64,000 bases of DNA from Phorcus lineatus (taxonomy: Eukaryota; Mollusca; Gastropoda; Trochida; Trochidae), in NCBI GenBank assembly GCA_921293015.1, contig OV121081.1, forward strand, positions 50,741,877 through 50,805,876, written 5' to 3'. The position numbers and the translations under genes were made by a program. The notes beneath the pieces are model-generated. The model was not told where the DNA came from, ran no database searches, and saw only the letters and a program-made list of their open reading frames with translations. Each line of letters begins with the position of its first letter. The stretch's first letter is position 1. Shown here one piece after another: positions 1-64,000 of this stretch.

Positions 1-2240
1 TCCCTCATGTAACCATACTCAATTGACACAAACAAAATAGCGGGGTAAAATGTTTACCATTAAATTTCATTCTCATCATGGTACGACTCCTTTTTTATGT
101 TGACATACATGACAATTTCATGAAAATTGGCTTCTGCATTAAGCTTCAGCATCATGTTTAATCTAACAGAATCAAACGCACTGAGCCTTTAATATCTTGA
201 CAAATTGTAGGTCGGTTCCGAATATTTGCGGAAAACTCGACACGCGTTGATTAGTCGGAACGCTTTGTACATTTTGGGAGAGAAATATGACTTCCATTCA
301 GCAACGAATTGCCTTGAAAAGGATAGAAATTGTTATCCCTCACACAGTCGGTGGACTAGTTCGCCAAAAGTAGAATCCTTAGTTGTAAAGAGGGTGAAAC
401 TAGTTCTCAAATTCTGGTCGTATTGAAGATTTCACTCGGTTAAGATGTTCAAATGATAAAAACTTGCACACTGATGTTTATAAAAACAACTTTTTAGCAG
501 TGTTGGGAAAAATTGTAAATTACTACGATGGAAAAAGTCAAAGATATATTGAAAGATTCAACAGTAGCTGCAAAGGGTCACAGCTGCTACAGACTTTGAA
601 ATGCGCGAGGACTCGACACGCTGTGAACACATTATTGTTACATACATGTACATGTTTAATGTATTTTTAAACAATCATCGAATGACTTATTGATCAAATA
701 TGTTTCATCTCTCTGAAAAATACCCTGCAACCAATCCTGTCTTCCAAAATGGAAAAACTTTAGATATTGCGAACTAGATGTACAAATCCGGAACGCGTTC
801 AAACTTTGGTGAACTAGTTCTCAACATATGGAACTAGTTCATCAAGGCTCGCACATGTTGCATATTTGGAATCGTTTTTCAGTTCAAGCAGACCAAAACG
901 GGTTCGCCTTTGTTTGAAATGGTTCAACATTATGGCAAAATACCATATTTGATAAAAATTGCCATTAGCACAAACGTTAGCAGACACTTTTTAAGTTTGG
1001 TCTCAATACAAAATTTACATCAACTCGTGAACTAGTTCTAGAGCGCTGGTCGAGTTGTTGAAAAGTTGACCAAGTTGTACTAGTGTGAACTGTCTTCTCA
1101 TTTATAGCAAATGACCAGATTCAAATTCATACCTTTTCAAGGTATTAGCTATATTAAGATTTTATGCATCTTCGATAATTAGTACAAATTTACCCGTGAC
1201 AATTCAAACTCGGTAGAAATACTTTCATATCGCTGCGTTTCAAATTGTAATCAAGTTTTGGAAAAGTTAAACAAGTTCTCTTCAAACAGAACTAGTTGAC
1301 TTAGGCTTGATAATGTTGAGTTAGACTGTTAGGAAGATTTGCAAACAATACGTTGATATTGAGCTGTAACACATGTATCTCTTTCATTGCAGGAGACTCG
1401 TAAAATCAGGGTGAAAAGAATCTACACAATTTCTGTTGAACGATCAAGCCATATAAACGTGGAACTCGTTCCTCTGTGGGACAAATAGTTGTTGATTTTA
1501 TTACATTTTGCCTGATGAACGTTGCAGAATACGTACCTGGCTTTATGATTTGAAATTCATTATTCGTAAGATGTACCAGTTAAAAAATGTGGAACTTTAG
1601 TTGTTTTACTGGCGAACGTGTTGCGAAAAGAAATGAAGTAGTTCTTCAACTGGTGAACGCGTTGTTGGAAAAGGATGAACTAGTTCAACAGCTGGCGAAC
1701 GTGTTGCAGGAAGTTAGAACTAGTTCATCGCAGGGGAACCGAATTAGTTGTATAAAAGGAGAATCTGTTCCCATAAGTTGGAACTTATCTTACAACTGAT
1801 GACCGTGTTGGAAGGAATGTTGAACTGGTTGTGTAACAGGCGAACGTTGTGAAGTAGACTGGCTCTGACTTATGTGAATAAAGGGAAGGGGTGAAATTTA
1901 ACCAAAATGTGTTGATTGTTTCTTAATTATAGAAACGTATAGTGAGTTAAGTAAAGAATGTTAATTGAAATTAATAGAGGTATGTCCATTTTATGTCGAA
2001 ATGAGCTTAAATGGATTCATCCATACTCGTGCATTGACATTTTTTTCGCTTCGAGATGTCATTGAAAGGTAACTCTACGCGCTTCAATCAATTATACATG
2101 ATCTCCACGTGATCTCCGCGTGACGAACAGAAAATGTTAGTGACAAGAGTAACCCTCCGTCTTTGTTAGCTTTACGTAGCCGTGTGGATATAATCGCTGC
2201 GTCATCATTCGGTAGGTTGTTCGTGGCTTGAGGCACATAG
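1..2240. repeat. Left arm of large foldback (inverted-repeat) element
   Basis: This arm reads as the imperfect reverse complement of 2,380-4,694. The first bases (CCCTCATGTAACC) match the reverse complement of 4,677-4,693. The arms match again from about 345 onward, through 1,130-1,300, 1,590-1,800 and 1,980-2,100, up to the inner motif at 2,177-2,222 (GTGTGGATATAATC and following). The segment at about 35-340 differs from its counterpart at 4,100-4,660, so the arms have exchanged or lost blocks. The arm carries many GAACTAGTTC and GAACGCGTTC-type words. No open frame here looks like a gene. The element may begin left of base 1. Confidence 0.8.
1600..1800. repeat. GAACNNGTT palindrome array in left foldback arm
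   Basis: Repeated words such as GAACGTGTTG, GAACGCGTTG and GAACTAGTTC are spaced about 20 bp apart, with ACTGGCGAAC-type linkers. It is the same 40-41 bp unit as the clean array at 16,320-16,627. The open frame across it (1,587-1,799) is a by-product of the repeat and not a gene. Confidence 0.75.
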
Positions 2241-2379
2241 TCAAGATTCCACTGCTATTTTTCCCGCTTTTCAGGGATGTGAGGTTTTGAAAATTTCTTC
2301 CTTAATATAGGATACACTCATAGCCTTCAAGGATGGTTAAGTCTAAAATGTCTTGAATTTGAATTTTAACTTTAGGGAA
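2241..2379. other. Loop between the foldback arms
   Basis: About 140 bp of non-palindromic sequence lies between the two arms. Its stretch at 2,310-2,370 reappears in reverse complement at 21,713-21,765, at the edge of the second foldback copy. The loop therefore belongs to the element rather than to the insertion site. No gene is seen in it. Confidence 0.6.
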
Positions 2380-5030
2380 TATGTGCCTTTTAAGCTTCGA
2401 ACAACCTCCCGATTGATGACGTAGAGATTATATCCACACGGCCGCATAAGGCGGGTTACTTTGTAAGTAAAATCTTCTGTTCGTCGGCTGGTGGGTAACG
2501 CGCGGAGAGCACGTCGAAAACATGTATAATTAATTGATTAAAGCACGTAGAATTACCTTTCAATTACATCGAAGAGAAAAAAATGCCAATGCACGAGCTT
2601 GGATTAATCCATTTCAACTAATTCTGCATAAAATGGACATTATAGTTCAGTTAATTTCAATGAATATTCTTTACTAAACTCAGTGTACATTTCGGTAAAA
2701 ACGAAACAATCAACACATTTTGATTTAATTTCATCCCTTTCCCTAATTCCTTGCAGGTCAGAGTCAGTTAAGTTTAAGCAACACGTTCGCCACTCGCCAG
2801 TTACACAGCTACATTTCTTCCTCCAACACGATCACCAGTTGTAGAAGTAGTTCTAACTTCCCGCAACACTTTCGCCAGTTGTAGAACTAGTTAGATTTGT
2901 TCAACAACGCGTTCACCAGTTGTAGAACTAGTTCATCATTTTAGCAACACGTTCGCCAGGTATTTCTTACGAATGATGAATTTCAAATCATAAAGCCAGG
3001 TACATATTCTGCAAAGTTAAAATATCATCCGCCAAAAGGTATAAAATCAACAACTATTTGTCTCTCCGAGGAACGAGTTCCACGTTTTTTTAGCTTGATT
3101 GTTCAACAAAAACTTGTTTTGATTACAAGATGAAATGCAGCGATATGAAAGTATTTTCTTCTACCAAGTTTGATTTGTCACAGGTAAATTTTTAATTACT
3201 ATTGAAGATGGGTGAGATTTTAATAAAGTTATTACCTTGGAAATTAATTAATTATTAATCTAGTCATTGGCTATCAATGAGAAGGCAGTTCACACTGATA
3301 CAACTCGGTCAACTTTTCAACAACTCGATCAGCGCTCTATAACTAGTTCACGAGTTGATGTAAATTTGTAATTAAACCAAGTTTAAAAAGGATCTGCTAA
3401 CGTTATATTGATGACAAATTTAACAATAATGTTATTCTGTCATACTGTTGGACCATTTCAAATGAAATCGAACCCTTTTGGTCCGCTAGAACTAAACAAA
3501 ACGATTCAAAATAAGCAACGCGTTCAAGCTTTGATGAACTAGTTCTCCAAAGTTTGAACGTGTTCCGACTTTGTACAACTAGTTCGCAATATCTAAAGGT
3601 GTTTTTCCATTTTAGAAGACACGATAGGTTGGAAGGTATTTTACAGACAAATGAAACATATTTGATCGATTATGCATTAGATGATTGTTTCAAAATACAT
3701 GAGACATGTTAGTAACAAAAAAGGTTCACAGCGTGCAAAGTCCTCGCGCATTCCAACGTGTGTAGCCGTTGTGACCTTTCTCAGCTACTGTTGAATCTTT
3801 ATTTATGTCTTTGACTTTTCAATCGTAGTAATTAAATTCTCGATTGCATGCCGGGTTTCAACAATATTATAACTAGTATATAAATTCACTTAAATAGTAT
3901 ATGGAATTAAAGAAGAAAATTTTATTTCTTTACATTTCTTTACATTTTTCAACTGCTACAAATATACTTTTTTAAACATTAGTATTATTTAGCTTTATGA
4001 GCGTGGGCAAGTTGCTATCATATGAATATCTTAACCACGTGAAATCTTCATTACGACCAACTACTTCCACCCTCTTTGCAACTAGTGCACGCTTTTGGCG
4101 AACTAGTTCATGGTCGCCCAACTAATCCACCGGTTGTGGGGCACAGAAATTTAACTTGAAATTTCATGTTTATTCAGATGCTACATTAGATAGTGTACGT
4201 GTTGTTTTGTTTTTTTGTACTGCCATTTCATTTTCACAATAAGATAGGAAATAATTTATTGGAACATATTACATAGTACGCACGGTGTACAAAACCGGAG
4301 ACTTAGTTGCATAATGATGTAAACATAGTGAATTACAGGTTATATTATGACAATAAATGAGGTTAGGAATTTCTTATTCAGTTACAAATGGTTGTCTTGC
4401 TGTACTTCGTTTGATATTTCATTAAGAAATAGAAGACGAGTTGCTGTGCATCTATCTATCGTTGAATAAAACATAGCAGGTAGCATAAAACACGACGGGT
4501 GTTCATTTCTGATTAACGTAGAATCCAATTTGCGTTTTTTTCTCGGTTTTACCCATCTCTAATCAGTCTGATTAATCAGAAGGATATCAACATAAACCAG
4601 AAGTCTTAACATAATGAGGTTCAATACCATTTTACTTTAAACATTTAGCCAACTGTTCCGTTTGTGTCAATTGAATACGGTTACTTGAGGGATGAACAAA
4701 TTTATTTAATTTCTAGATTATTCATTTATCACACGATATCACATGATATTCATGTAGTTTAACTTCAGTCATCTCTTATTATCAGATCTCCATATAATTT
4801 CTGGTACAAACATATATCGCGTCAAGAATTACAGAACTCTTTCCACGCGCACATCAACTACTTCAGGCTTTTGTGAACTTGTTCGTCGTCTCACACAACT
4901 AGTTCATCAGTTGCAGGATACAAATTTGAAACTTGAATGTGAACAATACAACATGTTGTTGAGAGGAAATGTTAATGATACACACGAGACAAAGCAGTAG
5001 TGTTTTCTAAAGGCCGAGTTGCAGCGCAAT
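2380..5030. repeat. Right arm of large foldback element
   Basis: This is the reverse complement of the left arm up to 4,694. The stretch 4,140-5,030 also matches, in reverse complement, 14,820-15,360 of the second foldback copy, so the element extends to about 5,020-5,030. It contains the same palindromic words, for example GAACTAGTTC near 2,885-2,940 and 3,536-3,590. No transposase-like frame is visible. The boundary is approximate because similarity fades gradually. Confidence 0.75.
2815..2960. repeat. GAACNNGTT palindrome array in right foldback arm
   Basis: This is the reverse-complement counterpart of the left-arm array. CACCAGTTGTAGAACTAGTT-type units alternate with CAACACGTTCGCC-type units at about 20 bp steps. 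Confidence 0.75.
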
Positions 5031-5089
5031 CAAGCTCAATCTTTTGTTGTTGGATTCACCCGTGAAGCGGGAAAAGAAAAAAGTTCGCT

Positions 5090-5412
5090 CGTGCCAAGTT
5101 AGATTTCCTGAATTATGTTAGCGTGGAACGCGTTGGTGGAAAATGGCTGTGAGCGACGAACGAGATGTGCAAGTGTGGTTTAGTTTTTGAGTGTGTGAAG
5201 CGTGTTGGAGATCGGTATTAATGACGTTGAACGAGTTGTAAACGTACTATTTGATAAGAGGCTTGTATGGGTGAAACAAATCTGATTTTGTTGAAGGGAA
5301 AAATGTGATCAAGTTGTTTAGTTTCGAACGAGTTGAATAAGGGGCATTTTGATATTCAGTCCAAGGAATGAGTTTGACAAATGTAAATAAGTTGTATGAA
5401 AAGTGTTAGTTA
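5090..5412. repeat. Decayed GAACNNGTT repeat tract
   Basis: Scattered degenerate words (GGAACGCGTTGG, GAACGAGTTGT, CGAACGAGTTG) occur with irregular spacing. The tract is unoccupied by any recognisable gene and ends at the TTAA flank of the MITE that follows. Confidence 0.5.
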
Positions 5413-5416
5413 TTAA

Positions 5417-5879
5417 AGAGCCACTCCGTGAGTTGTTGGAGTCAAATATGGCAAGTTAATCAATGGTGTCATTCGATCGCGAAGTATCGACTGTTACCAA
5501 AAAGTATCGTTTAAAATTGGTTTTGTACAGTGACAATACGAAGGGAGAAAGTCGCAATTATGATCGAAAGCCGGACAGTGGCGTGCGTCAAACAGCCAAA
5601 CGTAATTTTAGAGACTTAATAAAAGCCGCCAGGAGGTCAGTTTGGTGTTGATAGTGTTTGTTAGTTTATATAACTAGTATCCATGTAAACTGAACGTGTG
5701 ATATCTGCCTCTGTGCATTTATAAGGCTATTTTTAGATTTTCGTGGAAAACCAGTGTTTGCCATATATATGTCTTTTGGACATGAAAAATTAAGATGTTT
5801 TGATTTTCTATCATAACATATGTCATTTTGGTTCGTAACAAAGGTGATTAATATTTTCTGAAAATCACTGAGTGACTCT
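5417..5879. mobile_element. 463 bp MITE with TTAA target duplication (copy 1)
   Basis: The element is flanked on both sides by TTAA (5,413-5,416 and 5,880-5,883). Its terminal inverted repeats are AGAGCCACTCCGTG and AGAGTCACTCAGTG (12 of 14 match). A second copy lies at 56,736-57,178 with the same termini and internal similarity (for example TCGCGAAGTATC). There is no transposase; the 62-codon open frame at 5,463-5,651 is disrupted in the second copy and is unlikely to be coding. TTAA flanks fit piggyBac- or Kolobok-mobilised MITEs; which of these is inference. Confidence 0.8.
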
Positions 5880-6140
5880 TTAAATTGCTGGTGGCTTGAT
5901 ACGAGATGTGAACGCGTGATTTACAGCTGTGAGATCCACGGGTTGAGTTATAGAAGCAAATGTTCATGTTGGTGCGTTATAGAACCTTGAGTTGGTTGAA
6001 GTTGTGATATCTCAAATCAAACATATCAAAAGTCATTATCTACCCCTCGTTTGATGAAATATCCCTTTGATATTTCGCTTACACCTGTTTTGTCATCACG
6101 TATCTAACATTGTAATTGTCTTCCAAATTCCAGGGGTGGA

Positions 6141-6163
6141 GGGGGGGGGGGGGGGGGGGGGGG
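6141..6163 (+). repeat. Uninterrupted G23 homopolymer
   Basis: A run of 23 G sits in a longer G-rich stretch from about 6,134 to 6,169. It can form a G-quadruplex on the plus strand. It may also be a place where assembly length is unreliable. Confidence 0.9.
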
Positions 6164-6169
6164 TGGAGG

Positions 6170-8150
6170 TCATAGCAAATAGCTTTATATAGACAGTCAG
6201 TTGTTCGACCGATTGACCCCTCTCACCCAGAGAGTGACATCACCAAGTAGTTTAACGCCAAAATCTACTGAAACTAACACTTGCTAATAGTGTGCAACAA
6301 GAAAAGGACGCTTCGCAAACTTGCAGTTTACCGTCTACCAGTAGGTTAACAACTTACCTACAAAACATTCAGCACGATCTCAACAACTGCATCACATTTT
6401 TTCAAATCTTCAAACTTATTCTAACCTTACATTTTGCTGAATCATATGAAGAAATATAGAAATATATAGAAATATATTTTATAGAAGTAGTTCTAATGTT
6501 TTAGAACGTGTTATCAAAATGTGAAACTAGTTCATTGGACATAACTTCGTTCTTGTTTTATAACAAACATTTGAAGTGACTGTGTCAACTCCTGTCACGG
6601 TGTAACGATATCTAAACTCAGGTGAGACCCGTTATCCGACAGGAAGATAATAAAAGAAAATAATCAGGCCAATAAATAACTAGAGAGAAGCCAATCCGTG
6701 AATCAAGTGATTTATTTGCAGTCAACACAAGACGATAACCGGTTACAGCGACAAGCTACCCGTAATCCACTCAACACGAGTTAACAACTAATTAAGGAAG
6801 TCAACAACCCATGAATAAACAAATAGACAAACTGTAGGGAATCACTCAAATATACCCCCACACGTTGTAATAACAAGATAAGCTAATGGCCGTCTTAACA
6901 AGATAGCATTCATAAGACAAATCAACACTTGGCGAATATACAAAAGAAGGGAACGGGGCCCGGGTGACCTAACAATAGGGATGTATAAAAATCAAGCACA
7001 CAGTACTTTAGATTATCCCTAATCACTACTTGAGTGAGTAAATGAATAAGAACACTAGATAAGGTATAGTAGAACTTATCAAATAATGGGAGGGAAGGTA
7101 AGGTTAAAACTGTTAGTTCTTCTTAGGAAGTGATCACATACTCCAGAAAGGTACAGAGAAAATAAGGAATATCAACCTCACCAATTCACCTCCAACGTCC
7201 CAGGTCACCCGTGACCTCTCCCCGCAAGGATCAAGCCAAGACTACTGGTACCAGAGCTCGCTCGGCTTCTTATTGGTTAAGTTCGGACGTCAGTGAAGAC
7301 AAGGCCGAAGAGATGGTAGCTTATCTAAGGATATCTTGAATCTGTGTTTCTTTGCAAAACTAAACTATCCCTAGCTACATTAATAGTTAAGGTATGGAGC
7401 CCTACAATGGCTTATTGTAAAGGGAGGAAACTCCTCTACAAGAACATATAAATATATATATCATGAGTATTGGCATATAAATGCTACATGTGATAAGGCT
7501 GATAAATGGAGAATGAAAATGACATTTGAACATATAAAAATAGCCACAGTCGGCGAATAAAGACATGAATGATAAACATAGATACATGAATGTAAAGTAC
7601 ATAATATGTACTTTCGATATATACAATAATTGATGATATTTTATTAAAGTACATTAGAGGAGAGGCGAGAAATAGGTCGCACGCTCGAACTGCGTGACAA
7701 ACTGAAAGTTTAGCAGAGTTCATGCAAAACTAAGTTGTCACTCAGTATGTCTTTCCTTATTTCATTTCCACGTGACTAGAAGGCGTTCGGACTCTACAAC
7801 GAGATTCAGGCCTACATTAACTCGTTCACGGGATGTAGAACAATTGCACGTTTTTCTCAACGAATCCTTTGGTCTAATGAGAATACCTTGTTTATTTTAA
7901 TCTGAATTGTGATTTCAGGCATATAGAATTAAAGTTCTAGTATTGAAAAGGGAATATGTTTAAAATGATACAGACGTGTTTACATCTATCTGTTGTAAGA
8001 TAATAACGTTAGAGGGTCTGGGACTGTTTTTTCAAACTTAAACATATTTCCTTTCACCACATTAGATCTACAAAGAAGAGCACTACGAATGCAGCAGAAA
8101 CTGATAAGGACATTTTATCACTCTCTCAGGTTGACCAGGTAAATTGAATT
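6170..8150. other. Non-coding stretch, no firm feature
   Basis: Apart from isolated GAACTAG-like words near 6,485-6,535 and 7,820, nothing can be named. The block 6,594-7,408 differs in texture from its surroundings (fewer repeat words, less AT-rich) and may be an inserted element, but no target duplication or terminal repeat could be shown. Confidence 0.4.
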
Positions 8151-8540
8151 GGACCTTTCTCGCAACAAGTTCGCCTGTTATGCACCTAGTTCAACATTTC
8201 TTGTTACACATTAACCATGCAGTTGCAGAAGGAGTTTTCAATTCGTTTATCGGTTATGGTACGAGTTCCTCGTTCTCTGCAACGCGTTCATCAGTAGTAA
8301 AACCAGTCACCTTTTTTCCCACAACACATTTGCAAGACTTTTCAACATACTCACATTGTGGCACTACTTCCACGTTTATCGAAATAGTTCAATTTACATT
8401 GTCTCGATTGTCTTCACCCTGAGTCACCGCTATAATTTGCTTGAAAGAATGAATGTAGTAACAGAAAACAGTTATTTATTTCAGAAACAGTTCATCAACT
8501 AGTTTAGCTTTGCTGGAACGCGTTCACATTTAGCATAACT
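8150..8540. repeat. Decayed palindrome array (reverse orientation)
   Basis: Degenerate units such as CAACGCGTTCATCAG and CAACAAGTTCGCC occur, with about 40 bp between like words. It continues the repeat theme of the foldback arms. The 92-codon frame at 8,144-8,422 runs through the repeat and shows no recognisable domain. Confidence 0.5.
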
Positions 8541-8897
8541 TGTTTTTCTTCGAAGCTGACGATACTGATTTCCATCGACACTATTTTGGAATTTTTCGAT
8601 TTAACATCTATACAACGTTTTTCTATTATATGAACTGTTAACCGTGCTAATGAAACCTTTTTGAGAACTGGTTCTAACATTTTCAGAGCTTAGAGACCTA
8701 TAGGGGATTTCGTCTGTTGTTTCGGAGGTCTCTTGTTTTCTCATAATAACCTACCAGGAGGTTTTATATTGGACAGTCGAGGCATTTTTTCATATGTATG
8801 ACCTACCCTGAGTGTGGAAGGTTTTTATATTTCAAAGTCAAAGGTTTTTCTTTTCCCCCATACTACAGTCTTTTGGAAAATTCAAAACTTGCAACCT

Positions 8898-8972
8898 TCC
8901 AAGGTGGATTCGAACCCCCAACCCTCTAAACCGTAAGCGAGCGCCCTAATCACTAGTCTTACGGGTCAGACA
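8898..8972 (-). repeat. tRNA-derived SINE head or tRNA pseudogene
   Basis: On the minus strand there is an A-box-like word TAGTGATTAGGG (8,944-8,955) and an exact B box GGTTCGAATCC (8,906-8,916). These are the internal RNA polymerase III promoter elements of tRNA genes. The arms do not fold into a convincing full cloverleaf, so a working tRNA is unlikely. The sequence down to about 8,690 could be the SINE body, but no second copy was found in the window. Confidence 0.55.
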
Positions 8973-9600
8973 GAATTCAAGGCTTAGTTTAACAATCTAA
9001 TGATTGAGGTTAAATTTTCAGTTTTAAAAAATCGGTCCAAAAGTATTTTGATGTCTAATCGCTCTTTAATTTCCATTTTTAAATGCATACAAACATTGAT
9101 AATTCATAAAAATAGTGGGACACCTTTTTACCTGCGATAAATTTATAGGATCCAAAAACGGTATCAACCACATGACTTGTCCATTGTAATTTGTACACCT
9201 TACGCCACGAAGAATACTTTCCACGTGCATTTTGTGCCATGTCAATTACAAAGAGTAACTGTTTGCTTTAAGAGGAAACTAATTTACATTGCATTTTATT
9301 CAGAATTAAAACGAAATTATGATGCTATTTAATCCAATAATGAATGTTCGACAAATTCGACGAACATAAATACTTGATATTTGACTATTTTCGTCTTTTT
9401 ATAATCACTCAATAAATATGTTTACGAACACAACAGTATGGATAAATGCTTGTGGGTTGTTAATTAATGTTTAATTACGGCTTCTCGCTTTCAGTCTTAC
9501 TTTCCACCAAGCTTTCTTTCCTCAGGTTTTGAAAACCCAAGCATAACCTCGTTATCGTGTTTTAACACTAACTTATAGTGAAACCTACAACTGTTACCGC
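8973..9600. other. AT-rich stretch, nothing identified
   Basis: No open frame, repeat or RNA signal could be supported here. Confidence 0.5.
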
Positions 9601-11200
9601 AATACTTTTGGTTACACATCAACTAGTTCGCGATTCGGTGAATAGTTACACGTTCCATAAACATCTGAAATATAGTAAATCATGAATATTTCCTATCTAA
9701 CCTGAAATTTCATTACGCATTTCTATTTTCATTTAATCTAAGACATCTTCAGTGGCGTGTTTTGGTATTTTGTTTAGGGCGCCATCAAATTAAAAACTTG
9801 AAAAATTACAAAATTATTGTATTTATAATATAACTCTTACAACTTTTCAACTCGATCGGTACTCTTAAACTTGTTCCCAAGTTGGTGAAATATGAGGAGA
9901 TAGGTCCCGGCAAATATTCATCTGAAACACATATCTGAGAAAATGTTGTAGTTTATTCTCAACAGACGTACAGCATGATGAAGCTACAATACTACAACGC
10001 GTTCAAGCTTGCATCAACTAGTTCTCGCTTTGCAGAACGTTTTCCTCATTTCCTCTACTAGTGACATGTCCGTCACGCTGTTTTTTTCGAGGGTGCCTCT
10101 TACTTACTGATAGCGTATGCCTTTTTATTCGATCGCAACTTTGTAACTGACTGAGAAAAAGTTAAAAAGTTTCGTGAACTAGTTCCAAAAATCTAGAACG
10201 CGTTCAGACTTTGTACAACTAGTTCGTTTCATTAAATTATTCTCGAGTTGTTGAAAAGTGTCAGGAGGTACTTGAAAATGAAACTATTTAATGCATTTCC
10301 AATTTTTCATTTAGTACATTTTCATGTACAACAATGTACAAGTCTACAACGTGTTAGAACTCGACAACGCGATCACAGTCTGTGTCAACTCGTTCACGCG
10401 TTGCAGAACTAGTTGCATGTTTTCCATGATGAGCGCACCTCCTGTTGAATAAATAATTGAGTATCTTCCTGATGACCTTGCCCTAATGATAGCTTTTTTT
10501 ACATATGGTTGTCTTAATATTTTGGTATTCTGTGGATACATCTCTCCTTTTGTCCTACAACTGTTCAACTAGCTCGGCGAGACGATGAACGTGTTCTCAA
10601 GAGCGTGAACTAGTTGTTAACTAGTTGTAAACCAGTTTTGAACTAGTTGTTGAAAAGTCGGAACGAGTTGTTGAAAAATCGGAACGAGTTCTTCCTCTGG
10701 TCGTATTGCAGATATAAATCAATAATTATTTCATTTGTCTATGAAATAACACGAAACCTACCTGTGCCTTGATGTCAAATACGGAAAGCGTTTAGAGTCT
10801 TGCGAACTACACTGTAGTTGTAAAAAGTCAGAACGCGTTATTGACATGTACAAGTTCTAGAAGTGTTGATTATCGGGTGACTTGACAGCAAATCATATTG
10901 ATAGAACATTACGAGCAAAAACATGTACGTGATCTAATGTAAATAGAAAACCGTGCCAGTAAAAAATTAAGTTGAATTTCGTGTTTCACCTCTTCATTTG
11001 TCATACAACTGTTCTACTATTTCGGTAAGACGATGAATTTTGTTCGCAAGAGCGTGAACTAGTTGTGAACTAGTTGTTGAAAGTCTGTACGCGTTGTAGA
11101 ATTTTGATACTCTTGTTGAGAGCAAGGACTGCGTTGAGGATAGCTTACATGAGTTGGGAGTTTCAGAATTTGACCTACATGTTTAGAGCGGAACGAGTTT
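9600..11200. repeat. Mosaic of palindrome words and ~390-450 bp units
   Basis: GAACTAGTT and GAACGCGTT words occur at 10,000-10,050, 10,170-10,230 and 10,570-10,700. From about 10,555 a longer unit begins (CTACAACTGTTCAACTAG, then GGCGAGACGATGAAC, CCTTGATGTCAAA, GTACGTGATCTAATGTAAA). It starts again at about 11,003. This unit is the same as the tandem one at 26,160-28,860. Words such as GAACTAGTTGT followed directly by GAACTAGTTGTTG show one-turn (11 bp) as well as two-turn (21 bp) spacing. Confidence 0.65.
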
Positions 11201-13480
11201 TAGAAAGCTAATTTAGTTTTGAGAGCGTGGAACAAGTTGTTCAAGTTCGATTTAGTTTTGAGAACGTTGCAAAGTGAATTAGATGATGTACAAGACGCTT
11301 CGTAGAATGTGAATGTTGCGAACTTTGAACGCGTTGTTGAACAGTGACTTCGTGTTGTACGATACTTTTTAAGTTTTAGTGCCTTCAACATGTTTAATAT
11401 TGGTGGTTTTAATTGTTGAGAGCGTGGAAGAGTTTTATAAGTGGGATTTAAATATTGAATGAACAAGGCGAGATATACACGCGTGGTGTTGCTTTTGATA
11501 GCTATAGTGTAGACGAATTGTTCAATTATGATTTCGTTGACGGATGCAGGATACGGATTGTAAGAGTTTGATCTACATGTTTGAAGCACTAATTAAGCCC
11601 GACATTTTTTAAAATATCGTTTTCGTCAATTTCTCGGTAACTTGGAACGATATTAAAATAGTGTTGATGGCCATCCCCGTGTCATAATGGATACAGAATC
11701 AGATTGTCATTTCATTAGTGTTAACACAAATACATTCTGTGCTAAGTAAGAATGTAGAGGCCGCCTCTGCTGAAAATCGGGGTCTATCAGAATAACATTT
11801 AACATGTCAGTAAAGTTTCCAATATGTGGTTTATAGTTGTCTACTGCAAGAAGCGAGTTACACAACATTGTTTTAGATGTTGAGAGTGGTGATTTTTTCA
11901 AGCGTACGTGATGTAGTTGATCGTTGGGAACATAGAACGTGTGCAAATGTGATAACAAGTTAGTTGTTTTCAGCGTTGTTGGCATCGTCCAAGTGTGATT
12001 GAGTTATTAAGAGCGTGAATGACGTTTTCGAATTGTGATCTAGTTGTTTACAGAATGATTTGCATTTTTGCAAAAGTAATTTTGTTGTTGAAAGCGGGGA
12101 TCGCGTTATACAAATGTGATTTAGTTGTTGATGGCGTGGTTGGTGTTGTTCAATTTTATTCAGTTGTTGAGAGCGTAGGTAGCGTCGTAGAAGATGTGTT
12201 TTTCATTGTGGAGGGTATTGATCGTGTTGTACACGTGAGATTTATTTTTTTTGGAGCGTGGATCGGCTCGTATAAGAGTGATTTAGTCAAAGAAAGGGTG
12301 GATCGCTTTGCGCAAAGTGAGTTATTTGATAAGATCGCGTCGGAGGAGAGGATTGTTTTGTTGAGAGCGTGGATCGCGTTTTAGAAGTGTGAGAGAGTTG
12401 TTGAGAGCATGGATTGCGTTTTGCAAGTATGATTTAGTTGTTTAAAACATGGAACGCGTTGTCGACGTGTGAGTTAGTTGTTCATAGCGTAGACCGTGTT
12501 GTCTAGATCTAAGTGTGATTTTAGGGCTTCAATCACGTTGTTGAAGTGTGATGTAGTTGTTGAGAGCGTGGATTGCGTTGTCCAAGTGAAATTGAGTTGT
12601 TGAAAGCGAGGATCGCGTTGTCCAAGTGTGATGTAGTTGTTCAAATCATACATCGCATTATCTAAGCATGATTTAGTTTTTGAGAGCGTGGGTCTTGTTG
12701 TAGAAGTATGATTTATTTGTTGATTTCGTCGATTTCGCTGTAGACGTGTGAGTTAGTTAGCGAGAGCGTAAAATAAGTGGTTGAAGCCCATTTTCGTCGT
12801 TGCAATTATGGATCGCATTGCCCAAGTTTTGTTAAGTTTTTGGGGGCGTGAAACTGGCTTTTCAAGCATGGGAGCGTTGATCGTATCGTAGAAGTGTGAT
12901 CTGGTTTTTAAAAGCTTAAGACGAATTGTAGAGAAAGTGATTTAGTTGTTTAGAGCGCGGATCTACTTGTTTAGAGCGTGAATTAGCAAGGAACGACGAA
13001 GGATAAGTTTTATAAAATGAGTAGAAGTGTGTTTTATTAAAAGTTTAAAAAAGTGTTGAAGATATGGTTACTACCAGCATGGGACGAAAGATACATTTGT
13101 GACTTTGTTGTAAAAATGTTCCACGTGTTTAAAAAATGTAGTTGTTGTAAAGTTGTTGAGAGGCGAAGACGAGTTGTGCATGCATATTAGGAGCATGGAA
13201 CGCGTTGTAGAAATTTTACAAAAGGCATTTTGGTTAACGAAAGCTGAAAACAAAAAGATAGTTGATTTTGTGAGGGAGGAACAAGGAATCATATTTCGTT
13301 ATTGTTATCTTGATATTGTTTTTAACTTATTTCTCATGTTGATCATAGGTGATGTTGTTGTTGATAGCATAGATCGAATGCAGAGTTTGATAGGTCTTAT
13401 TGTTTCTTGAATAAGTTGAACGTGTTACAGAAGGGTGCTTTATAGTTGTTGAGAAGTAGGAACGCGTTGTGGAAGCAACA
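11200..13480. repeat. Long decayed tandem array, ~20/40-41 bp period
   Basis: Units of the form GAGCGTGGATCGCGTTGT, then GAAGTGTGATTTAGTTGTT, recur about every 40-41 bp (for example 12,363, 12,403, 12,445, 12,484). Each unit has two half-units of about 20 bp, one with ATCGCGTT and one with ATTTAGTT. These line up with the GAACGCGTT and GAACTAGTT halves of the clean array at 16.3 kb, so this looks like an old, mutated version of the same repeat. Open frames inside (12,019-12,384 on plus, 11,707-11,985 and 11,200-11,589 on minus) have periodic, low-complexity products and are not called as genes. Confidence 0.7.
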
Positions 13481-13687
13481 TCTGCGTCTAGCAAAGAGTT
13501 GGCAAAGTGGACGTTTTTTGTATGATGCACGAGTGGAAGTTAGATATCTGCAGATTGGCTATATCTGAATCTAAGTTTTAAAAATGATTTATATGTTTGA
13601 TGAATGGAACGACTTGTAGAAGTTAGATCTGAATTTCGGGAACGTGACAGGAGTTTAAAGAAAATTTATTGGAAATTAAAACCTATG

Positions 13688-14056
13688 TGCCTTTTTGGGT
13701 TTTCAACTTCTTTGCATTTTTATTTTTACCCGTTTCCATGGAAACGTAACATAGGATTTCTTTTCCGGAGCACAACTCCAAAACGGTGAGACCTATCTCG
13801 ACGAAACTTGGTATGTGCAACGGGCAACCATGCGGAGATGTGCCTTTTGGGGTTTTCAACGTCTTTGCATTTTTATTTTTACCCGTTTCCATGGAAATGT
13901 AACATAGGATTTCTTTTCCGGAGCACAACTCCAAAACGGTGAGACCTATCTCGACGAAACTTGGTATGTGCAACGGGCAACCATGCGGAGATGTGCCTTT
14001 TGGGGTTTTCAACGTCTTTGCTTTTTTATTTTTACCAGTTTCCATGGAAACGTAAC
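13688..14056. repeat. 153 bp tandem repeat, 2.4 copies
   Basis: Units start at 13,688, 13,841 and 13,994 (spacing exactly 153 bp) and contain CCGTTTCCATGGAAACG and CTCGACGAAACTTGG. Because 153 is 51 codons, a minus-strand frame stays open through all copies (13,683-14,045) and repeats its protein. The translation is not a recognised domain, and the frame is best explained by the repeat length. Confidence 0.85.
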
Positions 14057-14563
14057 AGAACCGAAGACACTAGATTAATAATTAATTAATCTTCAAGGTA
14101 TTAGCTTTATAAAAATCTCACCCATCTTCAATAGTAATTAAAAATTTACCTGTGACAAATCAAACTTGGTAGGAGAAAATACTTTCATATCGTTGCATTT
14201 CATCTTGCAATCAAAACAAGTTTTGCAAAAGTTGAAAAAGTTCCCCTAAGAAAGAACTATAGTTGACTCAAGCTTGATAATGATGAGTTGGACTGTGTGG
14301 AAGATTTGGAAACTAGACGTGGATATTCAGCTGTAATAAATGTATGTCTTTTGATACAGGAGAGTCGATAAATCTGTGTGAAAACAATCTTCACAATTAC
14401 TGTCGAACAATCGGGCTCAATAAACGTTGAACTTGTTCATCGGCGAGACAAATAGTTGTTGATTTTATTAAATTTTGGCGGATGATACTTTAACTTTGCA
14501 GAATATGTACCTGGCTGTATGATTTGAAATTCATCATTCGTAAGAAATACCAGTTAGAAAATG

Positions 14564-14752
14564 TGGAACGAGTTGTGTAACTGGCGAACGTGTTTCGGGA
14601 AGTGTGAACTAGTTCTACAACTGGCGAACGTGTTGCGGGAAGTTTGAACTAGTTCTACAACTGGTGAACGCGTTGTTGAACAAATCTAACTAGTTCTACA
14701 ACTGGCGAAAGTGTTGCGGGAAGTAAGAACTAGTTCTACAACTGGTTCCGAA
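14564..14752. repeat. Clean GAACNNGTT array
   Basis: Four or more 40-41 bp units alternate GAACTAGTTC-type (TA centre) and GAACGTGTT or GAACGCGTT (CG-type centre) words, linked by TACAACTGGCGAAC-type spacers. Confidence 0.8.
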
Positions 14753-16319
14753 CTCTAAACATTTACGTCACCAATCTTCATCATGTTTCATGACTTCGAC
14801 AACCTACTTACCTTTTTCGCTTCTGCAACTCGGCCTTTAAAAACCACTACTGCTCCTTATCGTGTGTATCATTAACATTTCCTCTCAACAACATGTTGTA
14901 TTGTATTGATGTTGATAAACATCCTTCTGATAAATCAGACTGATTAGAGATGGGTAAAACCAAGAATAAAACGCAAATTGGATTCTACTTTAATCGGAAA
15001 TGAACGCCCTTCGTGTTTTATGCTCCGTGCTATGTTTTATTCAACGATAGATAGATGCACAGCAACTCGTCTTCTATTTCTTAATGAAATATCAAACGAA
15101 GTACAGCAAGACAACCATTTGTAACTGAATAAGAAATTCCTAACCTCATTTATAGTCATAATATAACCTGTAATTCACTATGTTTACATCATTATTATTA
15201 CTAAGTTTCCGGTTTTGTACACCGTGCGTATACTGTGTAATATGTTCTAATAACATTATTTCCTATTTTATTGTGAAAATGAGATGGCAGTACAATACAA
15301 AAACATGTACACTATCTAATGTAGCATCTGGATAAACAACCGGTTGATTAGTTGGGCGACCGTGAACTAGTTCGCCAAAAGCGTGAACTAGTTGCAAAGA
15401 GGGTGGAAGTAGTTCTCAAATTCTGGTCGTATTGAAGATTTCACTTGGTTAAGATATTCATATGATAGAAACTTGCACACGCTCATAAAGCCAAATAATA
15501 CTGATGTTTAAAAAAATATATTTGTAGCAGTGTAAAGAAAAATGTAAAGAAATATACGAAATAGAATTTTTTTTCTTTAATTCCATATAATATTTTAGCG
15601 GATTTATATACTAGTCATGATATTGTTGATACCCGGCATCCCATCGAGAATTTAATTACTACGATTCAAAAGTCAAAGATATCAATAAAGATTCAACAGT
15701 AGCTGAGAAAGGTGACAACTGCTATACACGTTGGAATGCGCGAGGACTTTGCACGCTGTGAACCTATTTGTTACTAACATGTCTCATGTATTTTGAAACA
15801 ATCATCTAATGCATTATCGATCAAATATGTTTCATTTGTCTGTAAAATACCTTGCAACCAATCGTGTCTTCTAAAATGGAAAAAACTTTAGATATTGCGA
15901 ACTAGTTGTACAAAGTCGGAACACGTTCAAACTTTGGAGAACTAGTTCATCAAAGCTTGAACGCGTTGCTTATTTTGAATCGTTTTGTTTAGTTCTAGCG
16001 GACCAAAAGGGTTCGATTTCATTTGAAATGGTTCAACAGTATGACAGAATAACATTATTGTTAATTTTGTCATCAATATAACGTTAAACTTGGTTTCATT
16101 ACAAATTTACATCAACTCGTGAACTAGTTCTGATCGAGTTGTTGAAAAGTTGACCGAGTTGTATCAGTGTGAACTGCCTTCCAATTAATAGCCAATGACT
16201 AGATTAATAATTATTTTTCAAGGTATTAGCTTTATAAACATCTCACCCATCTTCAATAGTAATTACAAATTTACCTGTGACATATCAAACTTGGTAGAAG
16301 AATATACTTTAAAAAATGT

Positions 16320-16627
16320 GGAACGAGTTGTGTAACTGGCGAACGTGTTTCGGGAAGTTTGAACTAGTTCTACAACTGGTGAACGCGTTGTTGAAAAAAT
16401 CGAAATAGTTCTACAACTGGTGAACGTGTTGCGGGAAGTTTGAACTAGTTCTACAACTGGTGAACGCGTTCTTGAAAAAATCGAACTAGTTCTACAACTG
16501 GCGAACGTGTTGCAGGAAGTTTGAACTAGTTGTACAACTGGTGAACGCGTTGTTGAAAAAATCGAACTAGTTCTACAACTGGTGAACGCGTTGTTGAAAA
16601 AATCTAACAAGTTCTACAACTGGCGAA
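16320..16627. repeat. Best-preserved 20/21 bp palindrome array
   Basis: GAAC-type words start at 16,321, 16,341, 16,361, 16,381, 16,402, 16,422, 16,442, 16,462, 16,483, 16,503, 16,523, 16,543, 16,564, 16,584, 16,605 and 16,625: every step is 20 or 21 bp. For most of the array, words with a TA centre (GAACTAGTT) alternate with words centred on CG or GT (GAACGCGTT, GAACGTGTT). The repeating composite is therefore 40-41 bp, and 81 bp at the next level. The minus-strand frame at 16,263-16,610 is repetitive and not called as a gene. Confidence 0.9.
16618..16627 (+). repeat. 5' target-site duplication of the LINE
   Basis: AACTGGCGAA here is repeated at 21,228-21,237 on the other side of the LINE. 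The array itself contains this word often, so the duplication is supported mainly by its position exactly at both junctions. Confidence 0.65.
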
Positions 16628-16628
16628 A

Positions 16629-16907
16629 TCAAAGATCTTTATTAATGACGATCTTACTAAAGAAAGAGCTCGAATAGCCGCTGACGTAAGGAAATTAGTG
16701 GTTACCAGAAAACTGTCCGGGTCATGGGTGCGAGATGGAATAATCTTCGCCAAGAAGCTAGACGACCATGTCAGCCTTATTACAAAAAGACATCAATTTG
16801 ACAAATTAATTGAGTCTCTTAAACTCAGACTCCGCCTGAAAGTGTCCCAGGAGCAGAGGAGAATGGTGGAATTCACGGATGTCGACGACAGTGATGTGGA
16901 AGATTAG
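16629..16907 (+). pseudogene. LINE ORF1 protein, C-terminal remnant
   Basis: The frame enters open at the LINE's 5' junction and ends in TAG at 16,905-16,907 (92 codons). It reads KIFINDDLTKERARIA, then LSGSWVRDGIIF, then an acidic tail (DVDDSDVED). This resembles the C-terminal domain of L1-type ORF1 nucleic-acid chaperones (the pattern FINENLTPERA... then WTRDGRI). In such elements the protein packages the LINE RNA. The N-terminal coiled coil and RRM are missing because the element is truncated here. It lies in the same frame as ORF2, about 750 bp upstream of it. Confidence 0.7.
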
Positions 16908-16973
16908 TCTTTAAACACATGTTGACTCTTACACGTGAGTTTGTTTACAAACATAAGTGAGTAACAGCCCTTC

Positions 16974-17018
16974 GCTCTGATTGGTTTGTTCGACGCTGTC
17001 ATAATCCAATCACAGAGT
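16974..17018 (+). other. Hairpin in the LINE inter-ORF region
   Basis: CTCTGATTGG and CCAATCACAGAG form an inverted repeat with a loop of about 23 bp. The two stems also read as CCAAT-box sequences. It sits just after the ORF1 stop. The role is unknown; promoter or RNA structure are both possible. The rest of 16,908-17,657 shows no gene. Confidence 0.5.
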
Positions 17019-17672
17019 AGAGCGTCGCCGCCGACCCCGCTGCCTCGCGGTGCACGTGTACCGCTAGGAGTGTTTTGTGTTGTGAAACTGTTACATAACG
17101 ATGATGATGCGCTATAAGCAGGACTGGTAGCCTTGTAGTGTGAATTATTTCTTTTTGAATGGGAGTACTCAAACAATTACTTGTTTTATTTTGCCACCTC
17201 ATATTGTCTATATGATCTAAGTAACAGATATTTCGATTTTACTGATATTGTTCTTGGTGATATAACAAATGGGACTTTGATTGTTTATCTTTTTGTATTT
17301 TTGTTTTTATTTTTGGGATATTTTGTTTTTCTCTCTCCATGATATATTTGAAAAGCTTTCAAGTTAGTCGAAATCTTTTCTCGACTTGTTTTATCAGAAG
17401 ACCACTGATGGTGGGCTATGATTTGATTTATTTCTTTTTTCTTTTTTTTGTTATGTTCTCTTTTCCAAACAGTTTTGTGGAAATAGTGAAAAGCAAAGAC
17501 TTCTATCTCATATCGTGTGTGACAAACAGAATCACAAATGAATTGGTTAATGCTTCAATTAGGCTAGTTCTTTTTGACATTCATAGACTCGTAACGTCAT
17601 GTGTATACTCATTCATTCAGGTGACAAAGATGCCCCAATTTTCTGCTTTATTTATGTTTGATAAATTGTTTG

Positions 17673-20600
17673 ATGGGAGTTGATGTAGACCTATATCGAC
17701 AGAGAATTGGGGTGTTTCACGGTAAAGTTCATAGTTCTATAAAGGCCAAAATTGACCTCAATACATATTTCCTTGTATTATTCTTCACTTCTATGGGTGT
17801 CAGGGGTATACAAGTATTTCTTATGTTGTTGATATGCTGTGGTGATGTGCATCCAAACCCTGGACCCATTATTCCAAACAATAAACTTGATTTTAAGATT
17901 ATCCACTTAAATGTGCGTAGCTTAAAGGATAAGATCGATATCATTAGTCATGAATTCAAGGATTATGAAGTTATTAGTATAACAGAAACATGGTTGCACT
18001 CTGATATCTTAGATGAGGATATTAAGATACCGGGATTTCATTTACCTTTTAGACAGGATAGATTAACTCGAGGTGGAGGGGTAGCAGTTTATGTAAGAGA
18101 AAACATCTATGTAAAACGTATGGAAGATCTCTCGGTTATGGGCTTAGAAGCACTATGGGTTAAAATAAGTTGCAAAAACAAACACTCCTTAATCGGTACG
18201 TTTTATCGTGCTGATAAGAGTAATCACTATTGGGATCTCATCGATATGTCAATAGGAAATGCATCTGATCTAGATTTAGATATGACAATTGTAGGAGATT
18301 TTAACATTGATTACCTTAGTGTCCGCAAACAGCGCTTAGTTGATCTTCAAACAAGATATGGCCTTAGACAAATTATAAGTGAACCAACAAGGATAACAGA
18401 ATACTCACGGACTCTGATAGATTTGATATTTGTTTCTAATTATGCAAGTGTGAGCTCTTCGGGCGTCCTTGACCCCGTGTGTAGTGACCATTGTCCAGTC
18501 TATCTTAGTTTGAAATATCATAAGCCTTGTAATGTTACATTTAAAAGGAAAATATATAATTATTCCCAAATAGATATCGAAGGCTTAATTTCCCACCTCC
18601 GTGAAGTTGATTGGGATACTACTCTAAATGTCGACGATATTGACATTCTAATAGAGGAATTTACGGAAACCATTTCAGGAGTTTGTGATAAATTCATTCC
18701 TAATAAGATAATTACTGTCAGAAACGAAGACAAGCCATGGATGAATTCTAAAATACGTAGACTTATAAGAAAACGAAATCGTAAACATAAACTTGCTAAG
18801 AAAAGAAAATTACCCAGTGATTGGGGAGTGTTTAGAAGTACAAGAAATAAGGTTATATCAGAAATAAAAAGGGCAAAAGAACAGTATTATATGAAATTAG
18901 ATAATGTGATTAACGTGCATAGTCAGAACAAGAAATGGTGGCAATTAATAAAACATTATCTTAAGAAAACAGAAAATTCATTATCTTTTCCATCTATCTT
19001 TCATGAAAATGTAATTTATGATGAACCTACATCAATTGCTAATATTCTAAATGAGTTTTTCGTAAATCAATCAATAGTTGAAGACCCATTACGCCCTCTC
19101 CCATCCCCGTGTATTAAAACATCAAACTGTTTAGATAGTATTGAATTAACACAGAACGATGTTCAAGACGTATTACTTTCTCTAGATGTACGAAAAGCAT
19201 CGGGCCCTGATGGTATTGGTAATAAATTCCTTAAGCTTGCTGCTAGACTTCTATCTTATCCTCTTACTTTAGCTTTTAATAAATCTTTGAACTTAGCTGT
19301 ATTTCCCAAAGTATGGAAGATCGCTTCTGTTATACCCATCCATAAGAAAGATAGTGTTAATGAGTGCAGCAATTACAGACCAGTTTCTCTTACATGTTGT
19401 TTATCTAAGGTGTTTGAAAAATGTGTTCACAAATATGTTTTTAATTATTTTAGAGAGAATAACCTCATTAGTACACTACAATCTGGCTTTATTCCTGGAG
19501 ATTCAACAACCTACCAGTTAGTAGATCTCTATAACTTTATTTCAAGTGCTATGGACAAAGGTAAAGAAGTAAGAGCAGTGTTTTGTGATATTAGTAAGGC
19601 TTTTGATAAAGTTTGGCATAAGGGACTATCTATAAGTTACAATCCCTTGGAATTAGTGGAAAATTACTAGAATGGTTTAACAGTTATCTTAATGAGAGAG
19701 TTCAGAAAGTAGTTATAAATGGATATAATTCAAAGTATAGATCAGTTTCAGCAGGCGTCCCACAAGGGTCGGTACTTGGACCATTATTGTTTCTTGTTTA
19801 TATAAACGACCTTGTAGAAAATATAGACTGCAATATAAGACTTTTTGCAGATGACACTTCAATCTATGTCATAATTGATGATCCTGTTCAAGACGCTGCG
19901 CGCCTGAATAGAGATTTAGAGTTGATTTCTAGTTGGGCCCAGAAATGGCAGGTAAAATTTAATCCCTCGAAGACTGAAACTGTACACTTTAGTAGAAAAC
20001 GCTCTTCAGGTCCTTTTCCAAAATTATATATGCAAAATTCTCCCATAAATGAAGTAACTGAACATAAACATCTAGGCCTCTGGTTTCAAAAAGACGCAAA
20101 TTGGAATGTACAAATAGATTCTTTATCCGATAAAGTTTCACCTATGATAAATTGTTTAAGAAGTTTTAAATATCGATTATCAAGAAAGACGCTAACAACT
20201 ATGTATAAATCATTTATTATGCCATTATTTGATTATTGTAGTTATATTTGGGATAGTTGTACAGTAAATCAGGCAACAATGCTTGACAATTTACAACTTG
20301 ATGCACTTAGGACAATATGTGGGGCTACTAGGGGAACAAGTCATAATAAATTATATAAAGAAACTAATTTCTTACCGCTGGTAGAAAGAAGACGAATACA
20401 GAAATTGACTTTATTCTATAAAATGGTAAATAAAAGAACACCAGATTATTTAAACAGTCTTGTGCCAGAATCTGTTTCTGAAGGAAACCCCTATGCTCTA
20501 AGAAACTCACCAAATTTACAAAAAATACACGTAAGAACATCTTCTTACGCAAAATCATTCTTACCAAATTCTGTAGAACTTTGGAATTCTCTACCTGAAG

Positions 20601-21001
20601 ATATAAGACAAATACAGTCGGTAAACGAATTCAAAAATAAAATTACACCTAATTATAAAACTCCTTTTGGGTTTGATATAAATACTGGAAACAGGTTTTG
20701 TCAAATTCTGCATTGCAGACTTAGATTAGAATGCAGTGACTTAAATGCACATAAAGTGAAAAGATTCATATCAGATGATCCATCATGCAGTTGTGGTGCT
20801 CCCTATGAAGACACCATTCATTATCTTTTTGTCTGTCCAAACTATACTACCATAAGAGGCACTTCATTTTATTTCAAATATGGTTATAACATGAATGATG
20901 CTATGTATGGGAACCTTAAACTATCAGAATCTGTAAATCTTAGCATTATCAACTCTGTACATGATTTTATTACCGCATCAAAACGATTTACTCTATTTTG
21001 A
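17673..21001 (+). pseudogene. LINE ORF2: 2A-like motif, AP-endonuclease, reverse transcriptase (frameshifted)
   Basis: The first in-frame ATG is at 17,673, although the frame is open from 17,658. A 2A-like motif GDVHPNPGP lies at 17,841-17,867, preceded by a hydrophobic stretch (FLMLLICC). The endonuclease follows: HLNVRSL, ITETWL, GDFN (18,294-18,305) and CSDHCPVYL (near 18,480). The reverse transcriptase has KASGPDG, NYRPVSL, FCDISKAFDKVWH, then GVPQGSVLGP and the catalytic FADD at 19,844-19,855. The C-terminus carries a Cys/His cluster CSCGAPYEDTIHYLFVC. A one-base shift at about 19,625-19,632 breaks the frame just after KVWHKGL; the second half is open to the TGA at 20,999-21,001. All catalytic motifs seen are intact, so this looks young. 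The enzyme nicks target DNA and copies the LINE RNA at the nick (known for the family). Confidence 0.92.
17841..17867 (+). other. 2A-like ribosome-skipping motif
   Basis: The residues GDVHPNPGP match the core of 2A peptides (consensus D-V/I-E-x-N-P-G-P), except that the usual Glu is His. A leucine-rich run sits directly before it, as in known 2A sequences. APE-type LINEs of marine animals are known to carry 2A-like sequences at the start of ORF2. Whether this His variant skips is not known from sequence. Confidence 0.7.
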
Positions 21002-21227
21002 GTTTTAAGTTGTATATTCTTGTCCTTTATTGAACTAACTCACATTGGAATTAGAATGATTATATACATGCGCATATTGTGTTTTTGTGTCTGTTATTAT
21101 ACATATGTTTGCAAGACCCTATGTACGTCGCATATATTATGTTGTTATGGAGAGGCATTAATATAAGCCATTGGCTTGTTTGCCAATCCATTTTCTGTAT
21201 ATTTATAGAAATAAATATGTTTAAAAT

Positions 21228-21237
21228 AACTGGCGAA
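21228..21237 (+). repeat. 3' target-site duplication of the LINE
   Basis: AACTGGCGAA is the partner of 16,618-16,627. Directly after it the interrupted palindrome array resumes. Confidence 0.65.
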
Positions 21238-21790
21238 CGTGTTGCGGGAAGTAAGAACTAGTTCTATAACTGGTGAACGCGTTGTTGAAAAAATCTAACT
21301 AGTTCTTCAACTGGTGAACGTGTTGCGGGAAGTAAGAACTAGTTCTACAACTGGCGAACGCGTTGTTGAAAAAGGGGGACCTGTTCCGATAGGTTGGAAC
21401 TTATCTTACAACTGATGATCGTGTTGAAAGAAATGTTGAACTAGTTGTGTAACTGGCGAACGTGTTGACTGGCTCTGACTTGCGAGGAATAAAGGGAAGG
21501 AGTGAAAATAAATCAAAATGTGTTTGATTGTTTCGTATTTATAAAATGTACAGTGAGTTTAGTAAAGAATGTTCATCTAAATTAATTGAGTTATGTCCAT
21601 TGTATGTAGGAATTAGCTTAAATGCTCGTGCTTTGCCATTTTTTCGCTTCGAGGTGTGATTGAAAGGTAATTCTACTTGCTTTAATCAATGTTCGAGACA
21701 TAAGTTGAATTTCAAATTCAAGGCATCTTAGATTTAAACATCCTTGAAAGCTATGAGTAAATTGATTTGATTTAAAGTGACACAGAGTAT
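21228..21790 (+). repeat. Second foldback arm copy, 3' part
   Basis: 21,228-21,475 is the resumed array (GAACGTGTTGCGGG, GAACTAGTTC, GAACGCGTTGTTG). 21,380-21,700 matches 1,750-2,095 of the first element, including ATAAAGGGAAGG and ATTTTTTCGCTTCGAG. 21,713-21,765 matches the reverse complement of the first element's loop (2,310-2,370). Only one arm is present, so this copy is incomplete. Confidence 0.75.
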
Positions 21791-22271
21791 GTTTCATATT
21801 TTCCCTTATTAAAACAGTGGCAAAATACCATCTGTTCAATCAAAATATCGTCCCTTAATTTGCGACTTCATCTTTATATTTCAAAATAAGGATATTTTCT
21901 CATTTAAATGATGATAGAAATGCTAATAAGTCAACAGTTTGCAACTAATTTACATGAATATTAGTTAAATGATCTACTAGACATTATCAATATATATTTT
22001 CCCTTTTATCTGCTCTTATTAACTTTCAAGAATTAAGTCTTAATTAAGTTAATCATTTCCTCACGTCAATGTCCGGTTTTCGATCCTTATTACAATATGA
22101 ACCTGTTCACTGTCTCCTTACTGATCATATCAGCTATAAAATGCTGATTTAATGTTGAGACAACTATTTCTCGGTTGTGCATCATCCTCAAAGGTCGACT
22201 CCAACATCAAACTCTGTAATCCTCTAGATAGATCACGTGATTTGACTGTTTTTGGGGTTTGTTACTTAACA
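21791..22271. other. AT-rich stretch, nothing identified
   Basis: No gene, repeat family or RNA signal could be supported here. Confidence 0.5.
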
Positions 22272-22578
22272 TCCTCAACCTTCTATTGGTGAGGTGAGTT
22301 GGTTTTTAACGCAGCTTTCAAGATTTATTCACTTATATCGCGGCTACTAGCTAGTATTATTGCAGGGAGAAAGCCCGCATCACCATGGTGGCTATGCAAT
22401 GCGGTAAAACCTGCGAGCATTGGCTGTAACTACCGCTGAAATTCAGTGTAGCTTTGCACCCACACCTGACTGCGTGTAGAATAGTTTCTATTACAGACAT
22501 AGTTGGCGAGCCCCTGGAGGTATTCGAACCTCAGACCTGATCCGAAGCCGAACGCGCCACCCACTGCGCTACTTCTAT
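22272..22578 (-). mobile_element. tRNA-derived SINE, family 1
   Basis: On the minus strand the tRNA-like head comes first: A box TAGCGCAGTGG and B box GGTTCGAATAC (22,520-22,575). The body (GCACCCACACCTGACTGCG, GCAGGGAGAAAGCC on the plus strand) follows, ending in AACTCACCTCACC at about 22,272. The same family is found at 34,072-34,330 and, headless, at 36,073-36,285. SINEs are mobilised by LINE enzymes. Confidence 0.8.
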
Positions 22579-23330
22579 GAGAGATTTGCAAACTTATACT
22601 TTCATGTCAATATTTCCTTGGCAGTGTCGAGAATAAAAATTACGAAATTCAAATAATGTATGTATCTAGTTAAAATATTTGTTGTATGATAATAAAGTAT
22701 ATAAGTATCTATTTTATGGTAAAATACATTTTACTCTGTGACCTTGAAATTGATAAAAACACGATAAAAAGTTGATTTGTTCTAACAAAAGTTATCTCCC
22801 CTGGATATACAATTTTACAGATAAGGAGTATTTGATTGTTAATGTCTATGCTATCCTTTGGTAACATATAATGTTTTTGTTCTTGCATATCATTTAAGTG
22901 TGAAAATACAATAAAAAGTTTCATTTACAAAATACAAAAAAACAATATATATTATTCACATATTTTATTCAAATAAATGTATTTTGAACGCTACTTCAAG
23001 TGTGATTTATCCCATAGGGCCTCGTTGTTGCCTTTGTTTGTTTTACATAGGTCTTTATTGTATTTTACCGTAATACATAAATAGAACAATGTAAACTTAA
23101 TAATCGTGATAGTCATAAGGTCTCAAAACCATCAAGTCATCTTATCGACAAACGGAAAATCAATTCATCGGTTGTATAAATAAGATTTGATGATTAAATG
23201 ACCGAATTATCCATTGGAGTCACAATGTGAATGCATGAATCATAAATATGTAAATATTCACAGACCTTCAATTTGTGCACGAAAAGTCAAAATTCGGATT
23301 CACCGCCTTCACAAATACGCCGGATACAGA
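22579..23330. other. AT-rich stretch, nothing identified
   Basis: Only short spurious open frames are present, and no feature is supported. Confidence 0.5.
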
Positions 23331-24180
23331 AAGGTGCAACTAGTTTCACAACGCATGAACGAGTTGACACAGGCTTTGATCGAGTCGTAGAGTTCGAACA
23401 AGAGTACTGAATGACTTGTTTAAAATGTAGCTGAGTTGAGAACGGCATTATCAGTTTCAAATGTATTCGTTGTGCTATGATCTAACATGTTCTGAAAACC
23501 GTAAACTAGTTGCTGTAAGCTTGAACGCGTTTTAGGCTGTCACTTGATCACGAGGTCCAAAATGCGAACTAGTTCAAACGAGGTCTGAGCGAGTTGTTGA
23601 GTCGAAAGTATTTTAGATTTTGGGAAGAGATCACCAACAATGCAGTTGAACCTAATATGCTGTTTTTCAACCAAATGGTGTCCGTGTGTGTAGCCAAAAG
23701 CAATCCTTAACCTTGAAACTTTAGAACAATTGTGATTTTTTTTAATCCGAAAAAGAGTTTTAGGTTTCACATTCAAGTATTAGCATTAAGAACACGTTAT
23801 GTTACATACTTCTAAAATCCACAAAACATATCTAAGTAAATTTAAAGCGTTTGCCTGACGTGGAAAGGATACTTCCACATAATAGCTTTGTTAGGCTTGT
23901 CAGTTGGATGTGCGTTTTAGCGTCTTAATGTGCGTAGCGTGGAACGAGTTGTATAGACGCGATTTAGTTGGTAGAGAAAGAAAAATCTTTTACAATAATT
24001 TAGGTAAAAGTTGAAAGTTTTGAAGTTAAGTGATTTTTTGTTGAAAACATGGAACGGCTTTTAGAAGTGGAATTATGTTGATGCGTAGAATGTGTTGGAG
24101 ATTGGTGATTTAGTTTGTGAAGGTTTTGAACGAGCTGTTGAATTTTAGAGTACTTTGATGCGCAGAACGAGTTGTGGAAT
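23330..24180. repeat. Decayed palindrome array
   Basis: Degenerate words such as CATGAACGAGTTG, TTGAACGCGTTT, GCGAACTAGTTC, GTGGAACGAGTTG and GCGATTTAGTTGG are present. The ATTTAGTT half-unit resembles the array at 11.2-13.5 kb. The spacing is irregular. Confidence 0.55.
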
Positions 24181-26050
24181 TGATATAAGTTTGGTGAGAG
24201 CAGAGCCTTCAATTATTACAATGGTTTTGTTTATCCCTTTGAATTATAATGTCTCCAATAATACAAACTCTTGTATATCTCCGAGCCTATTCGTGTTCGG
24301 GATTCGAAAGCAAAACTTCAGAGTCAGGCGACACAGCCAGTTCTCAACAACTCGACTAAAAGGGCCTCGACAAAAAACGAAGGTTAGTTGAGCTATTGTT
24401 ATAATCGATTTCTACCTGGGCCAATACGGATATACTTTCTTAATAGTATCCGGTTCAGTTGCATGTTGCAAAACGGTAATTCAAATTATATTTAAATAAG
24501 CAGTTAATTATTTATGATAATTTCGAGGTCCAAAGTTTCTTCGAGTTCAGGCTCAAACTCTGTCCTTAATTTTATGATGGAAACATTCCTTAAAGACACG
24601 TTTACACATTATGGTTGTTTAACAAACAAAGTTTCGTTGTCCTACCCTGTAAGGTTTTTTGAGTTTTCATTTCATCAACAACAGATCACACTACAAATCT
24701 GAAAAAATCTACAAGCTTACATTTACACATCATAATATAGTTTCACATATCATTTTTGGTTTAGCTATAGGAATTGACGTATATATTTCACAACGATAGA
24801 TTTCTGTCTAACATTATCCTGAAAAGAGCCAAAATTAAGAATGTCCAATAGATTGAAAAGGATTATTGTGTCAACTCTGATTGAGCAAGTTCTTTAGTTT
24901 GAATTCTGGTCTTAAACTAACCCCTGCAATATGTGTTTACTTAAAATACAGTGAACATAAAAGTTTAAGAAAATGATAAAAAGACAAAACTACTTTTATC
25001 ATTCCGAAAACATATATACATAATTACATACATACACACACAAAGTGTTTTAATGTCTATCAAGATGCCTTTGTCCCTTGTATACAAATGAATAATTTTG
25101 TATGGGACAGAGGCCATTAAAATTGAAAAATTCCGTATGTCCCAAAAGAAGGAAGTAATTAAAAATCTCAAAAGAACAACTAATCATTGTGTCGATCTTA
25201 ATGTTAGTTTCCCTAAAATAGGCCTCACGTTATTTTTAGTTCTTGTCCAGAAAATTATCCTTAAAAGCGTGTCCATGGAAAAGACCAAAATTGATAGATC
25301 AAAGAAATTGGAAATCGCAAAATGAAGATGAAGACTGTTCCATAAACCAAATTCCAAACACAAAGGACGTACGCGTTTTAAAAAAATACAAGTTACGTAA
25401 TAAATGAAATAAAAAGTTTAAGGAAGTTGAAAATCCTTTAAGGAACACTACATGCAAAGTTTTTGTAATAAAGGCGTGTGATGATTACATCTAGGCGGGA
25501 AGCTAAAATCTGTGTTCACTTTGAAACGATAACAATTGATGAAGGAGGACGGCGAAATTCCAAAGAAAAAACACAAAACTTATACACAACGTTTGGTCAA
25601 TATACCTGGAGCCAAGTACCCTAATGTATAATGTTTCATTTCTGATCCGGAAACAATATTTGTAAATATTCTCGAGGGAAATGTCCATATATAAGGACGA
25701 AGTAGATTGAAAAAAGGCACGTTACAAAATTTCAGTATGTGTTTCCACGGTCAAAAATAAAAATTAAAATGGAAATTTAAAAGACACCACCAAAATGTCA
25801 AGTTTCAATGAGCTAAGGCTAATGGTATTCAAGTTGTGATCCGGGGAAAAAACGACGGAGGACATTTATAGATCTCCTTCGAAATCCATCAATAAGCTGT
25901 ATGTAACTATATTATCTATTCTTCAAGCACATTCGGAATAAGCTCGCATCAAAGAGAAATCACTACGTCTGGATCGAGTTTCCAGGGCCATTAACACGTT
26001 GGTACATTGTAAGGTGTTTTAAAAAAAACCTCATTCGTATCTTTTGTTGA
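24181..26050. other. Non-coding stretch with dispersed-repeat texture
   Basis: No gene is supported. Phrases such as GAAAAGAGCCAAAATT (24,823) and TGATCCGGAAACAA (25,643), and the similar TGATCCGGGGAAAA (25,836), suggest decayed copies of a dispersed repeat. No boundaries could be set. Confidence 0.4.
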
Positions 26051-28870
26051 AAATGACATGACAGCATATTGATAGAATATTATGAGGAAAAACATGTACC
26101 TGATCTAGTAAAAATCGAAAACTGTGTCGGAAAGTTTAGTTGAATTCCATGATACATCTCTCCTTTTGCCAAACAACTGTTCAACTAGTTTGGCGAGACG
26201 ATGAACTAGTTCGGTGAACTAGTTGAGAACTAGTTGTTGAAAAGTCGGAACGCGTTCTGCCTCTGGTCGTATTGCTGATTTAAATCAGTCATGATTAATT
26301 TGTCTATGAAATAACAGGAAACCTACATGTACCTTGATGTCAAAGGGGGAATGAGTTTAGAGTCTTGCGAACTAGTTGTAAAAAGTCAAAACGCGTTCTA
26401 GACATTTGCAACTAGTTCTAGAAATGTTGACAATCGGGTAACTTGAAAGCAAATCATATCGAGAGAATATTACGAGCAAAAAGATGTACGTGATCTAATG
26501 TAAAATCGAAAACTGTGTCAGTAAAAATTAAGTTAAATTCCGTGATACACCTCTCCTTTTGTTCTACAACTGTTCTTTTCGGCGAGACAACAAACTCATT
26601 TAAATGAAATCTATATGCTCCACTACATTACCGAAATTAGTCCAGTGAGATGTATAACCTGCGTAACGGAGAGGAGCAATATTATATTTTATTCAATGAC
26701 ATTGGCGGGACGATGAACTTGTTCACAAGAGCTTGAAATAGTTGTAAACTACTTGTGAACTACTTGTGAACTTCTTGTGAACTAGTTGTTGAAAAGTCGG
26801 AACGAGTTGTTGAGAAGTCGGAACAAGTTCAACCTCTGGTCGTATTACAGAATCATGTTTCATTTGTCTATGAAATAACAGGGAACCTACATGTACCTTG
26901 ATGTCAAATACAGAATGAGTTTAGAGTCTTAGGAACTAGTTGTAAAAAGTCAGAATGCGTGACATGTACAACTAGTTCTAGAAATGCTGATAATCGGGTA
27001 ACTTGACAGCATATCATATCGAGAGAAAATTATGACCAAAAACATTTACGTGATCTAATGTAAAATCGATAACTGTGTCAGTAAAAATTAAGTTGATTTC
27101 AGTGATACACCTCTCCTCTTGTCCTACAACTGTTCAACTAGTTCGGCGAGACGATGAACTAGTTCGCAAGAGCGTGAACTAGTTGTTGAAAAGTCGGAAC
27201 GAGTTCTACCTCTGGTCGTACAGCAAATTTAAATCAATCATGTTTCATTTGTCTATGAAATAACAGGAGTCCTACATGTACCTTGATGTCAAAGGGGGAA
27301 TGAGTTTAGAGTCTTGCGAACTAGTTGTAAAAAGTCAAAACGCGTTCTAGACATTTGCAACTAGTTCTAGAAATGTTGTTAATTGGGTAACTTGAAAGCA
27401 AATCATATCGAGAGAATATTACGAGCAAAAAGATGTACATGATCTAATGTAAAATCGAAAACTGTGTCAGCAAAAATTAAGTTGAATCCCGTGATACACT
27501 TCTCCTTTTATCCTACAACTGTTCGGCGAGACAACAATCTCATTCAAATGCTCCACTACATTACCGAAAATTTCAGACTGTTTTCCGAATGTCGAACTGC
27601 CTAAATTTCCGAATGAATGTATTGTATGTACTTTCAATCTACCCCAGCTTAGTTTGGTGGACAAAAAAGTCAAATCGAAGCTATGGAGTTATCTTTCGCA
27701 AAGCAAACTCTGCATACCTCAACGTTATCCTTTAGTAGACGGTACTAAATCAAAATGCGTCTTCTGGAAACAGATACGTTGAATAAAAGTTTCGTCTTTA
27801 GTTTGTAGTAATCGTTTAATAATTTTTAATTTCGGGAAAAAATTATATCATAAACATGCTGAAAAAAGAATATCCCCAAAACATGTGCAAATACCATTAA
27901 GAACTTTCTTGATGATTATATATTAGTCACTTGCGACGTTTATATGCAAATGAGATTGACCCCAGTTTCGTCAATGACTGACAGGTTATAAATAACTCTG
28001 CTGTATGAGTAATCGTAAATGGAGTGAGAAAAACTATCTCAACTTCATTTCCGTAATATCATAATGTTTTAATAGTGTCTCAAACTCATGTTCGATCATG
28101 ATGTAGATCATTGAGTGGCACGCATTATGATTGTATGTAGGTATCTGCTGCAAGCCAATGAGAGTTACAGGGCAGAAGTTAACCTGACGGCTTGAGTAAA
28201 AGAGCCAAGTGAGTTGTATAACCTGCGTAACGTAGAGCAGCAATAATATATTTTATTCAATGAGATTGGCGGGAAGATGAACTTGTTCTCAAGAGCGTGA
28301 ACTAGTTGTTGAAAAGTCGCAACGAGTTGTTGAAAAGTCGGAACGAGTTCTACCCCTGGTCGTATTGCACATTTAAATGAATCATGTTTCATTTTTCTGT
28401 GAAAAAACAGGAACCTACACATACCTTGATGTCAAATACAGAATGAGTTTAGAGTCTTGTCCTAGAAATGTTGATAATCGGGTAACTTGACAGCAAATCA
28501 TATTGAGAGAATATTACGAGCAAAAACATTTACGTGATCTAATGTAAAATCCTACAACTGTTCAACTAGTTCGGCGAGACGATGAACTAGTTCGCAAGAG
28601 CGTGAACTAGTTGTGAACTAGTTGTTGAAAAGTCGGAACGAGTTCTACCTCTGGTCGTATTGCAGATTTAAATCAATCAATCATGTTTCATTTGTCTATG
28701 AAATAACAGGAATCCTACATGTACCTTGATGTCAAATGGGGAATGAGTTAAAATCGAGACATTTACAACTAGTTCTAGAAATGTTGAACTAGTTCTCGAA
28801 TCCTTAAACGAGTTATTTTGGTATTCATTTTTTCCAGTCCAAGTGATACGAAATCGAGTTTGTTGAATGT
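26050..28870. repeat. Tandem ~392 bp units carrying palindrome words
   Basis: Unit starts (ACAACTGTTC followed by GGCGAGAC) lie at about 26,169, 26,562, 27,121, 27,512 and 28,551. The two uninterrupted steps are 393 and 391 bp; the others contain insertions. Each unit has GGCGAGACGATGAAC, GAACTAGTTGTTGAAAAGTC, GGAACGAGTT, CTCTGGTCGTATTGC, CCTTGATGTCAAA and GATCTAATGTAAAATCG. The same unit occurs at 10,555-11,100. Short frames in it are not genes. Confidence 0.8.
27568..28205. other. ~640 bp insertion in a 392 bp-type unit
   Basis: The sequence around CTCCACTACATTACCGAAA (27,550) should run straight into GTGAGNTGTATAACCTGCG, as it does at 26,620-26,660. Instead about 640 bp intervenes. No coding potential or terminal repeat was recognised, so its nature is open. 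Confidence 0.5.
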
Positions 28871-31117
28871 GAAATCGTTTAATGATTATTAACATTTTTG
28901 CATAAATGATTAATTTGTCAGCAATATCAGGCGATCTGTTACTTATCTACATGTATTTTGACCCCTTAACAACTTGGCATGAACGCGAGAACTAGTTCTA
29001 GAGCAATGATCGAGTTGTTGCAAGGCTGACCCCAGTTCCACCTGTATGATTAATCAACTGGAAGTATTTCATTAATAACTATTTTAGATACCGGTTGTAT
29101 CTTTCATATTTGAATCTTAAACTTTACAAGTCTTTTTGATTTTAAGGACCAAAAATCTGATAACGTACAACAGTTTTATGAATAATCTTGTAGCTTCTAA
29201 ATCTTTTCAGAAAGAAAGATTGAAAGATATTTTCTATGATAAATGAAAATCGACAGCATAAATACTTTCAAATAGAACAGATTGCGATATTGGGTTCTGC
29301 TCCGCATAACACGTGCAAAACGTGGAACGCGTTTAGCAAAGTTTGCAGGGGCAACTGATTTATTTGAGGAAATTAATCATGATTTCATTGAAGAACAATG
29401 ATGAAGTTTGTGAGAAGAAATGAATATTTTAACAAAAGTGTTATATTTTCTGTCCGAGTTAAAATAGTGTTATTTATTGTGTGGTTAAAGCAATACAACA
29501 AATGTTTAATGGTAAATACTATTTCATTGGTATACACAAGTACAAAGTAATCATTTGATTTTTAAAAAGTGCAAACGGCAAGGGCAACAGTTTTTGTTAG
29601 CAAATGCAATGGCGTCTTTCAAAATTGATTTATTTAAAAAATGGTTTCAGTATTGTGGAAATTATGTTTTCGTCGACTTGCATGAGTTGGTTTCACGAGA
29701 TTGTAATATGTAGAGTTAGCTTTAACAAAATTATTTGGGTATATTATTGTGAAATTAAGTAGACAATTTGAAGGTTGGAAGATTCGTTTTGGGAGATTTT
29801 GAGACGGGGATTTTTGTCGACCTACTTCAACTGGTTGAAGTATCGTTGTCAACCAATATCATAGAATGTTGTGAAAGTTGTCCGAAGCGTTGTACATTTT
29901 AGAAAGAGTATTGCTCACTGATTATGTTGATAAAAATAACTATCGGTATACTGTTTTGAAAAACTGAAATAGGTAAAGTTGAACCATGTTGTTGTTGAAC
30001 ATTGCGTTATGCTTTTCGTTCAGTGTATTCAAAACATAAGTTTGCTAGTAGTGCTAAAAATAAAAATATTTTAGGAGGTTATTAGATTTTCAGAAAAGGT
30101 TTAGCGGAAAATACAATTATCTTGCGCGTTTTGAATCTAATCTGTTTGCCTCTCATACTACTAAGGACCTACATGTAACAAACTGTGCGAACTGCGGTAC
30201 ACGTTCCAAAAAGCGTGAACTACATGTAGTTAGGAGCTGGAAAACTTCGTAGAGTTATTACGCGTTTTTGATTTTTGGATTGAGCTATTTCATATTCCAA
30301 ATAGGATTTTTTTTTCGAATACCACGTTTTTACACGCGCAAGGAAAACGGGCTTACAAGCCATGATAGGCTTTGTCTTAGCATGAAATTGCATCCTTACG
30401 GACGCGTTGTATTCAGTTGAAACACGTTCTGTGTTCCTTGAACTAGTTGTGAGAAAATGAACTAGTTCCACTAAGAATGAACGCAATTTTGCGCGAGTCA
30501 AGAGAATATTTCAAAATGTCAAGTGAGGATTTCGAAATAAATAGATAATTCAAACCAAAACTAAAACGCCATCATGAAAGTTGATGAAAACAAACAAATA
30601 ATTCCGTCCTTATCTTCAAAGTTTGCACCGGATCGTCTTGTGTGTTTGTTAAGATGCGTTAAGCTTGAATTGATACTAGTCTTCATTTACTATTGACAGA
30701 TAAGTGTTCTTAAGATATAATTCATTGTTGGGACATCACCAAAACTCAATATTTTGACAATCATTTAAAAGTGTGTTTTTTTAGCTTTGATACGTATTAA
30801 CATATTTGAATTTATATTATCGACAAATGCCAGTCTATGGGAATAACTTGATTCCATTTTTTAAAACTTAAACGACAGTCTTGTTTGTGTGAGGAGCAGA
30901 TATTTTACGTCCCGTTTACATGTTTACTAGTCACATAGCTTATTTGAAACTTCAAACTCAAATGTCTCTGATTGTAAGATAGGTTTTCTTTTAAATGATC
31001 GGTGAGCGCCAGAAACAAAATATAAAGACGCAGATAAACTAAACTGATTAAACTTGAAATAGTCAAGTAAATACTTAAAACAATTAATTAAAAGCATGTC
31101 GGCTTAATCTTAATCTA
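28871..31117. other. Non-coding stretch with sparse palindrome words
   Basis: Single words occur at about 28,990 (GAACTAGTTC), 29,324 (GGAACGCGTTT) and 30,438-30,480 (GAACTAGTTG, GAACTAGTTCC). No gene, RNA or bounded repeat is supported. Confidence 0.5.
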
Positions 31118-31262
31118 CCCGTAGCCTCTCCCTGTCCCTGCTCCTTTCTGTCGATCTGTCCGCCTGCGTGTCTGTCTGTCTGTCTCTCTCTCCGTCTGTC
31201 TGTCTGCGTTTCTGTCTGTCTGTCTGTCTCTGTCCCTCTCTGTCTCTCTCTCCCTGTGTCTG

Positions 31263-31348
<86 letters not shown>

Positions 31349-31398
31349 CCTCTCTGTCTCTCTCTCCCTGTGTCTGTCTCTCTGTCTCTGTCTCTCTG

Positions 31399-31432
<34 letters not shown>

Positions 31433-31440
31433 TGTCTCTC

Positions 31441-31500
<60 letters not shown>
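31118..31500 (+). repeat. Long CT / CTGT microsatellite
   Basis: Almost pure pyrimidine-G repeat: TCTG and TC units, including long uninterrupted TC runs near 31,295-31,345 and 31,455-31,499. Open frames across it on both strands (Ser/Leu-rich on plus, Arg/Glu-rich on minus) are artefacts of the repeat. Confidence 0.97.
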
Positions 31501-31503
<3 letters not shown>

Positions 31504-31697
31504 ACAACATGCAATCTAAAAATAAAATCATCAAAATCATTTTCCGTTTCTTTAGACTGACACAGTTTTATGATATTTCAAATATCATGTCTTTGTTCGT
31601 TTCTTTACACTCTCAGTATTTTGAGTTAACCGCAACTGTCACTACGTTCTAGCTGGGGACTTAACTGTTCTGTTTAACGCGTCGTTTACCCTTTGAT

Positions 31698-31747
31698 GAA
31701 CGCGTTCATAGGCTCTAGAACGCGTTCATAGACTTTAGAACGCGTTC
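31698..31747. repeat. Three GAACGCGTTC palindromes exactly 20 bp apart
   Basis: GAACGCGTTC starts at 31,698, 31,718 and 31,738, joined by ATAGGCTCTA and ATAGACTTTA. It is the last clean occurrence of the palindrome theme; the receptor gene region begins about 1.2 kb further on. Confidence 0.9.
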
Positions 31748-31749
31748 GG

Positions 31750-32934
31750 CTTAATATTTTCTCTATATAAACTGAAATGTCACCTTAGGGGCTCGATAGG
31801 AATAAACTCTCGGCCGGTGCAGGGGGACCAGCCATTGAGATGGCGAAATAATTCTACAGTTTCAGAAATGTCCGTTGTTAAATCAGATTCTGTGAGAGCT
31901 ATTTTCTAACACGACCAGTAAATGGCATCTACGAGGGTAAATTGGCTGGTTCCTTCTCGAATTCCACATTCGCAATTTTTTTTTACAACAGTGGCAACCA
32001 GTAATGTCAAGCCCACGTGTGACGGATGTTTGACTGATAAGCGAGTTGTAAGAGGGCTAAGGAAAGCTTATGACATTTTGAAAGACATTTGATCTCTTTC
32101 TTGCTGTTGAGCGATAAATTCATTTGCATAATGGTGCAGCTCAATTTGTTGCAAATTTGTATATTCGGAGCAATAGAACTTTTTAAAACACATAGTATGT
32201 GTATATTTATTTTAAAGAAATGACTTCAAAATGTATTTAGTTCATGAAGGTAAAAACTTAAAACCAACCTGTTTTTAAAGGCCAACAGAGTATTGTATTA
32301 GAGTCAAATTTGTCAAACTACATAAATGATATTAAATCATCGTGAAGGATTGGTTGTTTCTGAAAACCACAATCTTAGAGCGTAACAGTTCAGATTAGCT
32401 AGGCCTTGTTCATTGCAATGCGCAACCGCTACTTTTAAACTCTGTCCTAAATCGAGCTATTTTCGGTCTTCTGGCGGATTTACCTTGCGGCAAAATGCTG
32501 TAAACGTGAATTTCCTTGCAATATTTCAGCCAATGAAAACACCAAATGTATAGATAACCTATTTGTTGTAACCGACATCTACGTAATGATGCATTCGCTA
32601 AAGAAGGCAACCTTTTTCTCTAAATAAAGATTCGAGGGAAGGGTACATTCGAATAAAGTGTTCGAAGAATAAAGAAATAACTGAGGCTTCTTGAATGAAA
32701 TGGCATCGCTGATTGCACTTTTGAGTTTTATTGCATCCGACAGGCTTAAACATATCTAGGCCGAGAAACATATCAAAATCATACATTTCATTAAAAACTA
32801 CATTTTAGAATATCAAAAGGTAATAGGTGAAACTAATTATTGCCGACGTGTGAATTTGAAAACCCTAAACATTCCTTTTGTTTAAAATTTTTGATATAAA
32901 TAAAACTAAGCAAATATACGTTACCAACTGAAGG
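31750..32934. other. No further receptor exon recognised
   Basis: This stretch lies downstream of the last exon found in the receptor gene. It was read on the minus strand for a membrane-spanning or terminal exon and none was convincing. Short minus-strand frames (32,410-32,610; 32,598-32,786) have no recognisable domain. Confidence 0.4.
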
Positions 32935-32967
32935 CCCTCCTTTCTTTGCATGGTCTCCTGTAGATAC
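32935..32967 (-). CDS. 33 nt diverged cassette exon
   Basis: It is bordered by TCTACAG and GTAACG and is phase 1-1, reading DHAKKGGPSVG in phase. Flanking words (ATACAAGAAGT) are shared with the 36 nt copies, so it is an older member of the same series, one codon shorter. It is the last exon recognised in the gene. Confidence 0.62.
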
Positions 32968-35900
32968 AAGAAGTCATTCATTAGTTTGTTTGCTTTAGTG
33001 ATTAGTGTTTAGCAACAGAGTCGGCCTTATCCGTCGCAAAGGGGCGAAAGGAGAAGTAAATCCTCACTTTGTTTGTTTCAGCTATATATTTTTTGGTATG
33101 AAAAAAACTATAAGTAAACAATTATACATTACCAGCTGAAGGAGGCCCTGTTGGTTTTGGCGACTCTCCTGAAAATACAAGAAGTAAATCCTCAGTATAC
33201 TCGCCATAGTGCTTAGTGATCTGAATCAACGTAAAACAATCCTTACTTTGTTTTATAGCCTTATATTTTTTTGGTATGAACAAAACTATAAGTAAACAAT
33301 TATACATTACCAGCTGAAGGAGGCCCTGTTGGTTTTGGTGACTCTCCTGAAAATACAAGAAGTAAATCCTCAGTATGCTCGCCATAGTGCTTAGTGATCT
33401 GAATCAACGTAAAACAATCCTTACTTTGTTTGCTTTAGCTTTATATTTTTTTGGTATGAACAGAACTATAAGTAAACAATTATACATTACCAGCTGAAGG
33501 AGGCCCTGTTGGTTTTGGTGACTCTCCTGAAAATACAAGAAGTAAATCCTCAGTATGCTCGCCATAGTGCTTAGTGATCTGAATCAACGTAAAACAATCC
33601 TTACTTTGTTTGCTTAAGCTTTATATTTTTTTTGGTATGAACAGAACTATAAGTAAACAATTATACATTACCAGCTGAAGGAGGCCCTGTTGGTTTTGGT
33701 GACTCTCCTGAAAATACAAGAAGTAAATCCTCAGTATGCTCGCCATAGTGCTTAGTGATCTGAATCAACGTGAAAACAAGATGACAGAGTCGGCTTTATC
33801 CCCCGCCAAATGGGACAAGTTGAAAATATATTGAACAATTATTTTGAAGCTGTATTTATGATCAACCCCTACAATAACTCACATTTCAGTTGAATAGAGT
33901 CAGATGCTATGCTATTAATTGGGGGTGAATTCAAATTCATTGTTCCATGTCCTTACTTACAATGGGCTCAGCGTTATGGTTTTCAAGTTTTGTAACCTGC
34001 CTTTCCATGGAAAGAGCCAAAATTAAATTCATATATTAAAAAAGCCGTACATTGTACATGAAGGTGAGGTGAGGTGAGTTGGGGTTTAACGCCACTTTCA
34101 AGACTATTTCACTTATATTAGTATAGTATTATTGCAGGAAGAAAGCCGCGAGCGTCGGCTGGAATTAGCAAACCATGGGTGGTACCACGCTGAAATTTAG
34201 TGTAGCATTGCACCCAAACCTGACTGCGTGTAGAACAGTTCTCTACTGCAGACAAAGTTGCCGAGCGAGATTCGAATCACAGACGTCTTAATTCGAAGCC
34301 GAACGCGCTAACCACTGCACTATCCCGCCCCTTGTACATGAACACTTGGTGAATGTTTTATGAATGAAGTGTCGTTGAACTAGGTTTTATAATTCTGATA
34401 AGAAAGTCCAATGGGGATAAAATCGATCGTCGATTAAATGTTGAACTCTGGCCTAGTTTCGACTACATTAAACTAATCATATAAATACAATGTTAACTGC
34501 TATATACTTTCGGTACAATAGGCGCCTTTCCAACCACTTTGACACCCGCCAGCACAAATTCCGGACATAGAATCACAGACCGTATTTGATTTACAAGTCT
34601 TTGAACATCTTGACGCACAGTTCTGTCCAAACGTCCCCGGAGTGCATTCTGAAAAAACGTGCCATGAGATAAGATCTAATTTGTTCGCAAATGATATCAG
34701 AGTATCATTTAATGGAAGATAATATGCAAATGGGGTACTCAAATAACCATGATGAAGAAAAAAATGTCATGATTGTTTTACGATATTGTTAACTGATACA
34801 ATATTCTACATTTTCGTGTAAACCAATATGAGAGGGTCGGCTACATATCAGATTACCACGTACGTTGATTTTTTTATCAAAACAACAAAACACATTTATA
34901 ATGACTGGAAAGATTTTATTTCAGAGTTACTTCCAGAATCAAATCACTTGATTATTCACTCAAAATATTTTTGACAAATAAGTTCAATTGAAACAAAAAG
35001 GTTATCACAGTTATTCACAAAATCATAAACACATAATGATATAAACTAATATTTTTCAAATGCGAGAACAAGTGTCTGATTACCACTTACGTATTGAACA
35101 GTTAGTTCCCTTCCACCCACTTGGACATCCGTCTGGGCAACTTCCGGTTTCCATGTCGCAAGTACTGTTTCTGCAGTTACAAGTAGACTGACAGTCAACT
35201 CCAAAGGTTCCTGGCAAACATCCTAGAACAAACCATTGTAGAAAAATTGTATCGCCACTGAAACAGTTGTTAAATAGTGTAAAAGGCCAACTCTTTTCGA
35301 ACTTAGAACATATTTGTGCATCTTATTCATGAATTAACGAATCCCTTGAAAGTTTCAAATGCTCAGATTCCAAATTTTAGAACGGCATACACGAAAAGAA
35401 GATATTTGATCACTTCTTAACCCTTACCTTGTATCCTGGGGTCTGAGAGGCCCGGATGCCTATTTTCATTACCATATATCAGAAACAAATTAGAAGTTTT
35501 AGCTGAAATTTTATGTATTCCTGAAGTGCTGTAATCACTTGTCTCCTAAAAAGTTAAGTCTCAAAATTTTAATCAATTAACGTTTTATGACAACTTTTAA
35601 TTTTCATCAGCGTTAAGTGCATACGTGGGCTTGAAAGGCCCGGGACATTGATTGCTAAGATATTAAATTCTAGATCAAAATAGCCAAGGTACCTAGCTTA
35701 CTGCAGTTTCTTGTCACATCAAAATGAGTAAACGGAGGAACAGCCATGATGATTTGAACGGGATATCGGCTTCAGATACTCGTATCAGAGAACCAATAAT
35801 CTCAGATTATACTTGATACGACAGCGATGTTATTTCACGCAGTTCAAGTGATGACAGATCACCCAGTGATACAGAGAAAGAAAGCAGTGCTGATGGTAAT

Positions 35901-38900
35901 GAGCATGTACAAGGTTTTATTTTTAGAAAAGATGGCAGGAGATGGTAACCAACCCCATTGCCAACAGCTAAGATTCCTACCCGAAACATCTTACAGGGTC
36001 CGTTTATTCCGGTGGTCAATGCAGATCATGTCCTCTTTGAGAAGGCTATGTTCTATCTTTTTATGATTAATGAGGTAGGGTGAGGTGATATTGGGTTTAA
36101 CGCCGCTTTCAAGAGTATTTCACTTATATCACGGCTCCTAGTATTATTGCAGGGAGAAAGCCCGCAACACCATTGTGGCCATGCATTGCGGTAAAACATG
36201 AGCAACGAGCAACGAGCGAGCAACGGCTAGTACTAACGAACCATGGGCGATAACGCACTGAAATTCAGTGTAGTACTGTTGTAGAACAGTAGAACCAAGA
36301 GATGCAGAAGCTTTGATGATACCTACACTGAGCAAGAAAACTAAATCTACGATTCCTCGAGGACTACACTGAGGTCTTGGCAGATCCTCTGCCATCTACA
36401 TCAAAATTAGAACCGACTAAGAGGCGTCGTTGTTGTATTTGTCCCATCAAGAAGAACATGAAGTCTAAATAGACATGCTGTAAATGCACAAGAGGCATCT
36501 GCAGCAAACCTAGCAGCAAAATAATCATCTGTGATGAATGAAAAGATAGCTGAATGAAGACATCTAGAAGTGTGTATATTTCACGTCTTCCTGTCTTCAT
36601 GTCATGTGTTGTCATTTTCCCAGATTTTCACTTTATATGACATACTGGTTGATTTTCAGTAATAATCTTGTGAGCCAGATGAGTTAGTTATAACAACAGA
36701 GAAAACTGTTTTGATTTTGTATTGGAGAACTTTTAAAATAAGTACAGGACCTTAAAATGAACAAATTGGTTTTTATTTATACAGCAAGGGCATGTTAAAC
36801 TACTTCTGCATCAGTATAGTGTCCTATTTAGAGAAGGTTGCACACCCTTGAACAAAATGTTTCAGTTGATTTAACAGTGCACTTACATGTACTCTAGTAG
36901 TTTATTTACTTGGTACAAGTTGTACATACATATATTTAGTTAAATAAAGAGGAGCATAATTTCAATGAAATTTGAAATTCTTGAAATCAGAGTTTGACTA
37001 GTAAATCTTGCAAAGCATTAACATTTTATCAAAACAGTAACAAAATAACTAGCCCTTTAGTGTGGAGGATTCTTCTGAGCTATTTCATGACTTATACTGA
37101 TGACTGGCTGTAATATTGGACCTTTGATTATTTCAGGAAACAAAAAATATTGTATCCGGGCCTATTGGGCCAATGTATGCAAGAATAGTAATATTCAGAA
37201 GCATACAAGGTAAGGGTTAATCATATCCTTATCTTAACAGTCTGGTTGCAAGATTACACATGCATGTCAAGTAATAAAGGCCATTCAATGTTGTAGAAAC
37301 CATGGCCAATTTATAAACGACTACGGTCAAATGTTATGGACACATTTAAAAGGATAAAATAAGCAGGTATCAGAAGCCCAACTTGATCTATCCGAAATGA
37401 TTGATAAGGTAAAACGTTTCAGTTAATGAGTGCTCCGCGAAAAAAAGTAAAGGTCACAAGGTGGTCTCATATGATTGGTCTTTTGAAGACACGTGTCCGT
37501 CATTCTTTGAATCCCCATAAAGTTTCAATACCCACATGCACAACAACTGATGCACAACAAAAGCCTTCAGATTATGACTACAGAAATCAACATGCGAGGA
37601 TTTCATCATGCAAAACAGATTCTTCCTTTCCCGATCGGACAAGGGCGGGGACAGTGACTATTAATACTAATTTGACCTGACAACCAAATCTCCGGCATTA
37701 TTTGAAAACAGTAGTCGTGTTTGTGACTTAAACACTCATACAGAAGAAGAGGAAGATTTTTTCTGACTAATTCGTATATGACTAAATTTATTCTCGTGTG
37801 AAAATTTGCACACAAGTGAATTCACACTAATTGCATTTACATAAGTATTTCCTATTATTCTTTATACGTGAATTAATTATAAACAGGTATAGATGCCTTT
37901 TACAACACACATAACATTTGTATCCAAACATTTCACATAAACATATATACAGACAATAAAGTGTTCCATACATTTGCAAATATTGATAACAACCAAAATA
38001 TATCGTAATAAGCACACTGCCAATACATAACATTCATTAAATAAATATGTGCACATACATAGTAATGCATGTAGACGTATATATATGTGTGTAAATACGT
38101 TTTAACTGTACATATGTAAGGGTTGTTTACATACAGTGGTGTGTACATGTATGTGTTCATATTTATGTATGACATGAATGAATCAATGTACATGTACATG
38201 TGATGTCTTTGGTGTATGTGTGTGGATCTTTTTGAAGAGACCAATCGTGCTTTTCATGGTATATGTAGTTTGACTTTCATACGTATCAATACACAAATTT
38301 TTTTTTTATTCATTCAAACTATTTAACATATTCATAAAAAATGCCAATCACATGAACATGATTTATCTTCAATAACAATTGTACAACATTTGTATGTAAT
38401 TACCTTAATCAAAAGTGTAATTCACACGAATACTAGTTTTATAGCTTGTCACACACTATGAACAGAAATTTTATAATTTACCATCTTTGAATAATTGTCA
38501 AAATTAAGTTAAGAAGATTTTTAAAAACAGAATTACGACCGTTTACTATTATATAATTACTCTACCATCAAACCAATACTTTTCATGGTTGGGTACTCAA
38601 TAAAATGAAACCATTCATAAAGTTTGGTGTATATGATTCAAACAATTATTAATCATAGGTGTACCCATCTGGTTTAATTTGAGGCCAAACAGAAGATTTG
38701 GCTCAAGAATATAAAGAAATTAGTTCGTGTATGATAAAAAAAGTTTGTGCATTCAGTGAAAAACATATTCACAGCGTTATGAAAAAGCAATCAAACCATC
38801 ATTTTAAAACGTCAATGTTATTTTTTATTTCACATTAATATTTTTTTCATTAAAACTTTAATTTGAAATATAGAATATCACCTGTTTAAAGTATTCAAGA

Positions 38901-41900
38901 TATACACAACTGTTAATTTGAATACATTTTGAATTACATTAGCTTTCCAGAAGGTTATCCATTATTCAAGTACATGATATAACATTCGTTCACTGATGCT
39001 GCAAAGAAAAATGAAAAATCATTAATAAAACTATGAACATGTTTCAAAATGAATTTACGTTTGAATTGATGGAAAGTTAGGGATTCTATACGAGGTCGAT
39101 CTTCTGTCAAACTCATGAAAAAATAGTACGAGTTTTGTCTAATGGTATGATAGTTTGAACAAATGAAAAAGTAGTGCAATAGTGTTTCAATCCAATTCTT
39201 AAATAATCTATTAGATATCAATCATATTAATATGCTTCAAGGTCACTACATCCAAGTGCAATTGAGAGTGTTTACTTATTACATAACATTAATTGAGATC
39301 TGATACCTGTGTCACGGAGTCTTCTCAACACTGTACGCTCACTGACGGGTCGTCCAAAAATCGTAGATGACGTTTCCGCTGCCGGAAGCGGTTTGGCAGA
39401 TAAAGGTTGCGCATGTGACCTTCTTCCTAAGGGGTTGAAATCGTCGGTCTGCCAGTTCATGGTGTGTCCTGGGTTCCAACAGTCTGTTGAAAGCGTTGAA
39501 TTAGTTTGATGACTGTTCCACGGGTACAACGGAAGGTCTTCATTCTCTCTGCTGTCAATCGTGGCATACGTCGGATGTTTTTTTTGCAGCTGTGTTGCCT
39601 GACTACCGATCCGTTTGATTTTTAACCACTCCTGATTTATTCTTCTGGTGACCCGAGGATCATGTATTCACATTATTCACCTGCACGTGCTTTTCCCGCT
39701 AGAAATCGAGTTGTGTTCGTTCTATTTTATTTTCAGTTTCCGGCCCACTCATTTACAACCTTTTTCTATCAGTACGAAATATTTTAAAAATAGAAAATAA
39801 AAGTGTTCACTTTCTATTGTTTGTCAGTTTATAATTACTTCATCATCTTATTTGCTTTCATAAGTTTGTTATGAAGGTTTTACAGAACTTGCAACTTTAT
39901 AACTAAGGAACCTGAACTGTGCCCAATCATCATTTGAATTGCTTCTTTTTGCCTCTCTATGCTGTCTAATTCTTATCCTAATTAATTTTTCTATTTCGCT
40001 GATTATCCATTGAGGATCACTTGATTTATTATTAACATAAGTATCAATAGCAGAAAGGGTAAGATTTGCAAATTTAGCTTTCCTATTTAATTTTCAAGAA
40101 ACTCAAGTGAGTGCATTTGTTTTTCCTTTGCATTAACAATTTAGTATTAATATATTTTGAGGTATTAGTGATTTATGAGTCACCTGTAGACTTAAGGTAC
40201 TAAGTTCAGCGCCAATCTCTTTAATTAGGATATATTTTGGAGTGATAAGGTTTGGACGCTTGTTAAGCGTGTGATGTTTCCTTTAGAGATAAGTTTCCTT
40301 TCAAAATAACTGACCGATATGTAACCTATTACAAAAGGTATTGATAATATAAAATGTGTGACGAACTCATTGTTTTCCTTTTAGACTATAAAGTCAACAA
40401 ATTGTACGCCAATCCTCTTACTGATGTCTAGTTTATCAAGAAAATCTATGGTTATAAATAATGGTCCTCGATTTATGCATCTCTATTATCAAGAATAATT
40501 GAGTATTGCATGTTTTCGTGAAACTTAATTTCAAAATCATTTTTAATGATATACAAATATCAAGCTAAAATGAAATATGCATATGAAATACATAAATTGC
40601 AAAACTATTTGTATAAATACATACTTTCAGTGCATTTTACTGTTGTGTAGCCAGGTTTACAACCTCTAAAACAAACACCAGTGGTTTTCTCGCAAGCGAT
40701 TGCTTCTTTACAAGCTCCGCATCTGGAACATTCCCTTCCATATCTACCATAGGGGCACGGATCTGAAAACAATCAATAACACTAATATACTTGTAGTTGA
40801 AAAATAGATATCAACAGGAATCACTGCTATTAAGTCACGTTGATGATTTAGAATTCATATATATTAGAGGACATATGTGCAGGTAGTATAGTCATTTCAA
40901 AGTGTCTTGTAGTTTTTTTTGTTTTTCTTCAAATATGTATTTATGATGTAACTTATAATTACTCGCAAAATGCCACTTTGATTTAAGTTTAAGAGACTTA
41001 CAACGCGTGGTCTAAATTAATTTCAACAGTGGGGGATCCAGGGGAGAGGGGTGTTCAGAGGGTTCGAACCTCACTCGACTCACGAGGGTGAACCCGCCTT
41101 TTTTCAACAGGTGAATCCCCTTCCCCTTCCAATAATTGGATCTGCCACTTGATGTCATTCTATTTGACTTTGATAAGCGCCAAATATTCATACGTGTTGA
41201 TTAAGATTTAGCTCAGAGACTTATACATCCACAAAGGCCAACTATAGGATAAATTATTTCTTTTTCACAACGACAATCGAACATCATTCCTAAACACCTT
41301 TGCAAAATTGCACATCTGTCTGTATTTAACTAGTATCATGAAAACTAACATCCTGAATATAACAGTCCTTGTGATTCTTTGAAATGTTCAGCAGGAGGGA
41401 ATATCGTATCACTATAAAAATGAAAGCTGCTCAAAGTGTGCGTTTATAGCACCATAAAATGCTTAAATGCTCAAGACTTAATTTTCTACACTAATTTATA
41501 TCATGTTATCACCTATATCATTTTTTATCAATAATTTTACTCAATAAATACATCATAAAATGCATTTAAATTCGTATCCATTTTTAAATCTATCGCTAGC
41601 GCTGTCAAAAAGTTAAAACGAGTTGACTTTGTCAACTTTTTTCAATGGATATTATAATCGGGAATTCTGGAAAGGTTTAGAGCATCTATAATAAAGGTTG
41701 TTGATCTTTGTTTATTTCCAGGTTGTCATGGACTGGTCTTATTGTAAATCTATTCAGTTTAGGTTAAATAAAAAATCATATCATACATACCTTTTACTTC
41801 AAAGTTAGGAGAAAATGCATGTATTCCTTTCGGTCGCTTGAAATTGGCCGAGATTAAGCTCGTAGCTTCGTCAATGTTATCCAGCGGCAAAGCCTCCACA

Positions 41901-44900
41901 ATCTGGCTATAAAACAATACAACATTTGAAAAATCTATGTCTACCTCATACTTTTCAAATGCAATTTTTCATTGAGCAATTTCGAAAGACAAAAGTGACC
42001 ATAGCTCACACAACTCCGCCAGTAATTGGGCCGCCTTTATGTAGCATTTACTGTTTGAGGAATCTGTCAATCGGTAATGTCAACGAGTGAGGATCACTTA
42101 CAAAGGAAGAAGGTGGTTTTCAATATTTAGATTACAATTAAACACATAGGTAACATAACTTATCAAATTAGCAGCTTTGTTGTCATACATTCTTTCTTCT
42201 GAAAATGTTTGCATTTTGAGTTCAAACCCGTAAAAGTACATCAACAAAACATTGGCAACATTCATTGCAAAGTTTAAGTTTTCAAGTAATACAGTTTTTT
42301 AGTTGTAAACAAAGTCGTGACATGTGGCCATTTTTCGTCAGATTATAAAAAGAAATTGGCACCATGGAGTCTTAACAAAGTCAGATGATTCAAAGCCACA
42401 TAGTTTTCGAGTAATGCTCCGGGAAAGAAATAAAATCGTCAAGTTTGACCAGTTTCGGTAAAAAGTTTAAGGTGTTGAGGCCAATGCCTTAAAACCCAAA
42501 AAGACAAATCCCGTAGGCAATATTCATACCAAACTTGAAGGTTCTATGCCATATACTTTTCAAATTATTCTACAGAAACGATGGACAGACAGACACGCGG
42601 AGAATTATATGCCCCCAATAGGTCTTACTTGGGAATCATATAAATCATGACCGCCAATTAGGTTGAATTTTAAATGGAAACTTTGAAGGGACTGTCGCTG
42701 GTTGCACATAATAAGTGGACTAGTCGTGTGTGACACATTGTGTTCGATGCCTCCATATAAATACTAGTTTACTCTTTACTCTTGTTGTTTTACTCATGTT
42801 TGCATTTACATGATGTCGAAATAAAGTTCATATTTCATGACATTTTATTTAAGAGAACGAGGTCCTAGAAAAAAGCCATTCGTGTTCCTATTGAACAGAC
42901 GCTCCATTTTGCATGTGGTCGGAATCACTTATGGCCAGCGTAATTAATGGTGCAAGTTTATGTAGAATACTGACTCTCGCCGAATGCTTATCAGATTAGT
43001 AAAATGATCATATACAAGATATCAAATCACTTTCATGATTAAGAAACGACAAAAATAAAAACACTGCTGGCGCACGTCAATTACCCAAACGTATCTTATC
43101 CAAACGAAAAGAAGATCCAAATTTTACGCAATTTAAAGGTTATATACCTACATGTAGCATATGGTATAGGAAGTATGATTTCGGCTTCGGTGGAGGTGAA
43201 TACATGAGGAGGAATAGATTCATGAACAAAATCAACGAGCCCAGAAGGAGAACGTTTTTCATTTTTCACGCATCCACGACTCCGAATGACTTATTGATCA
43301 ATTTTTCCAAGTGTGGACTGCTTCTCAAATTGATTCATCAAAAGCTAAAAACTACAAAATTTACAAAGTTAAACCTCATATCGACTCATATATTTTAGAA
43401 CTCCCTAGGAATCTAAGAATTTGGCTTACCCGCTTCAAAACTTCAAACCATAGTTTCCCTATTGAAACCGGTCGGTGGAGTAAAATTGATAAGGACCAAG
43501 GAATTTGTAAACTCTGTAATATCTCCACCGGTGACGAATTTCATTTCCTTTTGGCCTGCCCCATTCTATCAGAATTAAGAAGTAAACGCCTTCCATCGTA
43601 TTACTGTAAGTATCCTTCAATTGAAAAGTATATAGCCCTCATGAAAACTACTTATAAACCACTTTTATTAAACTAGAAGCTGTCACGTTTTTAATTTTCA
43701 TATCAAGTTTTCATATGTAATCCCATTGCATTCAAATTCAATTCTTAATTTAAAGGTCTCTAATTAAATCGATGGAGTTTCACGCTTAGGACCCTTTAGC
43801 AACTAGCGGATTATGTCAAACGTCCCAATCATATTGAAATGAATCTAAGATGCTCCACTACATGACGCGAGTAGAACACACCAGGCCCGGTTACGCGAGC
43901 CGTAATGTTTTCCTGTGACATAATCTAAGTCAGCCAATTCGCGCGTTCGCCCCGATATATTGGGTTGAATGGAAAATTCTACTTCGCTTGTATGTAAATA
44001 TGTGGATGGGTATATTGACACTTTTGTATGTAACGTTTGTAATTATAAAAATATGATTTTCAAGAATATTCAACTTTGGATCGCCAAGGAGAAAATTATT
44101 ACAGTTACAGTTATTATCATTTAATTGGAAGTCACTTTTCAAGACATGAAGTTCTTTTTTCTAAATGTCCATAGTCAGTCATTAGATTTCGAATATATCC
44201 TATTCCACATTGAGACCATTTAACGTATGTTCTAAAGTCCTCATAGGGAACGTAACTCAATAATAATTTTCTTTGAGTGATTTAGTGTATCATAGGCCAT
44301 TCCTGGCCGGACAGTGTACAATACACATTTTGTTATTGTAACTCGTTCCATGTATGTACGCTATGTGACATGAACATAAAATATTTTTCTCTTTCTCTTT
44401 CTCTATAACAGATTTTGTAAGTTGTTATTGAATATAAGGACATATGCAAATTACTTGACCTTGTTCTGTGATAAATAAAAGGTTGTAATAGTTTCAACTT
44501 CAATTACTTAAAATAATTGGCATTCGACTTCTACTTAGTATATTTATATATATACTACATATATATATTAAAACAATATATTAAGAGAAGGAGAGAGGGC
44601 TGATGCATTTCTATCAATGATGACTATTATTTGAAAAGGTAGATAATTTGAAACGGCTACCAACATCCTTAGGATTATAAAGTATGTTTCTAACTCTTGC
44701 GCCTGCTATGTTATTATATCATTGATTGTTCGAAGACAGACACAGCCACACGATGTGATATGAAACATAAGTTAACAAATATATTTTAGATAACTACATA
44801 CGAATCATCCACTTTAATACTAAGTTGTCACGAAATTATAAGAATTTTCTGCGAAGTATGATACATGTCTCTACACTAACCGTATATGACAATATATTCA

Positions 44901-47900
44901 TAACCTAATTTAGAGGTATCCCGTTCAAAAAATTTTCATTTTTCAAGAGAATCAATACTTCATATTGATCAATAATTATTCATCAGGAATCACATGAACA
45001 ATATGTGATATTCATGAGTGGTGGATATGAATATAATCTCCCTGCCATTTATGGAGTTCCGCAGATTGAATCAGAATTCTAATCTGGCTTCAATATCCTC
45101 AATTATAATCCTGCAGACGTTCTTCATAACAAAGTACAGATGGATTTAATAACAGATACCATTAACTAATTTAGATTTAGATTTGAGTTAGCTTAATTGC
45201 CAATATATGAGTACGGAAATATCCATTAAGAATGTTTACCTTTCATGAAAATATGTGAGGTACATAAATCCGTTAAATAAACTTATGTGACTTGGAACCC
45301 CATCACTCAGCGTTGCTATGGCTCTCCGATCAGTGTTATTCAAGTTGAAAGAGTTAATGACTCCCCCGACCTCAGTCCAGTATAGTCGCCCTTCTAAAAA
45401 TATAATGGGGTGTAAACACAATATCAAGTGACGGAAGGATATATGATAAACACAACAACTTTAGTCTTCTAATACACTCACTCTCTTTAACCTCTGTGAA
45501 AAAATAATTAGGTAAGTTAGTCATTCTCTCCCACAGAGGTAGCTCCGTCATAAATTCCTCTACACTCTCTGTCTTAATACGAAAGTTTCTCGGGCTTATA
45601 GTGGGACAATAGTGCAACTTAAACTACCTGGCTATGTTTAAACCATGAAAAATAATTTGTTGTCACACAGGCCTGTGCAATTTATCAGTCGCGTTTGTGT
45701 TCTGCAAAGTGCAAAGTTCGAATAACGTTTAGCTTTTGGGAAGCCTACGGAAATATCTTTGGCAATCTGAATGATAACTTTTGTCGCTGATTGCACAACT
45801 AACAACATTTCGTGACTAAGAAACCTTCGAATTAAGACAGAGCTACCTCTGTTGGGAGAGAATGAACGGTAATTTTCCTTTACTACACATGCATTAATCA
45901 GGTGTTAAATCTATTTATATTATCCGTATGGTAGGTTGACACAATTTCTGATGATTTAGTAAAGCTCTTGGACGTTCTCAAAGAAACGTATGTCATATTT
46001 TTTATGATTTGAATTATCAAATGTAGATTAAGAGAGGACTTAAGAGAGTATTTCTTATGTGAGTTAAAAAAAACCGCGGTTAATTCTGTTCTGCATTTTG
46101 ATTATGTACAATTAATCATCTTTACCATCTTCATCAAGAGTTATCTCAAAGGGTCTGAGCAGACCAGATTGAATCACAGCCGATCTCTCTTCTCCGTCAT
46201 AGTCACTCGTCTCTATCTTCGGGTTACTGCCGAAATCAACCCAGTATAACTTTCTGAAAATACAAAAAATCACAATTTAAACCCTTTGACAAAGAAACGC
46301 ATCGTTCGTTCGGGCATAGTGTTTTAGCAATTTTGTTTGATGGCAATACTTTTGATGAGTGCTACGGTATATTCAGATTTTCCATAAACAGGTAGATTTT
46401 TAATGCCTCGTCTATATAAAAACCCCTTTCTAAGTCCATAACTGGGACGCCTCAGAAGTATATGACAAAGTGGAGGTGCGTCCTGACATGAGCAATATTA
46501 GCAGTATTAGCCTGCGGAAACTCGTGATTTAATAAAATGAAACCAAAGGGAGGATATAAATTCATCGTGCCGACCCTTACTCTGTCCTGGGGTATAAAGT
46601 GAAGAATTATAGGTAGGAGGATTGAGGATGACATGATAGGCGTCGCAAATTATCAACTCTAAATTAAAGAAATGAAACGAGACTATACAAGTATCTTTGA
46701 AGGGGTTAAACTGTCTTTAAAAGTACATGTAAAAGGTTTGGGATTTGACGCTACGAAGGCTCATTGCGACGACACATTTAACAATCAATGTTACGGCAAA
46801 AAGATCTTGGTAAAGCTTGTAAGACAGACTGTTTATAAATAAATTCAAATGCATGTTGATCAAAAGTATTTTAAATATCACAATAAGTCATGTGGAAATA
46901 TCGATCAAATTTAAAAAAAAAGAAAGAATTAGCAGCCGTTCTCAGGCTGAGGACCGGTAATAGCCCATTTCAATGCGTCACAGAAGACTTGCGGAAGCGA
47001 ATATTCAATAACACTGCAAAGGACCGAAAGTCTCCCCATTTATTCCGTATGGGCCCCTCAGGAAGTGCAGCATATACTCAGTTGTCCCTCGCAGTCATTC
47101 AAGGCCCAACATTTCCGCAAACGTTCCTTTTGGACATGTTCAAAACGTAGGTGACAACGAAAATTACCCTCAGTCCACGGAACAAAGCAGGATGACTACG
47201 GATAAGATAAGGATAAGAAGTGGCATAATCGGCATGATTGCGGACAACATTTGGAACGCGAGAAATAATTGATAGAGGCGCGGGACGATTGCGGACATAG
47301 CCAGAGATGGACTGATACACATGTAATAAGTTAATCAAACCAACTAAATACCTTCTTTAATGGGCATTTAAGAAGCCGGATAGTAAACTTCATTGCACAA
47401 ATTGCGACGTTTCCGTTTTGATTCTTACATCATATACGTGATAGCATCTATACTGAAACGTCACAATTCGTGCAATAAAGAAGTTTTTATTTTTTATTTT
47501 ATTTTTTAAATTATTTGTTATTGCATTTTTTTTCACTTGAACTGGTTACAATCAATACTTATTGGTACAGTGACGACATATCTTATTACACAAGTAAAAT
47601 TCGAGATTCATTTTAAGGCATTCTCCAGAACGTTCCATTTTCTAACAAAACATTTCATTTTAAAAATGTTTCTTGCAATAAACCTCTCAATGTCAAGAAA
47701 ATCCTTTAAAATGCCTTTGTATATTGAGAAACTACGTTCACACCTTTTATGTTCATAACAAAATTATGGCGCTAATAGTATCATATGATTCAATAAGTGG
47801 TTATCGTTCGCACAGAACAATATATCCTAAGTTGAGAGTTCGGATGTTGTTTTGAAAATTATATTGATAAATTCGGTGAATTCGATACAGAAAATTACCA

Positions 47901-50900
47901 CACTTGGACAATAAAGAAGTTGACTATCGATAAAAACTCGTTGGTATTCATCTTGCTACCTGTGTCCATCTCTTGCTATAACCTCATTGTTTGTCTACCG
48001 ATGTACATCACTTACTTCTGGCTTGAATTCCTATTTTACGCCTTCAACGATCGGCCAAATATTTTGCGTAATTGCTTCTGTTTATTGTTTTTCTTGATAA
48101 TTATATATATGTTCACCCCTTTACGTCTAATCAGTTTCCTTCGACAACAACAAAAAGATGTTGGAACATTCTCAGAATTAAGAGTGAGTGAGTGAGTGAG
48201 TTGGGGGTTTAACGTGCTTTGAACAATATTTCAGTTATTAAACACGTCCATCCAAAAGAGAGTGGACAGATCAGGGAGAAAGGGATCGAAAGGATGAGGT
48301 AAAAGACGGAAAGAAAGGCATAGTGAGAGATAGACAACAGGTTTTAGAAGGACTCAAATTTAGTCTGGCTTCTACCCGTCGACCTGTCCAGCTTGGGTGT
48401 CCCTACCAGGAACATGTAAGCTCCAGCTGGCATAGCTCTTGGGGTCTCTGAAGCACGCAAACCACCACACCACGATAAGGTATTGAGAATTAAGAAGTTG
48501 TCCTTCATTACATTCGTTTTGATCTGATTTCTAACTTTTTAAGACTTTACATAAAGGAGTTAAGTCTTCACCTTCACGCTTGTCGTAAACGAGAGGTTGA
48601 TGAAAATATTGCCAGTAAAACTAATTTCCACAGGTTATAAGCCGCCAATTTTGCACACTTACACAATTAGAAAAGTTTGGTAGTGTAAGGTCGGATAGGT
48701 AAAAACGTGTAGGTCTGGATAGAAAAGTGTAAGGTATGGTAGTAGAAAAGGAGAACAACCATTTATTGTGAAAATCAGGATGTTTCGAAGTACATTTTTA
48801 TGCTCATTCCTGCATCGGTTGTTTTCCAGAAATATCTTGCTTTATATATGTATACCGCTTTTAAATGCGCTTCAAAAAGTAGTGTAGGTTGGTGAAGGGA
48901 TGAGAGAAGTAGTATAGTTTGGTGTAGGGTAGTGTATTTCAGGGTAGCGTAATGTTTAAAGATCGACTAAAATGACCCATTGCAACTTTCGTGATTCATA
49001 AGATATGTATTCTAATTTGCCAGTAACTTGAGTTTAAATTTTGAAATCGACCGATAAACAACTTCAATACGGCTTTTTCGAATCACCAGCTAATTAGCAC
49101 CAGTGAACAGAAATGAACTGGCCCGTGGTCACTGAGGCGTGTCCTACCGCGTGACGTGCTAGTCGGCGGAAGTATAACCTCCTTAATGAAAAAACAACAG
49201 GACATCTCACAGTCTTAACAACTGTTTAAACATATCTAAAGTCATGAAAAAATTGATGTTACATGTACATTATTTTTATTGTTCCAAGCGAAAGACAGTG
49301 TTTTAATATGATGCTATGCGCACTATTCCATAGCATGTGTACATCAATTAAGACGTCTGCCAAATGTTGTCACAACAATCAGACTGGTTTAAATAGTCTT
49401 ATTTTTTATGACACACAGGTGGCCGTTTTGTAATCCTATCGCATTCAATTTCAATTTTTGATTTAATGGTCTCTAATTATACCTTTACTTAGTTTATTGT
49501 CACGGCGTCCAGTCATTTGAACCAATGGACTTGTAGAATATATACTCAACCAATAAATTAAGAGAAGGAGATTTGGCTCATGCACTTCTACGGACATTTA
49601 AAAAAGTACATGTTGTGAACGGGTACCAACATTCTTTGGGATTACATAGGATGTTTCTAACTGTTGCGCCAGGTATGTTTTCATGTCATTGATTGTTCAA
49701 TACTTGGAAGACAGAGATATTGCAACACGGTGTGAGATATTATACTAGATAAGAATAAAATATGTGTTAGTTTAATACAAACGAATAATCCACTAAATAC
49801 TAAGTTGTCATGAAAGTGGAGTGAAACAAAATTATTTTTTCTATAGTAAACATTAAAAAAAGTTTCTACATTCTCTCCCGTTTATTAAAAAAACCTTCAT
49901 TTTTTCGAGACAATTTAGAACTTCATATCGATAAATACATGTTGTAAAACTACGTGATATCCCGTAGTAATGGATCTCTCACCGACCAAGTTCTTAAACT
50001 TTTTCATATAAACCCACCCCAGAAAACCGCATCCAAGGATTTTCACAGTAAAATCAAGGTGGATTTGACGACTGAGAGGGAAAGTTGATATCATGAAGCA
50101 GTTACATATCGTATTTTGGAATTCTTTTGGTCACGCTATTGCCTCTATTTTGCTGTGGAATTAGCTTAAAAATACAGAGAAAATCAAAGGGCTAGACTTT
50201 CAGCTGACGACTAGCACGTCACACTGGGCGTGGCTTCGAGTCATGCTTCGGTGATTTTGTCTAAGCGTTCGCCAGTCTCATTAGGCGGTTATCCAAAACA
50301 GGGGTATAAAAGGTCTCATAGTAGTTGAATTAAAGCGTATACTACTACTTTATCACTTTTTGGCTCTATTGAATCTTATAAGTGAAACGAATACAGATAC
50401 TAATTTGTAATAATCAAATTCATGCGTTACTTCTCCTCTTTAATAGGATAGGGTCATATAATGTAGCAAGGGGTAGAGTGAGCAAGGGTAGTTTAAGGTA
50501 GGTTAGAATAGTTTGATGTACGGTAGTTGGATCGGATAGGGTAATGTAGTGTAGGATGTTATAAGCTCGGGTAGAATAGGGTAAATGCAATGTTGAATGT
50601 GAAGAGCGAGGAAGAAATAGTTTAGCTAGGGTGAAATAGATTGAAATAGGTTAGTATAAAGTGCTATAGTATTTCATAGTAACCCAGGATCGGTTAGTAG
50701 TAGGTCTTACGCCCTTGATATTCCCCTAAAGACAGCAAGTATTAAGCAGTTATTTCGTTTAGCAATCATTCTGAAGGTCATCAAGGTCAACAAACGGATT
50801 AGTGCCGCCTTTCACAGTCACCACCATTTCTCTGTGTGCTCTTCAATTATCAAAGGAAGAAATAGTTTTAGCTAGGGTGAAATAGATTGAAATAGGTTAG

Positions 50901-53900
50901 TATAAAGTGCTATAGTATTTCATAGTAACCCAGGATCGGTTAGTAGTAGGTCTTACGCCCTTGATATTCCCCTAAAGACAGCAAGTATTAAGCAGTTATT
51001 TCGTTTAGCAATTATTCTGAAGGTCATCAAGGTCAACAAACGGATTAGTGCCGCCTTTCATAGTCACCACCATTTCTCTGTGTGCTCTTCAATTATCAAA
51101 GGAAGAAATAGTTTTAGCTAGGGTGAAATAGATTGAAATAGGTTAGTATAAAGTGCTATAGTATTTCATAGTAACCCAGGATCGGTTAGTAGTAGGTCTT
51201 ACGCCCTTGATATTCCCCTAAAGACAGCAAGTATTAAGCAGTTATTTCGTTTAGCAATTATTCTGAAGGTCATCATGGTCAACAAACGGATTAGTGCCGC
51301 CTTTCATAGTCACCACCATTTCTCTGTGTGCTCTTCAATTATCAAAATTTCCCCCGTAACACTTCATTCTCATTCCTATGCATTCCATTAGTTCTTTTTG
51401 CTTTTGGTCGTTAACCTCGAGCTCCATGTGTATTGAAAGATTCTTATTTTTCCGAAAGGTATTTCGAAATAGTTTGAAACCTTTATTGTTGGAGGTCAAT
51501 CCACCGACGTCCTTGATTACCGCAACTCTCCACAGCTCAGTACGGGGATGTTTACAGAATATCTTACATTCTCATTTCACATCTATGCTACTTGCGGAGG
51601 TCCGAAGATTGAATTCTTCGGCAGAGCGGAAAATTTGACGCAATCCTACGGAAACGTGTTGTGCACACTTTTCGGAATACTTTCGGAAGTATCACTGATA
51701 CTTCGTTAACAATACATGAAAAATACGACACAACAATGTCGAAGCGGTGAAAGAAACCACCCAATACTATGGAACAACGTGCCTCAGATTGTCACGAAAA
51801 TGTTGGAAAATGTTTCAATTCAGTCTTGGCAATGACGGAAAATTCACAGAATAACTGCTAATGCTGAATACTTGCATTGGACGTTCGGTAGCAGTATTTG
51901 TGTTAGTAAAGCAGTTGAAGATGACAGTGCTGGCAGGAGACCCAAAAATGAAGAAGAACAACAACTGATAAACTGTGCGAAAGGACACTAAATGAAGAGT
52001 GAATAACAGTTCTTTGCCGCACATAATCTGATGTTACTTTTGCAAGTCTTCCCTGGGGGAGGCAAATGGAGGAAACATACTGAATGACTGCAGATTGAAC
52101 GTATTGCCCTTCGATTGTCGGTGCAATAAAACATTCAGGCTAGTAACACTATTATTTTGATTTCCAAAGGTCATTAAAATCAAGACTACTCTTGTGTATA
52201 AGACCAAATTATGTATTTATTAGTTTAAGCATAGCCATATCCATATCCATTCAAGGAAAAAAGACTATAAACAAGAAAATGCCTGTCATATGAGAATGTT
52301 CCACGTGTGTATAAGTGAACGTTAAAGATATTATATCCCAGTTTTGTATCCCACTTCAATCCCGAGTTTAATAAAGACAATACATTCAAGTAAATAAAAC
52401 ACCAAACAGAGTTTCGATTCGTCCTTTAATTAAAAAGATATAACGGTCCAAAGTGCGTAGAAATTGGCCACTTCGAAAGCCCAATGAAAAAAGTCCCTAG
52501 AGTGGCCTGAGCTTTCATTTGGCTGATGTGACGTAATAGACAGGACTCGCTTCGCGATTGTTCGTAAACAAGTATATATCGATGCAGATATGGGTCGCAT
52601 TCGTCTACGTTTTCATTGAGAATGAGACATGCCTTCTTCATGCGTTGCTGCCAACTGCATCAGTTTCCGAAGGATCATGTCCAATTCGCGAATTGGACAA
52701 AGTTTGTTAGTCAGAAAAGAGCGAAGTGGAGTCCCAATGACAGGTCTGTCATCTGCTCCGATCATTTCATAGAGGACTGTTATGATCTTTCCTACGATTT
52801 CAAAACGGACTTTGGACTTCCCACAAAGGAAAAGACTCGTCAAAAATGCCGTACCAACAGTTAATAAACAGATAAAGATGAAAATAGGCCCGCTACCCGT
52901 CTGTCAAGCGGAATATGACAATAAACCACATCGGAAGAGAAAACGGACGGAATACTTTGAGAAGAGGGAACGAAAGAGGGTAAGGAACTTGAAAGATTGG
53001 CTCATTCAAAATTCTATCCAGGGGGAGGTGGGATAAATAATCATGAAACTTTTGGGGAGTTGACTTTAGTTGATGATTTTGCAGACGAATGTTGAGTTTT
53101 TATCTGCAGTATGAATTAATGTCTCTAAGGATTAGTCGCAGAAATTATTAATTCTAACCCCAACAATTGTTTACATTTTTTGTATTTGATTACATATAGA
53201 ATTGAAAAATTAATCGAGTTGAACTAAATAGTTATTTAAAAAAAATTAATAATTTATAACCTATTTGATATTGATATACATTGCAGTATGAAATAATATA
53301 TTTAGTAATACAGATTTGTTGATATATTTACATGTGTCACGTGGAATGACAAACCTAATTACCTTCATAAAGTTTCAATAAAGTCTGTTGATCATGTGTG
53401 AGGATAAGTTAGATAACTAATCAGTGTCTTATGTATTACCTTTTAGAAATGTGCCAGGTGCTGAGGTAATTAAGTTTATTGCTTAATTGCCATAATGTAC
53501 AGGTGTGCGGCATTTCATGTAGACTGTTAGGTAATAACTTTATGATTATATTGTCTGGTGTGAAAAAGTAGTGTTAGGTAATTAAAAACCTCTCTCTGGT
53601 AAAATACCGGTACTAAAGTACCGAAGGAAATTGAAATAATATGCTTTTCAGCGTTAATATTTTCATTTGGTTGAAATACTTAAACCTGAAAAAAAAATTC
53701 ATATTTACAATACATTTCCAAGCAGGCTTTAACTTACATCACAATCAGCAATAAATGTTGTGTTATTATTGACAAAATTGGCCCACGTCACTCTAGATTA
53801 GTACCACACTCTTTATCTCAAACACAGACCATTTACTCACACAAAACAACAATAATATGTATCCTTACTATGCAAAATACATTAGTACGTAAGTTTAAGT

Positions 53901-56900
53901 TTTTATGAAGGTGGCGAATCGCGAATCAAGAGGTACATTTACTTAACACATAAAGAATTTGATCTTCATTATCAGCTGGTTCATAAGCCCAAAAAACAGC
54001 TGTTTGGAACCGTCGTATCCTATTCCGAGATCCGGAAGTTGCCGACAGGCAGTCCATCAAAAGCGAGATCTCAGTCATTCAAAGCAGAAACACGGAGTTA
54101 CGATATTGAGTTGACACTATAAAATGGCACAAAGTAGTAACAAATATTCTACATATACAATGGTCAATCTACTACACAGGGGGATAGTCGATTTGTCTAG
54201 ATGTTCAAAAAAAACCCAGTCAAAATGGCGGCAGATATCAGTTTGGGTTCACTCGATCGGCATTATCGGAGATTAACAACCCAAACAAATAACAAGTCAA
54301 TTAATGTCAAACAGAATATGTCGATGTATTGATATTAATAGCTTTGGTGACTTAGGGGCTTTTTATAAGTACAAACAGTGAAATATATACGTTCACGACC
54401 GCTGGAATCTGTATTGTAAACAATGACACAGATCAGCCAGTCGTTAACGAGTCCTGTCTATGTCGTCACAACTCCCCTAGCACCTGATTGGCTAATAAAA
54501 CGTTTGGCGTCTGTTTTCCGGAAGTGTTTATAAAACACGTTTTTTTCTGCTTTTTTCAGGTGGATGTGAACCTAAATAGTTCTTGATATTTATTCTTAAC
54601 CATGTTATGAAGTATTTCCGCTAATCGTACCCCCTAAGTGGATATATTATCTTTAAACATACTAATATTTCTTTCCCGAAGGTAAATGTTGTGCAACTGT
54701 TAACAGATTTATCTCACGCAACACGTTGATTATAAACAAAATTCCATGTTAGAAACATTTTGAGAACATCTAAAACCCATAACGCGAAATTCACGTAAGA
54801 GAATGTGTAGAAGCAATGTGTATTAATGTTAATTAGTGGGCAAATATTTTTTCATTTTTTGTCATTTTTTGGAGATCATCATCATACCAAGGCAGAGTGA
54901 TGTGAACTCGTAATGTCGCCATAGGTCGAGTTTGTAGGCATTTAGGTATTCCTCTGAGTGCAATTTCAGACCACTAGCACCCAAATCGCCCAGTATTTCA
55001 AAGTGAGCCTAGGACGAATGCATCCAGGCCACTCTCTTTCCTCAAGTGTATGAACTGAATATTCAAACAGGAAGGCTAGTTTAACCATCTGTTTTTAGAC
55101 ACCGTCAACTGGGCACTCACGAAATTGAACGATATAAACTTAAGGAAAGCCTCTGTCAGTGATAAAATGTGGTTAAGTCTACAACAGCGAGACGCAATAC
55201 AACAATATGACACTTGTTCAGTTTGAAACTTTCAGTCGAAAATTCAACAAACGTGATTAACACATTGTTGTTTTTTTATGACATTGGTTATTCAGCATAC
55301 AAAGTTCTGTTTTGTGGTGGTTCAAGGGGGTTTGACAGTAAATAGGTATATAGAAAACATGTTCCGATTATTAACTGTCATCATTATTGATTCAGCTCGA
55401 TTGCACTAATTCACCACTATGCACCATGGTACGTTATCTTGTACATTCTAACGTCAAACCTTGTACTGACCTTCCCAGACATCAGATCTAAACCTCATTT
55501 CAGCACCAATGGAATGAATTTGAACGTCCATTAATTGACGGAAGTATGCACAGTAAGCATTGCTGCAGATGGTAGCCATATCGGTACTGACATTTATGTC
55601 GTCATGTGGGCTAATGGCAAAATAATTTAACAAGCTAACTCTTTGTCCAGAGGCATGTGAATTCTTGAGACTTAAATTATATAATTTATTGTCTCAATCT
55701 AACACAATAATTCTTTGAAATTTGGCGTTTGCGTTTTGTTATTTCAAATCGGATTCTTGAAATTTACATAATATTTTACCCAATGGGTGAAATAGTTAAG
55801 TCCTCCTTTAATGATAATGCTTTAAATCGTCAACATAGAAAACAAAGGTATTAGGGGAAAAGAGCTATCTATAACACAAACGATTACCTGTTCTTAGTAT
55901 CGGCAACAATTCCTCGAGGTTTGTCCAGCCTCGTGTTGATAATAACTTTATTGTCGAAGTTGTCCATCTCCACTCTTCCTATGACGTTGTTGCCGTTGTC
56001 TGTGTAGAACACTTGACGAGTTTTTTCGTCAAGAGTTAGGCCTTCAGGGCTAGATGCTGGAAACGTTTGACAATATGCATATTATCATATGTTAGAAAAG
56101 AAAAACTCTAATTGAACACAACTTTTTCAGGGATTTCTATTGAATTTAAGTGTGCCTAAACATTAAATTATACAGATTCAACGACGCATGACTTTATATG
56201 AGCTTTGACCGCAATTCTGTAACCGAAACGCATGCCTATCTTTCAACAAATGGTTTTATTACATCCCTAAAAAGCCGTTTGATATTATAAATTGAAGAAA
56301 TGAAGTGTCCACATTTCACAGAAAATGAGTCGATTCGAATATTCATCACATGCAAATTTTATTACAATTACATATTTTCAAGGAAAACAAGTTATGGTCT
56401 TATTTGAAAATATTATATCCACAGAGGGGGTACGATTAGCGGAAATAATTCATAAAACATGTTAGGAATGAATATCAACAACTGTTTAAGTTCACATCCA
56501 CCTGAAAATAGTAGAAAAAACATGTTTTATAAAAAGACTTCCGGAAAACAGACGCCAAACGTTTTATTAGCAAATCAGGTGCTAGGGGGGACGTTACGAC
56601 AAAGACAGGACTCGCTTACGACTGGCTGTTCTGTGTCATTATTTACATTATAGATTCCAGCGGTCGTGAACGCATATATTTTCACTGATAAAATAAATAT
56701 ATAAAAAAAGCACCTAAGTCACCAAAGCTATTTAAGAGCCAGTCCGTGAGTTGTTGGAGTCATATATGCCAAACTTAATCAATGGTGTCATTTGATCGCG
56801 AAGTATCAACTTTTACCAAAAAGACACGCTTTAAAGCTTGTTGGGTTTTTTACAGTGACAATATGAAGGTAGAACATCGCAATTATGATCGACAGTGGCG

Positions 56901-59235
56901 CGCGTCAAATAGTCAAACGTAATTCTAGAGACTTATCTAAAACAGCCAGGAGGGCAGTAGGAAGTTGATAGTGTTTGTTACTATCCATGAATATTGGACG
57001 TGATATCTACACCTTATTTATAAGGCTGTTTTCAGATTTTCATGGAAAAACAGTATTTGTCATATATATGTCTTTCGGACATGAAAAGTTAAGATGTTTG
57101 GATTTTATATCACAACATATGACATTAAGGTTCGTATAAAAGGTAAATGATATGTTATGAAAAGCACGGAGTGGCTCTTTAATATCTATACATCGACATA
57201 TTCTGTTTGACATTTATTTACTGTTGTTAATTTTTTGAATTGTTAATCTCCGATAATGCCGACCGAGTGAACCCAAGCTGATATCTACCGCCACTGTGAC
57301 TATCCCCCTGTGTAGCTGATTGATCGTTGTATATCCAGAATATTTGTTACTACTTTGTGCCATTTTAAAGTGTCAACTCAATATCGTAACTCCGTGTTTC
57401 TGCTTTGCATGACTGTAACATTGAGAACTCGCTTTCGATGGACTGCCTCTCGGCAACTTCAGGATCTAGTCATTGGGATACGACGGAACCGAGCAGCTGT
57501 TTTAGCCTTATTGACCAGTTATGATTGATATTGAAGATCATATCTTTGATGTGTTTAGTAAATGTACCTCTTGATTCGCGATTTGCCACCTTCATAAAAA
57601 CTTAAAGTGTATTTTTCATAGTAAGGATAGAGATTATTGTTGTTTTACGTTAGTCTATGGTAAGTGTTTGAGATAAAGAGTGTGATACCAATTAGAGCGA
57701 CCTAGGCTTATATTGTCAATAAAAACACAACATTTTTTAAACTATGTATGACAAAATATATTTTAAATAACTGACAGTCTGCTGACAATTACACTGCATG
57801 AATAGATTGTCATTGTTATCATGCAGACTGTAGTAGTGCTGTTGATGATTGAAATTGGACTTTAGCACAAAATGAAATGATGCTTGGATATATAATGGAA
57901 TGAAGAATATGAAAAATAATTAGGATAAATAAGATGACTTTACAGGAGAGAAATCCGTGCACCTTGAATATTTTCAATCATAATGTACCTTTCTGATGAA
58001 AGCTACATGAACATTAAAATGAATTTAAATCTCACCGCAGCGATACATTTCAATTAATAAATGATTTTAATTTACATTCTGTATTTGCTATATCAAGTCT
58101 CACAGTTATTCAAGAATTGCATTTTCAATTTATAGACAATTTTCCCCTTGAGTTATTTATGCGTTCATTCAACTTTTATTGTCAATTTCAGTCACTATGG
58201 CAACACACATGCATTTGCGATTTCCTGTTTCAAGATGCAGTTAAATGTCTTCTGATTTCTTATAAGTACAGTTGGCAGTCTATGACGTCACATCCGCCGA
58301 AGGAGAGCTCAGGCCGCTCTATGGACTTTTTTAAATTGGGCTTTCGAGGTGGGGAATTTCTACACACTTTGAACCGTTATATCGTTTTAATCAAAGGACG
58401 CATCGAAACGCTGTTTGGTGTTTTCATTACTTGAATGTATTGTCTATATGAAAAGGGGGATTCAAGTCGGATACAAAACGGGCATATATTATATCCGCAA
58501 CACTGAGTCCAAAGACTCCTTCAAGAAACAGCTGAAAACACTTCTCTTCTCTATAGCTCATTTTTGATTATATCATACTTTATAACCCAGACACTCTAAT
58601 ATATGTTAGCGCCAGTGAGCAACCATCTGGATGGATACTAGGCGCTTTAAAAGTCAATTATTATTATTATTATTATTATTATTATCCTTTCGGGTTTTTG
58701 TTAGGAGAAATTCGAGGCGACTTTCTGTGTTATACAGATCACATGCATTTAAGAAGTGTAGGCAACAATCAATGCATCTTAAAGCAACAACATCATTGAT
58801 CACGTTTGACATATTTGATTTCAACCAAGTACTTTATCCCTTTAAAGCTTAAAATTTAAGGGTCATAACAAATAATGGAGATACTAAGTCTTGTAAGTAA
58901 GTTAAATGAAAACTAAAAATCTCTTTTCTGTAAAATTCGGTTTATGCAGCATATGAATACGAGAATAATAAATTAATGTTAACTATAATCACTTGAATTA
59001 AATTTCGCCACTTCAGTATCATTTCCACCATTGATGTCAACCCTCCTGATCTGTTTGGTGTATACATCAGTGAAGTAGATCAAACCCTCTTTGTGGTCGT
59101 AGTCTAAGGCTACAGGTGCCACAACACCGACAGGGATGCGGGAGATGTTCATATGATGGATGTTGAGTTTGAAAAGGTGTCCAACATCGTCTTTAGGTCC
59201 GTAGTCAGCTAAAAGAATAATGAGTTGAGGGTCCT
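32935..59235 (-). CDS. YWTD-propeller / MEGF-type EGF receptor-like gene, partial, 13 exons
   Basis: Exons, 5' to 3': 59,235-58,993; 56,056-55,888; 46,253-46,126; 45,393-45,240; 41,906-41,791; 40,762-40,625; 35,222-35,091; 34,648-34,508; 33,707-33,672; 33,526-33,491; 33,346-33,311; 33,168-33,133; 32,967-32,935. All have AG/GT borders and all phases match, giving about 466 codons. The product has six YWTD-like blades, then three 8-Cys EGF modules, then Pro-rich 12-residue repeats. Such proteins are extracellular or membrane receptors (LDLR/LRP propellers; MEGF10/Draper/SREC EGF modules). Signal peptide, membrane span and stop codon were not found, so both ends are missing. Ligand and function are unknown. 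Which cassette exons are used in mRNA cannot be read from DNA. Confidence 0.85.
33133..33168 (-). CDS. 36 nt cassette exon (copy A)
   Basis: One synonymous change relative to B-D (TCG for TCA, Ser), with splice borders intact. The silent change in an otherwise drifting intron repeat hints that the peptide is under constraint. Confidence 0.75.
33311..33346 (-). CDS. 36 nt cassette exon (copy B)
   Basis: Identical to copies C and D, 180 bp from copy C. Phase 1-1. Confidence 0.75.
33491..33526 (-). CDS. 36 nt cassette exon (copy C)
   Basis: Identical in sequence to copy D, with the same splice borders, 181 bp away. Phase 1-1, so any number of copies can be included or skipped without changing frame. 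Confidence 0.75.
33672..33707 (-). CDS. 36 nt cassette exon (copy D): Pro-rich 12-mer
   Basis: It is bordered by TTTTCAG and GTAATG and is phase 1-1. In phase with exon 8 it reads ESPKPTGPPSAG. It is the first of the tandem cassettes in transcript order. Confidence 0.75.
33776..34071. other. Intron sequence, nothing identified
   Basis: This lies between the cassettes and a SINE. No additional exon was seen. Confidence 0.5.
34072..34330 (-). mobile_element. tRNA-derived SINE, family 1 (intronic)
   Basis: Minus-strand head: A box TAGTGCAGTGG and B box GATTCGAATCT at about 34,265-34,325, in good tRNA spacing. The body matches 22,272-22,578 and ends in GGCGTTAAACCCCAACTCACC. It lies in the intron between the first 36 nt cassette exon and EGF exon 8. 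Confidence 0.85.
34508..34648 (-). CDS. Receptor exon 8: EGF module 3
   Basis: A 141 nt exon, phase 1-1 (acceptor TTTTCAG, donor GTATAT). It encodes CTPGTFGQNCASRCSKTC and CAGGCQSGWKGAYC: eight cysteines, very like exon 7. One module per symmetric exon is the typical set-up for module duplication. Confidence 0.9.
35091..35222 (-). CDS. Receptor exon 7: EGF module 2
   Basis: A 132 nt exon, phase 1-1 (acceptor TTCTAG, donor GTAAGT). It encodes CLPGTFGVDCQSTCNC and CPDGCPSGWKGTNC: eight cysteines with the G-T-F-G and G-W-K-G signatures of MEGF10/Draper/SREC repeats. NST and NCS are possible glycosylation sites. Confidence 0.9.
35223..35416. other. Intron sequence between EGF exon 7 and piggyBac element
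   Basis: AT-rich, with no feature seen. Confidence 0.5.
35724..36070 (+). pseudogene. piggyBac transposase relic, N-terminal part
   Basis: It starts MSKRRNSHDDLNG at 35,724 and has an in-frame TGA at 35,814-35,816. It continues in the same frame with an acidic Ser/Asp region (SRSSSDDRSPSDTEKE), a further stop at about 35,947, then NADHVLFEKAMFYLFMINE. An acidic N-terminus followed by a hydrophobic Phe-rich block is the normal layout of piggyBac transposases. Similarity stops where a SINE is inserted. Confidence 0.65.
36073..36285 (-). mobile_element. SINE family 1, headless fragment nested in piggyBac
   Basis: It shares GGTTTAACGCCGCTTTCAAGA, CAGGGAGAAAGCCCGC and GAAATTCAGTGTAG (plus strand) with the SINEs at 22.3 and 34.1 kb. 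The tRNA-like head is missing. A short AGCAACGAGC repeat lies at about 36,210-36,230. The insertion splits the transposase relic, so it is younger than the piggyBac element. Confidence 0.75.
36300..36540 (+). pseudogene. piggyBac transposase relic, C-terminal Cys-rich domain
   Basis: One frame reads PTKRRRCCICPIKKN, a stop, then TCCKCTRGICSKPS and IIICDE, ending in TGA. The spacing of CxxC pairs fits the C-terminal zinc-binding domain of piggyBac transposases, which contacts the terminal repeats. It lies within the same TTAA-bounded element as the N-terminal relic. Confidence 0.65.
37221..38950. other. AT-rich intron sequence, nothing firm
   Basis: It includes TA/CA/GT-rich stretches (37,900-38,230, with repeated ACATGTAC-type words). 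No exon or complete element was recognised. Confidence 0.5.
38955..39221 (-). pseudogene. LINE ORF2 C-terminal fragment
   Basis: The minus-strand reading contains ETLLHYFFICSNYHTIRQNS, which parallels EDTIHYLFVCPNYTTIR at the end of the 17.7-21.0 kb LINE ORF2. It then reads FKRKFILKHVHSFINDF, matching that protein's C-terminal helix. It is a decayed piece of a related LINE. Confidence 0.65.
39272..39650 (-). pseudogene. Tc1/mariner-type transposase relic, DNA-binding part
   Basis: On the minus strand, in several frames: RMPRLTAERMK, then RGTVIKLIQRFQQTV, then TGRP, then ERTVLRRLRDTGIRSQ. These correspond in order to the paired helix-turn-helix region of Tc1/mariner transposases (RLRQRF, GRPR, SARTVRRRLREAGL). 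Frames are broken and the DDE domain is absent. It lies between two LINE pieces of the same orientation and may have inserted into one LINE. Confidence 0.6.
39880..40090 (-). pseudogene. LINE ORF2 fragment, endonuclease-RT linker
   Basis: The minus-strand reading PQWIISEIEKLIRIRIRQH, EAKRSNSNDDWAQF matches the linker KPWMNSKIRRLIRKRNRKHK, PSDWGVF of the 17.7 kb LINE. It probably belongs with the C-terminal fragment at 38,955-39,221, with the polymerase core lost. Confidence 0.6.
40091..40620. other. Intron sequence, possible further LINE debris
   Basis: No convincing coding similarity and no exon. Confidence 0.4.
40625..40762 (-). CDS. Receptor exon 6: EGF module 1
   Basis: A 138 nt exon, phase 1-1 (acceptor TTTTCAG, donor GTATGT). 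It encodes DPCPYGRYGRECSRCGAC and CFRGCKPGYTTVKC: eight cysteines in laminin/MEGF-type spacing. In LDLR/LRP proteins the propeller is followed by a 6-Cys EGF; here an 8-Cys one follows directly. Confidence 0.88.
41027..41153. mobile_element. Small MITE-like repeat
   Basis: The ends CAGTGGGGGATCCAGGGG and, in reverse complement, CAAGTGGCAGATCCAAT form an imperfect terminal inverted repeat around about 90 bp. There is no coding content and the target duplication is unclear. Confidence 0.45.
41791..41906 (-). CDS. Receptor exon 5: closing strand of the propeller
   Basis: A 116 nt exon, phase 2 in and phase 1 out (acceptor TTTATAG, donor GTATGT). It encodes QIVEALPLDNIDEATSLI and FKRPKGIHAFSPNFEVK. 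The RPKGIHAF segment matches the position of the PMGI-V-HP strand that closes LRP propellers just before an EGF domain. Confidence 0.82.
42300..42640 (+). repeat. Dispersed repeat fragment
   Basis: It contains GGACAGACAGACACGCGG followed by TATATGCCCCC, a phrase common in dispersed repeats of molluscs (recalled, not searched). No second copy was found in the window. Confidence 0.35.
43311..43676 (+). pseudogene. LINE ORF2 C-terminal fragment
   Basis: It reads LRIWLTRFKTSNHSFPIETG, RWSKIDKDQGICKLCN, then DEFHFLLACPILSELRSKR. The pattern (IE-GR, C--C, DEFHFLL-CP) is typical of the end of APE-type LINE reverse transcriptase proteins. It stays open to TAG at 43,674-43,676. The rest of the element is not recognisable upstream. 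Confidence 0.72.
44020..44142 (-). pseudogene. Possible LINE ORF2 C-terminal scrap
   Basis: The reading LLGDPKLNILENHIFIITNV resembles MYGNLKLSESVNLSIINSV near the end of the intact LINE. It is short and isolated, so confidence is low. Confidence 0.35.
44560..45000. repeat. Intronic duplication, copy 1
   Basis: Collinear with 49,530-49,960 (AAGAGAAGGAGA, TTTCTAACTNTTGCGCC, TCATTGATTGTTC, ATACTAAGTTGTCA). The match also picks up before it at 43,700-43,760. Copy 1 lies about 240 bp from exon 4. Confidence 0.75.
45240..45393 (-). CDS. Receptor exon 4: propeller blades 5-6
   Basis: A 154 nt exon, phase 1 in and phase 2 out (acceptor TTTTTAG, donor GTAAAC). It encodes GRLYWTEVGGVINSFNLNN (blade 5, YWTE) and GFMYLTYFHER (degenerate blade 6). 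NNT is a possible glycosylation site. Confidence 0.88.
46126..46253 (-). CDS. Receptor exon 3: propeller blade 4
   Basis: A 128 nt exon, phase 2 in and phase 1 out (acceptor TTTTCAG, donor GTAAAG). It encodes KLYWVDFGSNPKIETSDYDG and LLRPFEITLDEDG. YWVD is the blade signature. About 9.6 kb of transposon-rich intron separates it from exon 2. Confidence 0.88.
46930..47250 (+). repeat. Dispersed repeat pair, copy 1
   Basis: Shares AAAATTACC, TCAG, CCACGGAA, then GACTACGGATAAG-type words with 60,380-60,605. The 86-codon frame at 46,890-47,150 has no recognised domain. Confidence 0.5.
47980..48100 (+). repeat. Short repeat shared with 60,830-60,935
   Basis: TTGTTTGTCTACCGATGTAC and CTTCTGGCTTGA here correspond to TTGTTTGCCTACCATTGTG and CTTCTGGCTTAA there. 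The two copies lie in the same order relative to the neighbouring repeat pairs. Confidence 0.5.
48183..48482 (-). mobile_element. SINE-like element, family 2
   Basis: The plus strand begins with GAGTGAGTGAGTGAG and GGGGGTTTAACG, the same kind of terminal segment as SINE family 1. The interior (CCGTCGACCTGTCCAGCTTG, CCTACCAGGAACATG) is different. The far end in reverse complement (TGGTGTGGTGG) resembles an A box, but no B box is clear. Confidence 0.6.
48555..48850 (+). repeat. Dispersed repeat shared with 63,128-63,380
   Basis: Common words are GCTTGTCGTAAA, TAAGGTCG, GTAGAAAAG, TTTATTGTGA, GATGTTTCG and ATCNGTTGTT. A GTAGG-rich low-complexity tract follows each copy. Confidence 0.6.
48851..49426. 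other. Intron sequence with GTAG-rich tract
   Basis: Low-complexity GTAG repeats occur near 48,880-48,955. A 17 bp word GTGACGTGCTAGTCGGC (49,152) recurs inverted as GACGACTAGCACGTCAC (50,205). No gene is seen. Confidence 0.45.
49427..49960. repeat. Intronic duplication, copy 2
   Basis: Matches 43,700-43,760 (GTAATCCNATNGCATTCAA) and 44,560-45,000 in the same order and strand, but without the roughly 800 bp of LINE debris present in copy 1. No exon 4-like sequence follows it. Confidence 0.75.
50610..51346 (+). repeat. 245-246 bp tandem repeat, three copies
   Basis: Units start at 50,611, 50,856 and 51,102 (GAAGAAATAG). They include CCCAGGATCGGTTAG and ATTCCCCTAAAGACAGC. The copies are nearly identical. 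A degenerate GTAGG-rich lead-in lies at 50,460-50,600. Confidence 0.92.
51349..51571 (-). pseudogene. Unrecognised open stretch, ~74 codons
   Basis: The minus strand reads without stop from ECKIFCKHPRTELWRV through FKLFRNTFRKNKNLSIHM to MECIGMRMKCYGGN. The composition (basic, Cys-containing) looks protein-like rather than random, but no family was recognised. It lies beside the THAP transposon and may be transposon debris or an exon. Confidence 0.3.
51640..52321. other. Intron sequence, nothing identified
   Basis: No long open frame and no repeat partner were noticed. Confidence 0.4.
52326..54652 (+). mobile_element. TTAA-flanked THAP transposon (Kolobok-like), copy L
   Basis: TTAA lies on both sides (52,322-52,325 and 54,653-54,656). 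The terminal repeats are AGATATTATATCC and, in reverse complement, AGATAATATATCC. A THAP-domain relic lies 300 bp inside. TTAA target duplications together with a THAP domain fit the Kolobok superfamily (established for that family; assignment here is inference). No catalytic transposase region is visible in 53,040-54,652, so the copy is non-autonomous. It lies in the receptor intron between exons 2 and 3. Confidence 0.8.
52629..53036 (+). pseudogene. THAP zinc-finger protein relic
   Basis: It starts MPSSCVAANC at 52,629 (first Cys pair). After a frame change near 52,660 it reads FPKDHVQFANWTKFV, then WSPNDRSVICSDHFIEDCY. After a second change near 52,835 it reads KNAVPTVNKQIK and a basic tail (KPHRKRKRTEYFEKRERKR). 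The C2CH order, the FPKD motif, the central Trp, ICSDHF and the closing AVPT box are all THAP features; such domains bind DNA, often transposon ends. The compensating shifts show it is broken unless a tiny intron is involved. Confidence 0.8.
54657..55887. other. Intron spacer between copy L and exon 2
   Basis: No gene or repeat was recognised. This is the larger part of the loop between the inverted transposon copies. Confidence 0.5.
55888..56056 (-). CDS. Receptor exon 2: propeller blade 3
   Basis: A 169 nt exon, phase 1 in and phase 2 out (acceptor TTTCCAG, donor GTAATC). It encodes SPEGLTLDEKTRQVFYTDNG and ends in LDKPRGIVADTKNR, the classic LY-repeat pattern. It lies between two inverted copies of a THAP/TTAA transposon (52.3-54.7 and 56.4-58.5 kb). 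Skipping this exon would shift the frame. Confidence 0.88.
56404..58497 (-). mobile_element. Inverted THAP-transposon copy R (deleted, no THAP part)
   Basis: It reads as the reverse complement of copy L: 56,404-57,740 pairs with about 53,740-54,656 once the nested MITE (56,736-57,178) is removed, and 58,270-58,497 pairs with 52,326-52,540. The middle (57,740-58,270) is unrelated to the THAP region. The left terminus has TTGA in place of TTAA; the right end is eroded next to a LINE scrap. The 105-codon frame at 58,117-58,434 is not conserved in copy L and is not called. Confidence 0.78.
56736..57178. mobile_element. 443 bp MITE with TTAA flanks (copy 2), nested
   Basis: TTAA lies at 56,732-56,735 and 57,179-57,182. 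Its ends GAGCCAGTCCGTG and AGAGCCACTCCGTG match copy 1 at 5,417-5,879. It interrupts transposon copy R (the sequence on both sides joins up in copy L), so it inserted later. Confidence 0.85.
58500..58685 (+). mobile_element. LINE 3'-end fragment with (ATT)n tail
   Basis: It starts with a reading KDSFKKQLKTLLF (the end of ORF2), then AGCGCCAGTGAGC and TACTAGGCGCT (58,608-58,646), which can pair as AGCGCC/GGCGCT, and a tail of about twelve ATT units. It has the same 3' end as the LINE at 59,545-60,370, so both belong to one family distinct from the 17 kb LINE. Confidence 0.78.
58993..59235 (-). CDS. Receptor exon 1 found: propeller blades 1-2
   Basis: A 243 nt exon, phase 1 in and phase 1 out, with acceptor TTACAG and donor GTGATT. 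It encodes LIILLADYG (blade 1 start) and then GLIYFTDVYTKQIRRVD (blade 2, YFTD). The words NIS and NDT are possible N-glycosylation sites. In LRP-type proteins the first blade begins with a similar hydrophobic LLFA-type strand, so the propeller probably begins in this exon. Upstream coding exons must exist; none was recognised between 59,236 and the window end. Confidence 0.85.
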
Positions 59236-59544
59236 CTGTAATGAGAAAAACGTTTACTTTCACAATTTGCATGATGTGACGTAATGTGATGTGATCTATT
59301 ATCTTTGACATCACGCTCTACAGTCCTTTTAACATTAGTTGTTGAATATCAAATGATGACTTAAGTATGCAACATAAAATTATTTTAAAACTTCTAAACC
59401 AGCAAATTGCAGAGACGAGCAAGTGTAGTGTAATACAATCTGTTTGTGACAAAAAATACAAGTACAGGGGTCTTCATGAGCACTTGTAAGATTAAAAGAC
59501 AGAGCAGTGCAGAGGAGTACATTTATCACGGGAAGATTATACCC

Positions 59545-60370
59545 TAATTTTCGGACATCATCTGGTCTACTTTGCCTCCAAGATTGTGGTTGACAGCAAA
59601 CTTCCTAAAGCTCAATGTGGACAAAACCGAATTCTTAACATTCGGATCCAAGCAGCATAATATACTCTCCACCTCGACAACCCGCAACCTTGACAGAAAT
59701 GAAGTGACAGCAACAGAGAAAGCCAGAAACTGAGGAGTGATTTTTGATTCAACTTTGACCTTTACTCCCTACTTAACAGCAATCAGCAAGTCATGCTTTT
59801 ATTCCAGCTACAACATCAGAAAAACATTCGCCACTTACTCGATCTAATACAACGAAGCTCTTGATGCAGTGTCTAGTTACTTTTAAACTAGATTATTGCA
59901 ACTCGCTCTACGCCAACTTGCCCCAGAATTCCACCAAGAAACTCCAGAAAATCCCCGTCCCAGAGCGGATCACCTTTAAACTTACATCAATAACTCACTC
60001 CTGTATCCACGACAGTTTCTTTCCAATCTACCTCCGTGACATTATTCCGTTGTACATACCCAGTCGCAGTCTACGTTCCTCCGACGAAATCCTTTTCTGC
60101 CAGCACCGTTTGAAAACAGCAATTGGAGAAAAGCCATTTTCTAGTTGTGCACCTGCTATATGGAACTCACTCCCACAACACATCCAGCAAACAGAATCAA
60201 AAGAGACATTCAAGGGAATACTAAAAACTTTCCTAATCACCAAATCTCACGCCTAACTGTTCCAGTTTCCTCAACCACACATATGCTAGCGCCAATGAGC
60301 AACTTCCTGAATGGATACGAGGCGCTATAAACATGTAAATTAAGTATAATTATTATTATTATTATTATTA
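59545..60370 (+). pseudogene. LINE reverse transcriptase C-terminal fragment with (ATT)n tail
   Basis: Readings in order, with stops and shifts: WLTANFLKLNVDKTEFLTFG, GVIFDSTLTF, LVTFKLDYCNSLYANLP, IYLRDIIPLYIPSRSLRSSD, CAPAIWNSLPQHIQ, FKGILKTFL. These are the thumb and C-terminal segments of CR1/L2-type LINE ORF2. The 3' end repeats the AGCGCC...GGCGCT stem (60,288-60,326) and an ATT tail. It is 5'-truncated, as is usual for LINEs. Confidence 0.8.
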
Positions 60371-60940
60371 ATTTCAAGAAAGACCTGCAGAAGCGAATCC
60401 GTACGGACCGTACATCTTCCGTTTATTCAGTGTCATTACGCTATGTAGGGCAATATGTCTGCAGACGTTCCACGTCGTCGACAGTTTCCCGCGGCAAAAA
60501 CTTTTCCGCCAACCTCCCTTTGAACACCTTCAAAAGGTAGGATATTTAGGAAAATTACCTCAGACCACGGAAGAGTGCCGGATTACTACTGATTAACCAC
60601 AGAGAATAAGCGGTATACGGTTGTTTGCAAGCTATAGTTGATTCCTTATTCAAATTCAAACGCGAGTATTGCAATTCTCCCGCAAATAATTCTCCCTTAT
60701 TCCTTCGCCTGCTGCATGATGTAACACGTGAGGAACAAGGAAGAGTGAGGTAAAAAATCTCAAACCACGGACTATGTTGCAGATACAACTAATTAACTGA
60801 TTACATTAGGCTGTGTACATCTCTTTCTCTTACCCGATTTATTGTTTGCCTACCATTGTGTACATACCTGGCTTCTGGCTTAATACTTGTATTGTAACAT
60901 CTTGAATCTGACAGTTTCTACTGCGTAATTGCTATAAGAG
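60371..60940 (+). repeat. Dispersed repeat, copies shared with 46.9-48.1 kb
   Basis: 60,380-60,605 and 60,830-60,935 match 46,930-47,250 and 47,980-48,100. A third degenerate CCACGGA block lies at 60,755. No gene is seen. Confidence 0.5.
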
Positions 60941-63127
60941 GGGATTCTCAATATTTATGCATGCAACGACCTACGACCTCCTCAAATCCAAACCGAGGCT
61001 TAGGCCGCTTCCTACTTCCTGGATAGCGTAATGGCTGCATTTCGATAGTGGGATTCGCTGTGTATATTGAATTTCCTAGGCTAGACACGAGTATATAAGC
61101 ATGAATGTAAAGAAAATCAGTCAATTTCAGACATGAAAACATATCGAGTAATGACAAAATGAAGGGAAATTCGCCCAGGGATAGCCCTCAAATCTTTGTT
61201 ATCAATAGTTGTATACGTGGTAAATTCAACGTGAGTTTTGCATTCGCATTGGGTCCATATAGGCACGAGAGCATTTATAATAATCTCAAAGCCAATTTTT
61301 CTTAATTTTTATGCATAAAAGGATCGCTAAACGGTTAAACCCAACTTAGTTGGACCGGCATGTTTACTAACAATGGTAATGAAGATACTGAAAGGTATAT
61401 TTACTGAACTTCTCAAAGACACGAACTGATTGTTTTGTTAAGAATATTTTCAAAGCAAAATTTTCAGAAATGAACTTTTTATAAATCACAAAACGGATAT
61501 AATATCTCTACTGTAGAATTAATTTAATTGTTTTATCATAATTGTTTGTAAATAATAAATCTTATCATGTATCATACTAAATAGGAAAAAATAATCATGA
61601 GTATAAAAAGAAAATCATAGTGTACATAGTGTCTAATATCAAAAGTACTGAAGTCATGAATTCAATAAATCCTAATTAATATGATTGACTGTCAGTTCTC
61701 TAAACTAACTTTCAGCTTTTTCATTGACAATAAACATGGAGTGAAATATGTATCAAGACTTCCAAATTCCAAATTTTAGTCATGATAACTTAATGTCGTT
61801 TTAAAAAAGAGCTTAGATAATTGAAATGTAAATATTATTCCTAAAATCAATGGCTTCATTTCTTTAATCTACTTATTCCCTATACCTTTTAAAGAATCCT
61901 TCATTTTCCTGCTTATTCTGATACATTTAACTAATCGGCCTTTTTATAAAAACAAAATAGTTCTACATGTAATAGGAATTTCTTATTCAATTTAACAATT
62001 AATTGTTTGTATATACATTCAATGAATACCCTCATATGACCCAGTGTGTAATTAATATTTGAATCTCTTAAATTCAGAATAATATCACAGTGATTATTAT
62101 AAAAGTTATGATTTAACAAATATGTTATTTTATTTGTTGTCAATATCTTCATATGTATTTATCATGAAAAGGAAAGCTCATCTTTTTCATTAGTAAATAT
62201 TTGGCTACTGCTTTTAAGCATAGCTTGTTTTATAAATAATCATATTAGGCCCAAAAAGTAGAGAACTTTAGGAGTGATTGAATGGTAAGCTAGAAAAATT
62301 GATCTCTTTTTCAGCTAAATCAAAAGTTATTTGTGACTTCATCAGAAACTAACAAATTATGGAATTTAATTATATTCAAAGGAATATATAATTTCACATT
62401 GTCTGTTAATTGTATCTTTATTAAAGCCCCCTAAATTCTGGTTTGTTTACATTGAGGCATGCACTGGATGACCCATAGTAACTCAATTTGGCACGTTGAA
62501 ACGGCTGACGGCTAACGTTTTAGGGAGAGATCGCTAAATCTGCATCTTTTCCCAGATGCAAACGAGTGTGTGTAATGAAAATATTTCTTGATTTCTTTTG
62601 GAAATGTGAAAATTATTGTGTCTTATATCCGTATTTTCTAAACACTGAAATATTTCAACGACAATGCAAAATGACGGTAAACCCGGCGTGGGAATACCCC
62701 CGAATATCTGTCGAAAGAACTCAAACTGTTAGTCAAATGATATTGTAATCTCTGCTACCTCAAGACATGTGGCAGCTTATCCGATTATCGTCTTCCTGCA
62801 GTTGACTTTAGCGAAATGTTTAACAAACAAAGCATAATTTCGAAAGGATACTGACTTGACAATATGCTGTAAGAACCCAACTTTCGGGTATCGAAGCGGC
62901 CTTAGCCTCATTTTCGAGTACACTCGGTTTCTGATACCTCATGAATATTCATTGGGTAATATTAAGAATCCCCTATATATTGTACTTGTCGATCAACATA
63001 CACATGCACTATTCTTTGACAACGATAGAAAGAGATGTATTAAAACTGAATATTTTCAGAATCGTCATCATTACAATCGGTCTTATCTGATTCACAATAA
63101 TTTAAAACCCCACTTAAAGAATTAAGG
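60941..63127. other. AT-rich stretch, no receptor exon recognised
   Basis: Read on the minus strand for a signal-peptide or upstream exon of the receptor; none was convincing. Short frames at 62,566-62,748 and 62,856-63,125 have no recognised domain. Confidence 0.45.
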
Positions 63128-63380
63128 AATACACCATCGTGCTTGTCGTAAAGGAAAGGGTGTAATTTTGATATATAAAATGTGTTTATAAGCCGTTGTG
63201 TGATGCATGGTTTCTTGGTATTGGTTAGTATAAGGTCGAATAGTGTGATGAGGGTAGAGAAGTACAATATACGGAAGTAGAAAAGCAGGATTTTCCTTGA
63301 GAACTACTTCTTTATTGTGACAATCTCGATGTTTCGGATTTTATGCTTAATCCTTCATCAGTTGTTATCAAGGAATATCT
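63128..63380 (+). repeat. Dispersed repeat shared with 48,555-48,850
   Basis: See the partner copy. A GTAGG-rich low-complexity tract follows at 63,420-63,560. From there to 64,000 nothing was identified. Confidence 0.6.
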
Positions 63381-64000
63381 TTTTTCCTTAATCATACCAC
63401 TTGTAAAGGACCCTCAAAGACTAAGGTAGTATAGTTAGGTAAAGGGTAGTCTAACGCAATAAAATATATTTTGATTTAAGATAGTGTATTGTAGGGGTAG
63501 GTAAGGTGGGGTTAGGCAGGGTAGAGTGTCTGGTAGGGTTAGAGTTTGTATTTGATAAGATAGATTAATGTAGTGTGTATTGTGGGGTCACATAGGGAAG
63601 TGATGTGTGAGGTGAATGATTCGAAATAAACCGAGAGAGGATAAGTAATGTTGTATAGGATGGGAAGATTTTTTCTATCTTGACATCATTCAAGTAATAA
63701 AATCTGTGACTTAAGTGTGATGTATGATCAACTCATGTGTAACGAAGGATGGCGTCACCTATCAGCTGATTCTGTCTTCATTTACTATCTGCTTCAACTT
63801 TCTCTCATTAACAGGAAGTTCTGGTTTGAGTTTGACACATCATTTCAATATGTAGAGAAGTTGTTCAATCGAAGACTGGCCTTAAGAGCTTAACAATCAC
63901 CATTCATATTGTATGCCAATCCTGACGTTATCACCGGAGATCTCAATAGCCAAATGTCAATATTTAGATGACCCTGTCTTTTAATTGTGCAGCCGAGAAA

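Follow-up and report, generated by a model that had tools for sequence, protein, structure and literature searches.

The window, a 64,000-bp stretch of the Phorcus lineatus genome (C1:50741877-50805876 of 958 Mb), contains at positions 16321 to 16614 an unstranded array of 15 consecutive short words, organized in a tandem unit of 81 bp. For this array and for the counts of 184, 172, and 12 words given below, a word was defined as a match to at least seven of the eight fixed positions of GAACNNGTTC, a palindrome of the form GAAC-NN-GTTC. The words start at 16321, 16341, 16361, 16381, 16402, 16422, 16442, 16462, 16483, 16503, 16523, 16543, 16564, 16584, and 16605, and all 14 intervals between them are 20 or 21 bp. 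The original prediction had placed 16 starts at this spacing between 16,321 and 16,625; fifteen of these (16321 to 16605) were recovered, while the place near 16625 holds no word and lies at the edge of a LINE (non-LTR retrotransposon). This insertion within the array (16628 to 21227, plus strand) carries reverse transcriptase and endonuclease reading frames, is flanked on both sides by the 10-bp duplication AACTGGCGAA (16618-16627 and 21228-21237), and is foreign to the element proper. The array restarts at 21235, past the LINE, and extends to 21466 in chains of 8 and 3 words. A second array with a chain of 9 words (14566-14745), an inverted relative of the reported array with a chain of 7 words (2817-2959), and a related repeat block in which the same words stand between other linkers, many at 20/21 bp (26054-28795), are likewise unstranded features of the window. 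Tandem repeats with longer units are found at 13685-14057 (153 bp), 33059-33779 (180 bp), and 50609-51346 (246 bp), and relatives of the 153-bp unit are present in other copies of the giant element described below.

The window contains 184 matches to GAACNNGTTC with at most one mismatch, compared with about 24 in five Markov simulations, and 205 matches to GAACNNGTT on both strands, compared with an average of 9.9 over 100 shuffles (sd, 3.6; maximum, 20). The central pair of the 184 words is GC in 31 cases and AT in 5. Distances between window words peak at 20/21, 40/41, 60/61, 81, 101, and 121/122 bp, which bears out the predicted locking of the words at 20/21 bp. An 11-bp period, predicted for 10,600-10,640, is present at 10608-10651, but one-turn phasing between separate chains is weak. 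The words are unevenly distributed: 172 of the 184 fall within positions 1 to 31798, and the remaining 32,202 bp hold 12. All 77 pairs of neighboring words 20/21 bp apart lie in the former part and none in the latter.

The words end near 31.8 kb because the right end of a giant mobile element falls there. The window copy of this element spans C1:50719517-50773674 (54,158 bp) and has perfect 23-bp terminal inverted repeats (TIRs) at both ends, with the sequence TATCGAGCCCCTAAGGTGACATT and the form TATCGAG...CTCGATA, as well as a 6-bp target duplication, GGAATA, on either side. The copy begins upstream of the window, and its right part occupies window positions 1 to 31798 on the plus strand, colinear with copies on C13, on C11, and at C1:30.2 Mb. 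The right TIR lies at 31776-31798 as a perfect match to TATCGAGCCCCTAAGGTGACATT on the minus strand, followed by the right GGAATA (31799-31804, unstranded); the left one immediately precedes C1:50719517. A comparison of four loci revealed sharp borders common to all. The exact symmetry of the ends is limited to 23 bp, the left and right interiors differ, and inverted modules are found inside.

A 19-mer taken from the array matches 184 places in the genome (86 forward and 98 reverse; 0 for the reversed control), and among the 100 matches listed the places are clustered, with several clusters alike in layout. Searching the genome for the element ends with up to 2 mismatches, a setting too strict for relatives, short or long, whose ends have diverged further, yielded 36 ends, 28 of them perfect (reversed control, 0). 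These ends sort into 11 pairs 35.9 to 76.3 kb apart, 1 inner end in the copy at C1:48.9 Mb, and 13 unpaired ends. The paired copies are C1:30176589-30217089 (40.5 kb), C1:48923956-48960820 (36.9 kb), the window copy C1:50719517-50773674 (54.2 kb), C5:8988525-9064818 (76.3 kb), C11:44530691-44574312 (43.6 kb), C12:23590073-23632186 (42.1 kb), C13:39701874-39746983 (45.1 kb), C17:16336175-16394615 (58.4 kb), C25:8940605-8976472 (35.9 kb), C25:30609819-30648175 (38.4 kb), and C25:42302131-42346222 (44.1 kb). In 10 of the 11 pairs, the 6-bp duplications on the two sides are identical (GATAGC, AATATG, GGAATA, TCAAAG, CATGAG, ATTAAC, ATAGAT, ATTATC, GTTATT, and CTAAAG), the exception being the C25:30.6 Mb pair (GATTTC versus AAGGAG). 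The paired TIRs and the 6-bp duplications therefore identify the array-bearing object as a TIR-bearing DNA transposon family, in which the recognized pairs are all giant.

Several copies have been rearranged. In the C1:48.9 Mb copy, 70 bp of inverted left end directly follow the right end (C1:48960640-48960900), and the CATGAG duplication fits the outer border only, which suggests past self-insertion or a rearrangement of the ends. Approximately 550 bp past the right end of the C11 copy, a further stretch of element sequence begins that is incomplete and rearranged (C11:44574865-44580000). Among the matches listed, the 19-mer occurs 13 times at C1:41583768-41584839, mostly at 81-bp intervals, which makes this place a greatly enlarged version of the array. 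The inner sequence of four unpaired TIRs (C7:6907540, C13:46260656, C15:26940854, and C9:39294731) leaves the family after approximately 23 to 60 bp, and these ends would be either products of deletion or parts of related elements. The sequence TATCGAGCCCCTGAGTTGACGTT, or a variant of it differing by one letter, resembles a TIR and lies inside the element at C13:39708161-39708183 and at like places in 5 other paired copies; situated a few kilobases from the left end, it may be what remains of the end of a related element. A separate small family ended by TATCGAGCCCCTGAGTTGACGTT was considered and rejected on the placement of all 11 hits (up to 2 mismatches): six lie within paired copies, one approximately 7 kb from an unpaired end on C32, one approximately 3.5 kb from an unpaired end on C15, and three are variants of the main TIR. 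An exact scan of viral contigs with the 19-mer, in which records near the source genome may be left out, gave 0 matches. We recognized no description of this element in the surveyed titles and abstract starts of the open literature.

No transposase was recognized in a Pfam scan of 84 open reading frames (ORFs) of the window and 144 of the 173 ORFs of at least 56 amino acids in the C13 copy (29 were excluded by hand), a set from which a spliced gene with short exons could escape. The reverse transcriptase and endonuclease hits among the window ORFs belong to the LINE, as judged by the positions of the long frames, and the THAP and teneurin-type EGF hits were placed by eye in frames outside the element; DUF594 and RasGAP_C were also hit. 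The C13 copy gave two weak hits, IRF-2BP1_2 (E = 0.0005) and DBB (E = 0.0082), each in 1 of the 144 ORFs, which may be due to chance. Gene-like frames outside the element lie at window positions 34503-35322 (EGF-type), 52568-52861 (THAP-type), and 58982-59317 (LDL-receptor-like, by eye only). Upstream of the window on C1, in the window copy, an open frame of 1,132 residues (positions 5837-9232 of locus L009) has a LINE-like endonuclease and reverse transcriptase by eye, and this frame is apparently a second LINE insertion in this copy. The C17 copy was sampled (40 of 58 kb) for an autonomous version, and its extra DNA consists of inserts of approximately 6 kb nearly without words. With no transposase recognized in the scanned ORFs, the element appears to be non-autonomous, a call that we make with reserve because a spliced gene with short exons could have escaped the scan. 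The suggestion that the ligand of the words is the element's own transposase finds no backing in these ORFs.

The 20/21-bp spacing predicted to recur in other genomic copies does so in the C13 copy, which contains 226 words, with 88 neighbors at 20 or 21 bp. In this copy, pairs of words 40 to 42 bp apart were taken and the middle position was scored, so that the middle words were not picked by their own match. The middle position matched at least 6 of the 8 fixed letters in 42 of 49 cases and never did so at control offsets. The middle words are on average 71% alike pairwise, while the first linkers of 27 triples with 40-bp spacing are 34% alike, compared with 27% after shuffling. Linkers of 20-bp steps (n = 61) have a likeness of 0.353 (shuffled, 0.267) and those of 21-bp steps (n = 27) one of 0.407 (shuffled, 0.264), so the linkers retain some kinship above chance. 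They are mostly dissimilar nonetheless, with the 88 linkers forming 34 clusters at 70% identity, and the 20/21-bp lattice is maintained between them. This agrees with the expectation that slippage alone is insufficient, because slippage amplifies the 81-bp unit and does not explain four like words between unlike linkers inside it. The predicted alternation of TA with other centers also holds in the C13 copy for words with 6 or more of the 8 fixed letters, among which 87 of 128 steps alternate, compared with 62.7 ± 5.5 in shuffles (reached in 0 of 2,000), and in chains of no more than 4 words 61 of 93 steps do, compared with 45.9 (2 of 2,000). Separate chains, too, are in phase with one another near 20 to 21 bp (R, 0.30 to 0.34; 0.31 at 20.5 bp), and less so at a spacing of one turn, for which R falls to 0.19 at 10.5 bp; these values come from 155 non-independent pairs. 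An earlier test of linker diversity, in which 66 mutually dissimilar linkers were followed by a further word at +20/21 in roughly one-third to one-half of cases, was replaced by the middle-word test and the third-copy test described below because neutral divergence at 75 to 80% identity could give the same result. A comparison of words with their flanks among paralogues of the C13 copy (0.918 versus 0.79; other enriched gapped words reach up to 0.94) was set aside because picking words by match biases the comparison.

Words also recur at set distances from both tips. On the left, CAACTAGTTG, GAACGCGTTC, and GAATGCGTTC begin at positions 27, 48, and 79, and on the right three GAACGCGTTC words begin at positions 52, 72, and 92 counted from the tip. 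These places are constant across the paired copies, with single-letter changes in a few of them (C11, C17, and C25:8.9 Mb). In the window, the three right-tip words lie 20 bp apart at 31698-31747 (unstranded) and occupy the same places in the right ends of all 11 paired copies, with one letter changed in C17.

Divergence was compared among the copies on C13, C11, C1 (the window copy), and C1:30.2 Mb (C1b). For each pair, the words were located in a third copy, which kept their choice from biasing the pair toward identity. In every one of the 12 four-copy combinations, the rate of change is lower at the eight fixed positions than in the linkers (Fisher P values of 9e-6 to 0.058); combinations share copies, and the P values are therefore not to be multiplied. 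Between C13 and C1, with words taken from C11, changes affect 18 of 1,684 word positions (1.1%), 85 of 3,208 linker positions (2.6%), 775 of 31,752 positions in the rest of the element (2.4%), and 12 of 422 center positions (2.8%). Across the four copies, fixed word positions thus change at approximately half the linker rate and the central NN shows no slowdown. The direction is the same in all 12 combinations after chains of more than 4 words are dropped. Correction for trinucleotide context in seven combinations left words at 0.44 to 0.63 of the expected changes, compared with 0.81 to 1.55 for centers and 0.71 to 1.55 for linkers. In 8 kb of a more divergent C25 copy, words are below linkers in 5 of 5 combinations (P = 0.005 to 0.052). 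The five combinations with C17 have the same direction, but C13-C17 is not significant (P = 0.87), with equal rates in words (13 of 1,056) and linkers (28 of 2,066) and a lower rate in the rest (125 of 24,475); in the other four, words are below linkers (P = 0.0014 to 0.05) and not significantly below the rest. In C13-C1b, C1-C17, and C1b-C17, the word rate is likewise not significantly below that of the remaining element sequence. The phasing idea therefore withstands the comparison of palindrome and linker conservation that had been proposed to refute it: the palindromes are the better conserved in the 12 four-copy combinations, with the context control in agreement, and not in C13-C17.

Collectively, the results point to a palindrome under constraint whose two-turn spacing is likewise constrained; it is concentrated in a mobile element and occurs at both tips. 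The idea of a phased platform for a dimeric protein is favored by the lattice, by the slower change of the palindromes, and by the spacing in the C13 copy, while the equal rates in C13-C17, the weak one-turn phasing, and the failure to recognize a binding protein or a transposase in the scanned ORFs speak against it. On balance, we consider it somewhat probable that this giant and apparently non-autonomous transposon bears phased binding sites of a dimeric protein, which would probably come from a partner in trans. The simplest reading is cooperative binding, with both the protein and its role inferred. A dimer would bind each word, and adjacent dimers, two turns apart on the same face of the DNA, would bind cooperatively; the 41-bp pair of words, one with a TA center and the next with another center, may be the unit of assembly. 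The protein would most likely be supplied in trans by an autonomous partner element, as its transposase or an accessory factor. Coating could mark the element for its partner and help two tips approximately 45 kb apart to meet, or could hold chromatin open, so that the array would act in end pairing, anti-silencing, or both. Copies that lose words would transpose less and the words would be kept, while linkers would drift and arrays would expand and shrink by slippage.

An alternative that we regard as distinctly less probable is a neutral minisatellite, in which the words are functionless relics of a 20/21- or 41-bp tandem repeat that slippage and unequal exchange carried through the element. 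In line with it are the genuine tandem arrays (units of 40/41 and 81 bp), the 81-bp-spaced places in the long array at C1:41.58 Mb, the linker kinship above shuffled values, and the lack of word constraint in C13-C17. It does not readily account for words changing at approximately half the linker rate in all 12 four-copy combinations, with no slowing of the NN center inside the same word, a difference with which the trinucleotide-context control agrees, or for a lattice maintained between 34 linker clusters. Sites for a host factor, for example of the p53 family, used by the element for expression or chromatin opening, would be a less likely explanation still. The p53-family consensus is RRRCWWGYYY, with AT as the favored center. 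The TA-centered GAACTAGTTC matches this half-site, and the 10-bp gap sets half-sites on one face, but GC centers (31 of 184) fall outside WW and the favored AT center is rare (5 of 184); moreover, the scanned ORFs contain no recognized transcribed gene of the element for such sites to serve. We think it very improbable that the words form a nucleosome- or chromatin-positioning array setting the rotational position of nucleosomes over the element. The spacing near two helical turns would suit such a role, but a constrained eight-letter palindrome is more specific than rotational positioning requires, and the one-turn phasing between chains is weak relative to that at 20.5 bp.

Binding of a dimeric protein in trans could be carried further, to a more speculative proposal that we hold to be rather doubtful: the words may serve as a docking track on which a protein filament or scaffold assembles around a gene-less transposon of 36 to 76 kb, joins its 23-bp tips over tens of kilobases, and lifts the size limit that usually applies to cut-and-paste transposition (length-independent synapsis encoded in cis). 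If this were true, the finding that no recognized TIR pair of the 11 is under 35.9 kb would imply that mobility depends on the track itself. More generally, such a family, with no recognized genes and with a constrained, helically phased palindrome as its most conspicuous recurring feature, would be a concrete starting point for learning how DNA transposons of this size are mobilized or evade silencing. From the word and its two-turn spacing, one would expect a specific dimeric protein, which may be retrievable with a synthetic 81-bp probe.

The termini and the target site duplications (TSDs) make IS3EU/GingerRoot a candidate affiliation, for which TA..TA termini and 6-bp TSDs are reported (PMC10045372), both of which are found in this element. 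It differs in having no recognized IS3EU transposase in the scanned ORFs and in its 36- to 76-kb size with motif arrays; the fungal TET+ IS3EU families are described with ends of TAYGG..CCRTA (PMC12730594), unlike the TATCG ends here. Polinton/Maverick elements share giant size (15 to 25 kb and up to 40 kb according to PMC6431247) and a 6-bp TSD (PMC10045372), but they have 5 to 10 ORFs, including an integrase, none of which was recognized in the ORFs scanned, and an identity with them was rejected for want of such genes in those ORFs. Rehavkus, as portrayed in PMC6446971, likewise has a minisatellite within a TIR transposon; its 9-bp TSDs and PHD-finger transposase contrast with 6-bp TSDs in 10 of 11 pairs and no recognized transposase here, and identity was rejected on TSD length. 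Two known systems offer parallels to the proposed binding. For Galileo, a P superfamily element with Foldback-like TIRs, PMC3688188 describes a transposase for which the repeats within the long TIRs provide multiple THAP sites, and many short protein-binding motifs inside an element, the first near the tip, are common to both, as predicted sites in our case; the present element has an exact TIR of 23 bp and a motif spread throughout its length, and no THAP transposase was recognized inside. In Arabidopsis VANDAL21, the motif arrays recognized by VANC21 are dense and evolve through tandem duplication (PMC5735166). The likeness lies in a dense short motif in non-coding transposon DNA with tandem duplication, and within the window 172 words lie inside the element compared with 12 outside; the VANC21 motif is not described in that account as a phased palindrome, and VANDAL21 encodes VANC, for which no counterpart was recognized here. 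If the phased sites do bind a dimeric protein, they would be the counterpart of the VANC motif arrays and of the multiple THAP sites of Galileo, extended over a whole giant element.
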